A stretch of 41,262 nucleotides of DNA from a virus. Location: positions 1 to 41,262 of IMG/VR virus record IMGVR_UViG_3300042471_000991; one strand, written 5' to 3'. Shown here piece by piece: positions 1-41,262 of the stretch (position 1 is its first letter; every line of letters starts with the position of its first letter). The notes beneath the pieces were generated by a model that ran no database searches, had not been told where the DNA came from, and worked only from the letters and a program-made list of their open reading frames with translations. A program made the position numbers and the translations under genes.

Positions 1-1485
1 TGTAAATGTTAAAGTTGTTTCGTGAGTATCGTTAGTTCCTTCAATTACAATATTATTATCAAGAACCAATAACCCAGAAATAGAAGGTGTTGTTAAAACT
101 GGACTTGTTAATGTTTTATTACTTAAAGATTGAACACTATTTAGATCAGCAGTAATGCTTGTATCTATAGTAAAAATGTTGCCAGTAAGAGTAAGTCCAT
201 TACCAGCTAAATATGTTCCAGCTCCTGAAAATTGTTGCCAAACAATAGCATCTGTTCCAATTGTTACACCAGTAGATGTTTGAACCCATCCAGTATTATC
301 ATTAACTGTACCGCCAGTTACAAATGTAAAATCTCCACCATCAACTTCTGCGGATTGATCCATATCAGTAGCACGAGTAAGAACCCAATTAGTTGAAACT
401 GAACCAATATCTGTTACTGTATAAATACCATTTTGTAATTGAGATGTTTGATTTTTAACAAGAACTCTATCATTTGTATTTAAGGTAATTCCATCAATAA
501 CTAGTGCAGCCTGAGTTCCACTATTAGTTAATGTAGCTCCAACACCAGATGTTCCATTAGAATATGTTGCAGTAAGATTAGATGTTGTTGCTGTTATGCT
601 TGAAGGGTGTATATGAAGACCTTGTGCAACATCATCAACATATTGCTTTGTAGCAGCTTGTAAAGGTTGTGATGGATCTGCATTAAGTGTAACAGTTCCT
701 GGAAATGTAACTGAATTTGGAAGAGAAAGAGTTACTGCTCCAGTTGAAGTGCTTGCTGTAATTTGATTTGCAGTTCCAGAAACACTTGAAACTCCTCCAG
801 AAGCATTAAATGAAAATGTTCCAGCAGTATCGTCATAGGTTATACTAATATTTGTTTGCGTACCACCAGCAATTGCTGTTGCAATAGTATCCTGTGCTGC
901 TTCATTAAAATCCGTTACATTTCCAGATGTGACTGAAATTGTATTACTTGTAGAGCTAATTGTTTTGTTTGTGAGAGTCTGTGATCCCGATGTTGTTGCA
1001 ACTGTAGAATCAATTGCTATTGTTACTGCAGAAGATCCATTATAAGAAGTTCCTGAAAGACCAGTTCCAATTGTTAGTGCATTTGGAGCAGCAGCAGTTA
1101 TCGTTGTAGAACCTCCAAGAGAAACAGAGTTTCCATTTATAGTTACTGAAGAATTTGTTAATTTATCATTTGCAATAGATCCTGCAAGCATTGTATTTGT
1201 AACAGTTCCAGTATCTCCATTTGTTATTACTGTTCCAGTAATGTTTGGTAAAGTAATTGTTCTATCTGCTGTTGGATCTGTAACTGTTAAAGTTGTTTCA
1301 TAAGAATCTGGTGTGGTTCCTTCAAATATAATTCCATCTCCATCAATTATTGGAGATGTTAGTGTTTTATTAGTAACTGTGCTTGTGCTTGCTTCTGTAA
1401 GAACATTTGATCCATTTACAGTAGCAGATGAGCCTTCTACTACGAGGCCATTTTTAATTCTGAAGGCTTTGTCTACTGTTGCCAT
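1..1485 (-). CDS. Tail-fibre-like repeat protein, C-terminus beyond window
   Basis: The reading frame is open from ATG at 1485 to the window edge (495 codons, no stop), preceded by AAGGAGAA. The product is rich in Thr, Ser, Gly and Asn, with repeated phrases such as TNKTLTSPIIDGDG, SGSQTLTNKTISS and ATKQYVDDVAQGLHIHPSS. This style is typical of phage tail fibres and virion appendage proteins. Two TNKTLTSP units lie at opposite ends of the visible part, consistent with beta-rich repeats. It is the last visible gene of the leftward virion cluster starting near 3.1 kb. Receptor contact is inferred from composition only. Confidence 0.8.
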   Translation of the reverse strand, partial: MATVDKAFRIKNGLVVEGSSATVNGSNVLTEASTSTVTNKTLTSPIIDGDGIIFEGTTPDSYETTLTVTDPTADRTITLPNITGTVITNGDTGTVTNTMLAGSIANDKLTNSSVTINGNSVSLGGSTTITAAAPNALTIGTGLSGTSYNGSSAVTIAIDSTVATTSGSQTLTNKTISSTSNTISVTSGNVTDFNEAAQDTIATAIAGGTQTNISITYDDTAGTFSFNASGGVSSVSGTANQITASTSTGAVTLSLPNSVTFPGTVTLNADPSQPLQAATKQYVDDVAQGLHIHPSSITATTSNLTATYSNGTSGVGATLTNSGTQAALVIDGITLNTNDRVLVKNQTSQLQNGIYTVTDIGSVSTNWVLTRATDMDQSAEVDGGDFTFVTGGTVNDNTGWVQTSTGVTIGTDAIVWQQFSGAGTYLAGNGLTLTGNIFTIDTSITADLNSVQSLSNKTLTSPVLTTPSISGLLVLDNNIVIEGTNDTHETTLTFT

Positions 1486-1505
1486 TCTTTTCTCCTTATA
1501 AGGGT

Positions 1506-1943
1506 TTAAGCCTTCAAACCAGTTCGGTAAAACCTAATGGTTATAGGGCTAAGTGTTGGTGTCACCATCATGCTAATTGTACCAGAATTTAAACTGGCAG
1601 AAATACTTCCAACATCGCTACCCCCGCTAGCGACAGAAGCAAACTCTGTTATATTTTGATTGGTACCATCAAAAACTATATTAATTTCACTACTCCTATA
1701 TGAAAAACTAGCAGAATGGGATAATTGAACCATATATTTAATAGTTCTCCAGGTAGATGTGTCTATTGTGTCAAATACTGTAGCCGACTCTATACCGTTG
1801 ATTATTACGGAGTTGTTTCCATCTGCTCCCAAAGCGTCAGCTCTAAAAGAGGTGGTATCAATTAGGTCAGCGTAGTCTTGGCCATTTGGTTTATCGCCAG
1901 TTTCAAATTTTGATTTTAGTTGATTAATTGGAATTATGGCCAT
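1506..1943 (-). CDS. Small virion appendage protein (145 aa)
   Basis: Starts MAIIPINQLKSKFETGDKPN, a style of N-terminus seen in small phage baseplate or fibre-attachment proteins, then a Ser/Thr-rich beta-type body. There is no Shine-Dalgarno sequence. ATG lies six bases after the TATAAT of the ATGATATAAT element, so translation is probably leaderless. It sits between the fibre gene below and baseplate-like genes above. The structural role comes from context and the family assignment is weak. Confidence 0.65.
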   Translation of the reverse strand: MAIIPINQLKSKFETGDKPNGQDYADLIDTTSFRADALGADGNNSVIINGIESATVFDTIDTSTWRTIKYMVQLSHSASFSYRSSEINIVFDGTNQNITEFASVASGGSDVGSISASLNSGTISMMVTPTLSPITIRFYRTGLKA

Positions 1944-1949
1944 ATTAAG

Positions 1950-1959
1950 ATTATATCAT
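1950..1959 (-). promoter_or_regulatory. Late-type promoter ATGATATAAT
   Basis: Minus-strand ATGATATAAT combines an extended -10 TGA with TATAAT, six bases before the ATG at 1943. The flanking TATTTTATGATATAATC is nearly the same as at 22993. No good -35 is seen. Confidence 0.6.
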
Positions 1960-2183
1960 AAAATATAGTTATTAAACCCTATAATTGCAATGCCAATTGG
2001 TGGTGGGTTATTAGGGCTATAGCCAGGAACTGTAATATTTGTTACACGAATTTTGAAAGGAATATCATAAATAACAGACACTGTATATGGATCATTATAA
2101 ATAATTTGTGAAAAACGTTTTGTGCAGTCTTCTATTATTTCTGAATATCTTTTGTTTTTTTGAAGAATTGTTGCTGTAGCCAT
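1956..2183 (-). CDS. Hypothetical protein in virion cluster (75 aa)
   Basis: ATG at 2183 overlaps the preceding stop as TAATG, indicating translational coupling. The product has a charged N-terminal part (ATILQKNKRYSEIIEDCTKR) and a beta-type second half. No family recognised. Its stop lies inside the promoter of the next gene. Confidence 0.6.
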   Translation of the reverse strand: MATATILQKNKRYSEIIEDCTKRFSQIIYNDPYTVSVIYDIPFKIRVTNITVPGYSPNNPPPIGIAIIGFNNYIL

Positions 2184-2560
2184 TAATCTGTAAAGTCTTC
2201 AATTATTTTTACTGTGCCCTGTAAAACTGTCCATACTATAGCATTTCCTGCTGAAGCAAGTTGAATATCAAACTCATCACTTGTTTCCAAAATTTCTGTT
2301 TCATCATGTGCAAGAAATATAGTGAATTCACCTGGGCCATCGTCTGGATCAGATTCTGGGGTTACTTGAAGAACTATTGTTTCTGTTGATGGCCTATAAA
2401 AGTCCATGCCAATAGTCCAATCTTCAATTACTAAAGGATTACCAGCGTCGTCTTGTACATACATCTTAAAAGATGCAGTATCTCCACGAACAATTGTCCA
2501 TAATGATTGTGGTGGCTCTGAACCTATTGAAACATTTCCTTGATTTCTATATTGTGCCAT
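2183..2560 (-). CDS. BppU/Ig-like baseplate or fibre protein (125 aa)
   Basis: The start is set at ATG 2560 (MAQYRNQGN), which overlaps the upstream stop as TAATG; a longer in-frame extension would run into the upstream gene. The core WTIVRGDTASFKMYVQDD followed by NPLVIEDWTI matches the N-terminal Ig-like domain of phage upper-baseplate proteins (BppU type: ligand-free beta-sandwich beginning with a GDT motif). Two further proteins at 22.1-23.0 kb have the same plan. Likely a small sandwich domain in the tail tip; the exact position in the virion is unknown. Confidence 0.6.
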   Translation of the reverse strand: MAQYRNQGNVSIGSEPPQSLWTIVRGDTASFKMYVQDDAGNPLVIEDWTIGMDFYRPSTETIVLQVTPESDPDDGPGEFTIFLAHDETEILETSDEFDIQLASAGNAIVWTVLQGTVKIIEDFTD

Positions 2561-3102
2561 TATGCTAAACCTGCCTTCAAAGATCCCCATGTGCCGTTGC
2601 CTTTAAATGCTCCAACTATTATAATGCCATTTGCATTAGATTTTGCTACTATGCCAATAACTCCAGAATTTGTTATTTCTGTTATTGGCTGTGTAGTTGT
2701 TAAGCCTCCAGATGATCCAACATATAGTCTACTACCAACTGAATAAGAAACTGTATTTACACCAGTGAATATTCCAGATATAACAACAATACCATCCGAA
2801 GAATTTGCCATTGCTGCTTGTGCTAACCCCAATATTGGAAATGTTGCCAAATTTGATGCTTGAGATTTTGTTATTTCTGGTTTTCCAGAAACAGAGTCAA
2901 ATCCAGAAATATAAACTGGATCTGCTTTATTTATTGTTACACCACTATTATTTGTTACTTCTATTGTATGATAAGGTAGCCCTATTGTAGGCAGTACAGA
3001 CTCTAATCTTTCAGCTAAAGACTGTATATCTGATGCAACATCTACTGGATCCGACAATACTGGATAAGGTAGATCGTATACTGGTGTTTCGCCTGATGCC
3101 AT
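2560..3102 (-). CDS. Virion protein, fibre or decoration-like (180 aa)
   Basis: Starts MASGETPVYDLPYPVLSDPVDV, a pattern common to phage appendage proteins, followed by a compact beta domain around VTINKADPVYISG and GIFTGVNTVSYSVGSRLYVG. That region resembles small domains found in phage decoration and fibre proteins. GAGGAA lies just before the ATG, and the late-type TATAAT ends nine bases upstream. First gene of the leftward virion operon. Confidence 0.65.
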   Translation of the reverse strand: MASGETPVYDLPYPVLSDPVDVASDIQSLAERLESVLPTIGLPYHTIEVTNNSGVTINKADPVYISGFDSVSGKPEITKSQASNLATFPILGLAQAAMANSSDGIVVISGIFTGVNTVSYSVGSRLYVGSSGGLTTTQPITEITNSGVIGIVAKSNANGIIIVGAFKGNGTWGSLKAGLA

Positions 3103-3111
3103 GATTCCTCT

Positions 3112-3121
3112 ATTATATCAT
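3112..3121 (-). promoter_or_regulatory. Late-type promoter ATGATATAAT
   Basis: Exact ATGATATAAT on the minus strand, with TATAAT ending nine bases before the ATG at 3102. Back to back with the rightward promoter at 3137. Confidence 0.6.
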
Positions 3122-3136
3122 TAAAAGAAAGTTTGG

Positions 3137-3142
3137 TATAAT
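3137..3142 (+). promoter_or_regulatory. -10 box of rightward glycosyltransferase gene
   Basis: TATAAT followed by a GGAGG ribosome site at 3160-3164, seven bases before the ATG at 3172. No clear -35 is seen. Confidence 0.5.
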
Positions 3143-3171
3143 AGAATATACCTATAAATGGAGGAATAAAT

Positions 3172-3828
3172 ATGAATAATGTTTGGATAGTAGTTCCAAT
3201 CATTTCTAATAATGTAGATTTATCTGGTTTTGTAGAAAAATTTGCTGGTGGCTATACCGCCCCAGAATTCTATGAATCCGAGGTATTCAATCAAGAAACT
3301 AGAGAGATAGAAAAAAAGAGTATACCCCATCCTCATTTTGGAAAGTCTGGCCTTGATTTTTCAAATAAGATTATTTTTGTAAACACAAAGCCTAGTTATA
3401 CAGAATATAACAATGTTGTACATTTAGAAGATTTTGATGATATCAGCATATATCGTGCCTGGAATTTAGGAATTGATCATGCTGTATCCAATGGGGCAGA
3501 GTATGTTGTTTTGTTAAATGGAGTAATTGACTTTGATCCATTTGTAATTTTTGATTCATATAATGCCATAATTGAACAAGAAAAAGAACTAGTGAATATA
3601 TTTGATGGTGCTGTTATGATTTTATCTGCATCATCTTCATTAAGACCAGATAATCAGTTCCAGATTTGGTTTGGAGATAACGATTTATATCGTAGATCTG
3701 AATCAGTTTTGGGATATAGTAGATCTGACTATTTTAGATTAGATTACTTAATTGAACATAACAATGATGAAACATTTAATTCAATTGTTAAATCTGATGA
3801 ATCTAAATATAATGCTAAGTGGAGCTAA
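3172..3828 (+). CDS. GT-A-fold glycosyltransferase-like protein (218 aa)
   Basis: N-terminal strand NVWIVVPIISNNVD, then RAWNLGIDHAVSNGAEYVVLLN (residues 95-116, split here by an RA prefix) resembles the GT2 core in which a conserved Asn-Gly helix precedes the nucleotide-binding strand. A canonical DxD is not obvious; N-G-V-I-D-F-D follows the strand. It has its own promoter and a strong GGAGG site, and is the only rightward gene in this glycosylation block. Its end overlaps the convergent GT4 gene by 14 bases. Likely transfers a sugar; donor and acceptor unknown. Confidence 0.6.
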   Translation: MNNVWIVVPIISNNVDLSGFVEKFAGGYTAPEFYESEVFNQETREIEKKSIPHPHFGKSGLDFSNKIIFVNTKPSYTEYNNVVHLEDFDDISIYRAWNLGIDHAVSNGAEYVVLLNGVIDFDPFVIFDSYNAIIEQEKELVNIFDGAVMILSASSSLRPDNQFQIWFGDNDLYRRSESVLGYSRSDYFRLDYLIEHNNDETFNSIVKSDESKYNAKWS

Positions 3829-4783
3829 TTTTTTCAAATAGTTCGTTCCACTCTTTTGCTCTTAATTCCCAAGAGTAGTTTTCATTATAAAAATCAGATT
3901 GTTTTTGTAGTTTATTCTGTGTTGATATAGACCAATAATTATCTATTTCTTCATTAAGTACCTTCGCATATGCTGGAATAAAAGTCTCTGGAACTGCCTG
4001 CATTGGCATTAGCCTTGCATATTCTGATCCAGTTTCATATAGCGCTCCTAAATTTGTAGTAACCATACGACAGCCAGCAGCTCCTGCTTCAACCATAGCC
4101 AAGCAGCATGTTTCTTCAAATGTACTTGGATATGCAAATATATGTGCTTCTTGTAAAGCCTTTTTAATGATATCATTTGTTGCATATCCCATATAATTAA
4201 CATTTTTCATGTTACGAGCTATTTCAAAATGTTCTTCATATACCCCGTTGGTATGAGCCTCATATCCTGTTCCATACATTTTTGCAGAAGAATATATATC
4301 CAATTCAACATCATCTCTATTTAACATTTCAAATGCTGGAAGAAGCATATCTAGTCCACGAAATGGAGCTGATGTATAAATAAGTTTTAATTTTCCATCT
4401 TTAGTTTTTGGTTTAAATTCAATTGGCTCTATTGCATTTTTTATTACATAAGCATTTTCAAGTGGAATCCTAAATACCCAACGATACTTTTCATGTTGCC
4501 AATTTGATACATATACAAATGAATTAATAGCATTCATAAAAGATGGGTCTGTATACCCTGGCCTTAATGACTCATCACTGTGTGCCAAATGCTGCCATAA
4601 TAAATTCTTTTTTGTATATTTAATGTTTTTAAAGTATGGATTAGACAATACTATATTTATATCTTCATGTTCTTTTATATTTGTATATTTATATAGGCCA
4701 TGTTTTAATATTTCTGTACCACCCATTGGTGGCATAACATCATCCTTATTTATAGAGTCTGATGTTTTTTGTAACCAATCCAT
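3815..4783 (-). CDS. GT-B glycosyltransferase, family 4-like
   Basis: ATG 4783 is chosen because TAGGGG lies six bases upstream; a TTG at 4816 would add 11 residues and overlap the preceding gene. MGGTEILKHGLYKY matches the glycine-rich donor-side loop of GT4 enzymes. YVSNWQHEKYR, VIKNAIEP, IYTSAPFRGLDMLLPAFEML and FAYPSTFEETCCLAMVEAGA follow the classic order of the C-terminal Rossmann domain, including the Glu-rich nucleotide-sugar motif. Last gene of the leftward operon starting at 6891. Retaining sugar transfer is expected from the family; the substrate is not shown. Confidence 0.85.
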   Translation of the reverse strand: MDWLQKTSDSINKDDVMPPMGGTEILKHGLYKYTNIKEHEDINIVLSNPYFKNIKYTKKNLLWQHLAHSDESLRPGYTDPSFMNAINSFVYVSNWQHEKYRWVFRIPLENAYVIKNAIEPIEFKPKTKDGKLKLIYTSAPFRGLDMLLPAFEMLNRDDVELDIYSSAKMYGTGYEAHTNGVYEEHFEIARNMKNVNYMGYATNDIIKKALQEAHIFAYPSTFEETCCLAMVEAGAAGCRMVTTNLGALYETGSEYARLMPMQAVPETFIPAYAKVLNEEIDNYWSISTQNKLQKQSDFYNENYSWELRAKEWNELFEKISST

Positions 4784-4791
4784 ATTAACCC

Positions 4792-5514
4792 CTAGTTGTA
4801 TGTTTTTTTCTGCCAAAACTGTTGTTTATAAGAACGAACAATTTTTGATTTTAATAAAAAACCATTTTTAAGATTTTCATTTTCATTAAACTCTACTTTT
4901 TCACTTTTCCAGTCTTCTCTTTTAAAAGGAATAACTTGACATATTGGTGTTCCTTTTTCAAGAATAAAAATATCTTTATCAATTACAGAATCAAGCAACT
5001 GAAATGGAAGTTCTACTCCAAGCTTATACATATCAGTATCAACTACTCCAGAGAATGTTCTGAATGGTAGATCGTGTCTGTTTAATGGATGAGTAAACAA
5101 AGTACTATATCCTTTTGGAGTAATAATTCTCCAGCCTGGTCTCCATTTAAGAAGACTTGGTGATCCACCAAATGGTGCTGGAATACCTGGAGCCTGATCT
5201 GGTCCATGTTGCCCTATAAAATTAACATTTGTAGCCCAACGAACATTGATCATTCCATTATTATTTTTTCTAAACTCCATATCAAAAGGCAGTTCAAAAA
5301 TATATCCAGAACTTAATGCATCAAGAAATGGAGAACACCCCTTTAATGTAAGATTGCTAACTGCAACACCATCTTTTGATAAGCCATCAATTTTTTCATT
5401 GTCCATTCTTGTTGGCATATCTTTATACCACTCAGGAATTACTTGAACTGCTGGTTTTGGAATTTCAAATAAAAGTTCTGATTCTTTATCAAATGGTTCA
5501 AATTGAATTTTCAT
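4792..5514 (-). CDS. Conserved unknown family, copy 1 of 3
   Basis: 240 residues; ATG overlaps the upstream stop by four bases. Related to the proteins at 17360-18058 and 18576-19286. Shared landmarks in order: KPAVQVIPEWYKD, LKGCSPFLDALSSGYIFELP, STLFTHPLNRHDLPF, VVDTD and EKGTPICQVIPFKREDWK. The glycine, histidine and aspartate pattern and predicted beta content hint at a cupin-like sandwich, but no catalytic signature is certain. All three copies lie in glycosyltransferase operons, so a role in the same modification pathway is likely. Function unknown. Confidence 0.75.
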   Translation of the reverse strand: MKIQFEPFDKESELLFEIPKPAVQVIPEWYKDMPTRMDNEKIDGLSKDGVAVSNLTLKGCSPFLDALSSGYIFELPFDMEFRKNNNGMINVRWATNVNFIGQHGPDQAPGIPAPFGGSPSLLKWRPGWRIITPKGYSTLFTHPLNRHDLPFRTFSGVVDTDMYKLGVELPFQLLDSVIDKDIFILEKGTPICQVIPFKREDWKSEKVEFNENENLKNGFLLKSKIVRSYKQQFWQKKTYN

Positions 5515-6218
5515 TGACTACCCATTTCTGGATACCTTTTTTGTAATATGTCCAACCAGTATAACTTAAAAGTTTTTTGATGCGTTACCCTAATTTTAGG
5601 ATCTACCCAAATATCAAAACCACAATTAATTGCTTTTGTACACCAAGAAAGATCTTCACCTATTAATATAAATTCAGGATTTGTTTCTTTATTTTCATCA
5701 GTATTTGGAATAGGTACTGGACCAAACCATGGTCGTGGCATCTTTTCAAATACCCCCTGTTTAACTGCTAAAAATCCAAAACCAGCACCAGCAACTTTAA
5801 AAGGTTCTTTCTTTTCAAGAAGCATTTTTTCTGGCATCATTCCACCTCGTGGTTGATTATAGATAGGAACATGACGATCTTCCATTAAATAACAGCCAGA
5901 GATAATATCTTTTTCAGAATTATATAATCCAAAAAAATCTGCTGGTTCCCATTCTATATCAGAGTCAATCCAAATAATTTTATCGTATGTCCATTCACCA
6001 CTACATGGTTCTGTCATTTTTACATTATTTGTATCCCAACCACCAATTGTAGATTCTCTTGCCATTGCAACTAGTGAGCCACCCTGATTCAAAAAGTTCC
6101 ATGTAAGACCTTCTTGATTCAAAATATAGGTTGTTTTTAAAATACTTCTCATATATCCAGGAGTAAAGCTGTTTCCTGGAGTAGCTATTACTACATTAAA
6201 GTGTGGTTTATTACTCAT
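5511..6218 (-). CDS. GT-A glycosyltransferase-like protein (235 aa)
   Basis: N-terminal FNVVIATPGNSFTPGYMRSI, DSD motif in DKIIWIDSDIEWEPADF (metal and nucleotide-sugar binding in GT-A enzymes), then AGAGFGFLAVKQGVFEKM and GEDLSWCTKAINCGFDIWVD. The last motif matches the acceptor-side E-D-x-x-W/F-C pattern of GT2-like enzymes. Close relative of the next gene upstream (6211-6891), indicating local duplication. Overlaps both neighbours by 4-8 bases within one operon. Sugar specificity unknown. Confidence 0.75.
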   Translation of the reverse strand: MSNKPHFNVVIATPGNSFTPGYMRSILKTTYILNQEGLTWNFLNQGGSLVAMARESTIGGWDTNNVKMTEPCSGEWTYDKIIWIDSDIEWEPADFFGLYNSEKDIISGCYLMEDRHVPIYNQPRGGMMPEKMLLEKKEPFKVAGAGFGFLAVKQGVFEKMPRPWFGPVPIPNTDENKETNPEFILIGEDLSWCTKAINCGFDIWVDPKIRVTHQKTFKLYWLDILQKRYPEMGSQ

Positions 6219-6891
6219 ATTTTTCTAGCTTTACCCTAACTTTTTTATAATGTGAAAGTCTAATTGTTGGATCTAAATATATCTTAAATCCTGACTGCGT
6301 TGCTTTTTTGCACCAAGAAAAATCTTCTCCATACGGAATAAAAATTTCTTTTTCATTATTTTCTGATGCCATTCTTTCAAATAAAGATTCAAACCATGGT
6401 CTTTTCATATTTTCAAATACGCCAGACTTCATTGCAATAAAACCAAATCCAGCAGCAAATATTTCTTCTTCATTATTGCTTTTAAGAATTCTGTCAATTT
6501 CTTTTGCTGCATCATTAGATGCAACAGAAAACATAGGCGTCATTTTTTCATTAAAATATAGCCCAGATACTATATCTTTTTCTGACTTATATAATTTTAT
6601 AAAATCTTCAACTTCCCAGCCAATATCGGAATCAATCCAAATAATTTTATCGTATGTTACTGCACCACGAGCGGGTACATTATTAAATGGATCTAAATAT
6701 GTATCTCCCATGGCAGTTGCTTCTCTAGCAGAACTAACCATTGATGAATATTGATTTAAAAACATGTATGTAATATTATTATCATGCAGGTATGAAATAG
6801 TATTTATTAGGCTTTTTACATACTCTGCTTCCATATTTCTACCTGGTGTAGCTATTAGTATATTAATATGTTGTTTCAATTTTTCCCCCAT
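6211..6891 (-). CDS. GT-A glycosyltransferase-like protein, paralogue
   Basis: ATG 6891 gives MGEKLKQHINILIATPGRN; the longer open frame upstream overlaps the adhesin end and a promoter and is rejected. DSD in DKIIWIDSDIGWEVEDF, then AAGFGFIAMKSGVFENMKRP and GEDFSWCKKATQSGFKIYLD align motif by motif with the 5511-6218 protein. The ATG lies six bases after TATAAT, so the transcript is probably leaderless. First gene of the four-gene operon ending at 3815. Confidence 0.75.
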   Translation of the reverse strand: MGEKLKQHINILIATPGRNMEAEYVKSLINTISYLHDNNITYMFLNQYSSMVSSAREATAMGDTYLDPFNNVPARGAVTYDKIIWIDSDIGWEVEDFIKLYKSEKDIVSGLYFNEKMTPMFSVASNDAAKEIDRILKSNNEEEIFAAGFGFIAMKSGVFENMKRPWFESLFERMASENNEKEIFIPYGEDFSWCKKATQSGFKIYLDPTIRLSHYKKVRVKLEKYE

Positions 6892-6897
6892 ATATCT

Positions 6898-6903
6898 ATT
6901 ATA
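6898..6903 (-). promoter_or_regulatory. -10 box for glycosyltransferase operon
   Basis: Minus-strand TATAAT preceded by TGC (extended -10), six bases before ATG 6891. TTTACA 16 bases upstream may be the -35; it overlaps the end of the adhesin gene. Confidence 0.55.
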
Positions 6904-6926
6904 GCAAAGATATTTTTTTTGTAAAG

Positions 6927-9900
6927 TTATATAACTTTTACATCTTTTATAGTATCTGTTGATATTGGTAGTGATAAAGTAGTCCAAGAAGTTCCATTTG
7001 TAGATACATAAGCACCGTATTCTGTATTTACACTTGAATATCCAGTTTGTCCTTGTATACCGCCAAATACCCAAAGATTATTTCCATATACTATTGAATT
7101 AATTGTTGATCTATAATTAGAAATACGGGTAGTCCATGAAACATTATCAGTTGATACACGTATTTGACCTAAATCTCCTACCGCTGTATAAAAACTATTT
7201 CCATAAGATACTGCTAAAATATTTGTAGTTGCAAAATTAGAAGTTTGAGTATTCCATGTTATAGCATCCGTTGAAGTTCTAATTTGACCTGCATCTCCTA
7301 CTGCAATCCATATATTATTTATATAAGAAACTGAGTCTATATTAGTATTTCCAAAGTTGGAGGTTTGGGTAGTCCATGTAATAGTATCTGTGGAAGTTCT
7401 AATTGGCTCATTTTGCCCATATGACAACCAAAGTCCACTACCATACGAAATATAATATGGTTTTGTACTTGTAAAATTAACTTGTGGGGTTGTCCATGTT
7501 ATAGCATCTGTTGAACTTATAATACTAAATTTATTAGTTGATGATTGAATTTTTCCTTCAAAACCTCCTGTTACTAACGTGTTATTTCCATACACTACTG
7601 TATTTATTTGAGAATAATTAAAGTTATTGTTTACAGTAGTCCATGTAATAGCATCTGTTGAGGTGCGAATTTGGCCTGTTGCTCCACCTGCTACCCAAAG
7701 GCTATTGCCATAGGCTATTGAGTTGATAAGTGTAGTTCCAAAGTTTGAGGTTCGGGTAGTCCATGTAATAGCGTCTGTTGAGGTGCGGAGTTGGCCTGTA
7801 TCGCCAACTGCTACCCATAGATTATTTCCGTAGGCTATTGAGTTAATTTGTGTATTTCCAAAGTTTGAGGTTCGGGTAGTCCATGTAATAGCATCTGTTG
7901 AGGTGCGGAGTTGGCCTGTAGTACCACCTGCTACCCATAGGCTGTTGTCATAGGCTATTGAGTTAATTTGTGTATTTCCAAAGTTGGAGGTTCGGGTGGT
8001 CCATGTAGTAGCATCTGTTGAGGTGCGGAGTTGGCCTGTAGTACCACCTGCTACCCATAGATTATTGCCGTAGGCTATTGAGTTAATCGCTGTAGTTCCA
8101 AAGTTGGAGGTTCGGGTGGTCCATGTAGTAGCATCTGTTGAGGTGCGGATTTGGCCTGATTGTCCACCTGCTACCCATAGGCTATTGCCGTAGGCTATTG
8201 ACTGAATTGTTGTATTTCCAAAGTTGGAGGTTTGAGTGGTCCATGTAATAGTATCTGTTGAGGTGCGGATTTGGCCTGTATTGCCACCTGCTACCCATAG
8301 GCTATTGCCGTAGGCTATTGAAAATATAGTTGTATTTCCAAAGTTAGAGGTTGGCTCGTTCCATGTAGATAAATATTCTTGAGATCCAGAAGCTACCCAT
8401 AAACTATTGCCATAATCTATTGATAATATTGAATCTATTACATAATTGGATGTTCTGGTAGTCCAAGATATAGCATCTGTTGAAGTACGCAATGCACCGT
8501 TGCTTCCTCCTGCTACCCACAAATTATTTTTATATATAGTTGATAACATATTTGAACCTACAAAATTACTTTGTCTACTTGTCCATGTTATTAAGTCTGT
8601 TGAAGTTTTTAAATTGAAATTATTAAATGATGATCTTAGTTGTCCTATTGTATTGCCCAATATAAAGATATTATTAGCATATGCTACTGACAAAATTGAT
8701 GATGAATCTAAGTTTGGTATTCCAGTAATCCATGTAGTAGCATCTGTTGAGGTGCGGAGTTGGCCCAGTGCTCCACCTGCTACCCATAGGCTATTGCCAT
8801 AGGCTATTGAGTTGATTTGTGTATTTCCAAAGTTGGAGGTTTGAGTGGTCCATGTAATAGCATCTGTTGAGGTGCGGAGTTGGCCTGTCAAGCCACCTGC
8901 TACCCATAGGCTATTGCCGTAGGCTATTGAGTTAATCGCTGTAGTTCCAAAGTTGGAGGTTCGGGTGGTCCATGTAGTAGCATCTGTTGAGGTGCGGAGT
9001 TGGCCTGAATTGCCACCTGCTACCCAAAGGCTATTGTCATAGGCTATTGAGTTGATTTGTGTAGTTCCAAAGTTGGAGGTTCGGGTGGTCCATGTAGTAG
9101 CATCTGTTGAGGTGCGGATTTGGCCTGTATTGCCACCTGCTACCCATAGGCTGTTGCCGTAGGCTATTGAGTTAATTATTGTAGTTCCAAAGTTGGAGGT
9201 TACAGTGGTCCATGTAGTACCGTCTGTTGAGGTGCGGAGTTGGCCTAAACTACCACCTACTACAAATAAACTATTACCGTAGGCTATTGATAAAATTGCT
9301 CCAGATGTAAAGTTGGAAGTTCGGGTGATCCATGTAATAGTATCTGTTGAGGTGCGGATTTGTTGTCCAGATCCAGCTGCTACCCATAGATTATTGCCGT
9401 AGGTTATTGAGTAAATTATTGAAGTTCCAAAGTTGGAGGTTCGGGTGGTCCATGTAACGCCAGTAGATAATTCTGGGCCACTTGAAGCAAGAAAAAGTCC
9501 ATTTCCATATTTTATTACAACTGGATCTGTAGTACCAAATCCAGTACTAAAAGTAGTCCATGTAAGTGGATCTCTTTTATCTACAATCATTGCATAAGAA
9601 TTGTTGTTGTATGATATATTTTTTATATTTCCTATTTGTCCAGTATTATAATATAAATTAACATCTAAGGTGGGATCATATCTATATATATACCCGTTAT
9701 TTGTTGCTACAACATTATTATCTAAAGATGTAGTAAAAGATTTTTCATTACCAGGAATATAAATAAAAGCTCCACTAGTGGATAAGTCTCTTGCTATTAC
9801 AAATATTCCATTTCCATAAGCAACTGATTGATTAATTATAGAGTTATTATTTTCACGACTATACGTTGGGACTGTAATCCATGTAATACCATCTGTTGTG

Positions 9901-12900
9901 TATGCAATTAAATTTTTACCACCTACAGCAAAAAATAAACCATTTGCATAAGTAATTGATGTTATATCTCCATATTCAATAAGTTGATTTGGTGAATTCC
10001 CTGATACTGTTGTAGTCCATGTAACGAGGTCTGTTGATTTTCTAATTTTTGGGTCAGTTCCTGAATACTGACTTGCTAACCAAAAATCATTACCATAAGA
10101 TATTGCATCTATAGATATACTTGTTTGGGTAGTCCATGTAATAGCGTCTGTTGAGGTGCGGAGTGGGCCAGAAGGTGCATTACTGATTGCTACCCATAGG
10201 CTATTGCCGTAGGCTATTGAGCTGATTTGTGTATTTCCAAAGTTGGAGGTTTGAGTGGTCCATGTAATAGTATCTGTTGATGTGCGGAGTTGGCCTGAAT
10301 TGCCACCTGCTACCCATAGACTATTGCCGTAGGCTATTGACTGAATTGTTGTATTTCCAAAGTTGGAGGTTTGGGTAGTCCATGTAATAGCATCTGTTGA
10401 GGTGCGGAGTTGGCCTGAATTGCCACCTGCTACCCATAGATTATTGCCGTAGGCTATTGAGTTAATTGTTGTATTTCCAAAGTTGGAGGTTCGGGTAGTC
10501 CATGTAATAGCGTCTGTTGAAGTATATATTATAGATTGATTATCTGAACCTATCACCCATAGACCATTTCCGTATGCCACACACAAACCACTTACTACTT
10601 TATCAATTGATATAGTATTAATATATTGTTGATCAATAAATCCATTATTTTCATAACTATAGTATGAAAAACTACCATCTATAAAGTTAATTTTATTATC
10701 TCTACCTTTACTAGCACTAAGAATAGATTCAAATGGTTTAGAAATCTGTGATTTTAATATTAAATCTGATGCACCAACATATATATATCCATTAGCATAG
10801 CAAATAGCACTTAAGGTACATTCTCTATATCCAGCATCTGTTTTAGATGTTTGTGTTACCCAAGTCATCAGATCAGTTGAAGTTTTTAAACCAAAATATA
10901 TACTATTATCTATTGAATAATAAATGTTATTTGCATAGTAAAGTTTTGAAGACCTATTGTTTATTTTTGTTGTCCAGGTAATTGCGTCTGTTGAGGTGCG
11001 GATTTGGCCTAGAGTTCCAGTAGTAGCACCTGCTACCCATAAGTTGTTAACATATATTATTGAGTTAATCTGATGACCTCCACTAAAGTTTGAGGTTTGG
11101 GTGGTCCATGTAGTAGCGTCTGTTGAGGTGCGGAGTTGGCCTATGTTGCCACCTGCTACCCATAGGCTGTTGCCATAGGCTATTGAGTTGATAGGTGTAG
11201 TTCCAAAGTTGGAGGTTACAGTGGTCCATGTAGTACCGTCTGTTGAGGTGCGGAGTTGGCCTGACTCACCACCTGCTACCCATAGGCTGTTGCCATAGGC
11301 TATTGAGTTGATAGGTGTAGTTCCAAAGTTGGAGGTTCGGGTGGTCCATGTAGTACCGTCTGTTGAGGTGCGGAGTTGGCCTGAATTGCCACCTGCTACC
11401 CATAGATTATTTCCGTAGGCTATTGAGTTAATTGTATTTCCAAAGTTGGAGGTTCGGGTGGTCCAAGTTATGCCGTCTGTTGAAGTAGATAAAAATCCAC
11501 CGCCCCCTGAAGCTATAAATAAACCATTTTCATAGATTATTGAACTAACTTGATACTTAATAGCTGATGACCAACTAAGACTTGTTGTTGTCCAAATATA
11601 GTTACCGTATACAGCATTAAAATTACCTACACTATTAATTCTATTATATGATTCTGCCACAAATCCATTGTTTCCAGATATTAATGTAAGTCCATTCTGA
11701 CTTGTAATATTTTTTGTACTGTCCTGAGTTGCAGTAGATAATGAAGTAAAAGCACCGTGATTAATAGATGCTGTTGTCCATGTGTCTAAATTTGTAGAAT
11801 ATTTTGTTAAGTCTCCAGTTGATGATGAAATAAAAGAAAAATTATCAGATGCCATTTCGGCGAATTGAATTCCAGAATTATTACTAGAGTCAACTGATAC
11901 AATTTTATTATTTCCATAAACTAATGTACCGCCAGTGCTAATTAATTGTTTAGTTGTTTCGGTAGTCCATGTAATACCGTCTGTTGAACTTTGCAAAAGA
12001 GTATTACTTGCAAAAACATCAAGTGCCAATACCCATAAATTATTAGCATAAAGTATCTTGTCAACTGAACCTGTGTTGCCTAATGGGGTTACAGTAGTCC
12101 ATGTAATACCGTCTGTTGACCTTCTTAACATAGGTGTTATACTTGAAAGACCACCACCTGCTAACCATAAACTGTTACCGTAGGCTACTGACAATATAGT
12201 TGAAGTTCCAAAGTTTGAGGTTCGGGTAGTCCATGTAATAGTATCTGTTGAGGTGCGGAGTTGGCCTGAATTGCCACCTGCTACCCATAGATTATTTCCG
12301 TAGGCTATTGAGTTAATTGTATTTCCAAAGTTGGAGGTTCGGGTGGTCCATGTAATAGCGTCTGTTGATGTGCGGATTTGGCCATTATCGCCAACTGCTA
12401 CCCAAAGGCTATTGCCGTAGGCTATTGAGTTGATTTGTGTATTTCCAAAGTTGGAGGTTTGAGTGGTCCATGTAATGGTATCTGTTGAGGTGCGGAGTTG
12501 GCCTGTATTGCCACCTGCTACCCATAGGCTGTTGCCGTAGGCTATTGAGTTGATAAGTGTAGTTCCAAAACCAAAATTTGTAGTAGTGGCAGTGTTCCAT
12601 ATAATTCCATCTGTTGAAGTAACAGAAGTGCCAACGCTAGATGTTTGTCTAGCTTGAGCTATAAAAAATCCATTTCCATAAGCAGCTGTGGATTCAAATC
12701 CAATTAATCCAAAGTCATTTTGTGAGCCAAGTTGCCAAGTTAAAGGATTTAAATAATTATTTACTTGATAAACAGCATTTATATTTGAAGATCCAAATCC
12801 TGAATCTATAGTTGTCCATGTAGTTTGGTTGGTAGATAAATAAAATAAATTATTATTACCCCCGACTAATGTAAGAGATCCTGATGGTATTGTTCCATAT

Positions 12901-13097
12901 GTTGATGAAGTTACTGCTTGATCTAATGTACCGTCAAAAATATTATTTAATGAATAACCTGCTGAAATATTAGTAGTAAATGTTGATAGATCTCCTGTTG
13001 TAGATCTTAATGTACCGTCGCTATTTGCAAAAAATATTTTCTTAAGGAAGCCCGATGCTGTGCTTATTGCGCTTGCAATAATTCCTAATATTGGCAT
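6927..13097 (-). CDS. Giant Asp-box repeat adhesin or tail spike (2056 aa)
   Basis: Dozens of units of about 40 residues carry INSIAYGNSLWVAGGNSGQL followed by RTSTDAITWTT. The S-T-D-x-x-T-W core is an Asp-box, the turn motif of sialidase-type beta-propellers. Near-identical units alternate with diverged linkers that restart with phrases like SSTGDLTKYSTNLDTWTT, suggesting several propellers or super-blades in one chain. The N-terminus MPILGIIASAISTAS is of a kind seen on phage appendage proteins. No catalytic domain is visible. ATG 13097 has AAGGAA upstream. It sits between two glycosylation operons, and its Thr/Ser-rich surface makes it a plausible modification target. Confidence 0.85.
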   Translation of the reverse strand: MPILGIIASAISTASGFLKKIFFANSDGTLRSTTGDLSTFTTNISAGYSLNNIFDGTLDQAVTSSTYGTIPSGSLTLVGGNNNLFYLSTNQTTWTTIDSGFGSSNINAVYQVNNYLNPLTWQLGSQNDFGLIGFESTAAYGNGFFIAQARQTSSVGTSVTSTDGIIWNTATTTNFGFGTTLINSIAYGNSLWVAGGNTGQLRTSTDTITWTTQTSNFGNTQINSIAYGNSLWVAVGDNGQIRTSTDAITWTTRTSNFGNTINSIAYGNNLWVAGGNSGQLRTSTDTITWTTRTSNFGTSTILSVAYGNSLWLAGGGLSSITPMLRRSTDGITWTTVTPLGNTGSVDKILYANNLWVLALDVFASNTLLQSSTDGITWTTETTKQLISTGGTLVYGNNKIVSVDSSNNSGIQFAEMASDNFSFISSSTGDLTKYSTNLDTWTTASINHGAFTSLSTATQDSTKNITSQNGLTLISGNNGFVAESYNRINSVGNFNAVYGNYIWTTTSLSWSSAIKYQVSSIIYENGLFIASGGGGFLSTSTDGITWTTRTSNFGNTINSIAYGNNLWVAGGNSGQLRTSTDGTTWTTRTSNFGTTPINSIAYGNSLWVAGGESGQLRTSTDGTTWTTVTSNFGTTPINSIAYGNSLWVAGGNIGQLRTSTDATTWTTQTSNFSGGHQINSIIYVNNLWVAGATTGTLGQIRTSTDAITWTTKINNRSSKLYYANNIYYSIDNSIYFGLKTSTDLMTWVTQTSKTDAGYRECTLSAICYANGYIYVGASDLILKSQISKPFESILSASKGRDNKINFIDGSFSYYSYENNGFIDQQYINTISIDKVVSGLCVAYGNGLWVIGSDNQSIIYTSTDAITWTTRTSNFGNTTINSIAYGNNLWVAGGNSGQLRTSTDAITWTTQTSNFGNTTIQSIAYGNSLWVAGGNSGQLRTSTDTITWTTQTSNFGNTQISSIAYGNSLWVAISNAPSGPLRTSTDAITWTTQTSISIDAISYGNDFWLASQYSGTDPKIRKSTDLVTWTTTVSGNSPNQLIEYGDITSITYANGLFFAVGGKNLIAYTTDGITWITVPTYSRENNNSIINQSVAYGNGIFVIARDLSTSGAFIYIPGNEKSFTTSLDNNVVATNNGYIYRYDPTLDVNLYYNTGQIGNIKNISYNNNSYAMIVDKRDPLTWTTFSTGFGTTDPVVIKYGNGLFLASSGPELSTGVTWTTRTSNFGTSIIYSITYGNNLWVAAGSGQQIRTSTDTITWITRTSNFTSGAILSIAYGNSLFVVGGSLGQLRTSTDGTTWTTVTSNFGTTIINSIAYGNSLWVAGGNTGQIRTSTDATTWTTRTSNFGTTQINSIAYDNSLWVAGGNSGQLRTSTDATTWTTRTSNFGTTAINSIAYGNSLWVAGGLTGQLRTSTDAITWTTQTSNFGNTQINSIAYGNSLWVAGGALGQLRTSTDATTWITGIPNLDSSSILSVAYANNIFILGNTIGQLRSSFNNFNLKTSTDLITWTSRQSNFVGSNMLSTIYKNNLWVAGGSNGALRTSTDAISWTTRTSNYVIDSILSIDYGNSLWVASGSQEYLSTWNEPTSNFGNTTIFSIAYGNSLWVAGGNTGQIRTSTDTITWTTQTSNFGNTTIQSIAYGNSLWVAGGQSGQIRTSTDATTWTTRTSNFGTTAINSIAYGNNLWVAGGTTGQLRTSTDATTWTTRTSNFGNTQINSIAYDNSLWVAGGTTGQLRTSTDAITWTTRTSNFGNTQINSIAYGNNLWVAVGDTGQLRTSTDAITWTTRTSNFGTTLINSIAYGNSLWVAGGATGQIRTSTDAITWTTVNNNFNYSQINTVVYGNNTLVTGGFEGKIQSSTNKFSIISSTDAITWTTPQVNFTSTKPYYISYGSGLWLSYGQNEPIRTSTDTITWTTQTSNFGNTNIDSVSYINNIWIAVGDAGQIRTSTDAITWNTQTSNFATTNILAVSYGNSFYTAVGDLGQIRVSTDNVSWTTRISNYRSTINSIVYGNNLWVFGGIQGQTGYSSVNTEYGAYVSTNGTSWTTLSLPISTDTIKDVKVI
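7621..9470 (-). repeat. 120-bp tandem coding repeats, largest block
   Basis: Units of 120 bp, six in exact register from 7741 to 8460 and more to 9470, code the 40-residue Asp-box units. Neighbouring units differ by only a few bases, indicating recent expansion or gene conversion. Confidence 0.85.
10120..10540 (-). repeat. 120-bp coding repeats, second block
   Basis: About three and a half further copies of the 120-bp Asp-box unit, separated from the first block by diverged linker sequence. Confidence 0.8.
11080..11480 (-). repeat. 120-bp coding repeats, third block
   Basis: About three copies of the 120-bp unit, including two almost identical neighbours at 11170-11400. Confidence 0.8.
12200..12570 (-). 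repeat. 120-bp coding repeats, fourth block
   Basis: About three copies of the unit near the N-terminal end of the adhesin; one copy is shortened by three bases at the turn. Confidence 0.8.
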
Positions 13098-13171
13098 GTT
13101 TTTTTATTCCTTAGATAAGTTATATAAAGATAATCAATATTCAATATTTGGATATGGGTCATAGCCATTAT

Positions 13172-13181
13172 ATTATATCAT
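13172..13181 (-). promoter_or_regulatory. Late-type promoter ATGATATAAT of the adhesin
   Basis: Exact ATGATATAAT on the minus strand, about 75 bases before ATG 13097. It also lies three bases before a 27-codon frame (MAMTHIQILNIDYL...) that ends inside the adhesin start; whether that peptide is made is unclear. Confidence 0.55.
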
Positions 13182-13190
13182 CTTAAAAAC

Positions 13191-13220
13191 TTGCACAATA
13201 AACCATATTTGTGTTATACT
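13191..13220 (+). promoter_or_regulatory. Promoter of the lytic enzyme gene
   Basis: TTGCAC (13191-13196), 18 bp, TATACT (13215-13220), followed by a hairpin and AGGAGG. Overlaps the divergent adhesin promoter, so the two may compete. Confidence 0.6.
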
Positions 13221-13225
13221 AGGTG

Positions 13226-13249
13226 TATGACACCGTTTATGGTGTCATA
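13226..13249 (+). promoter_or_regulatory. 5' leader hairpin or operator palindrome
   Basis: TATGACACC, six-base loop GTTTAT, GGTGTCATA: a perfect 9-bp inverted repeat just after the -10 box. It could be a protein-binding palindrome or a leader stem controlling the lysis gene. Confidence 0.6.
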
Positions 13250-13269
13250 TGCATTTTAGGAGGAAAAAC

Positions 13270-13821
13270 TTGAAAAACAATAAAATGCTTGTAGGGATAA
13301 TCAGTAGTGCGATTTTATTTACTCATCTTTTTGGGGCTATACCGTCGCATGCCACTGATAATGGTTTGTCTAAACAGGGGCTTGTAGTGATTGCCACCCC
13401 CGAGGTGGCTTTTCTGCTTTCTGAAGACAAAAATAAAAAAATACTGAGCAAGTATGAAAATGCGACAAGTTTGACTGACAGCCAGTTGGTTGAATTACTT
13501 AAGGCGGTAGGGTTCAAAGGAAAAGCTTTAAAGACTGCTTGGGCAGTTGCCAAGGCTGAATCCAATGGTCGTCCATTTGCTTTTAATGGAAACACCAATA
13601 CTGGAGATTCCTCTTACGGTATCTTTCAGATTAATATGTTAGGAACTTTAGGTCCAGACAGACGAGACAGGTTTGAGATTGATCTAAATGCTGAATTGTT
13701 TAGTCCAGTAACTAACGCAGAAATTGTCTATCATATGACAAAAGGCGGGGTAGACTGGAGTTCATGGTCATCTTTCAACAAAGGTGCTCATTATAAATGG
13801 CTAAATAAGTTTCCTAATTAA
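13270..13821 (+). CDS. Secreted transglycosylase/lysozyme-like enzyme (183 aa)
   Basis: TTG 13270 is chosen because AGGAGG lies six bases upstream; an ATG at 13249 would put this site inside the gene. The new N-terminus KNNK plus a hydrophobic stretch ending PSHA|TDN is a typical signal peptide (cleavage near residue 28). AWAVAKAESNGRP holds the catalytic Glu (near residue 97), and TGDSSYGIFQINM is the lysozyme-fold motif of SLT-type transglycosylases. It would cleave peptidoglycan, either as an endolysin exported by the host Sec system or as a cell-wall enzyme. No holin gene is adjacent; a candidate lies at 23264. Confidence 0.85.
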   Translation: MKNNKMLVGIISSAILFTHLFGAIPSHATDNGLSKQGLVVIATPEVAFLLSEDKNKKILSKYENATSLTDSQLVELLKAVGFKGKALKTAWAVAKAESNGRPFAFNGNTNTGDSSYGIFQINMLGTLGPDRRDRFEIDLNAELFSPVTNAEIVYHMTKGGVDWSSWSSFNKGAHYKWLNKFPN

Positions 13822-13826
13822 ATAAT

Positions 13827-13854
13827 ATAGCCCTATATTAATTTATAGGGCTAT
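13827..13854. terminator. Bidirectional terminator
   Basis: ATAGCCCTATA, loop TTAATT, TATAGGGCTAT: an 11-bp perfect stem between convergent genes ending at 13821 and 13851, with T-rich sequence on both sides. Confidence 0.75.
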
Positions 13855-14813
13855 TCTTTAATATTATTATCTTTTAAATATTTATAATAATTATTTTTAA
13901 TAAAATAAAAATCTAATCCAAGTTCTATACAAAAGTCTTTAAAAGTTCTTTGTACATCATGTATATAAAATCTTGTATTTTTGGAATTAAATAAAAATTT
14001 ATAAAAATCTGGCTTAAAAATTATGTGGTCTTTATCCTTTTCTGATAGAACTTTAAATGTTTTATCACTAAAGTTTTTTGATCCATATACAAGTTCGTTA
14101 TATTCTTCATTGTTATGAGATAAATAGTTATACCCTAAAATTGCATAAGTATCATAACCCCTTATATAAGAAAAAATACTATCAACATACTCTTCTGTAA
14201 AAAAATCAGAATACGAATCAAAAGAACCATCTGTTATAAATGTATTATCTGAAAAAATAAATTGACCAGTTATATATTGAGTTTTAGCAAAATCACCAAT
14301 AATTTCAATATTTTTAAATTTTGATATTTCTCTTTGCTCACTGCCTATTCCTAAAAAATTATACCCCGAATTATTGTTTATGTAAAATGAAGTAACACTG
14401 TTTTTTTCTTCTTCATTTTCTTTCCCAATATGTCTTGTTAAAAATTTAGAAATAATAACCTTATCTTTACCAGTTATTTGTTTTAACTCATTAAATTTTT
14501 TAATTAAATTAATATCCCAGTTTTTTTCAAAAAACATATGAGAGTCTATTTGCAAAAAATAATCTTGATTACGCATTAATTTTCTTAATATGTACCTAAT
14601 ACGAACAACGCCAGGTCTGTTTTTAGCATTTAAATTTAATAATGATAAATTTTCTGTTTTAATAAAAGAAAAATCTGGAATTTTTATTTTTTCATTTTGA
14701 ACTGCTATTCCAAAATATAAATTTTCAGGATACAGAGCATTATCTATAGCAGATTTAACTGTTCTTTCTAAAAAAGGGTCTTCGTATGATGCAATAGATA
14801 CATATATGGACAC
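13851..14813 (-). CDS. GlcNAc-transferase-like protein (PF11397 type)
   Basis: GTG 14813 follows GGAG with five-base spacing. MSIYVSIASYEDPFLERTVK and the hallmark DYFLQIDSHMFFEKNWD (residues 84-100) match the Skp1-type GlcNAc-transferase family, in which Asp-Ser-His acts as the metal-binding DxD equivalent. The C-terminal part is charged and Phe/Tyr-rich without a clear second domain. Last gene of a long operon containing oxygenases. In eukaryotes this family glycosylates hydroxyproline; the target here is unknown. Confidence 0.8.
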   Translation of the reverse strand: MSIYVSIASYEDPFLERTVKSAIDNALYPENLYFGIAVQNEKIKIPDFSFIKTENLSLLNLNAKNRPGVVRIRYILRKLMRNQDYFLQIDSHMFFEKNWDINLIKKFNELKQITGKDKVIISKFLTRHIGKENEEEKNSVTSFYINNNSGYNFLGIGSEQREISKFKNIEIIGDFAKTQYITGQFIFSDNTFITDGSFDSYSDFFTEEYVDSIFSYIRGYDTYAILGYNYLSHNNEEYNELVYGSKNFSDKTFKVLSEKDKDHIIFKPDFYKFLFNSKNTRFYIHDVQRTFKDFCIELGLDFYFIKNNYYKYLKDNNIKE

Positions 14814-14814
14814 A

Positions 14815-15438
14815 TTACTCCGTTCCGTCTGACATTAACATATCATGTCTATTGTGAAACCAAGCTGGTATTGAGTATCTAGTTCCAGAAACGATATCCG
14901 ATATTGTATGAACATACAAAAAGTTTGATGGGAATAAGACAACGCTTCCAGCTTTTGGTTTTATTGTTATATTTGAAATTGGAAAAGATATTTCTCCACC
15001 TTCATAATCGTCATTTAAATATATTAACACACTTAAGGCTCTTGTACTTACTCCATGATCTTGATGGGGAGGTAAAAATCCACCTTTAACATATTTTAAT
15101 ATATTTGGCCTTTCTCGCCCCTTTAAATTAGCTCTAGCAAATGTATACTCACTAAAGTACTCTTCTAGTGCTTTGTCTGCAATTAAGTTAATTTCATTTA
15201 TTAAAAATAATTCTTCTTCATAGTATTTATGATTTGTAAAAAGCTCTTCCTTGTTTTGTAGTCTTTTTTGATAACAAAATACACTGTTTTGTCCATCCAC
15301 CCATGGATTCCAAATTGTTCCATTATTTTCTTGTTCACTTTTACTATTATAGTTTTCTAAGAATTCAATTATTTGATTTCCATTATTAAAAACATCCTCA
15401 ACCATAATTAAACCAAGATCTAATTTTTTAGTTATCAT
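14815..15438 (-). CDS. 2-oxoglutarate/Fe(II) oxygenase, P4H-like (207 aa)
   Basis: ATG 15438 follows GGAGG with six-base spacing and overlaps the upstream stop; a longer frame is rejected. FLPPHQDHG gives iron ligands H125 and D127, VHTIS gives H177, and GTRYSIPAWF gives R187 for 2-oxoglutarate, all in the expected order and spacing of prolyl-4-hydroxylase-type enzymes. IYLNDDYEGGEISFP is the typical central strand pair. Likely hydroxylates a protein or sugar using O2. Immediately upstream of the GlcNAc-transferase-like gene. Confidence 0.85.
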   Translation of the reverse strand: MITKKLDLGLIMVEDVFNNGNQIIEFLENYNSKSEQENNGTIWNPWVDGQNSVFCYQKRLQNKEELFTNHKYYEEELFLINEINLIADKALEEYFSEYTFARANLKGRERPNILKYVKGGFLPPHQDHGVSTRALSVLIYLNDDYEGGEISFPISNITIKPKAGSVVLFPSNFLYVHTISDIVSGTRYSIPAWFHNRHDMLMSDGTE

Positions 15439-15994
15439 TTTTAGCCTCCAATATATCTGGATCTGCAAAAGCAATATCCGAGCAGTGATGAAATAAAAGT
15501 GTATATCTATGTCCGCTTGTTACCTTAGTAATTCCATGAATATAGGAAGAATTTTTTTGTGGAAATAAGACAGCGGAATATTTTACTGGAACATATTTAA
15601 AGTTTTTTTGTGGAAAATATATTACTCCACCTTCAAATTCTGGTGGCTCATTTAGATATATTACAGTACTCCACTGAATAAATGGTTCTTTTTCAATATC
15701 GTCAAGATGTGGCGGTCCTTCATTATCTGTTTCCCAATGCGAAGAATACCCTTTTGTTGCATAAATATTTTCATCTAAATTAAATAATTCTTGAATTTTT
15801 TTATTTGCTTTTTCTCCATATTTTTTTAACATTGACACAGTAATTTTATTATATGGCAAAGCCGTTCCACCATTTCTATTATTATAAAACTCTGGATATG
15901 GGTTAAATTCAGAAGGATGATTTATTTCATTTATAATGATTTGTGCATCTTCAGGTTCAATAAAATTTTCAATAATAAATATTTGATTGCTCAT
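15428..15994 (-). CDS. 2-oxoglutarate/Fe(II) oxygenase (188 aa)
   Basis: Second complete oxygenase: HLDD (H96, D98), YIHGI (H153) and SGHRYTLLF (R163) form the facial triad and cosubstrate site. VIYLNEPPEFEGGVIYFP matches the same strand pair as the previous gene, so the two are relatives with a diverged N-terminal half. ATG 15994 overlaps the upstream stop by four bases. Substrate unknown. Confidence 0.85.
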   Translation of the reverse strand: MSNQIFIIENFIEPEDAQIIINEINHPSEFNPYPEFYNNRNGGTALPYNKITVSMLKKYGEKANKKIQELFNLDENIYATKGYSSHWETDNEGPPHLDDIEKEPFIQWSTVIYLNEPPEFEGGVIYFPQKNFKYVPVKYSAVLFPQKNSSYIHGITKVTSGHRYTLLFHHCSDIAFADPDILEAKNDN

Positions 15995-16746
15995 ATTCTA
16001 CTCCCGTGGGTATAAAATCTATCACGCTGTAATTCTCCTATTTGATGCCTTAAATATTCCACATCATTTAATTGATGATAATTTTTTTTAATAGGATTAA
16101 TTAACGCATACTCTTTGAAATTTCTTTGTAATCCAATAAGATTTATAAACTTATTGCTACCAGTATCATATAAGCTTTGAACTTGATCATAGTTATGAGT
16201 TTTAGAAAAAGGAATATAGTCGTGCTCTTTTTTATCTAAAATATTTATAATTTCTAGTAGACTATCTTCAAAATCATACCCATTGCAAAATGCCCTAATT
16301 GATAAATCTTCTTCTTCACCCATTAATCTAAGATAGTGAGGATATCCAAAAATATCAAGATCTTGTTTTTTAATAAAAGTACCATCTACTGAAAAACTAT
16401 TTTTTATGCTTTTTATTTTGTTTGATTTTAGATTATTTAATATCTTAATATCCCATTGGTCAGTAAATTCTGTAGCAGAAGATACAAAAAGAATATATTC
16501 TTCTGCTGGAATATAAGAAGTTATTGTAAATCTTTGTGTTGCAAATCCTTCAAAATTATCCCAGGGAAGATAATTAATAAGATCTTTTTCTGTTTTTTTT
16601 ACTTTATAATGATAGCTATCTTGAATAGTTACAAAAAATTTTATTCTATCTTTTAATGCAGCTTTATTATATGCATTATTGATAGTTTCAACAATTCTTT
16701 TATCTCTATAAGAAACTATGCAAATATTTATTGAAGCGGAATCCAA
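15991..16746 (-). CDS. GlcNAc-transferase-like GT-A protein (251 aa)
   Basis: Begins INICIVSYRDKRIVETINNA, like the N-terminus of the 13851-14813 protein, then EYILFVSSATEFTDQWDIKI at the place where the relative has FLQIDSHMFFEKNWD. The usual DSH is here SSA, so the metal-binding motif is altered and activity is uncertain. LMGEEEDLSIRAFCNGYDF is a plausible acceptor-side acidic motif. The start is TTG 16746; no ATG precedes the first strand. A diverged or inactive paralogue is possible. Confidence 0.65.
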   Translation of the reverse strand: MDSASINICIVSYRDKRIVETINNAYNKAALKDRIKFFVTIQDSYHYKVKKTEKDLINYLPWDNFEGFATQRFTITSYIPAEEYILFVSSATEFTDQWDIKILNNLKSNKIKSIKNSFSVDGTFIKKQDLDIFGYPHYLRLMGEEEDLSIRAFCNGYDFEDSLLEIINILDKKEHDYIPFSKTHNYDQVQSLYDTGSNKFINLIGLQRNFKEYALINPIKKNYHQLNDVEYLRHQIGELQRDRFYTHGSRI

Positions 16747-17360
16747 TGCTGTTCCTGATCTTTAGGATATGTTTTTATTCTTTCAAAAGGAACAACATCG
16801 TATGCAACTGTAATTCTTGGACCATCCCATGACCAATCTCCCATTGCATGTGGATGTCCCATCTCAGAAAGAATTGCTCTATTGTTTTTATTAATATTTT
16901 CTACTACCTGTGCTGGATCTCTAAATAATTGATAGTATGTAGATGACGGCTCTGCACTTACACAGTAATATCCATGAAATAGCGGAGCAAAATCTTCTGG
17001 ACCAGCGTGGTCATGCCAGTCTAGCTTTCCAGTATCTGAATAGTTAATATTAAACCATCCCTGCATCATATACTTTTGTTCTTCAAAATTTATCTTATAA
17101 TATTCACATGCTTCTTTAGTCATACTAGAAATAGCATTATATAGATTTCTAATACCAGTAATATGGAACTGAAAAACATTATATTGATTCCATTTAGCAG
17201 TAGATATACTTCCAGAACTTACCCACGCACCGTCATCAGTTACTGGAGTAACTCCATCTATTTCTGCATTTTTTATTCTTCCATATCTATCTTTTAATTC
17301 CTCGGATAAATCTAAAAGATCGTTATCTAAAAATCTTTCAAAGAATTTATGCTCTCTCAT
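16728..17360 (-). CDS. 2OG/Fe(II) oxygenase-like protein with altered motif (210 aa)
   Basis: QGWFNINYSDTGKLDWHDHAG followed by GYYCVSAEPSSTYYQLFRDP and GHPHAMGDW...PRITVAYDVVP resembles the 2OG-FeII_Oxy_5 layout. Metal ligands would come from H116 and H118 (HDH in place of HxD) and H169 or H171, with R182 for the cosubstrate. The HDH variant needs testing. Overlaps genes on both sides, within the same operon. Confidence 0.65.
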   Translation of the reverse strand: MREHKFFERFLDNDLLDLSEELKDRYGRIKNAEIDGVTPVTDDGAWVSSGSISTAKWNQYNVFQFHITGIRNLYNAISSMTKEACEYYKINFEEQKYMMQGWFNINYSDTGKLDWHDHAGPEDFAPLFHGYYCVSAEPSSTYYQLFRDPAQVVENINKNNRAILSEMGHPHAMGDWSWDGPRITVAYDVVPFERIKTYPKDQEQHWIPLQ

Positions 17361-18058
17361 TAATTAAACTCCTTTGGTTGTTGTAATTGTTTAGTATACC
17401 ACGAGTGAATATATGTTCGCCTATTTTCGTGCTCCCATAGCATTTCATCTTTAATAGAATTATCTATCTCCATCTTCCAAGACTCTCTTGTAAAAGGTAA
17501 AAGTTGATATATTGGTGTGCCTTCTTTTATTATTCCTTCAAAATCTCTCCTTAACACAAATCTAATATCTGCTGGTGGAAATTTTTTATCTGAATCTACT
17601 ATTGCTGACGGAACATAAAATGGCAAATCAACTCTGTTAAAAGGATGTGTAACAAGCACTGATGTGCCAGGGGGAGTTGATATTCCATGCATCATCCTAA
17701 ATGCAAAAGCAATTGGGTGATAAAAAGGAGGTATTGGAAATTCAACTAGTGGCATTCTATTTATAGTAAACAAATTAGATTTCCATGAGATTTCTGGAAT
17801 ACCATACTTATTTATTTCTACTAAAATATCTTCTGCCAATAAAACTTGATAGCCAGATGCGAAAGCATCAAATGTTGGAGAACAAATTTTTAATGATATG
17901 GCAGAAGAGTCTATTCCATCTTGATTGCTTAATTTTACATCTGCTAAACTGTTTGACTCATTATATTTACTAATATCTTTATACCACTGAGGAATTATTG
18001 TTTTTGCTGGAACTGGATCTGGTCCAAGTCCAACTTGATAAAATTTTATTGTTTTCAT
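17360..18058 (-). CDS. Conserved unknown family, copy 2 of 3
   Basis: 232 residues related to the proteins at 4792 and 18576: KTIIPQWYKD, LKICSPTFDAFASGYQVLL, SVLVTHPFNRVDLPF, AIVDSDK and KEGTPIYQLLPFTRESWK. The conserved blocks are evenly spread over the full length, so it appears complete. Translationally coupled to both neighbours. Function unknown; co-occurrence with oxygenases and glycosyltransferases links it to the modification pathway. Confidence 0.75.
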   Translation of the reverse strand: MKTIKFYQVGLGPDPVPAKTIIPQWYKDISKYNESNSLADVKLSNQDGIDSSAISLKICSPTFDAFASGYQVLLAEDILVEINKYGIPEISWKSNLFTINRMPLVEFPIPPFYHPIAFAFRMMHGISTPPGTSVLVTHPFNRVDLPFYVPSAIVDSDKKFPPADIRFVLRRDFEGIIKEGTPIYQLLPFTRESWKMEIDNSIKDEMLWEHENRRTYIHSWYTKQLQQPKEFN

Positions 18059-18576
18059 AATACTTCCATATAGTATGCAGATGTATGTTTTTCTATTTTA
18101 CCATAGTCTGCTTTTATAAACTTAGAATCTTTTTTTACAAAAAATGGAACCCATACTGGCTCTAAAATATTTTTATTCTCTGGATATATTTTAGAAAAAT
18201 TTATAATAATCTCTTCTGGAATATAAAATGGATAATCCTCATCATTTGAATTTTTTATTTTTACATCTATATCTTTGTCAAAAAACCAAGAACAATACCA
18301 CGCAAACTTTGTATTAAAACAATCACTTGGAGCGTCTTTTGCATATATATCAATAGTTTTAAATTGTTGAATTGCTGGCCTACTTACCATTCTTATCATA
18401 TTATTGCTATCAAAATTAATTAAATATTCACTATAACACTCTTGTCTATATAAATTTTCAGATATTTCTTTTGGTTTTGGAGATATTTTCATTGCATACA
18501 AATGTAGTGGCTTGATTAAATCATTTTTAATTTCTTCTTTATTTGGAATTTCATAATAATAGCTTTTATGATTCAT
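18055..18576 (-). CDS. Hypothetical operon protein, perhaps distant family member
   Basis: 173 residues, ATG 18576 overlapping the upstream stop as TAATG. EDYPFYIPEEIIINFSKI and EPVWVPFFVKKDSKFI faintly echo the DLPF...IVD and GTPI...IPF blocks of its two neighbours, but CSP and THP motifs are absent. It could be a strongly diverged paralogue or unrelated. No function proposed. Confidence 0.6.
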   Translation of the reverse strand: MNHKSYYYEIPNKEEIKNDLIKPLHLYAMKISPKPKEISENLYRQECYSEYLINFDSNNMIRMVSRPAIQQFKTIDIYAKDAPSDCFNTKFAWYCSWFFDKDIDVKIKNSNDEDYPFYIPEEIIINFSKIYPENKNILEPVWVPFFVKKDSKFIKADYGKIEKHTSAYYMEVL

Positions 18577-19286
18577 TATTTATATTCTTTTCTTGTCCAA
18601 AATTTTAATTTATATCCGTGAAGAAATGTTGACCTTACAACTTTTCTTTGAATATTTTCTATGTCTGGGTTGTATCCATGTATTTCGTGTTCCCATTTTT
18701 CCCTATTAAAGGGTATAACCTGAACTAAAGGAGTTCCCTGTTTTATAATACCTTTAAAATTCTTTTTTACAAAAAATGATAAATGTCCGTCACTAATAAA
18801 TTTATCAGTATCTACAATTGCTGTAGTTGCAAGTATTGGAGAGTTTTCTCTAAAAACTGGAGGCATAAATAATGTACTAGAACCAATATCTGTTTTAATA
18901 AGCCAAAAAGGATGGATTCTTAATACATCTGACATATATATCTCTGTATCTATTGGCATATTGGATAACTGTTGGTTTGGATGTGCAGATATAATATGTG
19001 GTCTAAACCTTTCAAATTCAAATGGTAACTGAGTTAATATTTGATTTCCAGTTGTATCTACATAAATATCTATTGGCATTTTAATAATATATCCTGCAGT
19101 TATTGAATCAAGAATTGCTGGACATTTTTTTACAGTTGACTGATATGTTCCATTTGAAAGTTGACCATTATCCATAAAAGGTTGCTGTAGTTTCCACCAC
19201 GCTGGTATATTTTGTATTGCTGGCTCTGGTTTTGGAGCTATTCCTAGCATTTGAGAGTGTGCTTCAAAAAAACGAATTTTTGTCAT
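18576..19286 (-). CDS. Conserved unknown family, copy 3 of 3
   Basis: ATG 19286 overlaps the upstream stop as TAATG, giving MTKIRFFEAHSQ; a seven-residue longer start is rejected. Shared blocks: EPAIQNIPAWWKL, VKKCPAILDSITAGYIIKMP, STLFMPPVFREN, AIVDTDK and KQGTPLVQVIPFNREKWEHE. Here THP is replaced by MPP and NR by FR, so the central His is not universal in the family. Function unknown. Confidence 0.75.
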   Translation of the reverse strand: MTKIRFFEAHSQMLGIAPKPEPAIQNIPAWWKLQQPFMDNGQLSNGTYQSTVKKCPAILDSITAGYIIKMPIDIYVDTTGNQILTQLPFEFERFRPHIISAHPNQQLSNMPIDTEIYMSDVLRIHPFWLIKTDIGSSTLFMPPVFRENSPILATTAIVDTDKFISDGHLSFFVKKNFKGIIKQGTPLVQVIPFNREKWEHEIHGYNPDIENIQRKVVRSTFLHGYKLKFWTRKEYK

Positions 19287-19528
19287 TACCATTTTCCTAA
19301 CGGACATTCTGCATTTTCTAACTTAGTTTTTAATAACATAAAACATCCACATTTTTTACATTGTTTTGTTGCACTAGTCAATTGAGGACAAGAAAGACAT
19401 ATCTCATATCTTTCTTTAGCAATGCTTTCTGCTACATATCCTGTTTCTGGATTTAAAAAATCCCAAGGTCTTGTCTGACCTAAATTTTCTTTATATTTTT
19501 GCCAAGCACTTTTGTTGTCATTTTCCAT
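19286..19528 (-). CDS. Small zinc-ribbon protein (80 aa)
   Basis: RPWDFLNPETGYV is followed by CLSCPQL, CKKCGCFMLLKTKLENAECPLGKW: two CxxC-type pairs plus extra cysteines likely bind zinc. The 24251-24445 protein shares PWD..N, CRKCGCFMKLKTTLEKAKCP and the ending GKW, so the two are paralogues. Known as a recurrent small phage protein type of unknown function. Located directly upstream of the third unknown-family copy. Confidence 0.75.
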   Translation of the reverse strand: MENDNKSAWQKYKENLGQTRPWDFLNPETGYVAESIAKERYEICLSCPQLTSATKQCKKCGCFMLLKTKLENAECPLGKW

Positions 19529-19533
19529 AATTA

Positions 19534-19974
19534 TTAGTCAGGGTTAGTAAAATTAGAACCATCGTACAGCCAGCCAACTTCAACAAAAGATAACTGCTCT
19601 GAAGTTAACTCAACAATTTCTGAAGAAATTATAATATTAACATATTCATCAATTTTTTCTTGATTTTCAAATGTGTCTTTTCTTTTTCCATATTGTCCAA
19701 CTATTTCCCCATCCATAATTCCTGCAAACCTTATTGAATTTGGATGTGTAAATACGCCTTCTTCTAGCAATGTGGTAGTTCCATCTTCTATATCTTTTTT
19801 ATAAAATTTACCGTCTAAAAATAAATCTCCTGGCATTACATCATACCTTGTTGTTTCTTTTAAAAGAACTCCAGATCTAAATAATGCAATCCATTTTTCT
19901 GTTGATGGACCAGCAGGACTTACTGACTCTATAAAACGAACTACCCCATCTTTAATAAATGCAAAACTTGGCAT
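19534..19974 (-). CDS. Fibre-associated or chaperone-like virion protein (146 aa)
   Basis: Starts MPSFAFIKDGVVRFIESVSP and ends VGWLYDGSNFTNPD; this C-terminal W-x-Y-D-G-x-x-F-x-x-P pattern is common in small proteins linked to phage fibres or fibre assembly. AAGGAGAAAA lies before the ATG, and a consensus promoter precedes it. First gene of the 13.9-20.0 kb operon. The exact role is unproven. Confidence 0.6.
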   Translation of the reverse strand: MPSFAFIKDGVVRFIESVSPAGPSTEKWIALFRSGVLLKETTRYDVMPGDLFLDGKFYKKDIEDGTTTLLEEGVFTHPNSIRFAGIMDGEIVGQYGKRKDTFENQEKIDEYVNIIISSEIVELTSEQLSFVEVGWLYDGSNFTNPD

Positions 19975-19993
19975 TTTTTCTCCTTTTTTATAA

Positions 19994-20022
19994 ATTATAC
20001 ACTATAAAGCATAATGTGTCAA
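19994..20022 (-). promoter_or_regulatory. Consensus promoter of the oxygenase/glycosyltransferase operon
   Basis: Minus-strand TTGACA (20022-20017), 17 bp, TATAAT (19999-19994): a full sigma-70-type consensus about 20 bases before ATG 19974. Confidence 0.8.
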
Positions 20023-20036
20023 TAAGTGATTAAATA

Positions 20037-20702
20037 TTAACAGAAGAATGTTCCACCGCAACATGGCGGTTCGCCACCACAGCAGCAAGGGCTGTAGCAG
20101 TCACAGAACGGTGGTGTAAAGCTGAACGGCGTAAAGCTAAATGGTGCTGGCGTAAAGCTGAACGGCGTAAAGCTAAATGGTGCTGGCGTAAAGCTGAACG
20201 GCGTAAAGCTAAATGGTGCTGGCGTAAAGCTGAACGGTGTAAAGCTGAACGGCGTAAAGCTAAATGGTGCTGGCGTAAAGCTGAACGGTGTAAAGCTGAA
20301 CGGCGTAAAGCTAAATGGTGCTGGCGTAAAGCTGAACGGTGTAAAGCTGAACGGTGTAAAGCTAAATGGCACAGAAGGAGTAACAGTATTACTTATAGTA
20401 GAAGGCAAAGATGTAGCAATAATAGAGTTAGCAGCAGTTCTTGTGCTTAATGTAACAGTAAAAGTATAAGATGTACCGTTTGTTAGTCCAGTAACAGTAA
20501 TTGGACTTGATGTTCCAGTAGCAGTAATTGATCCAGGATTGGATGTTACAGTATATAAATTATTATTTAGTGGTTTACCTAAATATGATGAAGCAGTAAA
20601 ACTTACTGTAGCTTGTGCATTTCCTGCACTTGCAGATGGACTGGTTGGCGCACTTGGTTGACGACCAGCAGACGACTGAGATCCACTGACATATGGTAGC
20701 AT
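20037..20702 (-). CDS. Fn3 plus FSFTP-repeat protein with cysteine-rich tip (221 aa)
   Basis: Three zones. Residues about 15-110 form a fibronectin type III-like domain (PTSPSASAGNAQATVSFT, ITVTGLTNGTSYTFTVTL). Next come 15 FSFTP pentads in groups of two or three separated by PAP. The last 23 residues (CDCYSPCCCGGEPPCC, then GGTFFC) hold eight cysteines. This suggests a surface-anchored stalk with a metal-binding or disulfide-locked tip. The Pro/Thr/Ser repeats could also be hydroxylated or glycosylated by the neighbouring operon. It lies in the fibre cluster; no known homologue is recognised. Confidence 0.75.
   Translation of the reverse strand: MLPYVSGSQSSAGRQPSAPTSPSASAGNAQATVSFTASSYLGKPLNNNLYTVTSNPGSITATGTSSPITVTGLTNGTSYTFTVTLSTRTAANSIIATSLPSTISNTVTPSVPFSFTPFSFTPFSFTPAPFSFTPFSFTPFSFTPAPFSFTPFSFTPFSFTPAPFSFTPFSFTPAPFSFTPFSFTPAPFSFTPFSFTPPFCDCYSPCCCGGEPPCCGGTFFC
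20113..20370 (-). repeat. Tandem coding repeat of FSFTP
   Basis: Fifteen copies of a 15-bp core (plus-strand GTAAAGCTGAACGGC-type), arranged in units of 36 or 51 bp. Copies differ mainly at two bases, so the tract is likely prone to length change. Confidence 0.9.
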
Positions 20703-20703
20703 T

Positions 20704-21507
20704 TTAAGCCACCAAATCGCCTAATGCAACCCAAGTATCTGTGGCTCGTTTTATTAATGTAACGGAAGAGTATTGAGCTCTTAGTTTTAATCCTGGGGTA
20801 CCATTTACGGTAACACCGCCAGATCCAGCAATTGTTGTTTGTCCTGCTCCTGTTTGTAATATAATTATCTGTGACCCTGTTGGAAAAGCTACTGATGAAT
20901 TTAATGGAATAGTTAATGTATTTGCAGAAGCATTAGATATTTCTACTATCTTAGAATTATCTGACAAAACCAAGGTATATGATGAAGTCTGTGCATTTGT
21001 AGCTAAATTAATTACAGGAGCAGTCAATGTTTTGTTTGTAAGAGTGTCAGTAGTTGCACGTCCTACTAGTGTATCTGTGCTTGTTGGTAAAGTTAGCGTT
21101 CCAGTATTAATAATACTTGAAATTGTTGGAGTTGTAATTGTTGGTGAATTTAGAGTGCTTGTCCATTGTAATCCACTAGCCGTTGCGCTATTTGCAATTA
21201 ATATTTGATTATTAGTTCCAACATTTAAAATTGAAGTTGTGCTTGCTGCTGAAGCAGAAATTAAATCACCTTTTGCTGTTAATGCACTTTTTAAAATAGC
21301 ATTATTTGATCCAGAAGTTATCTGTGTTTGAAGATCGTTTAAAGTATAGGCAATAGATGGATTTACTAAAGAAGCAGTGGATGTGTTTGCAGTATTATAT
21401 GAATAAGATCCATAATGATATACACGTAAAGCAGCTTGAATGTCTGCTGCATCAGAATACCCTGGTATTGCTGTGGGGTATAAAGAACCAATTGATTCTG
21501 CTGCCAT
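20704..21507 (-). CDS. Tail-fibre-like protein (267 aa)
   Basis: Contains ALTAKGDLISASAASTTSIL and NQILIANSATASGLQWTSTL, a phrase pair found in many aquatic phage fibres, followed by DTLTNKTLTAPVINLATNAQ and a compact beta C-terminus ending YSSVTLIKRATDTWVALGDL. This end resembles trimerising fibre tips. Ribosome site AGAGGTG precedes ATG 21507, and a late-type promoter lies upstream. Shares the TNKTL repeat style with the gene at 1-1485. Confidence 0.75.
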   Translation of the reverse strand: MAAESIGSLYPTAIPGYSDAADIQAALRVYHYGSYSYNTANTSTASLVNPSIAYTLNDLQTQITSGSNNAILKSALTAKGDLISASAASTTSILNVGTNNQILIANSATASGLQWTSTLNSPTITTPTISSIINTGTLTLPTSTDTLVGRATTDTLTNKTLTAPVINLATNAQTSSYTLVLSDNSKIVEISNASANTLTIPLNSSVAFPTGSQIIILQTGAGQTTIAGSGGVTVNGTPGLKLRAQYSSVTLIKRATDTWVALGDLVA

Positions 21508-21524
21508 TATTTCACCTCTCTGAA

Positions 21525-21534
21525 ATTATATCAT
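21525..21534 (-). promoter_or_regulatory. Late-type promoter ATGATATAAT (internal)
   Basis: Exact ATGATATAAT, 17 bases before ATG 21507, just upstream of the stop of the preceding virion gene. Here a ribosome site fits between, unlike at the leaderless starts. Confidence 0.6.
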
Positions 21535-21535
21535 A

Positions 21536-22108
21536 TTAAGATACAGGATCAATCTCTATAATCGTAATATGAATATGAACTGTTACCTGCTCATCTAAAG
21601 CAGCCCAAGCGCTACTAACATATTCTGCTGCTTCAATATTAATAACTAGATTTTCCTCAGCTCCAGCCAATGGTGGAATTTGCATGCTTGAGGCTATTGG
21701 GCTATCGTGAACGATACTATACTGGATGCTAAAATTTTCAGAAGTCAGACCAGAAACATCAGTAATATCAGATATTGGAATAATAATTTCAGCGGATCCA
21801 GATTCAAAAACCACATCATAATTAATAGAATATGAAGCTGGAAAAATATTAACTAATTCAGTCCATGTATTTGATCCAGGCTGTGAAACATATTGGTATA
21901 TATAGCCGTACTGTTCGCTTGGAGCTATATTTAAAAATAAATCATTAAGCTCTGGAGTTTGTCCAATTTCAATTAAATTTGGATTTCCAAGTCCTACAAA
22001 AAATTGACTTCCACGTTGACCTTTTGGCCCTATGTCTATCAATAGTTCAATATTTGGAGGTGATCCAAGAACTGTAATATCATCATTACTAATTATTACT
22101 TCTGTCAC
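21536..22108 (-). CDS. Virion fibre-type protein with collagen-like hinge (190 aa)
   Basis: IGPKGQRGSQFFVGLGNPN resembles the short GxY collagen-like hinges of phage fibres; the rest is beta-rich (INYDVVFESGSAEIIIPISD). ATG overlaps the upstream stop by four bases, in the operon started at 22984. Likely a virion component; receptor or assembly role unknown. Confidence 0.65.
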   Translation of the reverse strand: MTEVIISNDDITVLGSPPNIELLIDIGPKGQRGSQFFVGLGNPNLIEIGQTPELNDLFLNIAPSEQYGYIYQYVSQPGSNTWTELVNIFPASYSINYDVVFESGSAEIIIPISDITDVSGLTSENFSIQYSIVHDSPIASSMQIPPLAGAEENLVINIEAAEYVSSAWAALDEQVTVHIHITIIEIDPVS

Positions 22109-22467
22109 GGAGCAGCACCAGATACCTGTTCTGTTACCGTAATAACTCCAGTTAATAATGTGTAAACAATATCTGGGGTAGCATCGGTATTTACAATTTC
22201 AACATCATAAACATACTGTCCTGCATTTAAAGTTAAACCAACACTCGGTACTATTCCACATACAACAACGTCTGACTCTGTATTTATATCTGCACCTGCT
22301 TCTACACTAAAATCTGGATTATCTCCACGAGATGATGCTATTGTAAAAGTTGCTTCTGAAAAATTATTTAAATCAAATGCAGATCCGTCAGAATTTTTAG
22401 GGCGTATTACAAAATTATATGTATCGCCTTTATAATAATTAAAACTATATGTTGCTGGAAATGCCAT
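22105..22467 (-). CDS. BppU/Ig-like small virion protein (120 aa)
   Basis: YYKGDTYNFVIRPKNSDGSAF then NNFSEATFTIASSRGD follows the BppU-type sandwich pattern, with the GDT motif near residue 14. Ends LLTGVITVTEQVSG, the usual last strand. ATG overlaps the stop of a 30-codon gene as TAATG. One of three similar proteins in the window. Confidence 0.6.
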   Translation of the reverse strand: MAFPATYSFNYYKGDTYNFVIRPKNSDGSAFDLNNFSEATFTIASSRGDNPDFSVEAGADINTESDVVVCGIVPSVGLTLNAGQYVYDVEIVNTDATPDIVYTLLTGVITVTEQVSGAAP

Positions 22468-22559
22468 TATTTTTCCACCTTAAATATTTTACCGTCTATT
22501 TTAATAATAGGCGGTAGTTCTGGACGATCAACACTAATTTTTATAACTGGTGGATACAT
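22467..22559 (-). CDS. 30-residue coupled peptide
   Basis: MYPPVIKISVDRPELPPIIK plus IDGKIFKVEK. Both ends overlap neighbours as TAATG (stop of the upstream gene with this start, and this stop with the next start), strong evidence that it is translated. Beta-type, Pro-rich; probably a small virion or linker peptide. Function unknown. Confidence 0.6.
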   Translation of the reverse strand: MYPPVIKISVDRPELPPIIKIDGKIFKVEK

Positions 22560-22984
22560 TACAAACTACCTCCTGGGGTTACATTACCTAATACACATAT
22601 TGTACCAATAACTGGTGTCCAAATGGTGTCACAAGATGAAGATCCACTAACTTCTTCTCCTGGAATTGTTACACGAATATCAAATTGCAATTCTGCTACA
22701 ACGCTAGCATAGGTAGTTCCCCAACGCTCTGTCGTAGAAGATGGCACTACAAGGGTTATAGAGCCTGTTGTAGCCTCAACTGGGAGATCATCTAGTACAT
22801 TGCCCTGTGGATCATATGAAGTAGCCTTATAGGTCCACCCACTAGTATCCCAATCAGTAGTCTCATCTGATTCTAAAAAATCAACGGTAAGGGTAGCAGT
22901 ATTTCCACGAACAACTTTCCATTGTACAGAAACTGGTTCTACACCATATTGAGAAATAGTATTTGAGCAATATCCACAGGCCAT
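22559..22984 (-). CDS. BppU/Ig-like virion protein (141 aa)
   Basis: VQWKVVRGNTATLTVDFLES then TSGWTYKATSYDPQGNVL matches the small sandwich domain seen at 2183-2560. Four cysteines (CGYC near the start, C near residues 118 and 130) are unusual for this group. ATG 22984 lies eight bases after TATAAT with no ribosome site, so probably leaderless. First gene of the 20.0-23.0 kb virion operon. Confidence 0.65.
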   Translation of the reverse strand: MACGYCSNTISQYGVEPVSVQWKVVRGNTATLTVDFLESDETTDWDTSGWTYKATSYDPQGNVLDDLPVEATTGSITLVVPSSTTERWGTTYASVVAELQFDIRVTIPGEEVSGSSSCDTIWTPVIGTICVLGNVTPGGSL

Positions 22985-22992
22985 AATGTTTG

Positions 22993-23002
22993 ATTATATC
23001 AT
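22993..23002 (-). promoter_or_regulatory. Late-type promoter ATGATATAAT
   Basis: Minus-strand ATGATATAAT within TTATTTTATGATATAATC, nearly identical to 1950. Eight bases before ATG 22984. Confidence 0.6.
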
Positions 23003-23016
23003 AAAATAAGGCTGAA

Positions 23017-23059
23017 CCCGCTAGGGGCAGTGGGGGTGGGTAGAGAGCAACCTAGCGGG
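23017..23059. other. GC-rich hairpin in AT-rich gap
   Basis: CCCGCTAGG and CCTAGCGGG form a 9-bp stem around a 25-base loop that contains TGGGGGTGGG on the plus strand. It lies between a virion promoter and the holin-like gene. It could be a terminator, a protein site or a G-rich structured element. Confidence 0.5.
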
Positions 23060-23263
23060 AACAGCAAGTTGATTATAACATTTGTTTATATTAAAATAGT
23101 ACAAATCGTATCAAACCAGACACTGTTATTAAAAGTTATAAAATCGTTATAAAGAAAAACGGTAAAAAGTTAAAAAAGTTTAAAACCAGAGTGTATACTT
23201 AAATATATATTAAAGAAAAGAATATATCTTAATAATTAAATATCTTTTATATATTATATATAG
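23060..23263. other. AT-rich noncoding interval
   Basis: No credible gene. Very AT-rich, with a direct repeat AAACCAGA at 23113 and 23183 and repeated GTTATAAA. It lies downstream of the holin-like gene. Confidence 0.4.
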
Positions 23264-23491
23264 TTACTTTTTAGAATGATCTTCTAGGTGACTAATCATC
23301 ATATCAAACATCTTATCCATTTTATCTTCAAGCCGTGTTACCTGATCTTTCATTGAAGATCCACTATTTGGCTTTAATTCGGACATAATATCTTCTACGT
23401 ATTTTTTCACGATCCACCTTCCAAAAAGTCCAACAGCGCCAAGTATGGAAATAATTGTTAATATAAATCCAGCCCAATCTTGTGCGCTCAT
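23264..23491 (-). CDS. Holin-like membrane protein (75 aa)
   Basis: ATG 23491 (MSAQDWAGFILTIISILGA) is chosen because a late-type TATAAT lies seven bases before it; a longer frame to 23596 runs across the promoter. One membrane segment (residues about 8-28, FILTIISILGAVGLFGRWIV) is followed by a charged helix (VTRLEDKMDKMFDMMISHLE). A small membrane protein with an amphipathic tail fits a holin or spanin-like lysis role, but is not proof. Its late promoter type fits expression with virion and lysis genes. Confidence 0.5.
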   Translation of the reverse strand: MSAQDWAGFILTIISILGAVGLFGRWIVKKYVEDIMSELKPNSGSSMKDQVTRLEDKMDKMFDMMISHLEDHSKK

Positions 23492-23498
23492 GAGATGA

Positions 23499-23508
23499 AT
23501 TATATCAT
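23499..23508 (-). promoter_or_regulatory. Late-type promoter ATGATATAAT
   Basis: Exact ATGATATAAT, seven bases before ATG 23491. Decides the start of the holin-like gene. Confidence 0.6.
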
Positions 23509-23611
23509 TATTTGATACAAAATCGGGCGGTATAAAGCGAAGCCGAAAATAGAACACCAAACACCCAATAGACAATACATGAATATAAATATTCACTATG
23601 TCTGGATATGG

Positions 23612-23640
23612 TTGACTTTTCTATATATCCGCTGTATACT
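23612..23640 (+). promoter_or_regulatory. Consensus promoter, leaderless start
   Basis: TTGACT, 17 bp, TATACT; ATG 23649 begins eight bases after the -10 box. Confidence 0.7.
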
Positions 23641-23648
23641 GATAAACA

Positions 23649-24251
23649 ATGATAGAGCAAATAATAAATATATTAAAAGTGGGATTGGTTGATAAATTAA
23701 AAATCCATCACAGCCTTTATAGGCTTCCATGTACCGCCGAATTTTTAGAAGAATTAATATCAAACATTCTGGCTGAAAATGGATATATTAATGATTGGCA
23801 ACCAAATAGAAGTCATTCCATTAGTGTTGATATGACAATAGAAGATGGACCTAGTTTTTCTGTAAAATCAGGGATATATGATGTCTCTAAATCTACCCTT
23901 ACTTTTTCTGGATCTCGTCTAGGAAAACACGAAACATTGCCAGAAATGGTAAATAGTGTTATGGAGAATAAGGCTGATTATTATATATGTGTTTCAAAGA
24001 CAGACCAGGATTGGTCTAATACCCCCGCACTTTTCAATATGAAAACATATTATTTGTTTGTATTTGAATCTACCGCTTTGAAATATGATTCTATTTGGAA
24101 TACCGTTGAATCATCCAGAGGTGGATATAAATATGCTATGGAGATAGATGGAATGAAAGCTTCTATTCATCCCTCGCTTTCTCATCAATTATGGACAACT
24201 GTATCTACAGATGTTGTTGGTATACCCCACAAAATTGATATACTAATGTAA
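23649..24251 (+). CDS. Possible PD-(D/E)XK nuclease-like protein (200 aa)
   Basis: SISVDMTIEDGPSFSVKSG (near residues 57-75) has the Asp...Ser-x-Lys spacing seen in type II restriction-type nucleases, with an N-terminal helical part (EFLEELISNILAENGY). ADYYICVSKTDQDW and KTYYLFVFEST are plausible core strands. The assignment rests on one motif and is tentative. It has no visible methylase partner and may be a phage host-takeover or counter-defence factor. Leaderless, with a near-consensus promoter, and coupled to the next gene. Confidence 0.45.
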   Translation: MIEQIINILKVGLVDKLKIHHSLYRLPCTAEFLEELISNILAENGYINDWQPNRSHSISVDMTIEDGPSFSVKSGIYDVSKSTLTFSGSRLGKHETLPEMVNSVMENKADYYICVSKTDQDWSNTPALFNMKTYYLFVFESTALKYDSIWNTVESSRGGYKYAMEIDGMKASIHPSLSHQLWTTVSTDVVGIPHKIDILM

Positions 24252-24445
24252 TGAGTGATGACGTCAAGCCTTGGGATCTTATTAATGGAGATAGAAGTCC
24301 AGAAGAACTTGCTGCATACCGCCTTGAAATTTGTAAAGGTTGTGAGTTTTTTAGACCAAGAACTCAGACATGTAGAAAATGTGGATGTTTTATGAAATTG
24401 AAAACTACGCTTGAGAAGGCAAAATGTCCAATTGGGAAGTGGTAG
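24251..24445 (+). CDS. Small zinc-ribbon protein (64 aa)
   Basis: ATG overlaps the upstream stop as TAATG. KPWDLINGDRSP, CKGCEFF, CRKCGCFMKLKTTLEKAKCP then IGKW; paralogue of the 19286-19528 protein. Six cysteines suggest zinc binding. Coupled to the nuclease-like gene, whereas its paralogue is coupled to the unknown-family gene. Confidence 0.75.
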   Translation: MSDDVKPWDLINGDRSPEELAAYRLEICKGCEFFRPRTQTCRKCGCFMKLKTTLEKAKCPIGKW

Positions 24446-24527
24446 ATTCTTTACAGCTACAGTTATCACAGCATTGTTCTTTAAATAGCTTCAATGCTAA
24501 ATTTGGATCTTCTATATTGACCACCAT
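24405..24527 (-). CDS. Possible 40-residue cysteine-rich peptide
   Basis: MVVNIEDPNLALKLFKEQCC followed by DNCSCKES. LALKLFKEQ echoes LQLKLFKEY in the gene just upstream, suggesting a partial duplication. ATG overlaps the end of that gene and AGAGG lies directly before it. It overlaps the plus-strand zinc-ribbon gene by 41 bases, so it may be spurious. Confidence 0.3.
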   Translation of the reverse strand: MVVNIEDPNLALKLFKEQCCDNCSCKESTTSQLDILPSQA

Positions 24528-24697
24528 CCTCTAATTGTACCGCCTTCTATTGGGCATATATACGCTTTTGGAGCATCGGATTCATAATATTCTTTAAATA
24601 GCTTTAATTGTAATTCTCTATCAGTTTCATGCGTATACCGCCCACAATCAGGACATATTTCTAATCCTATATCTTCATATATATGGTGGCATGGCAT
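24512..24697 (-). CDS. Small zinc-binding protein (61 aa)
   Basis: ATG 24697 (MPCHHIYEDIGLEICPDCGR) lies six bases after TATAAT and is preferred over a 44-residue longer frame. CHH near the start, CPDCGRYTHETDRELQ and YICPIEGGTIRGWW supply His and Cys ligands for one zinc site. Phages carry many such short zinc proteins; function unknown. Confidence 0.65.
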   Translation of the reverse strand: MPCHHIYEDIGLEICPDCGRYTHETDRELQLKLFKEYYESDAPKAYICPIEGGTIRGWWSI

Positions 24698-24703
24698 TTT
24701 TCT

Positions 24704-24709
24704 ATTATA
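24704..24709 (-). promoter_or_regulatory. -10 box, leaderless start
   Basis: Minus-strand TATAAT preceded by GGCGG, six bases before ATG 24697. No good -35. Confidence 0.5.
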
Positions 24710-24821
24710 CCGCCAAATCTGAAAAAATTTCATTTTGGGAAAATCTGAATATTTTGTTAAGATGTATGATGCATGATTTAAAAAAAATAATGAAAAATAA
24801 TAGTGAGCACACTCTTGGGAG

Positions 24822-24855
24822 ATCCCCAAAGGGGGGCATCAGCGCAGAGGCGCTG
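24822..24855. terminator. Two short GC-rich hairpins
   Basis: CCCC-AAA-GGGG (24824-24834) and CAGCGC-AGAG-GCGCTG (24840-24855) sit at the end of the gene 24839-25021 and may end its transcript. No long T run, so efficiency is uncertain. Confidence 0.4.
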
Positions 24856-25021
24856 TGCCTTGTAAATATCCGTCAATTCCTAAAATATCACAAGTAATTT
24901 TTACTCGTTGATTTTTCTTGAGAGATTTTTTATACAAGTCTATAAAGTAATAGACATTTTCTTTAGTAGGCAATTCCATTGTAGAAGTATTGCCACTCAT
25001 GCTAGTTATTGTTAGTTTCAT
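24839..25021 (-). CDS. Hypothetical protein (60 aa)
   Basis: MKLTITSMSGNTSTMELPTK then ENVYYFIDLYKKSLKKNQRV: a beta hairpin plus helix of Lys-rich character. GAAAGGGTAG before the ATG is a clear ribosome site. No family recognised. Last gene of the leftward small-gene group from 25.8 kb. Confidence 0.65.
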   Translation of the reverse strand: MKLTITSMSGNTSTMELPTKENVYYFIDLYKKSLKKNQRVKITCDILGIDGYLQGTAPLR

Positions 25022-25127
25022 TTTCTACCCTTTCATTTTCGTAGTGTGTTCTGTCATAGTTAGCAAGTGTCCCACCATTTTCTAGGTGGGCTTTCCTGCG
25101 TAATTGTTCATCTGAGTAGGTAGCCAC
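25002..25127 (-). CDS. Possible 41-residue coupled protein
   Basis: GTG 25127 overlaps the preceding stop as TAGTG and the frame stays open to 25002: ATYSDEQLRRKAHLENGGTL, then ANYDRTHYENERVENETNNN. Charged and soluble. The weak ribosome site and a CCCACC/GGTGGG stem inside it leave doubt; the sequence may instead be an untranslated linker. Confidence 0.4.
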   Translation of the reverse strand: MATYSDEQLRRKAHLENGGTLANYDRTHYENERVENETNNN

Positions 25128-25237
25128 TATGCTACACACTCGCAAGGCTCAACGCCGTAATCGTCATTGTCGCCATAGAATATAACGCCGTGCCCATAGC
25201 ACTCATCGCATTTAATTCTTTCTAGTGAGTTAATCAT
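25127..25237 (-). CDS. Small DnaJ-type zinc-finger peptide (36 aa)
   Basis: RIKCDECYGHGVIFYGDNDD then YGVEPCECVA: CxxCxGxG with a second CxC is half of a DnaJ-like zinc site. The 28562-28777 protein has the same layout (CDFCNGTGNLYW, CVC). ATG follows directly after the previous stop; AAAGGA lies ten bases upstream. Confidence 0.6.
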   Translation of the reverse strand: MINSLERIKCDECYGHGVIFYGDNDDYGVEPCECVA

Positions 25238-25393
25238 TTACTTATTTCCTTTCTTTAGTCTTTTGATAATTCTATACCCTACCACTGACAAAATCACTAG
25301 GGCAATTCCTAGCCATGAGGCGTAGAAATCTGCTTGAGCGGTTTCTATTGCGATACCCTCTGAGCCTAACTCAATTAGTAAATATCTATCCAT
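25238..25393 (-). CDS. Single-pass membrane protein (51 aa)
   Basis: MDRYLLIELGSEGIAIETAQ, then a membrane segment ASWLGIALVILSVVGYRIIK and a basic tail KRLKKGNK, giving an N-out, C-in orientation by the positive-inside rule. AAAGGATAAATAACAAA precedes the ATG. Function unknown. Confidence 0.6.
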   Translation of the reverse strand: MDRYLLIELGSEGIAIETAQADFYASWLGIALVILSVVGYRIIKRLKKGNK

Positions 25394-25411
25394 TTTGTTA
25401 TTTATCCTTTC

Positions 25412-25588
25412 TTATCCGTTGAAGTGTGGAGAATATTCTCCGTCTGTAATCTCTGTTGAGATAATGTCATAACCATTTGATACAAGGGTATCTAGTAGGT
25501 CATTTATTTGATACTCACTTACCATGAGTCTATTTTCTACTGAGACAAGACTATTGTCTTTCTCTGCTGTATAACTTAGTGTTAGCAT
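25412..25588 (-). CDS. Hypothetical protein (58 aa)
   Basis: MLTLSYTAEKDNSLVSVENR then LMVSEYQINDLLDTLVSNGY: acidic alpha/beta small protein. AGAAAGG lies upstream. First gene after the promoter at 25627. No family recognised. Confidence 0.6.
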   Translation of the reverse strand: MLTLSYTAEKDNSLVSVENRLMVSEYQINDLLDTLVSNGYDIISTEITDGEYSPHFNG

Positions 25589-25626
25589 TTTTGCTACCTA
25601 ACCTTTCTTTAGTTTCTATACTGCGT

Positions 25627-25648
25627 ATTCTAGTGGATACCACTGACA
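25627..25648 (-). promoter_or_regulatory. TGTCAG-N10-TAGAAT promoter element
   Basis: Minus-strand TGTCAG, exactly 10 bp, TAGAAT, then ACGCAGTATAGAAA, which matches the segment after the 25836 promoter. No good -35. Confidence 0.55.
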
Positions 25649-25663
25649 TTTTGGGGGATATTT

Positions 25664-25678
25664 AGGGCGTGTCGCCCT
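25664..25678. terminator. Short hairpin with T-rich flank
   Basis: AGGGCG-TGT-CGCCCT followed on the plus strand by TTTATTTTT. On the minus strand it lies after the zinc-ribbon gene ending at 25693. It contains the recurring GACACGCCC motif. Confidence 0.45.
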
Positions 25679-25692
25679 TTTATTTTTGTGAC

Positions 25693-25800
25693 TTACCTCA
25701 CACTTTGTAGGGAATCTACACAATTTGGACATATCGCAATAATGTTGCGTTTTGATACATAGGTGGTCTGACCACATAACTTACAATTTTTCTTACTCAT
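25693..25800 (-). CDS. 35-residue zinc-ribbon protein
   Basis: MSKKNCKLCGQTTYVSKRNI then IAICPNCVDSLQSVR: two CxxC knuckles spaced for one zinc ion. CAACAGAAAGGA lies upstream. Directly behind the promoter at 25836. Function unknown. Confidence 0.65.
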   Translation of the reverse strand: MSKKNCKLCGQTTYVSKRNIIAICPNCVDSLQSVR

Positions 25801-25835
25801 TTTGAAATCCTTTCTGTTGATTTCTTATACTGCGT

Positions 25836-25864
25836 ATTCTACACGAATACCCTGACAAAGTCAA
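25836..25864 (-). promoter_or_regulatory. Early promoter with TGTCAG spacer element
   Basis: Minus-strand TTGACT, 17 bp containing TGTCAG, TAGAAT. TGTCAG lies 10 bp before the -10 box as at six other sites. Confidence 0.65.
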
Positions 25865-25906
25865 GTCTAAACCATGCGTGTCTTTTGTGGTGTTGGTCAC
25901 ATGGAC

Positions 25907-25919
25907 AAATCGGACATTT
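25907..25919 (-). promoter_or_regulatory. AAATGTCCGATTT motif (copy 1)
   Basis: Exact 13-mer on the minus strand in a divergent intergenic region. Four further copies at 26474, 29514, 32531 (12 of 13) and 36908. Confidence 0.5.
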
Positions 25920-25983
25920 GGGACAGGCCCGGGACTTGTGGCATACCTCACAAAAATTCTTTTCCGACACGCCCGAAATACCC

Positions 25984-26012
25984 TTCAAAATGTCAGTCCC
26001 CCATGCTAGACT
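25984..26012 (+). promoter_or_regulatory. Early promoter with TGTCAG spacer element
   Basis: TTCAAA, 17 bp with TGTCAG at 25991, TAGACT. Start of the rightward early region. The 25801-26057 gap otherwise holds the divergent promoter, motif copy 1, CCCGGG and GACACGCCC. Confidence 0.55.
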
Positions 26013-26057
26013 TCAGTCATAACAAAATAAAGAAAGTTCCAAAGAAAGGAAACTAAA

Positions 26058-26216
26058 ATGAAAAATCTAATAGGTAGAATTACTGAACACGATTTAGCAA
26101 TGGCTAATCGTATCGCTGATAGAAGCAATAAGACACCTGCTCAGGTGCTTAAAGACTTCAACGCTTTTCTAAATGAAGTAGAAAAGTTTGAAAATGATGA
26201 AGAGGAGTGTGAGTAA
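26058..26216 (+). CDS. Hypothetical protein (52 aa)
   Basis: MKNLIGRITEHDLAMANRIA, DRSNKTPAQVLKDFNAFLNE, then an acidic tail. Helical, possibly a small DNA- or protein-binding factor. AAAGGAAACTAAA precedes the ATG. First gene of the rightward early block. Confidence 0.65.
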   Translation: MKNLIGRITEHDLAMANRIADRSNKTPAQVLKDFNAFLNEVEKFENDEEECE

Positions 26217-26219
26217 TAA

Positions 26220-26366
26220 ATGAAAAAGAATGTTTTGATTTCATACATCGTTGATACAGATAGCGATGTGAAAGCAATTTTTGCTTTGCGTAAATCACTT
26301 TCAGTTTTGTCTGATAGTGAATTAGAAAAGTTTGACGCATTTGAAGTTTTAGATGTTGTTGAATAA
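26220..26366 (+). CDS. Hypothetical protein (48 aa)
   Basis: MKKNVLISYIVDTDSDVKAI then FALRKSLSVLSDSELEKFDA. Alternating strand and helix, acidic C-terminus. Three bases after the previous stop, so co-translated. No family recognised. Confidence 0.6.
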   Translation: MKKNVLISYIVDTDSDVKAIFALRKSLSVLSDSELEKFDAFEVLDVVE

Positions 26367-26375
26367 ATAAAAAAG

Positions 26376-26406
26376 TTTTTTACTAATTGACAAAGTTAGT
26401 AAAAAA
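26376..26406. terminator. Bidirectional AT-rich terminator
   Basis: TTTTTTACTAA, nine-base loop, TTAGTAAAAAA: an 11-bp stem flanked by A/T runs, followed by CCCGGGG and GACACGCCC. Confidence 0.65.
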
Positions 26407-26473
26407 TTCCCGGGGCCGACACGCCCGACCTCGTTGTAAGATCTTGTGATAATCCTCACAAAAATAATTTTCA

Positions 26474-26486
26474 AAATGTCCGATTT
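26474..26486 (+). promoter_or_regulatory. AAATGTCCGATTT motif (copy 2)
   Basis: Exact copy, ending 16 bases before the -35 of the 26502 promoter. Position suits an operator. Confidence 0.5.
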
Positions 26487-26501
26487 ATACTGATTTTAGA
26501 T

Positions 26502-26530
26502 TTGATTTTGTCAGTCTAATCTGCTAAACT
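26502..26530 (+). promoter_or_regulatory. Early promoter with TGTCAG spacer element
   Basis: TTGATT, 17 bp with TGTCAG at 26509, TAAACT. Drives 26565. Confidence 0.6.
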
Positions 26531-26564
26531 TACAGAGTAAGAAAATAGAAAGGTAGGTCAAAAA

Positions 26565-26762
26565 ATGACTACACTAAATAAAACAGAAATAATGGAATAC
26601 CTAGTAGATAATGATTTCTGCGTGACTGATAAAGTCTGCGTATTCTGCTCAACGATCACAGACGGCTGGAATGCTATCTGCTATAAATGCGGTGACTATA
26701 AAGGAATGATGAGGCTTCCTGAAGCCGTAGAATACTATGGAACAGATGTTCTAGGGTTTTAG
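26565..26762 (+). CDS. Zinc-ribbon protein (65 aa)
   Basis: An N-terminal helix (NKTEIMEYLVDNDFCV) precedes VCVFCSTITDGWNAICYKCG: two CxxC pairs. GAAAGG upstream. Likely a small zinc protein that may bind nucleic acid or a host enzyme; no family name. Confidence 0.65.
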   Translation: MTTLNKTEIMEYLVDNDFCVTDKVCVFCSTITDGWNAICYKCGDYKGMMRLPEAVEYYGTDVLGF

Positions 26763-26797
26763 TGACTAACCTCACAAAGCCCAAGCGTGTGTCTAAT

Positions 26798-26826
26798 TTG
26801 ACTTTCACGCTAAAAAATGAAATAAT
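26798..26826 (+). promoter_or_regulatory. Possible early promoter
   Basis: TTGACT, 17 bp ending TGA, AATAAT; AGAAAGGA follows before ATG 26863. Confidence 0.45.
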
Positions 26827-26862
26827 AGAATTATTAGAAAGTATCTTAGAAAGGATAACTAA

Positions 26863-27075
26863 ATGAAATCATATTCAATTCCAGACCTGCTCGTAGGTCA
26901 AACTTACTACCCTCGCTCACTAGCGAGAAAATTCCAATATGGAGAAATAAACTTCGCTGAAAAGCGTGAGGATATTTATCTTGCTGAAGGATATGAGGCT
27001 TACGCAATTCGCTTCACTCCTAATTCTACTCACTCCTATAAGTGGGCTACTGTCGCCGTAAAGGTGGCAGACTAA
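26863..27075 (+). CDS. Hypothetical protein (70 aa)
   Basis: MKSYSIPDLLVGQTYYPRSL, ARKFQYGEINFAEKREDIYL, then a Tyr-rich beta C-terminus (YAIRFTPNSTHSYKW). Likely a compact beta fold. AGAAAGGATAACTAA precedes the ATG; coupled downstream. No family recognised. Confidence 0.65.
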   Translation: MKSYSIPDLLVGQTYYPRSLARKFQYGEINFAEKREDIYLAEGYEAYAIRFTPNSTHSYKWATVAVKVAD

Positions 27076-27194
27076 TGAAATTAGATGAATTCAAGGCTTA
27101 TATTGAAAGCCAGCGCAAAGCGCAACAATTGACAAACTTAGAGAAAATCGCTAAAATTGTATCAACAACAAACACCAAGAAAGGTAATAACTAA
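27075..27194 (+). CDS. Small coupled protein (39 aa)
   Basis: MKLDEFKAYIESQRKAQQLT then NLEKIAKIVSTTNTKKGNN: one amphipathic helix. Start overlaps the previous stop as TAATG. Confidence 0.55.
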   Translation: MKLDEFKAYIESQRKAQQLTNLEKIAKIVSTTNTKKGNN

Positions 27195-27195
27195 A

Positions 27196-27453
27196 ATGAA
27201 TACAGATTACAAAGACTATCCATTCACAGTTAATGGCGTAAAGTTTATTTCACGCATTAACGCAGACTCTCCATTCGCAGGCACACTTGCGAAACTTCCT
27301 ACTCAGGTTGTAACTCAACTAAATATTGACGCAGTTACAGAAATTATTGGTGACGCTTCACTTCTAACTCATGATGAATTGTTGGAAGAATTAGAAAGAG
27401 TAAATGACGGCGGAACTCACGCCTTCATTCTATTAGATGAGGTGGCTAACTAA
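27196..27453 (+). CDS. Hypothetical protein (85 aa)
   Basis: ATG 27196 (MNTDYKDYPFTVNGVKFISR) one base after the previous stop; AAAGG lies upstream, and an in-frame extension of 13 codons is rejected. TQVVTQLNIDAVTEIIGDAS suggests an alpha/beta fold. No family recognised. Confidence 0.6.
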   Translation: MNTDYKDYPFTVNGVKFISRINADSPFAGTLAKLPTQVVTQLNIDAVTEIIGDASLLTHDELLEELERVNDGGTHAFILLDEVAN

Positions 27454-27644
27454 TGATGACACGCAAAGACTATATTGAAACCGCTAACATTCTTAAAGGA
27501 TTTAGCGGAGAAATTCACCCACAAGTATTTGAGGATTTGGTAGAAGAATTTTCTCAATTCTTTTTATCTGATAACGATAGATTTGACAAAGCACGATTTG
27601 AGAAAGCGTGTGGCGTTGATGAGTTAGGATTAATTCCAGCATGA
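27453..27644 (+). CDS. Phage DYIETANIL-type protein (63 aa)
   Basis: MMTRKDYIETANILKGFSGE and FDKARFEKACG match a small conserved phage family with R-K-D-Y and F-x-x-x-x-F-x-x-A-C landmarks. TAATG overlap. Function unknown; often found in early gene blocks. Confidence 0.7.
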   Translation: MMTRKDYIETANILKGFSGEIHPQVFEDLVEEFSQFFLSDNDRFDKARFEKACGVDELGLIPA

Positions 27645-27787
27645 CAGATTTAATTTTAACTCTCGCTATAATTTCTTTCGCAACACTTTTCGGAATGAGT
27701 TTAATTACTATGAGAAAATTAGAAATTGAAAATAGAAAATTGCGAATTGAAAATTCTGAAATGAAATGGAATCAGATAAAGATCTAA
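27641..27787 (+). CDS. Membrane-anchored helix (48 aa)
   Basis: MTDLILTLAIISFATLFGMS is a membrane segment followed by a charged coiled coil RKLEIENRKLRIENSEMKWN. ATGA overlap with the previous gene. Possibly a membrane-tethered early protein. Confidence 0.6.
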   Translation: MTDLILTLAIISFATLFGMSLITMRKLEIENRKLRIENSEMKWNQIKI

Positions 27788-27796
27788 ATTGCTTTC

Positions 27797-27867
27797 GTTG
27801 AGATTTCAACTAAATTGGTTGAAGTTTCAACAAAGCCCCCCGGGGGGTTTTCCACAGGTTATCCACA
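27797..27867. promoter_or_regulatory. Palindromic iterons plus DnaA boxes
   Basis: Two 14-bp copies (GTTGAGATTTCAAC at 27797 and GTTGAAGTTTCAAC at 27818, 21 bp apart, each nearly palindromic), C6G6 palindrome at 27836-27847, TTTTCCACA at 27848 and a perfect DnaA box TTATCCACA at 27859. The compact layout suggests a replication or regulatory site. Confidence 0.5.
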
Positions 27868-27930
27868 GTGTGAATTAAGACACAATTACGGGATTTTGTG
27901 AGATTCCCCACATTTTTTGGGCGTGTCTAA

Positions 27931-27960
27931 TTGGAAATTGTCAGTAGAAAATGATAGGCT
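27931..27960 (+). promoter_or_regulatory. Early promoter with TGTCAG spacer element
   Basis: TTGGAA, 18 bp with TGTCAG at 27939, TAGGCT. Drives 27991. Confidence 0.5.
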
Positions 27961-27990
27961 AGAAGCCTAAAAATGAAAGAAGGTAATCTA

Positions 27991-28488
27991 ATGGGATTAG
28001 ATATGTATCTCCACGCTAAAAAATACGTGGAAAAAATAAATTGGCAGGCGTTACAGAATAATGATGAATTGTCCTATGACTCACCTGAAGCAGTATTCCC
28101 TTTGTGGAATAATATTGTTGAAACAGCAGGAATGAAAGATGTTGCTGTTGATATCTATGGCGTTCATGTTGAAGTGACTTGTGCTTATTGGCGCAAGGCT
28201 AATCAGATACACGCTTGGTTTGTAAAGAATGTTCAAGGTGGAGAAGATAATTGTGGGGAATACTATGTATCCCATGAGAAATTGAAATCCTTACTTGATC
28301 TAGTGAATAAGGCTTTGGCAGAGCGTGACCCTAACTTGCTACCGCCACAGGCAGGATTTTTCTTTGGCGGTACTGATATTGACGAATGGTATTGGCAAGA
28401 CCTAAAGAATACTAAGGCTAAATTGGACAGAGTATTTGCCCTGCCCGAAATGTCCAAATTGTCCTTTTACTACACTTCATCGTGGTAG
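27991..28488 (+). CDS. MGLDMYL-family phage protein (165 aa)
   Basis: ATG 27991 follows AAGAAGG with suitable spacing; an ATG six codons earlier lies before this site. The N-terminus MGLDMYLHAKKYVEKINWQA is the hallmark of a conserved phage and plasmid family of unknown function. CAYWRKANQIHAWFVKNVQG and GGTDIDEWYWQDLKNTKAKL are its usual conserved blocks, so it appears full length. First gene behind a TGTCAG-type promoter. Confidence 0.8.
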   Translation: MGLDMYLHAKKYVEKINWQALQNNDELSYDSPEAVFPLWNNIVETAGMKDVAVDIYGVHVEVTCAYWRKANQIHAWFVKNVQGGEDNCGEYYVSHEKLKSLLDLVNKALAERDPNLLPPQAGFFFGGTDIDEWYWQDLKNTKAKLDRVFALPEMSKLSFYYTSSW

Positions 28489-28502
28489 AAGGGCGAGGGG
28501 AT

Positions 28503-28531
28503 TTGAAAATGTCAGCCCCCTATGATAGGAT
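28503..28531 (+). promoter_or_regulatory. Early promoter with TGTCAG spacer element
   Basis: TTGAAA, 17 bp with TGTCAG at 28510, TAGGAT. Drives 28562. Confidence 0.6.
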
Positions 28532-28561
28532 TTCAGTATGAACAGAAAGAAGGAAAGAAAA

Positions 28562-28777
28562 ATGGATAAATTGGAATACGCACTTCGCATGATTAGAAAT
28601 TGCGATTTTTGTAATGGAACAGGTAATCTGTATTGGTCAGTAGGCGAGGATTTTGACTCAGAGGTTTGCGTTTGTAATCCTTATGAACTAATCCTAGACG
28701 GAGATGAAGTTATTTGGGATAATGGCTTACTAAGTGAGCCAGAATTGGCTATATTCGCAGGAAGCGAGGCTAACTAA
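28562..28777 (+). CDS. DnaJ-type zinc-finger protein (71 aa)
   Basis: ATG 28562 follows GAAGGAAAG. RNCDFCNGTGNLYW and EVCVCNPYELI form a CxxCxGxG...CxC site like that at 25127-25237. The acidic C-terminus (DGDEVIWDNGLLSEPELAIF) may contact a partner. Function unknown. Confidence 0.65.
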   Translation: MDKLEYALRMIRNCDFCNGTGNLYWSVGEDFDSEVCVCNPYELILDGDEVIWDNGLLSEPELAIFAGSEAN

Positions 28778-28778
28778 T

Positions 28779-29063
28779 ATGGGAAGTAATTTTGCTAATG
28801 ATTTGGCTTTGGCTGATAATCTTGATATTGAAACTCAGATAGGTATCCACCTGAAGTCTAATCACTACCCGCCCGTTCCTGATTTTATGGTGCCTACTTG
28901 TATTGAGGCTATTGACGCCGTAAATGACGCAGGGCTTTGGCACTTAGAAATTCCCCTACCTGAAGGGGTATTCTATAAAGGTAATTTGACTACCGCACCA
29001 GCACACGCTATTATTGACCAACACCACTTAGAAGCATGGATTATTGAAAGAGAGGAATACTAA
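28779..29063 (+). CDS. Hypothetical protein (94 aa)
   Basis: ATG 28779 (MGSNFANDLALADNLDIETQ) begins one base after the previous stop; a longer frame overlaps upstream. PDFMVPTCIEAIDAVNDAGL and a His-rich end (AHAIIDQHHLEAWIIEREEY). No family recognised. Confidence 0.6.
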   Translation: MGSNFANDLALADNLDIETQIGIHLKSNHYPPVPDFMVPTCIEAIDAVNDAGLWHLEIPLPEGVFYKGNLTTAPAHAIIDQHHLEAWIIEREEY

Positions 29064-29064
29064 G

Positions 29065-29274
29065 ATGGAATATATGTATGTAATAACTACTTACTATGAC
29101 GGAGAGTTATATAATACTCACCGAATTGCTGACTTTACTGATGCCGCCCGTGTTTGGGAATTGTGTAAAGATAGCGGTAATGCTAAAGAATACGCAACCT
29201 ATAATCTCACAGACCCGACAGGTAAAATGTATACAAAAAACTTTTACACTGACGGCAGAGTATCTGTAAAATAG
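29065..29274 (+). CDS. Hypothetical protein (69 aa)
   Basis: ATG 29065 (MEYMYVITTYYDGELYNTHR) after GAGAGGAATAC. Short beta strands and a helix (FTDAARVWELCKDSGNAKEY). Co-transcribed with its neighbours. No family recognised. Confidence 0.6.
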   Translation: MEYMYVITTYYDGELYNTHRIADFTDAARVWELCKDSGNAKEYATYNLTDPTGKMYTKNFYTDGRVSVK

Positions 29275-29281
29275 GTATACA

Positions 29282-29494
29282 ATGCTAACTATGGATTATC
29301 GCATGGTAGATGTTCTGAACTCAGACCAACTAGAAATAAACGATCTAATTGGTTTGGGTGATGAAGTCGTAAAAGTTTTATTTATCACACCAACTAAAAT
29401 TGGTTTTGATTTGCTAATTGAAAATGAATATGGCGAGAAAGATACAATTGAAATTGTTGATGATGAACAATTTGAATTATTTATTTTAGAATAA
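29282..29494 (+). CDS. Hypothetical protein (70 aa)
   Basis: LEINDLIGLGDEVVKVLFIT with LIENEYGEKDTIEIVDDEQF suggests an SH3-like small barrel. Start at 29282 or at ATG 29291. Last gene before a C6G4 palindrome and motif copy 3. Confidence 0.55.
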   Translation: MLTMDYRMVDVLNSDQLEINDLIGLGDEVVKVLFITPTKIGFDLLIENEYGEKDTIEIVDDEQFELFILE

Positions 29495-29513
29495 AAACCC
29501 CCCGGGGCGCCCG

Positions 29514-29526
29514 AAATGTCCGATTT
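29514..29526 (+). promoter_or_regulatory. AAATGTCCGATTT motif (copy 3)
   Basis: Exact copy next to CCCCCCGGGG, 17 bases before the -35 at 29544. Confidence 0.5.
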
Positions 29527-29543
29527 GTTAAGAAACTCCTGAT

Positions 29544-29572
29544 TTGCTTTAATGATATTTTTATGATAAGAT
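29544..29572 (+). promoter_or_regulatory. Promoter with leaderless start
   Basis: TTGCTT, 17 bp, TAAGAT; ATG 29579 six bases after. Confidence 0.55.
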
Positions 29573-29578
29573 TATTTT

Positions 29579-29704
29579 ATGTTTAAGAAAACTAGTGAAG
29601 ATTTAAGACGCCTTATGGAATTAAGGAGATCTAATGCTGCTCGCCCATTAAGGAATAAAAAGAAATACTCACGTAAAATTAAACACAAAAATTTGACACA
29701 CTAA
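29579..29704 (+). CDS. Basic 41-residue protein
   Basis: MFKKTSEDLRRLMELRRSNA then ARPLRNKKKYSRKIKHKNLT: strongly basic, likely a nucleic-acid or nucleoid binder. ATG six bases after the -10 box. Its end overlaps the promoter of the next gene. Confidence 0.6.
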   Translation: MFKKTSEDLRRLMELRRSNAARPLRNKKKYSRKIKHKNLTH

Positions 29705-29721
29705 TGATTTTTTGATATTAT
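29693..29721 (+). promoter_or_regulatory. Early extended -10 promoter
   Basis: TTGACA, 17 bp ending TTTTTTGA, TATTAT. Drives 29741. Confidence 0.7.
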
Positions 29722-29740
29722 TATTTCAGAAAGGTACCCC

Positions 29741-30457
29741 ATGAAATTAAAACGCTCTAATGATAGAAAAGTGGCTAATGCCGTATCCCCTAATGGTAAA
29801 ACGCCTACTATTGCTAATACCTTCGGACTACCCGCAGGAAAAGATTACTCATGCCCTAATCAGACACCGACATGCGCTAAAGTCTGCTATGCAGGGAAGT
29901 TAGAAAAGATATACAAAGGTGTTAGAGATACCCTATTGCATAACTGGAATTTACTTAAAGACGCAGACCATGATACTATGGAAGCGTTATTACAAGACAT
30001 GATAAATGATTTCAGAAAAGATTGTGATAAAAGGGAAGCTCCAAAGTTATTCCGTATCCATTGGGACGGAGATTTCTTTAATGATACTTATACACTAGCA
30101 TGGAAAAGTGTTATTCTAAATAATACAGACATACAATTTTGGGTTTATACTCGTGTACCCGCCGCCGCCCGTATGCTAAAAGAGATTGACAACCTATCTC
30201 TCTATTTTAGTACTGATACAGATAACAAAGATGAGGCTATTGAGTTATCACAAAGTGGAATTAGATTAGCATACTTAGCGGATACCTTCGCAATTGGGCA
30301 GTCAGACATGAAAGCCATGATTGGCAGGGTAGGCGCAAAATGTCCTGAAAACAAAAAAGCAATTCCTCTAATTGACAAAGAGGGCTCTGCTTGTGTAAAA
30401 TGTTCCTTGTGTGTCTATAACAAAGCGGACATAGTGTTTAGTGCTAAGAAAAAATAG
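29741..30457 (+). CDS. Gp88-like phage protein (238 aa)
   Basis: YSCPNQTPTCAKVCYAGK (Cys near residues 38, 45 and 49) and the C-terminal KCPENKK...CVKCSLCVYNK match the gene-product-88 family found in mycobacteriophages and plasmids. RIHWDGDFFNDTYTLAWKSV and FWVYTRVPAAARML are its central conserved blocks. The cysteines could hold an Fe-S cluster or zinc. Function of the family is unknown. CAGAAAGG lies upstream. Confidence 0.8.
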   Translation: MKLKRSNDRKVANAVSPNGKTPTIANTFGLPAGKDYSCPNQTPTCAKVCYAGKLEKIYKGVRDTLLHNWNLLKDADHDTMEALLQDMINDFRKDCDKREAPKLFRIHWDGDFFNDTYTLAWKSVILNNTDIQFWVYTRVPAAARMLKEIDNLSLYFSTDTDNKDEAIELSQSGIRLAYLADTFAIGQSDMKAMIGRVGAKCPENKKAIPLIDKEGSACVKCSLCVYNKADIVFSAKKK

Positions 30458-30465
30458 GGGGAATA

Positions 30466-30531
30466 ATGGAAATCTTTATCATTCTATTTATATTATTTAT
30501 CATAACCCTTATGGGCATGGGTCATGAGTGA
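30466..30531 (+). CDS. 21-residue membrane peptide
   Basis: MEIFIILFILFIITLMGMGH plus E: a single membrane segment. GGGGGAATA before the ATG is a strong ribosome site. Eight bases after gp88-like stop. May be a regulatory or membrane peptide. Confidence 0.45.
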   Translation: MEIFIILFILFIITLMGMGHE

Positions 30532-30549
30532 TATAAGTCACAAAGAAAT

Positions 30550-30568
30550 AATCTCAAAATATGAGATT
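30550..30568 (+). terminator. Short hairpin
   Basis: AATCTCA, five-base loop, TGAGATT, then TTC TTAG. Likely a weak terminator before the promoter at 30583. Confidence 0.5.
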
Positions 30569-30582
30569 TCTTAGATTTGGAC

Positions 30583-30612
30583 TTGACAAATAAATACAAA
30601 AAATGTCATAAT
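30583..30612 (+). promoter_or_regulatory. Early promoter
   Basis: TTGACA, 18 bp, CATAAT; TGTCA touches the -10 box. Drives 30650. Confidence 0.55.
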
Positions 30613-30649
30613 AAGACAGTAAGAAAAACAACTAACGAAAGGAAACACA

Positions 30650-30814
30650 ATGTCAGTATCAGTAGCAACTTACAAGGTAGGCGACACCTACACCTCTCAA
30701 AAGAGCAAGGTGACAGGCGTTATCAAGGAAATCGTGCCAACCGATAAGAATACAGTTAGAGTCAAACTAGATGTCAATGGCTCAACTCGCTGGACAACTT
30801 GGAAGCAAAAGTAA
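30650..30814 (+). CDS. SH3-like small protein (54 aa), copy 1
   Basis: VATYKVGDTYTSQKSKVTGV, IKEIVPTDKNTVRVKLDVNG: small barrel of the SH3 or KOW kind. The 31413-31580 protein shares Y-x-V-G-D, K-x-x-x-T-G and V-P-x-T-K-N in the same order. Followed by the CCTGAGC hairpin. May bind RNA or protein. Confidence 0.65.
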   Translation: MSVSVATYKVGDTYTSQKSKVTGVIKEIVPTDKNTVRVKLDVNGSTRWTTWKQK

Positions 30815-30835
30815 TTCCTAATACAGGAAAAGTCC

Positions 30836-30860
30836 TGAGCATGACTACTAAAAAGGCTCA
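30836..30860 (+). repeat. CCTGAGCA hairpin element, copy 1
   Basis: TGAGC...GCTCA with a longer 15-base middle than the other copies. Follows the stop of 30650-30814. Confidence 0.5.
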
Positions 30861-30862
30861 AT

Positions 30863-30891
30863 TTGATTTCTTTACTAGAAAATGCTAGTAT
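30863..30891 (+). promoter_or_regulatory. Early extended -10 promoter
   Basis: TTGATT, 17 bp ending TGC, TAGTAT. Drives 30929 with a CACCAACAGAAAGGA leader. Confidence 0.65.
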
Positions 30892-30928
30892 AGGATAAGC
30901 CCTAAAACACCAACAGAAAGGAAATAAA

Positions 30929-31351
30929 ATGGCTAGACAGAAAGCAATTAGCGTGAAAATCGCTACCACTAAAGTTATCAAGGCTTTAGAAACTAAGTTA
31001 GCACAAATCAAAAATGATTATGCTAAGCAAGATGAGAACGAGGCGAAGTTCCAAAAGGCTACTGAGAAGTGGAATAAGGAAATCGCTAAGTTAGCCGTAG
31101 CACAAATCTCTAAGGCTAAAAATGTTCGCACAAGTTATCGTTCTTGGAATAACACCCTAAATGTTGATTTTGACTTAGAACTCAACGAGAAGGAGTTTCC
31201 ACCGCAACCTGAGCGTGATTTTGAGCAAATCCACCGCCACTCTTACAATGAGATGGTAGAGGAAATTGAGAACGCAATTCGTATTCTCAAGATGACAGAT
31301 GAGGAAACAGTTTCCACTTCTACTTACAACGCTATCGCAAGATACTTGTAA
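30929..31351 (+). CDS. Lys-rich coiled-coil protein (140 aa)
   Basis: MARQKAISVKIATTKVIKAL and EAKFQKATEKWNKEIAKLAV form long basic helices; the C-terminal half has FDLELNEKEFPPQPERDFEQ. Likely soluble and oligomeric, perhaps nucleic-acid associated. Leader CACCAACAGAAAGGA. Flanked by the two SH3-like paralogues. No family recognised. Confidence 0.65.
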   Translation: MARQKAISVKIATTKVIKALETKLAQIKNDYAKQDENEAKFQKATEKWNKEIAKLAVAQISKAKNVRTSYRSWNNTLNVDFDLELNEKEFPPQPERDFEQIHRHSYNEMVEEIENAIRILKMTDEETVSTSTYNAIARYL

Positions 31352-31362
31352 AATTACTTTCC

Positions 31363-31385
31363 TGAGCATGAAATAAAACTGCTCA
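31363..31385 (+). repeat. CCTGAGCA hairpin element, copy 2
   Basis: TGAGCA, 11-base loop ending AAAAC, TGCTCA. Sits between genes of one transcript, directly before a CACCAACAGAAAGGA leader. Confidence 0.6.
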
Positions 31386-31412
31386 ACACACACCAACAGA
31401 AAGGAAAAACAA

Positions 31413-31580
31413 ATGACATTAGGCGGATACACTTATCAAGTAGGAGATTTATTCACTACTTCTAAAACAGGTATCACAGGTCGCATTGAAAAGTTTGTTC
31501 CACAAACTAAGAATGTTACTCGTGTAATGCTACGCTTGGCAAATGGTCAGCAAAGATTTGCTATGGTAAAAACTTACTAA
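31413..31580 (+). CDS. SH3-like small protein (55 aa), copy 2
   Basis: GGYTYQVGDLFTTSKTGITG, RIEKFVPQTKNVTRVMLRLA: paralogue of 30650-30814 with the same motif order. CACCAACAGAAAGGA leader; no promoter of its own seen. Confidence 0.65.
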   Translation: MTLGGYTYQVGDLFTTSKTGITGRIEKFVPQTKNVTRVMLRLANGQQRFAMVKTY

Positions 31581-31591
31581 CAAAATTATCC

Positions 31592-31614
31592 TGAGCAAGA
31601 TAAAAAACTGCTCA
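31592..31614 (+). repeat. CCTGAGCA hairpin element, copy 3
   Basis: TGAGCA, 11-base loop, TGCTCA then AAAAAAT and a C7G3 tract. Confidence 0.6.
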
Positions 31615-31669
31615 AAAAATCCCCCCCGGGAAATGTGAGAATGATCACAAAGCTGGTTTACGGCACGAT

Positions 31670-31698
31670 TTGTATTTTTCCCACATTTTTGATATGAT
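31670..31698 (+). promoter_or_regulatory. Early extended -10 promoter
   Basis: TTGTAT, 17 bp ending TTTTTGA, TATGAT. Drives 31727. Confidence 0.65.
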
Positions 31699-31726
31699 TA
31701 GATATACAAACAGAAAGGAAACCCCC

Positions 31727-32002
31727 ATGTTAGCAACTGCTATCGCACTACAAGAAGCAACACAAGAAGCCGTCCATGATGAAGAAACTATGGCTATGGC
31801 TTCTGCTTTATTTCATCACAGAAATGAATTAGAAGAAGATGATTTTATCAGAATGATTTATATGTATTCTGCTCATCTTGCTTCACTTACCGCTACCCTC
31901 GTCACACATGTCTGCTTGACAGAAACACAATTAAATGAGATGATGGATACTATTAAAGAAATGAACACCATTGGAGAGGAAATAACAAATGGAAACGACT
32001 AA
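31727..32002 (+). CDS. Helical hypothetical protein (91 aa)
   Basis: ATG 31727 after ACAGAAAGGAAACCCCC; upstream TTG belongs to the promoter. Alanine- and Glu-rich helices (MLATAIALQEATQEAVHDEE; MIYMYSAHLASLTATLVTHV). Overlaps the next gene by 14 bases. No family recognised. Confidence 0.6.
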   Translation: MLATAIALQEATQEAVHDEETMAMASALFHHRNELEEDDFIRMIYMYSAHLASLTATLVTHVCLTETQLNEMMDTIKEMNTIGEEITNGND

Positions 32003-32441
32003 TGAAACTGTGGTACCAGCCCACTACAACCCTAATCAAATCGTGACTTATAAAGTTATTGATTCTGATTCAACAGACCAAACAAACTGGTACCCCACAG
32101 TAAAGGTTAGCGACCTTGAATATGAATTGCACCAACACCGCAGAGAAAGACGGGAACTTAATAGATACACTCAGCATGTAGGCATGTTAGAAAGTCGTCT
32201 TCCTGATTATCTTGATATGGATTCAGAGGAGATAGTTGCAGACATATGCAGTATCTTTGGATTTAATCCTACCAAGGAAATTCAATTTGAGGCTACCGCC
32301 ACAATTACAGGAACAATATCAGTTCCGTTAGATGAAGTTGCTAACTTTGATGTCAGTGATATTGACTTAAATGTTTATGCTGAACTAAATTCATATGACG
32401 GAGATGTAGATGTTGAGATAGATAATATCTATAAAGCGTGA
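31989..32441 (+). CDS. Hypothetical early protein (150 aa)
   Basis: HQHRRERRELNRYTQHVGML is a basic helical part; the C-terminal half is an acidic beta domain (IQFEATATITGTISVPLDEV). An overlapping start implies coupling. Similar two-part proteins occur in actinophage early regions, but the family name is not certain. Confidence 0.6.
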   Translation: METTNETVVPAHYNPNQIVTYKVIDSDSTDQTNWYPTVKVSDLEYELHQHRRERRELNRYTQHVGMLESRLPDYLDMDSEEIVADICSIFGFNPTKEIQFEATATITGTISVPLDEVANFDVSDIDLNVYAELNSYDGDVDVEIDNIYKA

Positions 32442-32461
32442 TAGTGGGGCTATCCAGGACC

Positions 32462-32484
32462 TGAGCACGTCCTAAAACTGCTCC
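32462..32484 (+). repeat. CCTGAGCA hairpin element, copy 4
   Basis: TGAGCA, 11-base loop, TGCTCC; the final pair is lost. Followed by CCCGGG. Confidence 0.55.
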
Positions 32485-32530
32485 ACAAAAATCCCGGGCA
32501 CATTTTTTGATCTTTGTCAAGCTTTAAGAG

Positions 32531-32542
32531 AATGTCCGATTT
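32531..32542 (+). promoter_or_regulatory. AAATGTCCGATTT motif (copy 4)
   Basis: AATGTCCGATTT preceded by G; 23 bases before the -35 at 32566. Confidence 0.5.
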
Positions 32543-32565
32543 ATCCCGATTCTTGCTAGTATAGT

Positions 32566-32594
32566 TTGACTTTGTCGGTTATGTCTGCTAAGAT
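32566..32594 (+). promoter_or_regulatory. Early promoter with TGTCGG spacer element
   Basis: TTGACT, 17 bp with TGTCGG at 32573, TAAGAT. Drives the DUF932 gene. Confidence 0.6.
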
Positions 32595-32625
32595 TGATTC
32601 TAAATGGCTATAGAAAGGAAAAAAA

Positions 32626-33642
32626 ATGGCTCATGAATTAGAAACGCAAAATGGCGTTGCTTCATTCGCATCATTCCGTGAACCTGCTTGGCATGGTCTA
32701 GGCACAGTATTCACAGAAGAAAAAACTACGGCAGAAATGCTCGCTGCTGCTAATCTAAATAATTGGAATGTTAGATTAGAAGATGTAAATATTCCATCAC
32801 ACCTTGTCTCAGATAAGGCTTACCAATATGTTGTTAGGACAAATCCTACAAATAACACTCAGACAGATGTTCTTGGTGTTGTAGGCGAACGATATGTTCC
32901 ACTACAAAATGAAGAATTATTCTCATTCGGTGATAATATCCTAGACGGCGGAGGTCGTTGGGAAACTGCTGGCTCAATTCGTGGAGGTCGTGTTGTATTC
33001 GGCTCTCTTGCTCTTGAGCGTGAAACTGTATTAGACCCTAGCGGTGTTGCTGATAAGGTAAAGACTTATTTGCTTATCAATACATCACATGATGGCTCTA
33101 TTGCTATTCAAGCGTCAATCACACCTGTTCGTGTTGTATGTGCTAACACTCTTAACCTTGCTCTAGGTGGCAGAAAGAAGAAAGACGGCGTAAAGCAATC
33201 TTTCAAGATTCGTCATACTCAGACAGCACAGGGTAAAGTACAAATTGCTCGTACTGCTCTTGGTCTTGCTAATGCTTACATGGACGAGTTTGATAAACTT
33301 GCTCATGCTATGATTCAGAAAGAAATCACTGCTGGTCAATTCAATGAGATTATTCTCGCTGCTTATCCTAAGCCTGAAAAGGATTCTAAGGGTTCAATCA
33401 AAAAGTGGGCAAATAAAGTTGATGTTATCAACGATATTTATACAGGTGAATTCAATGGCATGATTGCTGGCTCTGCTTGGGGCGCTTTCAATGCTCTAAC
33501 TGAACGCCTTGATTGGCACCGCTCTGCTCGTGGAGATAATAACGAATCTCTACTTGCTGCTGCTTCTGGTTTTGATGCGACAATTACCGCAGAAAAAAAT
33601 CGTTTGCTAAAAGTAGTAAAGGATGTTCTAGCGATTGCGTAA
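32626..33642 (+). CDS. DUF932 phage/plasmid-like protein (338 aa)
   Basis: REPAWHGLGTVFTEEKTTAE, YVPLQNEELFSFGDNILDGG and ITPVRVVCANTLNLALGG are the landmark blocks of DUF932 (TIGR03299-type), widespread in phages and plasmids. Length matches the family. Function is unknown; expression early in infection is inferred from the TGTCGG promoter and neighbours. TAGAAAGGA leader. Confidence 0.9.
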   Translation: MAHELETQNGVASFASFREPAWHGLGTVFTEEKTTAEMLAAANLNNWNVRLEDVNIPSHLVSDKAYQYVVRTNPTNNTQTDVLGVVGERYVPLQNEELFSFGDNILDGGGRWETAGSIRGGRVVFGSLALERETVLDPSGVADKVKTYLLINTSHDGSIAIQASITPVRVVCANTLNLALGGRKKKDGVKQSFKIRHTQTAQGKVQIARTALGLANAYMDEFDKLAHAMIQKEITAGQFNEIILAAYPKPEKDSKGSIKKWANKVDVINDIYTGEFNGMIAGSAWGAFNALTERLDWHRSARGDNNESLLAAASGFDATITAEKNRLLKVVKDVLAIA

Positions 33643-33656
33643 GTAATCGCAACTCC

Positions 33657-33688
33657 TGAGCAAGAGTATAAACTGCTCAATTTTTTTT
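33657..33688 (+). terminator. CCTGAGCA hairpin element, copy 5, with T tract
   Basis: TGAGCA, 11-base loop ending AAAC, TGCTCA followed by ATTTTTTTT. This copy looks like a factor-independent terminator. It ends at the tRNA. Confidence 0.65.
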
Positions 33689-33763
33689 GGTGCGTTAGAT
33701 TAGTTTGGTTAAATCGTTAGCTTGTCACGCTAGAGATCATGGGTTCAAATCCCATACGCATCG
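33689..33763 (+). tRNA. tRNA-Asp (anticodon GTC)
   Basis: Full cloverleaf: acceptor GGTGCGT with ACGCATC (one G-U), D arm GATT/AATC, anticodon stem TTAGC/GCTAG with loop TTGTCAC, and T arm ATGGG-TTCAAAT-CCCAT. No encoded CCA end. Not independently promoted; it may be processed from the DUF932 transcript despite the hairpin. Confidence 0.93.
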
Positions 33764-33843
33764 CAAAAAATCCCCCGGGGTGTCCGTTTTGTACCTTTTA
33801 CGTAACTAAATTGTATTTCTTGAAATCTTTTATTAAGAGGGAC

Positions 33844-33872
33844 TTGATTTTTTCCCAGTTTTTTGCTAAAAT
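33844..33872 (+). promoter_or_regulatory. Early extended -10 promoter
   Basis: TTGATT, 17 bp ending TTTTTTGC, TAAAAT. Drives 33897. Confidence 0.65.
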
Positions 33873-33896
33873 TTATTTACCACAGAAAGGGTATAT

Positions 33897-34058
33897 ATGT
33901 TAGGTTATACAAGATATGATATAGAAAAAATGATTGCATCAATAGATATTGCTATTATCTATTTAGAGGATCATGTAAGTAAAGAAGCATTGGCTATGAA
34001 GGGATTAGCAGATACCGCTAGTTTATTAGAAGGTTTAATTGCTGAAGGTCATGTTTGA
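33897..34058 (+). CDS. Small helical protein (53 aa)
   Basis: MLGYTRYDIEKMIASIDIAI, IYLEDHVSKEALAMKGLADT. CACAGAAAGGG leader. Its stop overlaps the next promoter by four bases. No family recognised. Confidence 0.65.
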   Translation: MLGYTRYDIEKMIASIDIAIIYLEDHVSKEALAMKGLADTASLLEGLIAEGHV

Positions 34059-34083
34059 CATACCCTGCCATTTTTGCTAGAAT
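34055..34083 (+). promoter_or_regulatory. Early extended -10 promoter
   Basis: TTGACA, 17 bp ending TTTTTGC, TAGAAT. Drives 34109. Confidence 0.7.
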
Positions 34084-34108
34084 AATATCACCAACAGAAA
34101 GGACCCCC

Positions 34109-34849
34109 ATGCCAAATTGGGTATATAACACCTTGACAATTCAAGGACCAAAAGAGCAAGTTGATTCTATAAAAGATAGGCTCAATGCTCCATATAAGAA
34201 AACATTTGAGAATTGGAATATGCAATCTCAACAAATGGAATTCAAGGAATATGAATTCTCTAATCCTGTCTTTGCATTTCATAATATATATAATCATTTG
34301 CAGGACGGTGTCTCAGATGAGACATATCATTTGCAGAAAGACCCAAACGAGAATTCTGAATATATGTTCTCAGGTAATAACTGGTATTCATGGAATGTCC
34401 GTAATTGGGGAACTAAATGGGATGTTGCTGTTCATAATGACGATAAGTATCCTGATACTTCTTTGCTAGAACATATGTCTAATGGTGAGGACCAATGGGT
34501 TGTATATTCATTCAATACCGCTTGGTCGCCGCCTGTGCCTGCTATGGAGAAGTTGTCTGCCCTTGTGCCTAACTGTGTAATTACTCTTACATATCAAGAG
34601 GAACAAGGTTGGGGTGGGGAAGTAGAATTTGTCAATGGAAAGATGACTGCTGAATCTAATTATGAATCTCAGTGCAGAGATTGTGATGCAATTGACTGCA
34701 TGGATTATTGTGATAATGATTGTGGCGAAATATGTAATGAATGTCACTATCTAGGCGAGGCAGACCTAGAGTGTGTTGCGGAATGCGATATACATAAAGT
34801 ATACTTGGACGACGACCATGTTCCAGAATACAGAAGGGTAAAATCATAA
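34109..34849 (+). CDS. Api92-like ferredoxin-fold protein, Cys-rich end (246 aa)
   Basis: ATG 34109 (MPNWVYNTLTIQGPKEQVDS) follows CACCAACAGAAAGGA. The N-terminus and GWGGEVEFVNGKM match the Api92/YubB-like ferredoxin-like family. The final 45 residues add CRDCDAIDCMDYCDNDCG and ICNECHYLG with about ten cysteines, an extra zinc-binding tail. Function unknown. Confidence 0.75.
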   Translation: MPNWVYNTLTIQGPKEQVDSIKDRLNAPYKKTFENWNMQSQQMEFKEYEFSNPVFAFHNIYNHLQDGVSDETYHLQKDPNENSEYMFSGNNWYSWNVRNWGTKWDVAVHNDDKYPDTSLLEHMSNGEDQWVVYSFNTAWSPPVPAMEKLSALVPNCVITLTYQEEQGWGGEVEFVNGKMTAESNYESQCRDCDAIDCMDYCDNDCGEICNECHYLGEADLECVAECDIHKVYLDDDHVPEYRRVKS

Positions 34850-35067
34850 TGGAATCAGAATACATAGCACGTAAAACTAAACTAATAGAATATACCAAAA
34901 TACATATTATTAGTTTAGAACAAGACCTTGAAGGGATTGCTTCAGAAATGGAGTTGCTAGACCCTGCCTCTAAGGACTATAATGAGTTAGACTTTGAATA
35001 TAATCATATGTCAGGGCAGATTCTTTCTGCTCGTTACCTTTTGAAAACAATGGAGGAAATGCTGTGA
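34849..35067 (+). CDS. Coiled-coil hypothetical protein (72 aa)
   Basis: TKIHIISLEQDLEGIASEME and FEYNHMSGQILSARYLLKTM: two helices. TAATG overlap with the previous gene, and overlap with the next. No family recognised. Confidence 0.65.
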   Translation: MESEYIARKTKLIEYTKIHIISLEQDLEGIASEMELLDPASKDYNELDFEYNHMSGQILSARYLLKTMEEML

Positions 35068-35339
35068 TTGACCCATACCCGCTAGAAATACAACCACATC
35101 TGCAGAGGCAGATTGACGCAGGCTCTTCAGCCCTTGATATCATGCATGGGCACCTGAAGGAACTTCTATACGAAGCAGAGCAAGAACTGGAGAATGCACA
35201 ACGTGTAGAGGACGAGACTGAAGAGGCAATGGATTCCATGGAGCGGCGGTACTGGGAAGGACAAGTAGACGCTCTATCTTATCTATATAGTCTTACATAC
35301 CAACTATCATTTGAATATGCAGAAAGGGAAAGCAAATGA
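35064..35339 (+). CDS. Helical hypothetical protein (91 aa)
   Basis: GTG 35064 after GGAGGAAAT. Acidic helices: GHLKELLYEAEQELENAQRV and RYWEGQVDALSYLYSLTYQL. Coupled to both neighbours. No family recognised. Confidence 0.65.
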   Translation: MIDPYPLEIQPHLQRQIDAGSSALDIMHGHLKELLYEAEQELENAQRVEDETEEAMDSMERRYWEGQVDALSYLYSLTYQLSFEYAERESK

Positions 35340-35704
35340 GTTTAGATCTACAAGAACAAACACGTAGGGACGATGTATATCGTGACCTAAATGATATCTT
35401 AGATAGGGTTACTAAACTTCCTGTCTTCCCATCATTAATGTGGGTATGGGCCTTTGATATCATGAAAGAGATATTTGAGAACTATCAGATGAAGGACCTT
35501 GCTGTAAATGATTATGTTGATGAGGCTGTGCCTGAAGGCATAACTTTAAAACAAATCTTTGATAAGTTCTGGGAAGATGTAGACGGTTTCGGTCTTAGCA
35601 TGGATTCGGGCGGGGACATCATAGAAGAGACAATCAGAGATTGGATGAGAGATAACAATTTTCTTGTATCCCTGGAAGATGACGGGTGGCTGAACGATGT
35701 ATGA
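35336..35704 (+). CDS. Hypothetical protein (122 aa)
   Basis: ATG overlaps the previous stop by four bases. Helical and acidic: TRRDDVYRDLNDILDRVTKL, FDIMKEIFENYQMKDLAVND. Ends YDxx-type acidic segment SLEDDGWLNDV. Of a kind frequent in actinophage early operons; function unknown. Confidence 0.65.
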   Translation: MSLDLQEQTRRDDVYRDLNDILDRVTKLPVFPSLMWVWAFDIMKEIFENYQMKDLAVNDYVDEAVPEGITLKQIFDKFWEDVDGFGLSMDSGGDIIEETIRDWMRDNNFLVSLEDDGWLNDV

Positions 35705-35708
35705 GCAG

Positions 35709-35737
35709 TTGACATTGCCATTAGATTTTGATATGAT
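35709..35737 (+). promoter_or_regulatory. Early extended -10 promoter
   Basis: TTGACA, 17 bp ending TTTTGA, TATGAT. Drives 35764. Confidence 0.7.
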
Positions 35738-35763
35738 TGAACAAACTATAGAAAGGAAATACC

Positions 35764-36126
35764 ATGGGAGATAGAGTTGTATTTAGTATAAAACAGGATA
35801 AGGACTTGTCTGTTAACCTTTATAGTCATTGGGGTGGCTATGATAGATTTGTTGCCCTTGCTGCTGCACTGAAGGCTGCAGAGCCACGCTGGAATGACAT
35901 GTCGTATTGCACACGTATCATTGTGAGCCAGTTGATTGGGGACCAGTGGGCTGAAGAGACAGGCTTTGGTTTGTGGGCCAGTAACAGTGACGGGGCATAT
36001 GGAGGAGACCATCCTGATATCACTATTGATTTAGAAAATAAAACAGTTATAGATGAAACAGGAACACATTCATTTACCAGTTTTATTGAATACCATATGT
36101 TAAAAGAAGCATATTTAAATTCTTAA
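35764..36126 (+). CDS. MGDR-family phage protein (120 aa)
   Basis: MGDRVVFSIKQDKDLSVNLY, HWGGYDRFVALAAALKAAEP then RWNDMSYCTRIIVSQLIGDQ are the hallmark blocks of a conserved actinobacteriophage early family of unknown function. Full length. TAGAAAGGA leader. Confidence 0.8.
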   Translation: MGDRVVFSIKQDKDLSVNLYSHWGGYDRFVALAAALKAAEPRWNDMSYCTRIIVSQLIGDQWAEETGFGLWASNSDGAYGGDHPDITIDLENKTVIDETGTHSFTSFIEYHMLKEAYLNS

Positions 36127-36229
36127 CTGAGGGTCTGAAGTGGTGACTCAGGCCGTTACGTGAGAATGAGGGGTCATCTCACGAATATAAGGGGTAGAGC
36201 GCAGGTTTTGGTAGGGCTTGCGCTCCCCC
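36127..36229 (+). ncRNA. Three consecutive hairpins (leader or small RNA)
   Basis: CTGAG/CTCAG (36127-36151), CGTGAGA-A-TGA-GGGG-TCA-TCTCACG (36159-36183) and GGGG-TA-GAGCGCA/TGCGCTC-CCCC (36191-36229). The last stem overlaps the -35 of the next promoter. It may be a structured 3' end, a terminator set or a small RNA. Confidence 0.45.
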
Positions 36230-36246
36230 AACATCTTTGATACAAT
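36218..36246 (+). promoter_or_regulatory. Early extended -10 promoter over hairpin arm
   Basis: TTGCGC, 17 bp ending TTTGA, TACAAT. The right arm of the third hairpin is the -35, so folding and polymerase binding may exclude each other. Confidence 0.55.
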
Positions 36247-36256
36247 GAAAGGGACT

Positions 36257-36496
36257 ATGGCTATCAGACGAGGACTAAGATTACCGCCTTCTAAAGAAGA
36301 GAAGGTGGCTATTTCTATTGGCAAATTATTATCCGATTATTCATTAGATTTAGAATCAGTAGGTAGGTATCTTGCTACGGCACAACCTTATGTCGTTTAT
36401 CGCAGGGCAGTAGAAGTATTAGAAGCAACAGAGTATAATAAAGAAGTAGCAGAATATAGAGAAATGGGTAAATACTATGGCGACGGACTTTTCTAA
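36257..36496 (+). CDS. Hypothetical protein (79 aa)
   Basis: ATG 36257 (MAIRRGLRLPPSKEEKVAIS); GAAAGGG is three bases upstream. KLLSDYSLDLESVGRYLATA and VEVLEATEYNKEVAEYREMG are helical. Start overlaps little with its promoter; other ATG at 36245 lies within the -10 box. No family recognised. Confidence 0.6.
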   Translation: MAIRRGLRLPPSKEEKVAISIGKLLSDYSLDLESVGRYLATAQPYVVYRRAVEVLEATEYNKEVAEYREMGKYYGDGLF

Positions 36497-36749
36497 TATA
36501 TCAGAGATATTAGCAAAGCTTTATATACAATACAGAGATGATAGCACGTTCTCTGATTTTATTGAATATAATGATGTTGGATTGCCGCTTGCTTACCTTA
36601 CCGCCGAAAATCTATGCGAGCCCAGTGACGATGGACGACGGTATGTAATAGAAACATGGGATCTATTTTTATCTGCACTAGAAATAAAAGATACAGGATA
36701 TACATCTTTAGAAGAAATATTTCAGGCAGCAGGAAATAAAGATACTTGA
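36477..36749 (+). CDS. Conserved actinophage-type protein (90 aa)
   Basis: FSDFIEYNDVGLPLAYLTAE and YVIETWDLFLSALEIKDTGY resemble a recurrent actinophage early protein with E-Y-N-D-x-G-L-P-L-A-Y. ATG overlaps the previous gene by 20 bases. Function unknown. Confidence 0.65.
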   Translation: MATDFSNISEILAKLYIQYRDDSTFSDFIEYNDVGLPLAYLTAENLCEPSDDGRRYVIETWDLFLSALEIKDTGYTSLEEIFQAAGNKDT

Positions 36750-36774
36750 CAATGGCATTGTATTTTGCTACAAT
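36746..36774 (+). promoter_or_regulatory. Promoter of small RNA A
   Basis: TTGACA, 17 bp ending TTTTGC, TACAAT. No gene follows within 200 bases, so the product is probably an RNA. Confidence 0.7.
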
Positions 36775-36780
36775 AGATTT

Positions 36781-36885
36781 ACCAAGAGGCAGGAATTCTT
36801 AGGACGAGGGGATTTATCCGCTTCTGACATGGGACTAACACTCTCTTGGTCGCCCTGAGCATGGCGTAAAACTGCTCATAATATT
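36781..36885 (+). ncRNA. Putative small RNA A
   Basis: ACCAAGAG (36781-36788) starts about seven bases after the -10 box and pairs with CTCTTGGT (36843-36850), closing a 70-base RNA. The CCTGAGCA hairpin copy 6 follows and may end it. Related to RNA B: both have AGAGGCAGGAA or AGAAGGCAAGAA near the 5' end, TTAG, ACATGG and TCGC in the same order. No coding frame. Confidence 0.55.
36856..36878 (+). repeat. CCTGAGCA hairpin element, copy 6
   Basis: TGAGCA, 11-base loop ending AAAAC, TGCTCA at the 3' side of small RNA A. Confidence 0.6.
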
Positions 36886-36907
36886 TTGCCCCGGGTCAAA
36901 TCATATC

Positions 36908-36920
36908 AAATCGGACATTT
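36908..36920 (-). promoter_or_regulatory. AAATGTCCGATTT motif (copy 5)
   Basis: Exact copy on the minus strand, next to CCCCGGG and 30 bases after small RNA A. Confidence 0.5.
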
Positions 36921-36990
36921 ACGACAAACATAAATATTTCCCAAAATTTTATTAAGAAGCCTTTTCAAAAAATCCCAGAAAGTTTTGTTA

Positions 36991-36996
36991 TATAAT
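36991..36996 (+). promoter_or_regulatory. -10 box, leaderless start
   Basis: TATAAT after TTGTTA; ATG 37003 six bases later. Confidence 0.5.
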
Positions 36997-37002
36997 TGTT
37001 AT

Positions 37003-37164
37003 ATGCCTAAAAGATATTTTTCAAAAGCTATGTTTGATAAACATTATTCATATCATCATTATGATGAATCACCAGAAGGTATATTTGAATATAAGGTATA
37101 TAGGGGATTACGAAGTATCTTTTCTATACCCCGATTTTTTTGGCGGCGGCTGCGGCGGCGGTAG
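37003..37164 (+). CDS. Basic hypothetical protein ending in CGG repeat (53 aa)
   Basis: MPKRYFSKAMFDKHYSYHHY, then IFEYKVYRGLRSIF and a basic end FWRRLRRR encoded by CGG repeats. TTTTTTT just before the repeat is a possible slippery site; the -1 frame continues for 60 codons with an Ala-rich start. Leaderless start fits the -10 box. Function unknown. Confidence 0.5.
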   Translation: MPKRYFSKAMFDKHYSYHHYDESPEGIFEYKVYRGLRSIFSIPRFFWRRLRRR

Positions 37165-37173
37165 CGGCGGGGC
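37141..37173 (+). repeat. GC-rich GGC/CGG triplet tract
   Basis: 33 bases of GGCGGC-type sequence, almost fully G and C, inside AT-rich DNA. CCCCG at 37129 and CGGGG at 37168 flank it. Composition suggests unusual origin or a structural role. Confidence 0.75.
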
Positions 37174-37500
37174 ATAAAAAAGATTACGATCATTACAAAT
37201 TATCCCCATATAAAACATTACGAACATATCAAATTTTTCCTGGATATTTTCAAATATTTTCCATATGTTTTATAACTTTTTGTTATACTTTTAAAACATT
37301 TTTGGGCAAAATTATAACATTTTAATATCAATATTTGAGACAATATTGCCCATATATTGGACTTGACAAATAGAATTTTATATGGTAATGGTTTGGGAAC
37401 TGGGTTGGTTTGAACTGGACATTACGAACGCCTCTGTAAAAGATGCTTCATCCCCCACTTTCCTCCATTTTCCTCCACAAAATTAATAAGAAAATATTAT
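37174..37500. other. AT-rich noncoding interval, possible unwinding region
   Basis: No credible gene. Strong AT bias (37200-37380) with runs such as CAAATATTTTCCATATG. TTGACA (37363-37368), 17 bp, TAATGG may be a weak promoter; the following segment contains TCCCCCACTTTCC and TTTTCCTCC. Lies beside the DnaA-box cluster. Confidence 0.45.
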
Positions 37501-37514
37501 CAGTAAGATTTATT

Positions 37515-37566
37515 TGTGGATATCTTGTGTATAAACCTGTGGATAACTATATTAAATTGTGGACAA
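37515..37566 (-). other. Cluster of four DnaA-box-like sites
   Basis: TGTGGATAT (37515), TGTGTATAA (37526), perfect TGTGGATAA (37538) and TGTGGACAA (37558), all in one orientation within 52 bases, next to an AT-rich stretch. This is the layout of a DnaA-bound origin or DnaA-binding regulator. Confidence 0.5.
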
Positions 37567-37582
37567 ATAGGGGTATTTATGA

Positions 37583-37588
37583 TACAAT
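37583..37588 (+). promoter_or_regulatory. -10 box, leaderless start
   Basis: TACAAT after TGA; ATG 37595 six bases later. Confidence 0.5.
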
Positions 37589-37594
37589 GCTTAT

Positions 37595-37795
37595 ATGCCT
37601 AGCCAGAATACCAAATGGTATAAAGATATAAAGTTGATAGAAGCTTTGGACAAAATGCGCCAAGCTAATTTAGATTTTATGTCTAAATGTTATTTTTGTG
37701 GCGCTAAGTCCATAGGTATAAAGGCTATAGAAGAAAAGTTATTTTCTGTATGTTCTGATCATGAATTTAACGGGGTATCAGGAAAATCCGTATAA
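37595..37795 (+). CDS. Small zinc-binding protein (66 aa)
   Basis: MPSQNTKWYKDIKLIEALDK, helix, then SKCYFCGAKSIGIKAI and FSVCSDHEF: CxxC plus Cys-x-x-His can bind one zinc. Leaderless start. Overlaps the convergent 37759-37959 gene by 37 bases. Confidence 0.6.
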   Translation: MPSQNTKWYKDIKLIEALDKMRQANLDFMSKCYFCGAKSIGIKAIEEKLFSVCSDHEFNGVSGKSV

Positions 37796-37959
37796 TCCCC
37801 ATATGCTTCTTCACATAATGGGCAATATGAATTAGCACTTCTGGTCTTATCTAAACTAACCAGCAATAATCCTTTATCCTGCATATCTAATATCTCTGGA
37901 TCTAATCTACCATGTACTATAGGTATTAGTTTAGTCTTACATGTTATACAGTTAAGCAT
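37759..37959 (-). CDS. Zinc-ribbon protein (66 aa)
   Basis: MLNCITCKTKLIPIVHGRLD and SANSYCPLCEEAYGDYTDFP: two CxxC knuckles about 40 residues apart. ATG lies six bases after TATAAT. Function unknown. Confidence 0.65.
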   Translation of the reverse strand: MLNCITCKTKLIPIVHGRLDPEILDMQDKGLLLVSLDKTRSANSYCPLCEEAYGDYTDFPDTPLNS

Positions 37960-37965
37960 GAGATT

Positions 37966-37971
37966 ATTATA
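37966..37971 (-). promoter_or_regulatory. -10 box, leaderless start
   Basis: Minus-strand TATAAT, six bases before ATG 37959. Confidence 0.5.
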
Positions 37972-37986
37972 CTATACCGCCCCTGT

Positions 37987-38015
37987 TTGACATACCCCCA
38001 ACATTTTGCTATACT
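37987..38015 (+). promoter_or_regulatory. Promoter of small RNA B
   Basis: TTGACA, 17 bp ending TTTTGC, TATACT. The next gene (38178) has its own -10 box, so this promoter serves the structured region. Confidence 0.75.
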
Positions 38016-38020
38016 TATAT

Positions 38021-38160
38021 CTAGAAGGCAAGAACGGTTAGTTACCCTTAAATGGGAGAACATGGCCGTAACTCTTCTCATCGCTCCCTTTCTGGCGATG
38101 AAGTCGTCCCTCCCTTTCTGGGGATGCGCTCCTGGGCATGAGCGATAAACTGCCCACTTT
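38021..38160 (+). ncRNA. Putative small RNA B with twin anti-SD loops
   Basis: Starts near 38021. AGTTAC (38040) pairs with GTAACT (38068). Two successive hairpins, CATCGC/GCGATG (38079-38100) and CGTCCC/GGGATG (38105-38126), have different stems but the same ten-base loop TCCCTTTCTG. A third hairpin (38133-38156) follows. The loop is the reverse complement of CAGAAAGGGA and contains CCUUUCUG, complementary to the CAGAAAGG sites before at least six phage genes. No coding frame covers it well. The target role is inferred from pairing only. Confidence 0.65.
38133..38156 (+). repeat. CCTGAGCA hairpin element, copy 7 (TGGGCA form)
   Basis: TGGGCA, 12-base loop ending TAAAC, TGCCCA. Compared with other copies, A-U becomes G-C on both arms, which supports a paired stem. 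Confidence 0.6.
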
Positions 38161-38166
38161 CTGTTG

Positions 38167-38172
38167 TATAAT
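38167..38172 (+). promoter_or_regulatory. -10 box, near-leaderless start
   Basis: TATAAT after TTG; ATG 38178 five bases later. Confidence 0.45.
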
Positions 38173-38177
38173 ATCTT

Positions 38178-38312
38178 ATGCCTCCAACTCATCTACATGG
38201 ATATCAAATCTTTAAATTAGATAAAAAAACGTTATATTCTTGTACTAGATGTGGATGGGAAAGGATAGTAGATGAAACAGATTACGAACGAGATATTTCC
38301 TATTCAACGTGA
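38178..38312 (+). CDS. Small protein with CTRCGW motif (44 aa)
   Basis: MPPTHLHGYQIFKLDKKTLY then SCTRCGWERIVDETDYERDI. One CxxC plus an N-terminal His may bind metal. ATG five bases after TATAAT. Confidence 0.5.
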   Translation: MPPTHLHGYQIFKLDKKTLYSCTRCGWERIVDETDYERDISYST

Positions 38313-38358
38313 TGTAGATGATCACATTGATGATTTTGATAAATACGACATTATTTGA
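38272..38358 (+). CDS. Possible overlapping acidic peptide (28 aa)
   Basis: MKQITNEIFPIQRDVDDHID then DFDKYDII, with GGGAAAGGATAG upstream. Overlaps the previous gene by 41 bases in another frame and reaches into the next promoter. Confidence 0.35.
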   Translation: MKQITNEIFPIQRDVDDHIDDFDKYDII

Positions 38359-38383
38359 CTTCCCCGCCCATTTGTGAGATACT
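38355..38383 (+). promoter_or_regulatory. Promoter of FkbM gene, leaderless
   Basis: TTGACT, 17 bp ending TGA, GATACT; ATG 38390 six bases later. GGGAAG may also act as a ribosome site. Confidence 0.55.
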
Positions 38384-38389
38384 GGGAAG

Positions 38390-39097
38390 ATGCCAGGTTT
38401 TATATCTAATTCAGCATACGGCGAAGATGCCATGCTATATGGTCTAATGGATAGACTAAAATCAATTAGTCATATTGATACATTTGCAAAACAAAGCTAT
38501 ATAGACATTGGATGTTTTCATCCTGTTATAGATAATAATACTTATTTTTTGTATACCCTCGGTTGGAGGGGAACACTTGTTGATCCAAATCCAATAATTA
38601 AAGATGAAGTTGCAAAGCATAGATATCTAGACCAGTACCTTCAGGTTGCAGTTGATGTTGAGGCAGGAACAAGAGAGTTATATATGTTTGGCGATACCAG
38701 TTCAATCAATACTCTAGATAAAGAGTTTTCAGAAAGACTTGCCACAGCAGGACAATTACAAATGCAAAAATCAATTAGCGTAGAATGTATTACGATGGAT
38801 GAAATTTTTTCCAGACACATGCAGAAGCATAACTATCCTCCAATTATTCTTAATATAGATATTGAGGGATTAGATTACGATGTCATTACTTCTTATTCCT
38901 TTCAGTACCGCCCATTGTTTATCCTCATTGAGGATGATATTTTGGGCAGCTTTGAAGGTTCAAGATTAAAGACGCTAATGGAAAGCAAAGATTATAAAAT
39001 AGTGTCTTCAAATTTCATTACAGGTATTTATATGGACACCACTTCTCCTCTATATAAAGACTTGAAAAAAGTTGGCTATTATGATAGGATTGATTAA
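38390..39097 (+). CDS. FkbM-family methyltransferase (235 aa)
   Basis: YIDIGCFHPVIDNNTYFLYT (SAM-binding first motif), GWRGTLVDPNP, and LNIDIEGLDYDVI are the signature blocks of FkbM (Methyltransf_21) enzymes, which often O-methylate sugars. RYLDQYLQVAVDVEAG matches the usual middle strand. Such a methylation would fit the glycosyltransferase-rich repertoire of this phage; the target is not shown. Coupled to the next gene as TAATG. Confidence 0.85.
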   Translation: MPGFISNSAYGEDAMLYGLMDRLKSISHIDTFAKQSYIDIGCFHPVIDNNTYFLYTLGWRGTLVDPNPIIKDEVAKHRYLDQYLQVAVDVEAGTRELYMFGDTSSINTLDKEFSERLATAGQLQMQKSISVECITMDEIFSRHMQKHNYPPIILNIDIEGLDYDVITSYSFQYRPLFILIEDDILGSFEGSRLKTLMESKDYKIVSSNFITGIYMDTTSPLYKDLKKVGYYDRID

Positions 39098-39270
39098 TGA
39101 AAAAACAAAAATATTATACAAAAGATATTGATAACAATTGGGTTGAAATTGATGAAGAAGTTTCAGACAATGTATTGAGACAATATTTTGAAAGACGTTA
39201 TGTAGGGGCATTAGTTATAGGAACCTTTATAATTGGTTTTCTACTAGGGGTAATTGCAAATGCTGCTTGA
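39097..39270 (+). CDS. Membrane protein (57 aa)
   Basis: A charged N-terminus (MKKQKYYTKDIDNNWVEIDE), then a membrane segment YVGALVIGTFIIGFLLGVIA. TAATG overlap with the FkbM gene. Function unknown. Confidence 0.6.
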   Translation: MKKQKYYTKDIDNNWVEIDEEVSDNVLRQYFERRYVGALVIGTFIIGFLLGVIANAA

Positions 39271-39499
39271 TGATGATAGTTGGAAAGTTATTCATAAATC
39301 CCGCCCACCTTTGCGTTGGATCGCAAATTTGTCGGGAGAGATTGCATCTAGTGGTTTACTAGATATGACTTATATGGAAGAAGATGGGTATACAGGTTGG
39401 AAGTATAAATTTAGATTGTGGAAATGGAAGACTTTTTGGCCTTTATATGAAAAGTATGGAACTTATTACAAAATAGTAAGGGAAGATGATTACGAATGA
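39260..39499 (+). CDS. Trp-rich hypothetical protein (79 aa)
   Basis: ATG 39260 (MLLDDDSWKVIHKSRPPLRW) overlaps the previous gene by 11 bases. WKYKFRLWKWKTFWPLYEKY holds four Trp. Basic and aromatic; may bind membranes or sugars. No family recognised. Confidence 0.6.
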   Translation: MLLDDDSWKVIHKSRPPLRWIANLSGEIASSGLLDMTYMEEDGYTGWKYKFRLWKWKTFWPLYEKYGTYYKIVREDDYE

Positions 39500-39627
39500 C
39501 AGAACAAGAAATCAGAGAAGAGATCATAAGAGAGATTGAAAAGATTGATATCAATACTCCTTCACAATTAAATGCATTAGGAATGAAGATGCTTGTATTA
39601 GATATTGTTAGGGGCAAACAGAAATAG
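39496..39627 (+). CDS. Small helical protein (43 aa)
   Basis: MTEQEIREEIIREIEKIDIN, then TPSQLNALGMKMLVLDIVRG. ATGA overlap with the previous gene. Ends just before a terminator. Confidence 0.55.
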   Translation: MTEQEIREEIIREIEKIDINTPSQLNALGMKMLVLDIVRGKQK

Positions 39628-39636
39628 ATAACCATA

Positions 39637-39655
39637 TTGCCCCGCAAAGGGGCAA
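39637..39655. terminator. Bidirectional terminator
   Basis: TTGCCCC-GCAAA-GGGGCAA between convergent genes ending at 39627 and 39673. Confidence 0.7.
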
Positions 39656-39672
39656 ATGGTGGTTGTGTACTT

Positions 39673-40329
39673 CTATTTTGCGCCGAGCTTTAAACGCATT
39701 TTTTCCCATTTAAGTAAGTCTTCAGGGTAGTCAAAATCATCTGTCCAGTCATTGATTTCTATGTACCCTCCATTTTTAAAATAGTCTACATAATAACTAG
39801 ATTGTTGTTTAAATCCTTGCATATGTAGATATAGACGCCAAGCCCCTGCTCCACGTTGTTTTGCTGCCACTAACTCATTTATATGCTGTTTAATTTTTTC
39901 ATTCATGCTGCCGTCAAAAGCCAATGCAAATATTTCTTTATGTCCTTTGCCAGTATATTTTGATGGCCCTTTTCTCATAAAAAATTTATATGGATCTTGG
40001 TTTGACATAATTTTTTTAACTGCTTCATCTGTAAAATATACATCTCCAAAGACTATTATTGTTCTTTCATCAGACCATAAATGACTAGATGAATATATTT
40101 TCCCGAAGTCTAACCAGTCACCTATCATTGGTGGTTCTAAGGTTGCGCCCTCAATTGCATATCTTTCATCAGAAGAAATTATTACGATATCGTCAGAAAA
40201 ATGCCTGAACTGTTTATATATTCTATGTAGCAATGTTTCATTCTCTATTGTTATTAAATGTTTTGGTATATTACGAAAGTTATTCCAACGTTTACCTTCG
40301 CCAGCAGCAGCAATAATAATTCTGGTCAT
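39673..40329 (-). CDS. Sugar-type nucleotidyltransferase (218 aa)
   Basis: RIIIAAAGEGKRWNNFRNIP and KHLITIENETLLHRIYKQFR are the glycine-rich nucleotide loop and catalytic Lys of MobA/IspD-like NTP transferases; FGDVYFTD supplies the metal-binding Asp. Likely activates a sugar or small substrate for the phage glycosyltransferases, though the substrate is not shown. ATG lies six bases after a -10 box (leaderless). Confidence 0.8.
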   Translation of the reverse strand: MTRIIIAAAGEGKRWNNFRNIPKHLITIENETLLHRIYKQFRHFSDDIVIISSDERYAIEGATLEPPMIGDWLDFGKIYSSSHLWSDERTIIVFGDVYFTDEAVKKIMSNQDPYKFFMRKGPSKYTGKGHKEIFALAFDGSMNEKIKQHINELVAAKQRGAGAWRLYLHMQGFKQQSSYYVDYFKNGGYIEINDWTDDFDYPEDLLKWEKMRLKLGAK

Positions 40330-40335
40330 TTATAA

Positions 40336-40341
40336 AGTATA
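40336..40341 (-). promoter_or_regulatory. -10 box, leaderless start
   Basis: Minus-strand TATACT, six bases before ATG 40329; divergent from the SSB promoter. Confidence 0.5.
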
Positions 40342-40345
40342 TCAG

Positions 40346-40374
40346 TTGACAATGAAAAATCATTATGATACACT
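40346..40374 (+). promoter_or_regulatory. Promoter of SSB gene
   Basis: TTGACA, 17 bp ending TGA, TACACT. Excludes the longer frame that begins inside it. Confidence 0.7.
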
Positions 40375-40414
40375 TGTAAAGCAGTACAAAACAATTGATT
40401 ATAGGAGAAATATA

Positions 40415-40798
40415 GTGAATCTATACGGTACTTTAGTTGGGCGCTTAGGAACAGATCCTGAAAAAATCGGATCTACTGGTGCCCGTTTTCGTTTGTCATC
40501 TAGTGATAGAGCAAAAAACGAACAGGGTCAATGGGAAGATCGTGACCAAACCTGGACAACGATTAAGGTCTGGGGTAAGAACGCTGACTATGTAATGTCT
40601 AACCTTAAAAAGGGTCAAGAAATTATTGTAGTTGGAACGATGATTGAGGATACTTGGACAGATAAAGAAGGTAATAAGCGTAGCTCATATGAGTTTAAAG
40701 CAGAGCATATTGGGGTTACATTGTTTACTTTGTCTAAGAATTCTGTTGCCACTACAGAGGTGTCATCAGATAATCCTTGGGTGAAAACTCCATTCTAA
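40415..40798 (+). CDS. ssb: Single-stranded DNA-binding protein (127 aa)
   Basis: GTG 40415 after ATAGGAGAAATATA gives MNLYGTLVGRLGTDPEKIGS. ARFRLSSSDRAK, TWTTIKVWGKNADYVMSNLK and KGQEIIVVGTM form the OB fold of the bacterial SSB family. The long acidic-tip linker is nearly absent: the protein ends NPWVKTPF instead of the usual DDDIPF, so recruitment of host repair proteins may be reduced. Confidence 0.88.
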   Translation: MNLYGTLVGRLGTDPEKIGSTGARFRLSSSDRAKNEQGQWEDRDQTWTTIKVWGKNADYVMSNLKKGQEIIVVGTMIEDTWTDKEGNKRSSYEFKAEHIGVTLFTLSKNSVATTEVSSDNPWVKTPF

Positions 40799-40810
40799 GG
40801 AGATGCTATA

Positions 40811-40828
40811 GTGCCCCGAAAGGGGCAC
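40811..40828 (+). terminator. Terminator after SSB
   Basis: GTGCCCC-GAAA-GGGGCAC: 7-bp stem with a stable GAAA tetraloop. No long T run. Confidence 0.6.
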
Positions 40829-40842
40829 ATAGTAAATAAATT

Positions 40843-41085
40843 ATGACAAATTGGACAGATGAACTAACGGATAAACAGAAAGAGCAAGTCTGGGACTTTA
40901 TTGTTTTTACTGTAAAAGAAATACGTGAACAAATTGCTCTAGATATTGAATTTACTTATGATGTATGGGCGCAACATGGAAAAGCCAAAAGTCGCAGGAC
41001 TAAGAAGGCTTTTGAAGTCTGCGCCGATATCGCAAGAGGTTTAAATGAAATTTCAGACAATAAGAATGATATAATAAAGTCATGA
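40843..41085 (+). CDS. Hypothetical protein (80 aa)
   Basis: MTNWTDELTDKQKEQVWDFI, FTVKEIREQIALDIEFTYDV, then AKSRRTKKAFEVCADIARGL. Helical, soluble. Its stop overlaps the ATG of the next virion gene. It may be regulated with it. No family recognised. Confidence 0.65.
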   Translation: MTNWTDELTDKQKEQVWDFIVFTVKEIREQIALDIEFTYDVWAQHGKAKSRRTKKAFEVCADIARGLNEISDNKNDIIKS

Positions 41086-41262
41086 CAACAAACAAAATAG
41101 TTGCTCTTAGCACAACTTCTGCAATATTGCTAAGTCCTCCAGTAACACACTCTGGAGTTGACATTACTGTTCAAAACATTAATGCTGAAGGATATGTTTA
41201 TATTGGCGGATCAAACTTAACTAATGGAAACTATGGTTTTAGAATTGATCCCAGCCATGCAA
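41082..41262 (+). CDS. Virion protein, 5' part (cut by window)
   Basis: MTTNKIVALSTTSAILLSPP, VTHSGVDITVQNINAEGYVY, then IGGSNLTNGNYGFRID: beta-type start typical of small phage virion proteins. ATG overlaps the previous stop by four bases. Open at the window edge. Confidence 0.65.
   Translation, partial: MTTNKIVALSTTSAILLSPPVTHSGVDITVQNINAEGYVYIGGSNLTNGNYGFRIDPSHA

Follow-up and report, generated by a model that had tools for sequence, protein, structure and literature searches.

A viral operon joining 2OG-Fe(II) oxygenases with GT60-type transferases: a candidate system for modifying a repeat-containing tail protein

The window analyzed here is the whole 41,262-nucleotide stretch of a viral DNA record (IMGVR_UViG_3300042471_000991), and every feature given below with coordinates lies on its minus strand. 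Positions 13851–19974 hold a close-packed gene run bounded by promoter-like and terminator-like signals. A predicted sigma-70 promoter (TTGACA-17-TATAAT, 12/12 match; 20022–19994) is located 5' of the operon, and a terminator-like hairpin (13854–13827; −15.7 kcal/mol, z −3.3) at its end is bidirectional and common to the operon and a convergent SLT-lysozyme gene. An earlier sequence-only reading had described three oxygenase-like proteins alternating with two PF11397-like transferases; since the enzyme gene order is OXc-GTb-OXb-OXa-GTa, 'alternating' was roughly right, and the profile matches, motifs, promoter, and terminator bore out the observation that both enzyme classes share one operon. 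Elsewhere, the window contains a GT1-type transferase gene, an FkbM methyltransferase gene, and an NTP-transferase-like gene.

The other operon genes are an ORF of 146 aa, which is the first gene (19534–19974), a small CxxC protein with a profile match to DUF6171 (19286–19528), the phrog_7084 protein p7084b (18576–19286; 50% identical to its homologue in locus L004), the conserved protein u18055 (18055–18576; 52% identical in L004, with weaker matches in L006, L010–L012, and L014), and the phrog_7084/DUF6065-like p7084a (17360–18058), for which a dUTPase-like beta-clip fold was predicted. A DNA-level search of annotated phages with the window sequence gave no match. Gene order is conserved across most of the operon in ten further viral contigs: L004 retains the order p7084b-u18055-p7084a-OXc-GTb-OXb-OXa at 46–75% identity, and partial sets are found in L005, L006, L008–L012, L014, and L094. 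The operon genes showed dN/dS values of 0.11–0.45. GTa is outside the conserved core: of the two transferases, GTb alone accompanies the operon in L004, L005, and L006. A carbamoyltransferase or Trp halogenase gene is present near the operon in relatives.

OXa (14815–15438; likely start ATG 15438, preceded by GGAGG) and OXb (15428–15994) matched PF13640 with 57.6 and 33.9 bits, respectively (cut-off 27). Both have a complete HxD..H..R set, which is kept in 9–10 relatives. The solved sequences nearest to OXa are the prolyl 4-hydroxylases 3itq and 5hv0 (E 5e-5), in a local match of only about 50 residues. OXc (16728–17360) gave no match in the Pfam search, and profile comparison found no link to OXa or OXb. 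Its predicted structure (pLDDT 88) resembles 2OG enzymes (3bvc, Z 16.8; PHD2, Z 14.5), the fold matches also including the small-molecule 2OG oxygenases SnoN and ThoJ, and we assign OXc by prediction to a divergent 2OG-oxygenase fold. In place of the HxD of a 2-His-1-carboxylate site on a double-stranded beta-helix, it has an H-D-H..H..R site (H116-x-H118..H171..R182), and its relative in L102 has HDD at the metal-site motif. The count of three oxygenase-like proteins, two with complete motif sets, was thus confirmed, the third by its predicted fold.

GTa (13851–14813; GTG start) is a GT60-type transferase that scored 89.4 bits against PF11397 (cut-off 21) and has intact DSH (D90, H92), WD, and EE motifs; D90 and H92 are invariant among 8 viral homologues. 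Since a query of viral contigs with the single GTa protein returned no relatives, these were retrieved with an alignment-based query. GTb (15991–16746) is conserved in the operon and belongs to the same family (31.0 bits against the same cut-off; 98.5% for homology to GTa by hhalign). It retains GEEE; at the DSH position, the window has SSA, L004 has SSS, and L094 has NPG. The description of two PF11397-like transferases therefore held for family membership, but not for the catalytic D-S-H of GTb. Since the metal motif is missing, GTb is unlikely to be a second active transferase, and its sequence suggests that metal-dependent catalysis has probably been lost. Searches of PDB sequences with profiles for GT60, OXc, and phrog_7084 were uninformative.

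The candidate substrate is encoded at 20037–20702, directly after a minor-tail-protein-like gene (20704–21507) whose product matches annotated Gordonia phage minor tail proteins over its C-terminal ~95 aa. The candidate has an fn3-like N-terminus (22.3 bits, under the cut-off, which is exceeded in relatives L005 and L094), 15 copies of FSFTP at residues 113–197, and a Cys-rich C-terminus; the repeats contain both acceptor types, Pro and Thr. As previously noted, this gene adjoins the operon promoter, which lies between it and the operon. Among the window, L004, L005, L094, and L102, all with OXc-type operon genes, every member has repeats of the F-x-F-x-P type. A search of the L006–L014 records, some of which are fragments, found none, and FSFTP was accordingly ruled out as the general substrate of the operon. 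In L006 and L008–L014, the core operon genes are present and the F-x-F-x-P repeat pair is absent from the records (again, some fragments); because of this absence, the operon substrate in these loci probably differs.

To examine the association between enzymes and repeats, loci were chosen by the tail domain alone and then clustered, which yielded 20 oxygenase-positive and 11 oxygenase-negative clusters. A Pro-repeat protein was found in 18 of the 20 positive clusters versus 2 of the 11 negative ones (p=1.3e-4), and both exceptions have an oxygenase elsewhere in the locus. The Pro-repeat proteins of oxygenase arrays adjoin the minor-tail-protein domain, and the repeats are unlike one another: PPFFP, PPGFFAPP, poly-Pro, FSFTP, and some collagen-like GPTGPT. 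A tree test of the association gave only one independent pair on well-supported branches and, the domain being short and branch support weak, did not demonstrate phylogenetic independence. The association also fits two Gordonia phages that share this tail domain: the gene after it lacks a Pro repeat, and no oxygenase is annotated nearby. They were left outside the counts.

Of 80 GT60 genes of other viruses, only 3 had an oxygenase nearby. Those without oxygenases often adjoin Thr/Ser-Pro repeats, and a TP-repeat gene was immediately upstream of viral GT60 genes in 10/42 cases versus 18/411 for other neighbours (p=6e-5). Per 30 repeat residues, Ser and Thr together had a median of 0 where oxygenases alone are present, 13 where GT60 alone is, and 4.5 where both are. 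Oxygenase arrays without GT60 adjoin Pro/Phe repeats almost free of Ser/Thr; in several loci with both enzymes (L075, L145, L019), Ser/Thr residues are scarce in the repeats or missing from them.

The two enzyme classes also occur fused. A single viral ORF joins PF11397 and PF13640 in L074, the only contig in which such a viral fusion was found (a second search returned the same contig), and six bacterial ORFs encoding mega-proteins combine several PF11397 domains with PF13640. In L067, the DUF6171 protein and a PF11397 transferase form one in-frame fusion. The operon together with the domain fusions in virus and bacteria supports, at the level of sequence, a functional link between the oxygenase and GT60 classes.

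Our best reading is that the operon is a phage variant of a eukaryote-type modification pathway, and we consider it reasonably probable that it constitutes a virus-made system for post-translational hydroxylation and O-glycosylation of a tail protein. OXa, OXb, and probably OXc, as prolyl-hydroxylase-like enzymes, would hydroxylate residues of the FSFTP repeats, most likely the prolines. GTa, as a GT60-type polypeptide sugar transferase, would add a sugar, by analogy GlcNAc, to hydroxyls in the same repeats; the acceptor would be hydroxyproline or the adjacent threonine, and threonine may serve as such. GTb may position the substrate. For the operon, we infer which protein is the substrate, which residues are modified, what sugar is added, in what order the steps occur, and a role in adsorption or stability. 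Since oxygenase arrays co-occur with Pro-repeat proteins beside the minor-tail-protein domain, a virion repeat protein is a well-motivated candidate substrate. The earlier proposal that the phage hydroxylates and then glycosylates a virion protein thus gained from the enzyme fusions and from the Pro-repeat/tail co-occurrence. Its narrower form, sequential modification of one hydroxyproline, is not supported as it stands, in view of the rarity of oxygenases near viral GT60 genes, the Thr/Ser-Pro repeats adjoining them, the use of Ser/Thr as well as Hyp acceptors by GT60 enzymes (PMC6939170, PMC8724618), and the single transferase with an intact motif.

These last observations bear on the possibility that two independent modifications take place on the same repeats, with the oxygenases acting on Pro (or aromatic residues) and GTa on Thr/Ser, and neither step requiring its counterpart. 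This possibility is a special case of the preferred explanation, with which its confidence overlaps, and taken by itself it is possible though somewhat doubtful. Mucin-type polypeptide GlcNAc-transferases that act on Ser/Thr belong to GT60 (PMC6939170, PMC8724618), and the GT60-only and oxygenase-only loci differ in repeat composition; the PF11397/PF13640 fusions, however, suggest a shared pathway, and Ser/Thr-poor repeats accompany both enzymes in L075, L145, and L019. The oxygenases and Pro repeats could instead both mark one tail-module lineage without any functional tie, which the outcome of the tree test allows. Yet the association spans unlike repeats, repeat composition tracks the enzyme, and the two enzymes are fused, and we regard such hitch-hiking as improbable.

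Base J and phage TET pathways pair an oxygenase with a glycosyltransferase, and DNA hypermodification by TET/JBP-like base oxidation and subsequent glycosylation was considered. OXa does match Tet_JBP (PF12851), but the score of 19.7 bits is far under the cut-off of 34.9. We set this explanation aside as very improbable, since the solved sequence relatives are prolyl 4-hydroxylases, the operon is located in a tail module, and the repeat association points elsewhere. Action on a host cell-surface glycan or a small molecule, serving receptor masking or auxiliary metabolism, is unlikely, if less so than hitch-hiking. It would accommodate the GT1-type, FkbM, and NTP-transferase-like genes of the window, the carbamoyltransferase or Trp halogenase of relatives, and the many 2OG oxygenases with small-molecule substrates (SnoN and ThoJ among the fold matches). 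The operon nevertheless adjoins tail genes, the enzyme/repeat association speaks for a protein substrate, and the GT60 enzymes described in the portions of PMC6939170 and PMC8724618 drawn on here act on polypeptides.

More broadly, we tentatively propose, as a suggestion falling short of probable, that aquatic tailed phages broadly carry dedicated enzyme sets (oxygenases, GT60, or both) whose composition suits the amino acids of the repeat. These sets would build tail adhesins that are rich in hydroxyproline and in some cases are glycoproteins linked through it, the equivalent in prokaryotic viruses of extensins, collagens, and Skp1. The analysis offers a concrete, testable substrate class for phage oxygenases, namely Pro-rich repeat proteins beside tail genes. 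If the proposed system is real, phages would make hydroxylated and glycosylated adhesins, with consequences for adsorption, host range, and the stability of the particle; virion maturation would include a step requiring oxygen. An older statement that prolyl hydroxylases are absent from bacteria and viruses (PMC3368898) would then be corrected.

Hydroxylation and sugar decoration of protein repeats is known in plants, animals, and amoebae and is not established for phages; a search of the open-licence literature found no publication that ties 2OG oxygenases of phages to repeats in the tail. Prolyl-hydroxylase-like 2OG/Fe(II) oxygenases occur widely among phages of marine bacteria (PMC12774648), and the portion of that survey used here assigns them no substrate, whereas a candidate class is proposed in the present work. 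Among bacterial and phage prolyl-4-hydroxylase-like oxygenases (3itq, 5hv0; PHROG 61; EGLN3-like phage proteins), OXa is closest to the solved prolyl 4-hydroxylases. Mycobacteriophage virions are glycosylated (cited in PMC12619734), and phage XacN1 has at least two glycoproteins (PMC5852040) and encodes a transferase homologous to that of the operon. Phage-encoded transferases are thought responsible in these systems, for which the consulted parts of the sources describe no hydroxylation step, and the tie between the XacN1 transferase and the glycoproteins is putative. The Trypanosoma cruzi-type mucin polypeptide alpha-GlcNAc transferase is a GT60 enzyme that modifies Thr/Ser-rich repeats with no hydroxylation step (PMC8724618). 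In a similar manner, TP repeats neighbour many of the viral GT60 genes, but the window has oxygenases in addition, and its repeats are Phe/Pro-rich. In Dictyostelium and Toxoplasma, Gnt1 (GT60) adds alpha-GlcNAc to a hydroxyproline of Skp1 made by a prolyl 4-hydroxylase (PMC6939170), as the sequence-only reading had noted for eukaryotes. The Skp1 pathway (PhyA and Gnt1) and the phage operon contain the same two enzyme classes, whereas the phage operon has several oxygenases, a degenerate second transferase, and an adjoining repeat tail protein, and lacks Skp1.

In the minus-strand tail region of the 41,262-base virus record, a minor-tail-protein-like gene (20704–21507), whose product ends in a domain also present in proteins annotated as minor tail proteins in Gordonia phages, is directly followed by the gene for the FSFTP-repeat protein (20037–20702). 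After the latter lies a sigma-70 promoter match (12/12; 20022–19994, minus strand), from which ten close-packed genes run down to 13851, with a hairpin closing the run. Because of these three features, the enzyme genes appear from the sequence to form their own transcription unit adjoining the tail gene.

The sequence-only reading had described an operon of 2OG/Fe(II) oxygenases and PF11397-like transferases, and Pfam scores, aligned motifs and a predicted fold showed this to be right. The PF13640 scores of OXa (14815–15438) and OXb (15428–15994) were 57.6 and 33.9 bits (cut-off 27), and alignments with relatives showed HxD..H..R to be intact in both. The only significant matches of OXa among solved structures were prolyl 4-hydroxylases and one PKHD-type hydroxylase. 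OXc (16728–17360) had no Pfam match, and profile comparison gave no link to OXa or OXb; the fold of its predicted model (pLDDT 88) matched 2OG enzymes (3bvc, Z 16.8; human PHD2, Z 14.5), and its predicted site is HDH..H..R (HDD in one relative).

The transferases GTa (13851–14813) and GTb (15991–16746) scored 89.4 and 31.0 bits, respectively, with PF11397 (cut-off 21). GTa contains D90/H92, W99-D100 and E207-E208, which are invariant across eight viral sequences. Profile comparison by hhalign (probability 98.5, E 3e-15) shows GTb and GTa to be homologues, and the DSH position of GTa reads SSA in GTb, SSS in the related locus L004 and NPG in L094; some remoter members have Asp at or next to this position. 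Eleven viruses retain GTb within the operon, so the gene is not simply in decay, and we infer a reduced or structural role for it.

L004 contains the entire run p7084b–u18055–p7084a–OXc–GTb–OXb–OXa at 46–75% identity, and large parts of it occur in the same order in L005, L006, L008–L012, L014 and L094; GTa lies outside this conserved core. The dN/dS values of all seven genes, window versus L004, were 0.11–0.45, and silent sites were almost saturated. In relatives, genes for a carbamoyltransferase, a tryptophan halogenase and APS-kinase-like proteins lie near the operon (L011:4268–5689, L012:140–1573, L014:4795–6399, L004:10871–11677).

The window encodes three phrog_7084/DUF6065-like proteins, two in the operon (17360–18058 and 18576–19286) and one at 4792–5514, with a conserved SGIVDxD-like stretch and a predicted dUTPase-like beta-clip fold (Z about 10, from the p7084a model). 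Such genes are common beside oxygenase and GT60 genes, including GT60 genes without oxygenases. The 2056-aa product of 6927–13097, with many degenerate 'STDxITWTTxTSNFG..SIAYGNSLWVAGG' repeats and a DUF6242 match, is probably a propeller-type tail fibre. Further sugar-related genes (3815–7074, 38390–39097, 39673–40329) comprise those for a GT1-type transferase, an FkbM methyltransferase and an NTP-transferase-like protein, together with two others that look GT-A-like by eye and have no Pfam match.

Eighty loci were picked by the tail domain alone, and those with 4 kb downstream formed 31 sequence clusters. A Pro-repeat protein, defined by a 30-residue stretch with 9 or more Pro close to the tail domain, was found in 18 of the 20 clusters with downstream oxygenases versus 2/11 without (p=1.3e-4), the latter two having an oxygenase elsewhere in the locus; the threshold was set once the data had been inspected, and thresholds of 8, 10 and 12 gave similar results. 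A tree-based test did not demonstrate independence, so shared descent stays a caveat on this association. The repeats vary widely (PPFFPPFFP, PPGFFAPP, poly-Pro, FSFTP), with collagen-like GPTGPT instead at some loci. Long PPFFPPYFPP repeats occur in viral tail-module proteins (L018, L116–L118, L139, L158 and others), reaching 100% Pro+Phe/Tyr per 30 residues.

An oxygenase was nearby in only 3/80 viral GT60 loci. Thr/Ser-Pro repeat proteins were present in 31 of these 80, versus 4/149 loci selected by oxygenase or tail domain, and the gene just upstream of viral GT60 was of this type in 10/42 cases versus 18/411 other neighbours (p=6e-5). TPTPTP-repeat genes often directly precede viral GT60 genes, independent of oxygenases (L172–L251). 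In each locus's most Pro-rich 30 residues, median Ser+Thr was 0 with oxygenases only, 13 with GT60 only and 4.5 with both (oxygenase-only versus GT60-only, Mann-Whitney 2e-14, uncorrected for relatedness). Known GT60 enzymes comprise the hydroxyproline-specific Gnt1 as well as others, of the mucin type, that use Ser/Thr (PMC6939170, PMC8724618). The simplest reading of these patterns is that both enzyme classes act on protein repeats, oxygenases where there is Pro but no hydroxyl, and GT60 where hydroxyls exist or were made; the FSFTP unit, having Ser, Thr and Pro, could be used either way.

Domain fusions tie the two enzyme classes to each other. A single viral ORF (L074:8792–10288) has PF11397 (109.7 bits) and PF13640 (69.1 bits), and 6 of the 14 bacterial GT60 loci found have ORFs of 1,300–2,450 aa that combine PF13640-like oxygenase domains with PF11397 domains, two to four per ORF (own profile), putative glycosylation mega-enzymes; Pfam confirmed all three tested (PF11397 662–938 bits, PF13640 69–78 bits). 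These ORFs (L257–L261, L263) are from Rickettsiales/Alphaproteobacteria, and some of them also contain an AhpC/TSA domain. The small CxxC gene of the operon, DUF6171, is fused in frame to a PF11397/GT60 domain at L067:835–2019; in the window, DUF6171-like sequences occur as two genes of their own (19286, 24251).

From their class and motifs, the oxygenases would hydroxylate the repeats of the 20037 protein, and GTa, by its family and motifs, would glycosylate them after or alongside hydroxylation, with a presumed donor and presumed target residues. The central idea of the earlier interpretation holds: the comparison backs a repeat protein of the tail as the candidate substrate on which the linked oxygenases and GT60 enzymes would act. 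In the phage isolate XacN1, a homologous transferase adjoins a carbamoyltransferase, and at least two glycoproteins are reported (PMC5852040); phage GT60 protein glycosylation is therefore plausible, short of proof.

Follow-up and report, generated by a model that had tools for sequence, protein, structure and literature searches.

The window analyzed here, that is, the whole 41,262-base IMG/VR virus record IMGVR_UViG_3300042471_000991, comes from a freshwater phage and carries on its plus strand a promoter followed by a predicted small RNA of ~145 nt, with the parts listed below (the basis of each assignment is given in brackets).

37987–38015, plus strand: sigma-70 type promoter, TTGACA-17-TATACT, with an extended −10 (TG ahead of the −10) (11 of 12 consensus positions)
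38022–38165, plus strand: small RNA, with inferred ends, comprising a 5′ hairpin, hairpins A and B, a pseudoknot and a 3′ tail (fold, homologs, covariance model R1)
38030–38076, plus strand: 5′ hairpin (predicted fold; homologs by eye)
38079–38100, plus strand: hairpin A, CATCGC (38079–38084), loop TCCCTTTCTG (38085–38094), GCGATG (38095–38100) (covariation)
38105–38126, plus strand: hairpin B, CGTCCC (38105–38110), loop TCCCTTTCTG (38111–38120), GGGATG (38121–38126) (covariation)
38128–38155, plus strand: 3′ H-type pseudoknot of the small RNA, S1 GCTC/GAGC, S2 GGGCA/TGCCC (pattern scan, covariation)
38156–38165, plus strand: 3′ tail ACTTTCTGTT (many homologs with exact CCTTTCTG there)

A preliminary description of this DNA had proposed a consensus promoter driving a noncoding segment with two adjacent hairpins of differing stems and identical loops. 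The promoter is borne out by its match to the consensus, with promoter-like sequence in the equivalent position in the homologs, and the hairpin pair is confirmed at 38079–38126; the description as a noncoding structured RNA also stands, but it had missed the 5′ hairpin, the 3′ pseudoknot and a third, degenerate copy of the loop within the 3′ tail (38157–38162), which is exact in many homologs. The segment folds with a predicted energy of −53.6 kcal mol–1, compared to −39.7 ± 3.9 kcal mol–1 for its shuffles (z −3.58), outperforming all 200 of 200 dinucleotide shuffles. We note that the homologs have a 5′ hairpin as well, but of unrelated sequence, as judged by eye.

When 21 distinct type 1 homologs are aligned (A1; the types are described below), 99.2% of the cells in the hairpin A stem and 100% of those in the hairpin B stem are paired, with both sides changed at 4/6 and 5/6 of the pairs, respectively, and thus at 9 of the 12 stem pairs taken together. 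The covariation score for the whole structure is 0.42 versus 0.145 in shuffles, none of 500 of which reached it, and falls to 0.095 or less when the structure is slid along the alignment. The loop core CCUUUCUG is invariant in these 21 homologs, CCTTTCTG is constant in both loops, and loop bases 1–2 vary (TC, TA, AA, TT or CC); because CCTTTCTG is invariant while these first two bases are not, the last G of the loop is kept even though its cross-loop partner is not. The earlier proposal that it is the loop which has been preserved is thus upheld, and its check by covariation in related phages gives compensatory changes in stems that stay paired, with neither the loop sequence nor the stems being lost in these 21 homologs. 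Furthermore, the loop-to-loop distance differs by 1–3 nt among homologs, and since it shifts by amounts other than multiples of three, the reading frame is not preserved across the hairpins; such frame-breaking indels argue against coding. An 82-aa minus-strand and a 53-aa plus-strand open reading frame do overlap the segment, in line with a coding region or with chance inverted repeats, but this explanation is refuted by the covariation, by the indels, and by the lack of any protein family match for the 82-aa frame. G-U pairs on the plus strand favor an RNA over a DNA cruciform.

Scanning IMG/VR for two copies of CCCTTTCTG spaced 10–26 nt apart returned 66 stretches, 25 of which, upon inspection of their flanks, are true homologs besides the window, the remainder being simple repeats or chance matches. 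Later scans added L085, L094, L096, L193 and L226 as well as single-hairpin forms, such that the family comprises about 35 IMG/VR loci. Type 1 members consist of hairpin A, hairpin B and the 3′ pseudoknot, while type 2 members (L002, L043, L046, L056 and L067) are without the pseudoknot and have a long-stemmed hairpin B followed by a terminator-like T-rich stretch. In the single-hairpin type (L309/L311/L379/L400/L424, L407 and L411), the sole hairpin is accompanied by the pseudoknot and a tail that contains an exact CCCTTTCTG; because this tail adds a second copy, this type too keeps two copies of CCUUUCUG. The window, with its two covarying CCUUUCUG-loop hairpins and pseudoknot, is a full-length match to covariance model R1 (109 bits, E 2.8e-27), albeit as one of the sequences from which R1 was built. 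Comparison of the window with all Rfam 15 families by cmscan gave tRNA alone at the gathering threshold, and a single chance match, to U3, at E ≤ 10 on 37900–38300. A BLAST search against cultured phages gave no DNA match, none of 43 matches to the loop-pair pattern in genome contigs is a homolog, and a search of 296 sampled Actinomycetota genomes with R1 under strict filters, a weak negative, gave no match. Judged by these sequence comparisons, the small RNA is a new, conserved and real RNA family without a match in Rfam.

The 3′ pseudoknot extends well beyond this family. Its general form is a 4 bp S1, an L1 of CU, an S2 of GRGYA/UGCYC, one nucleotide, S1′, and a linker ending in AAA, and it can also be described as CCUGAGCA-N-G...AAAC-UGCUC. 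The pattern TCCTGRGYATGA....TAAA..GC is found in 87 IMG/VR stretches, the majority without hairpins A and B, whereas a reversed control pattern gave zero matches in the eight records searched, and the module has no match in Rfam. Among 113 distinct versions, S1 pairs 2, 3 and 4 are formed in 113, 112 and 93 cases, respectively, versus 60, 47 and 47 expected, a very strong covariation. Most copies lie 10–40 nt after stop codons, and on the basis of these patterns the pseudoknot is a recurrent 3′-UTR or intercistronic element that is widespread in phages (L068–L140 and many others). The window itself has seven copies, all on the plus strand; besides the one terminating the small RNA, these are:

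30830–30859, plus strand: pseudoknot copy after stop codon 30814
31357–31384, plus strand: pseudoknot copy after stop codon 31351
31586–31613, plus strand: pseudoknot copy after stop codon 31580
32456–32483, plus strand: pseudoknot copy after stop codon 32441
33651–33678, plus strand: pseudoknot copy after stop codon 33642, followed by a T-tract and tRNA-Asp
36850–36877, plus strand: pseudoknot copy downstream of gene 36477–36749

Five of the seven begin no more than 20 nt past the stop codon of a gene in the block discussed below, and the copy at 36850 lies ~100 nt past the gene end. Tails of the 113 pseudoknots are T-enriched at positions 3–11, with clear T-tracts in L041, at 33678 in the window, and after type 2 hairpin B, and an intrinsic terminator scan of the window did not call the 3′ module of the small RNA. 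A role of this module as a terminator only was dropped after the IMG/VR pattern scan; a 3′-end, processing or protein-binding element appears likely. The leader of T4 gene 32 contains a compact H-type pseudoknot, and the present module resembles it in form and in its location near phage gene boundaries, but differs in recurring several times per genome, mostly after stops, and in ending a small RNA.

The complement of the loop core, CAGAAAGG, is present at 10 places in the window versus 1.1 expected, eight of them gene leaders and two the antisense of the loops themselves. The eight leaders are the candidate targets of the small RNA:

25809–25816, minus strand: CAGAAAGG leader of the small gene ending at 25693
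29727–29734, plus strand: CAGAAAGG leader of the GP88-family gene 29741–30457
30914–30921, plus strand: CAGAAAGG leader of gene 30929–31351 (CAGAAAGG in 9/10 carrier orthologs)
31397–31404, plus strand: CAGAAAGG leader of gene 31413–31580 (CAGAAAGG in 9/10 carrier orthologs)
31711–31718, plus strand: CAGAAAGG leader of gene 31727–32002
33883–33890, plus strand: CAGAAAGG leader of gene 33897–34058
34095–34102, plus strand: CAGAAAGG leader of gene 34109–34849
35320–35327, plus strand: CAGAAAGGGA leader of gene 35336–35704, the full 10-nt complement of the loop

The seven such leaders listed in the preliminary description are all present, but the eighth, at 35320, had been overlooked. Leaders with AGAAAGG are confined to 25.2–35.8 kb of the window, the exceptions being the loop-antisense matches and a match at 15116 with no well-fitting start codon, and form a block of ~12 kb that adjoins the small RNA. 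The minus-strand structural genes have AAAGGAG, GGAGG or GAGGTGA leaders, or a −10 element just ahead of the start codon. This clustering recurs in the 101-kb relative G002, where (in the 99.6 kb read) 14 of 14 AGAAAGG leaders lie within 11.4 kb, at 16.6–28.0 kb, while about 97 open reading frames of at least 100 aa are spread over the whole record. The predicted duplex between the loop and a CAGAAAGG leader amounts to −11.7 kcal mol–1, compared to −10.3 kcal mol–1 when the 16S tail pairs with that leader; the two are about equal for A/TAGAAAGG, and the loop pairs weakly with AAAGGAG (−5.5 kcal mol–1). One late-type GAGGTGA leader nevertheless scores −10.1 kcal mol–1 with the loop, so that late genes would not be spared altogether. 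Complementarity by itself proves little, since any sequence resembling the 16S tail complements Shine–Dalgarno (SD) sequences. A C ahead of AGAAAGG (40% versus 15–35% at neighboring positions) was set aside as a stand-alone signature, as these leaders are C/A-rich and there is little difference between carriers of the RNA (68/160) and pseudoknot-only phages (15/50); a count of 57 CAGAAAGG matches in other loci was likewise discarded, since the search pattern had itself selected for them. The evidence that counts is the comparison of leaders block by block and between orthologs, given below. Separately, many genes show a −10-like TATAAT 6–7 nt ahead of the start (in the window at 37595, 38178, 22984 and 1943, the latter two on the minus strand, among others, and in L002, L012 and L035), and are probably expressed from leaderless mRNAs, beyond the reach of an SD-pairing RNA.

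Relatives were found via the product of gene 30929–31351 (499 contigs, of which 80 were fetched), with carrier status assigned from whole-record searches and leader densities compared over 15-kb blocks in nine carriers and 32 non-carrier relatives. Per 100 kb, carriers have 33.7 CAGAAAGG leaders versus 0.7 in non-carriers, and 81.9 versus 17.8 AGAAAGG, with the reverse being the case for CGAAAGG (5.7 versus 39.8); leaders in non-carriers read CGAAAGG, GAAAAGG or AAAGGAG. In carriers, the RNA lies 7.1–8.4 kb downstream of the ortholog of 30929–31351, whose leader is CAGAAAGG in 8 of 9 and TAGAAAGG in the other; no ortholog in the long non-carriers has AGAAAGG. Non-carrier orthologs of AGAAAGG-led carrier genes retain this motif in only 5 of 112 comparisons (4/58 and 1/54). 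Further carriers outside the density count (L034, L041, L096, L407 and L411) each have 2–5 CAGAAAGG leaders, with CGAAAGG present no more than once on the coding strand, while L274 and L298 have the leader in records that end too early for carrier status. On a tree of two concatenated proteins, non-carriers are nested within the carrier clade in two groups, L278/L279/L282/L317 beside L309, and L293/L321/L322/L328/L336, and the RNA and the CAGAAAGG sites disappear together in both lineages. The RNA needs three changes on this tree, and the leaders track it in the independent contrasts found, which number only two or three, too few for significance. Searches of non-carriers for RNAs with alternative loops (CCTTTCG fitting CGAAAGG, or CCTTTTCTG fitting CAGAAAAGG) found none, nor did any lineage turn up in which another loop sequence goes together with leaders that fit it. 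This strong co-occurrence across relatives favors the pairing with CAGAAAGG leaders that had been suggested previously.

Taking these data into account, we consider it likely that the window encodes a trans-acting phage small RNA whose repeated CCUUUCUG loops pair with the SD sequences of the block genes, turning down their translation. Pairing with CAGAAAGG leaders is strongly suggested by the sequence comparisons and is the best-supported mechanism, from which we infer repression. The RNA of ~145 nt would be driven by its own sigma-70 type promoter and would display at least two copies of CCUUUCUG, either in two hairpin loops or, in single-hairpin relatives, in one loop and the 3′ tail; the stems would serve only to present the loops, their sequence being unimportant, and the repetition of the loops would raise valency. 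Each loop would form 7–8 bp with the SD of a block gene, excluding the 30S subunit and lowering translation as the RNA accumulates, such that one RNA could turn down the whole block without a repressor protein, while little effect would be expected on structural genes that have AAAGGAG/GGAGG leaders or start without a leader. The suggestion that the RNA might titrate ribosomes is not supported: running in the sense of the 16S 3′ tail, the loop would bind mRNAs and compete with the ribosome for them, whereas binding to the ribosome would need an SD-sense RNA. A more far-reaching proposal, for which we see the chances as evenly balanced, is that this one phage RNA is a post-transcriptional temporal switch for the whole block, with the block SDs serving as an address (CAGAAAGG) that selection has fitted to the RNA and that is given up once the RNA is lost, and with the RNA closed by a new, widespread phage 3′ pseudoknot, copies of which also mark where several block genes end. 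We note that selection for the very SD that is repressed makes sense only if repression is temporal.

The main rival to SD pairing by a phage regulator is a common cause, namely that the 16S 3′ tail of the carrier hosts reads CCUUUCU(G) and both the leaders and the loop follow this anti-SD, in which case the RNA would be directed chiefly against host mRNAs (host shut-off), with the phage block being hit incidentally or escaping by timing. The DUF932 product has its closest counterparts in actinobacteriophages (e.g., Streptomyces Samistivirus, 53% identity). Actinobacterial 16S genes vary just after CCTTTCT, reading CCTTTCTAAGG in 31 of 119 genomes and CCTTTCTGGAGC in five loci with 16S-like context (L372–L376), of which Rfam confirmed one as 16S. 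CCTTTCTG is encoded by some 16S genes of actinobacteria, and the preference for CGAAAGG in non-carriers would fit host 16S tails that differ between carriers and non-carriers. We nevertheless regard this explanation as unlikely, as the non-carrier sisters of L309 (protein up to 94% identical) use many leaders rather than a single alternative motif, and carrier late genes are without AGAAAGG despite sharing the same host; both observations, drawn from the leaders, speak against a common cause being the whole story. As an observation in its own right, block genes of the non-carriers among L273–L348 strongly prefer CGAAAGG, with the host 16S tail as a possible cause. L365–L370 were rejected as variant 16S tails, having CCTTTC plus another base but a context that is not 16S; these six non-16S actinobacterial loci have a conserved TCTGGATCACCTCCTTTC, the opposite strand of which is a near-perfect GAAAGGAGGTGATCC ribosome-binding site.

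At least two identical pyrimidine loops on variable stems would look much the same if they bound a pyrimidine-preferring single-strand protein of host or phage (a cold-shock protein, Rho, or a protein binding the 16S tail), but such a sponge gives no reason for CAGAAAGG leaders coming and going with the RNA, and we consider it quite improbable. Equally, the element lies directly upstream of the open reading frame 38178–38312 and ends in a hairpin-like 3′ element, as might a leader or terminator acting in cis on the small genes that follow; this is very improbable given that the downstream genes vary among carriers, that several have their own −10 6–7 nt before the start and look leaderless, and that type 2 hairpin B runs into its T-rich stretch as in a terminator.

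In its mode of action the proposed SD-pairing RNA is, by analogy, like the mycobacterial 6C/B11 RNA, without being a member of that family. In M. abscessus B11, either of two C-rich loops represses translation at ribosome-binding regions, as proven by compensatory mutations (PMC10470900). The phage RNA shares with 6C/B11 (Actinobacteria, Mycobacterium) the two hairpin loops and the actinobacterial setting, and pairing with ribosome-binding sites as in 6C is favored by complementarity, predicted energies and co-occurrence. It differs in having CCUUUCUG loops, with at most four consecutive C in TCCCTTTCTG and its variants compared to at least six in 6C loops, in its 5′ hairpin and 3′ pseudoknot, and in being encoded on a virus record rather than an actinobacterial chromosome, and the window does not match the Rfam covariance model of 6C. 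The C4 antisense RNA of phages P1 and P7 uses base pairing to occlude a ribosome-binding site of the phage (PMC12197685), as predicted here, but acts on ant mRNA, whereas the one repeated loop sequence of the window RNA fits a block of genes; the C4 Rfam model has no match in the window. Among Firmicutes, the C-rich loop RNAs RNAIII, RsaE and the csRNAs pair with SDs through pyrimidine loops, RNAIII and RsaE being the parallel drawn in the preliminary description. All of them share the pyrimidine loops and, by prediction, the SD pairing, but belong to other hosts, have other architectures and give no Rfam match here; the nearest system is instead the actinobacterial 6C/B11 RNA.

The switch from early to late genes in phages is mostly ascribed to proteins that control transcription, and a single RNA silencing a block via its ribosome-binding sites would, if true, be a simple alternative switch. 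The logic of 6C/B11, so far one of actinobacterial chromosomes, would thereby extend to the phages of these bacteria, and the idea of block silencing can be tested in that sister phages have lost RNA and sites together, while the analysis also exposes a widespread pseudoknot at phage gene ends. Finally, repeats of the ATTACGAA type cluster on the plus strand at ~37.1–39.5 kb (37107–37429, 38281 and 39489), with a whole-window count that is not significant, and a micro-ORF of ~28 aa, conserved and containing a motif that resembles RD(I/V/T)DDHIDD(F/Y), lies at 38274–38360 in the window and just 3′ of the RNA in L002, L025, L063 and L067.
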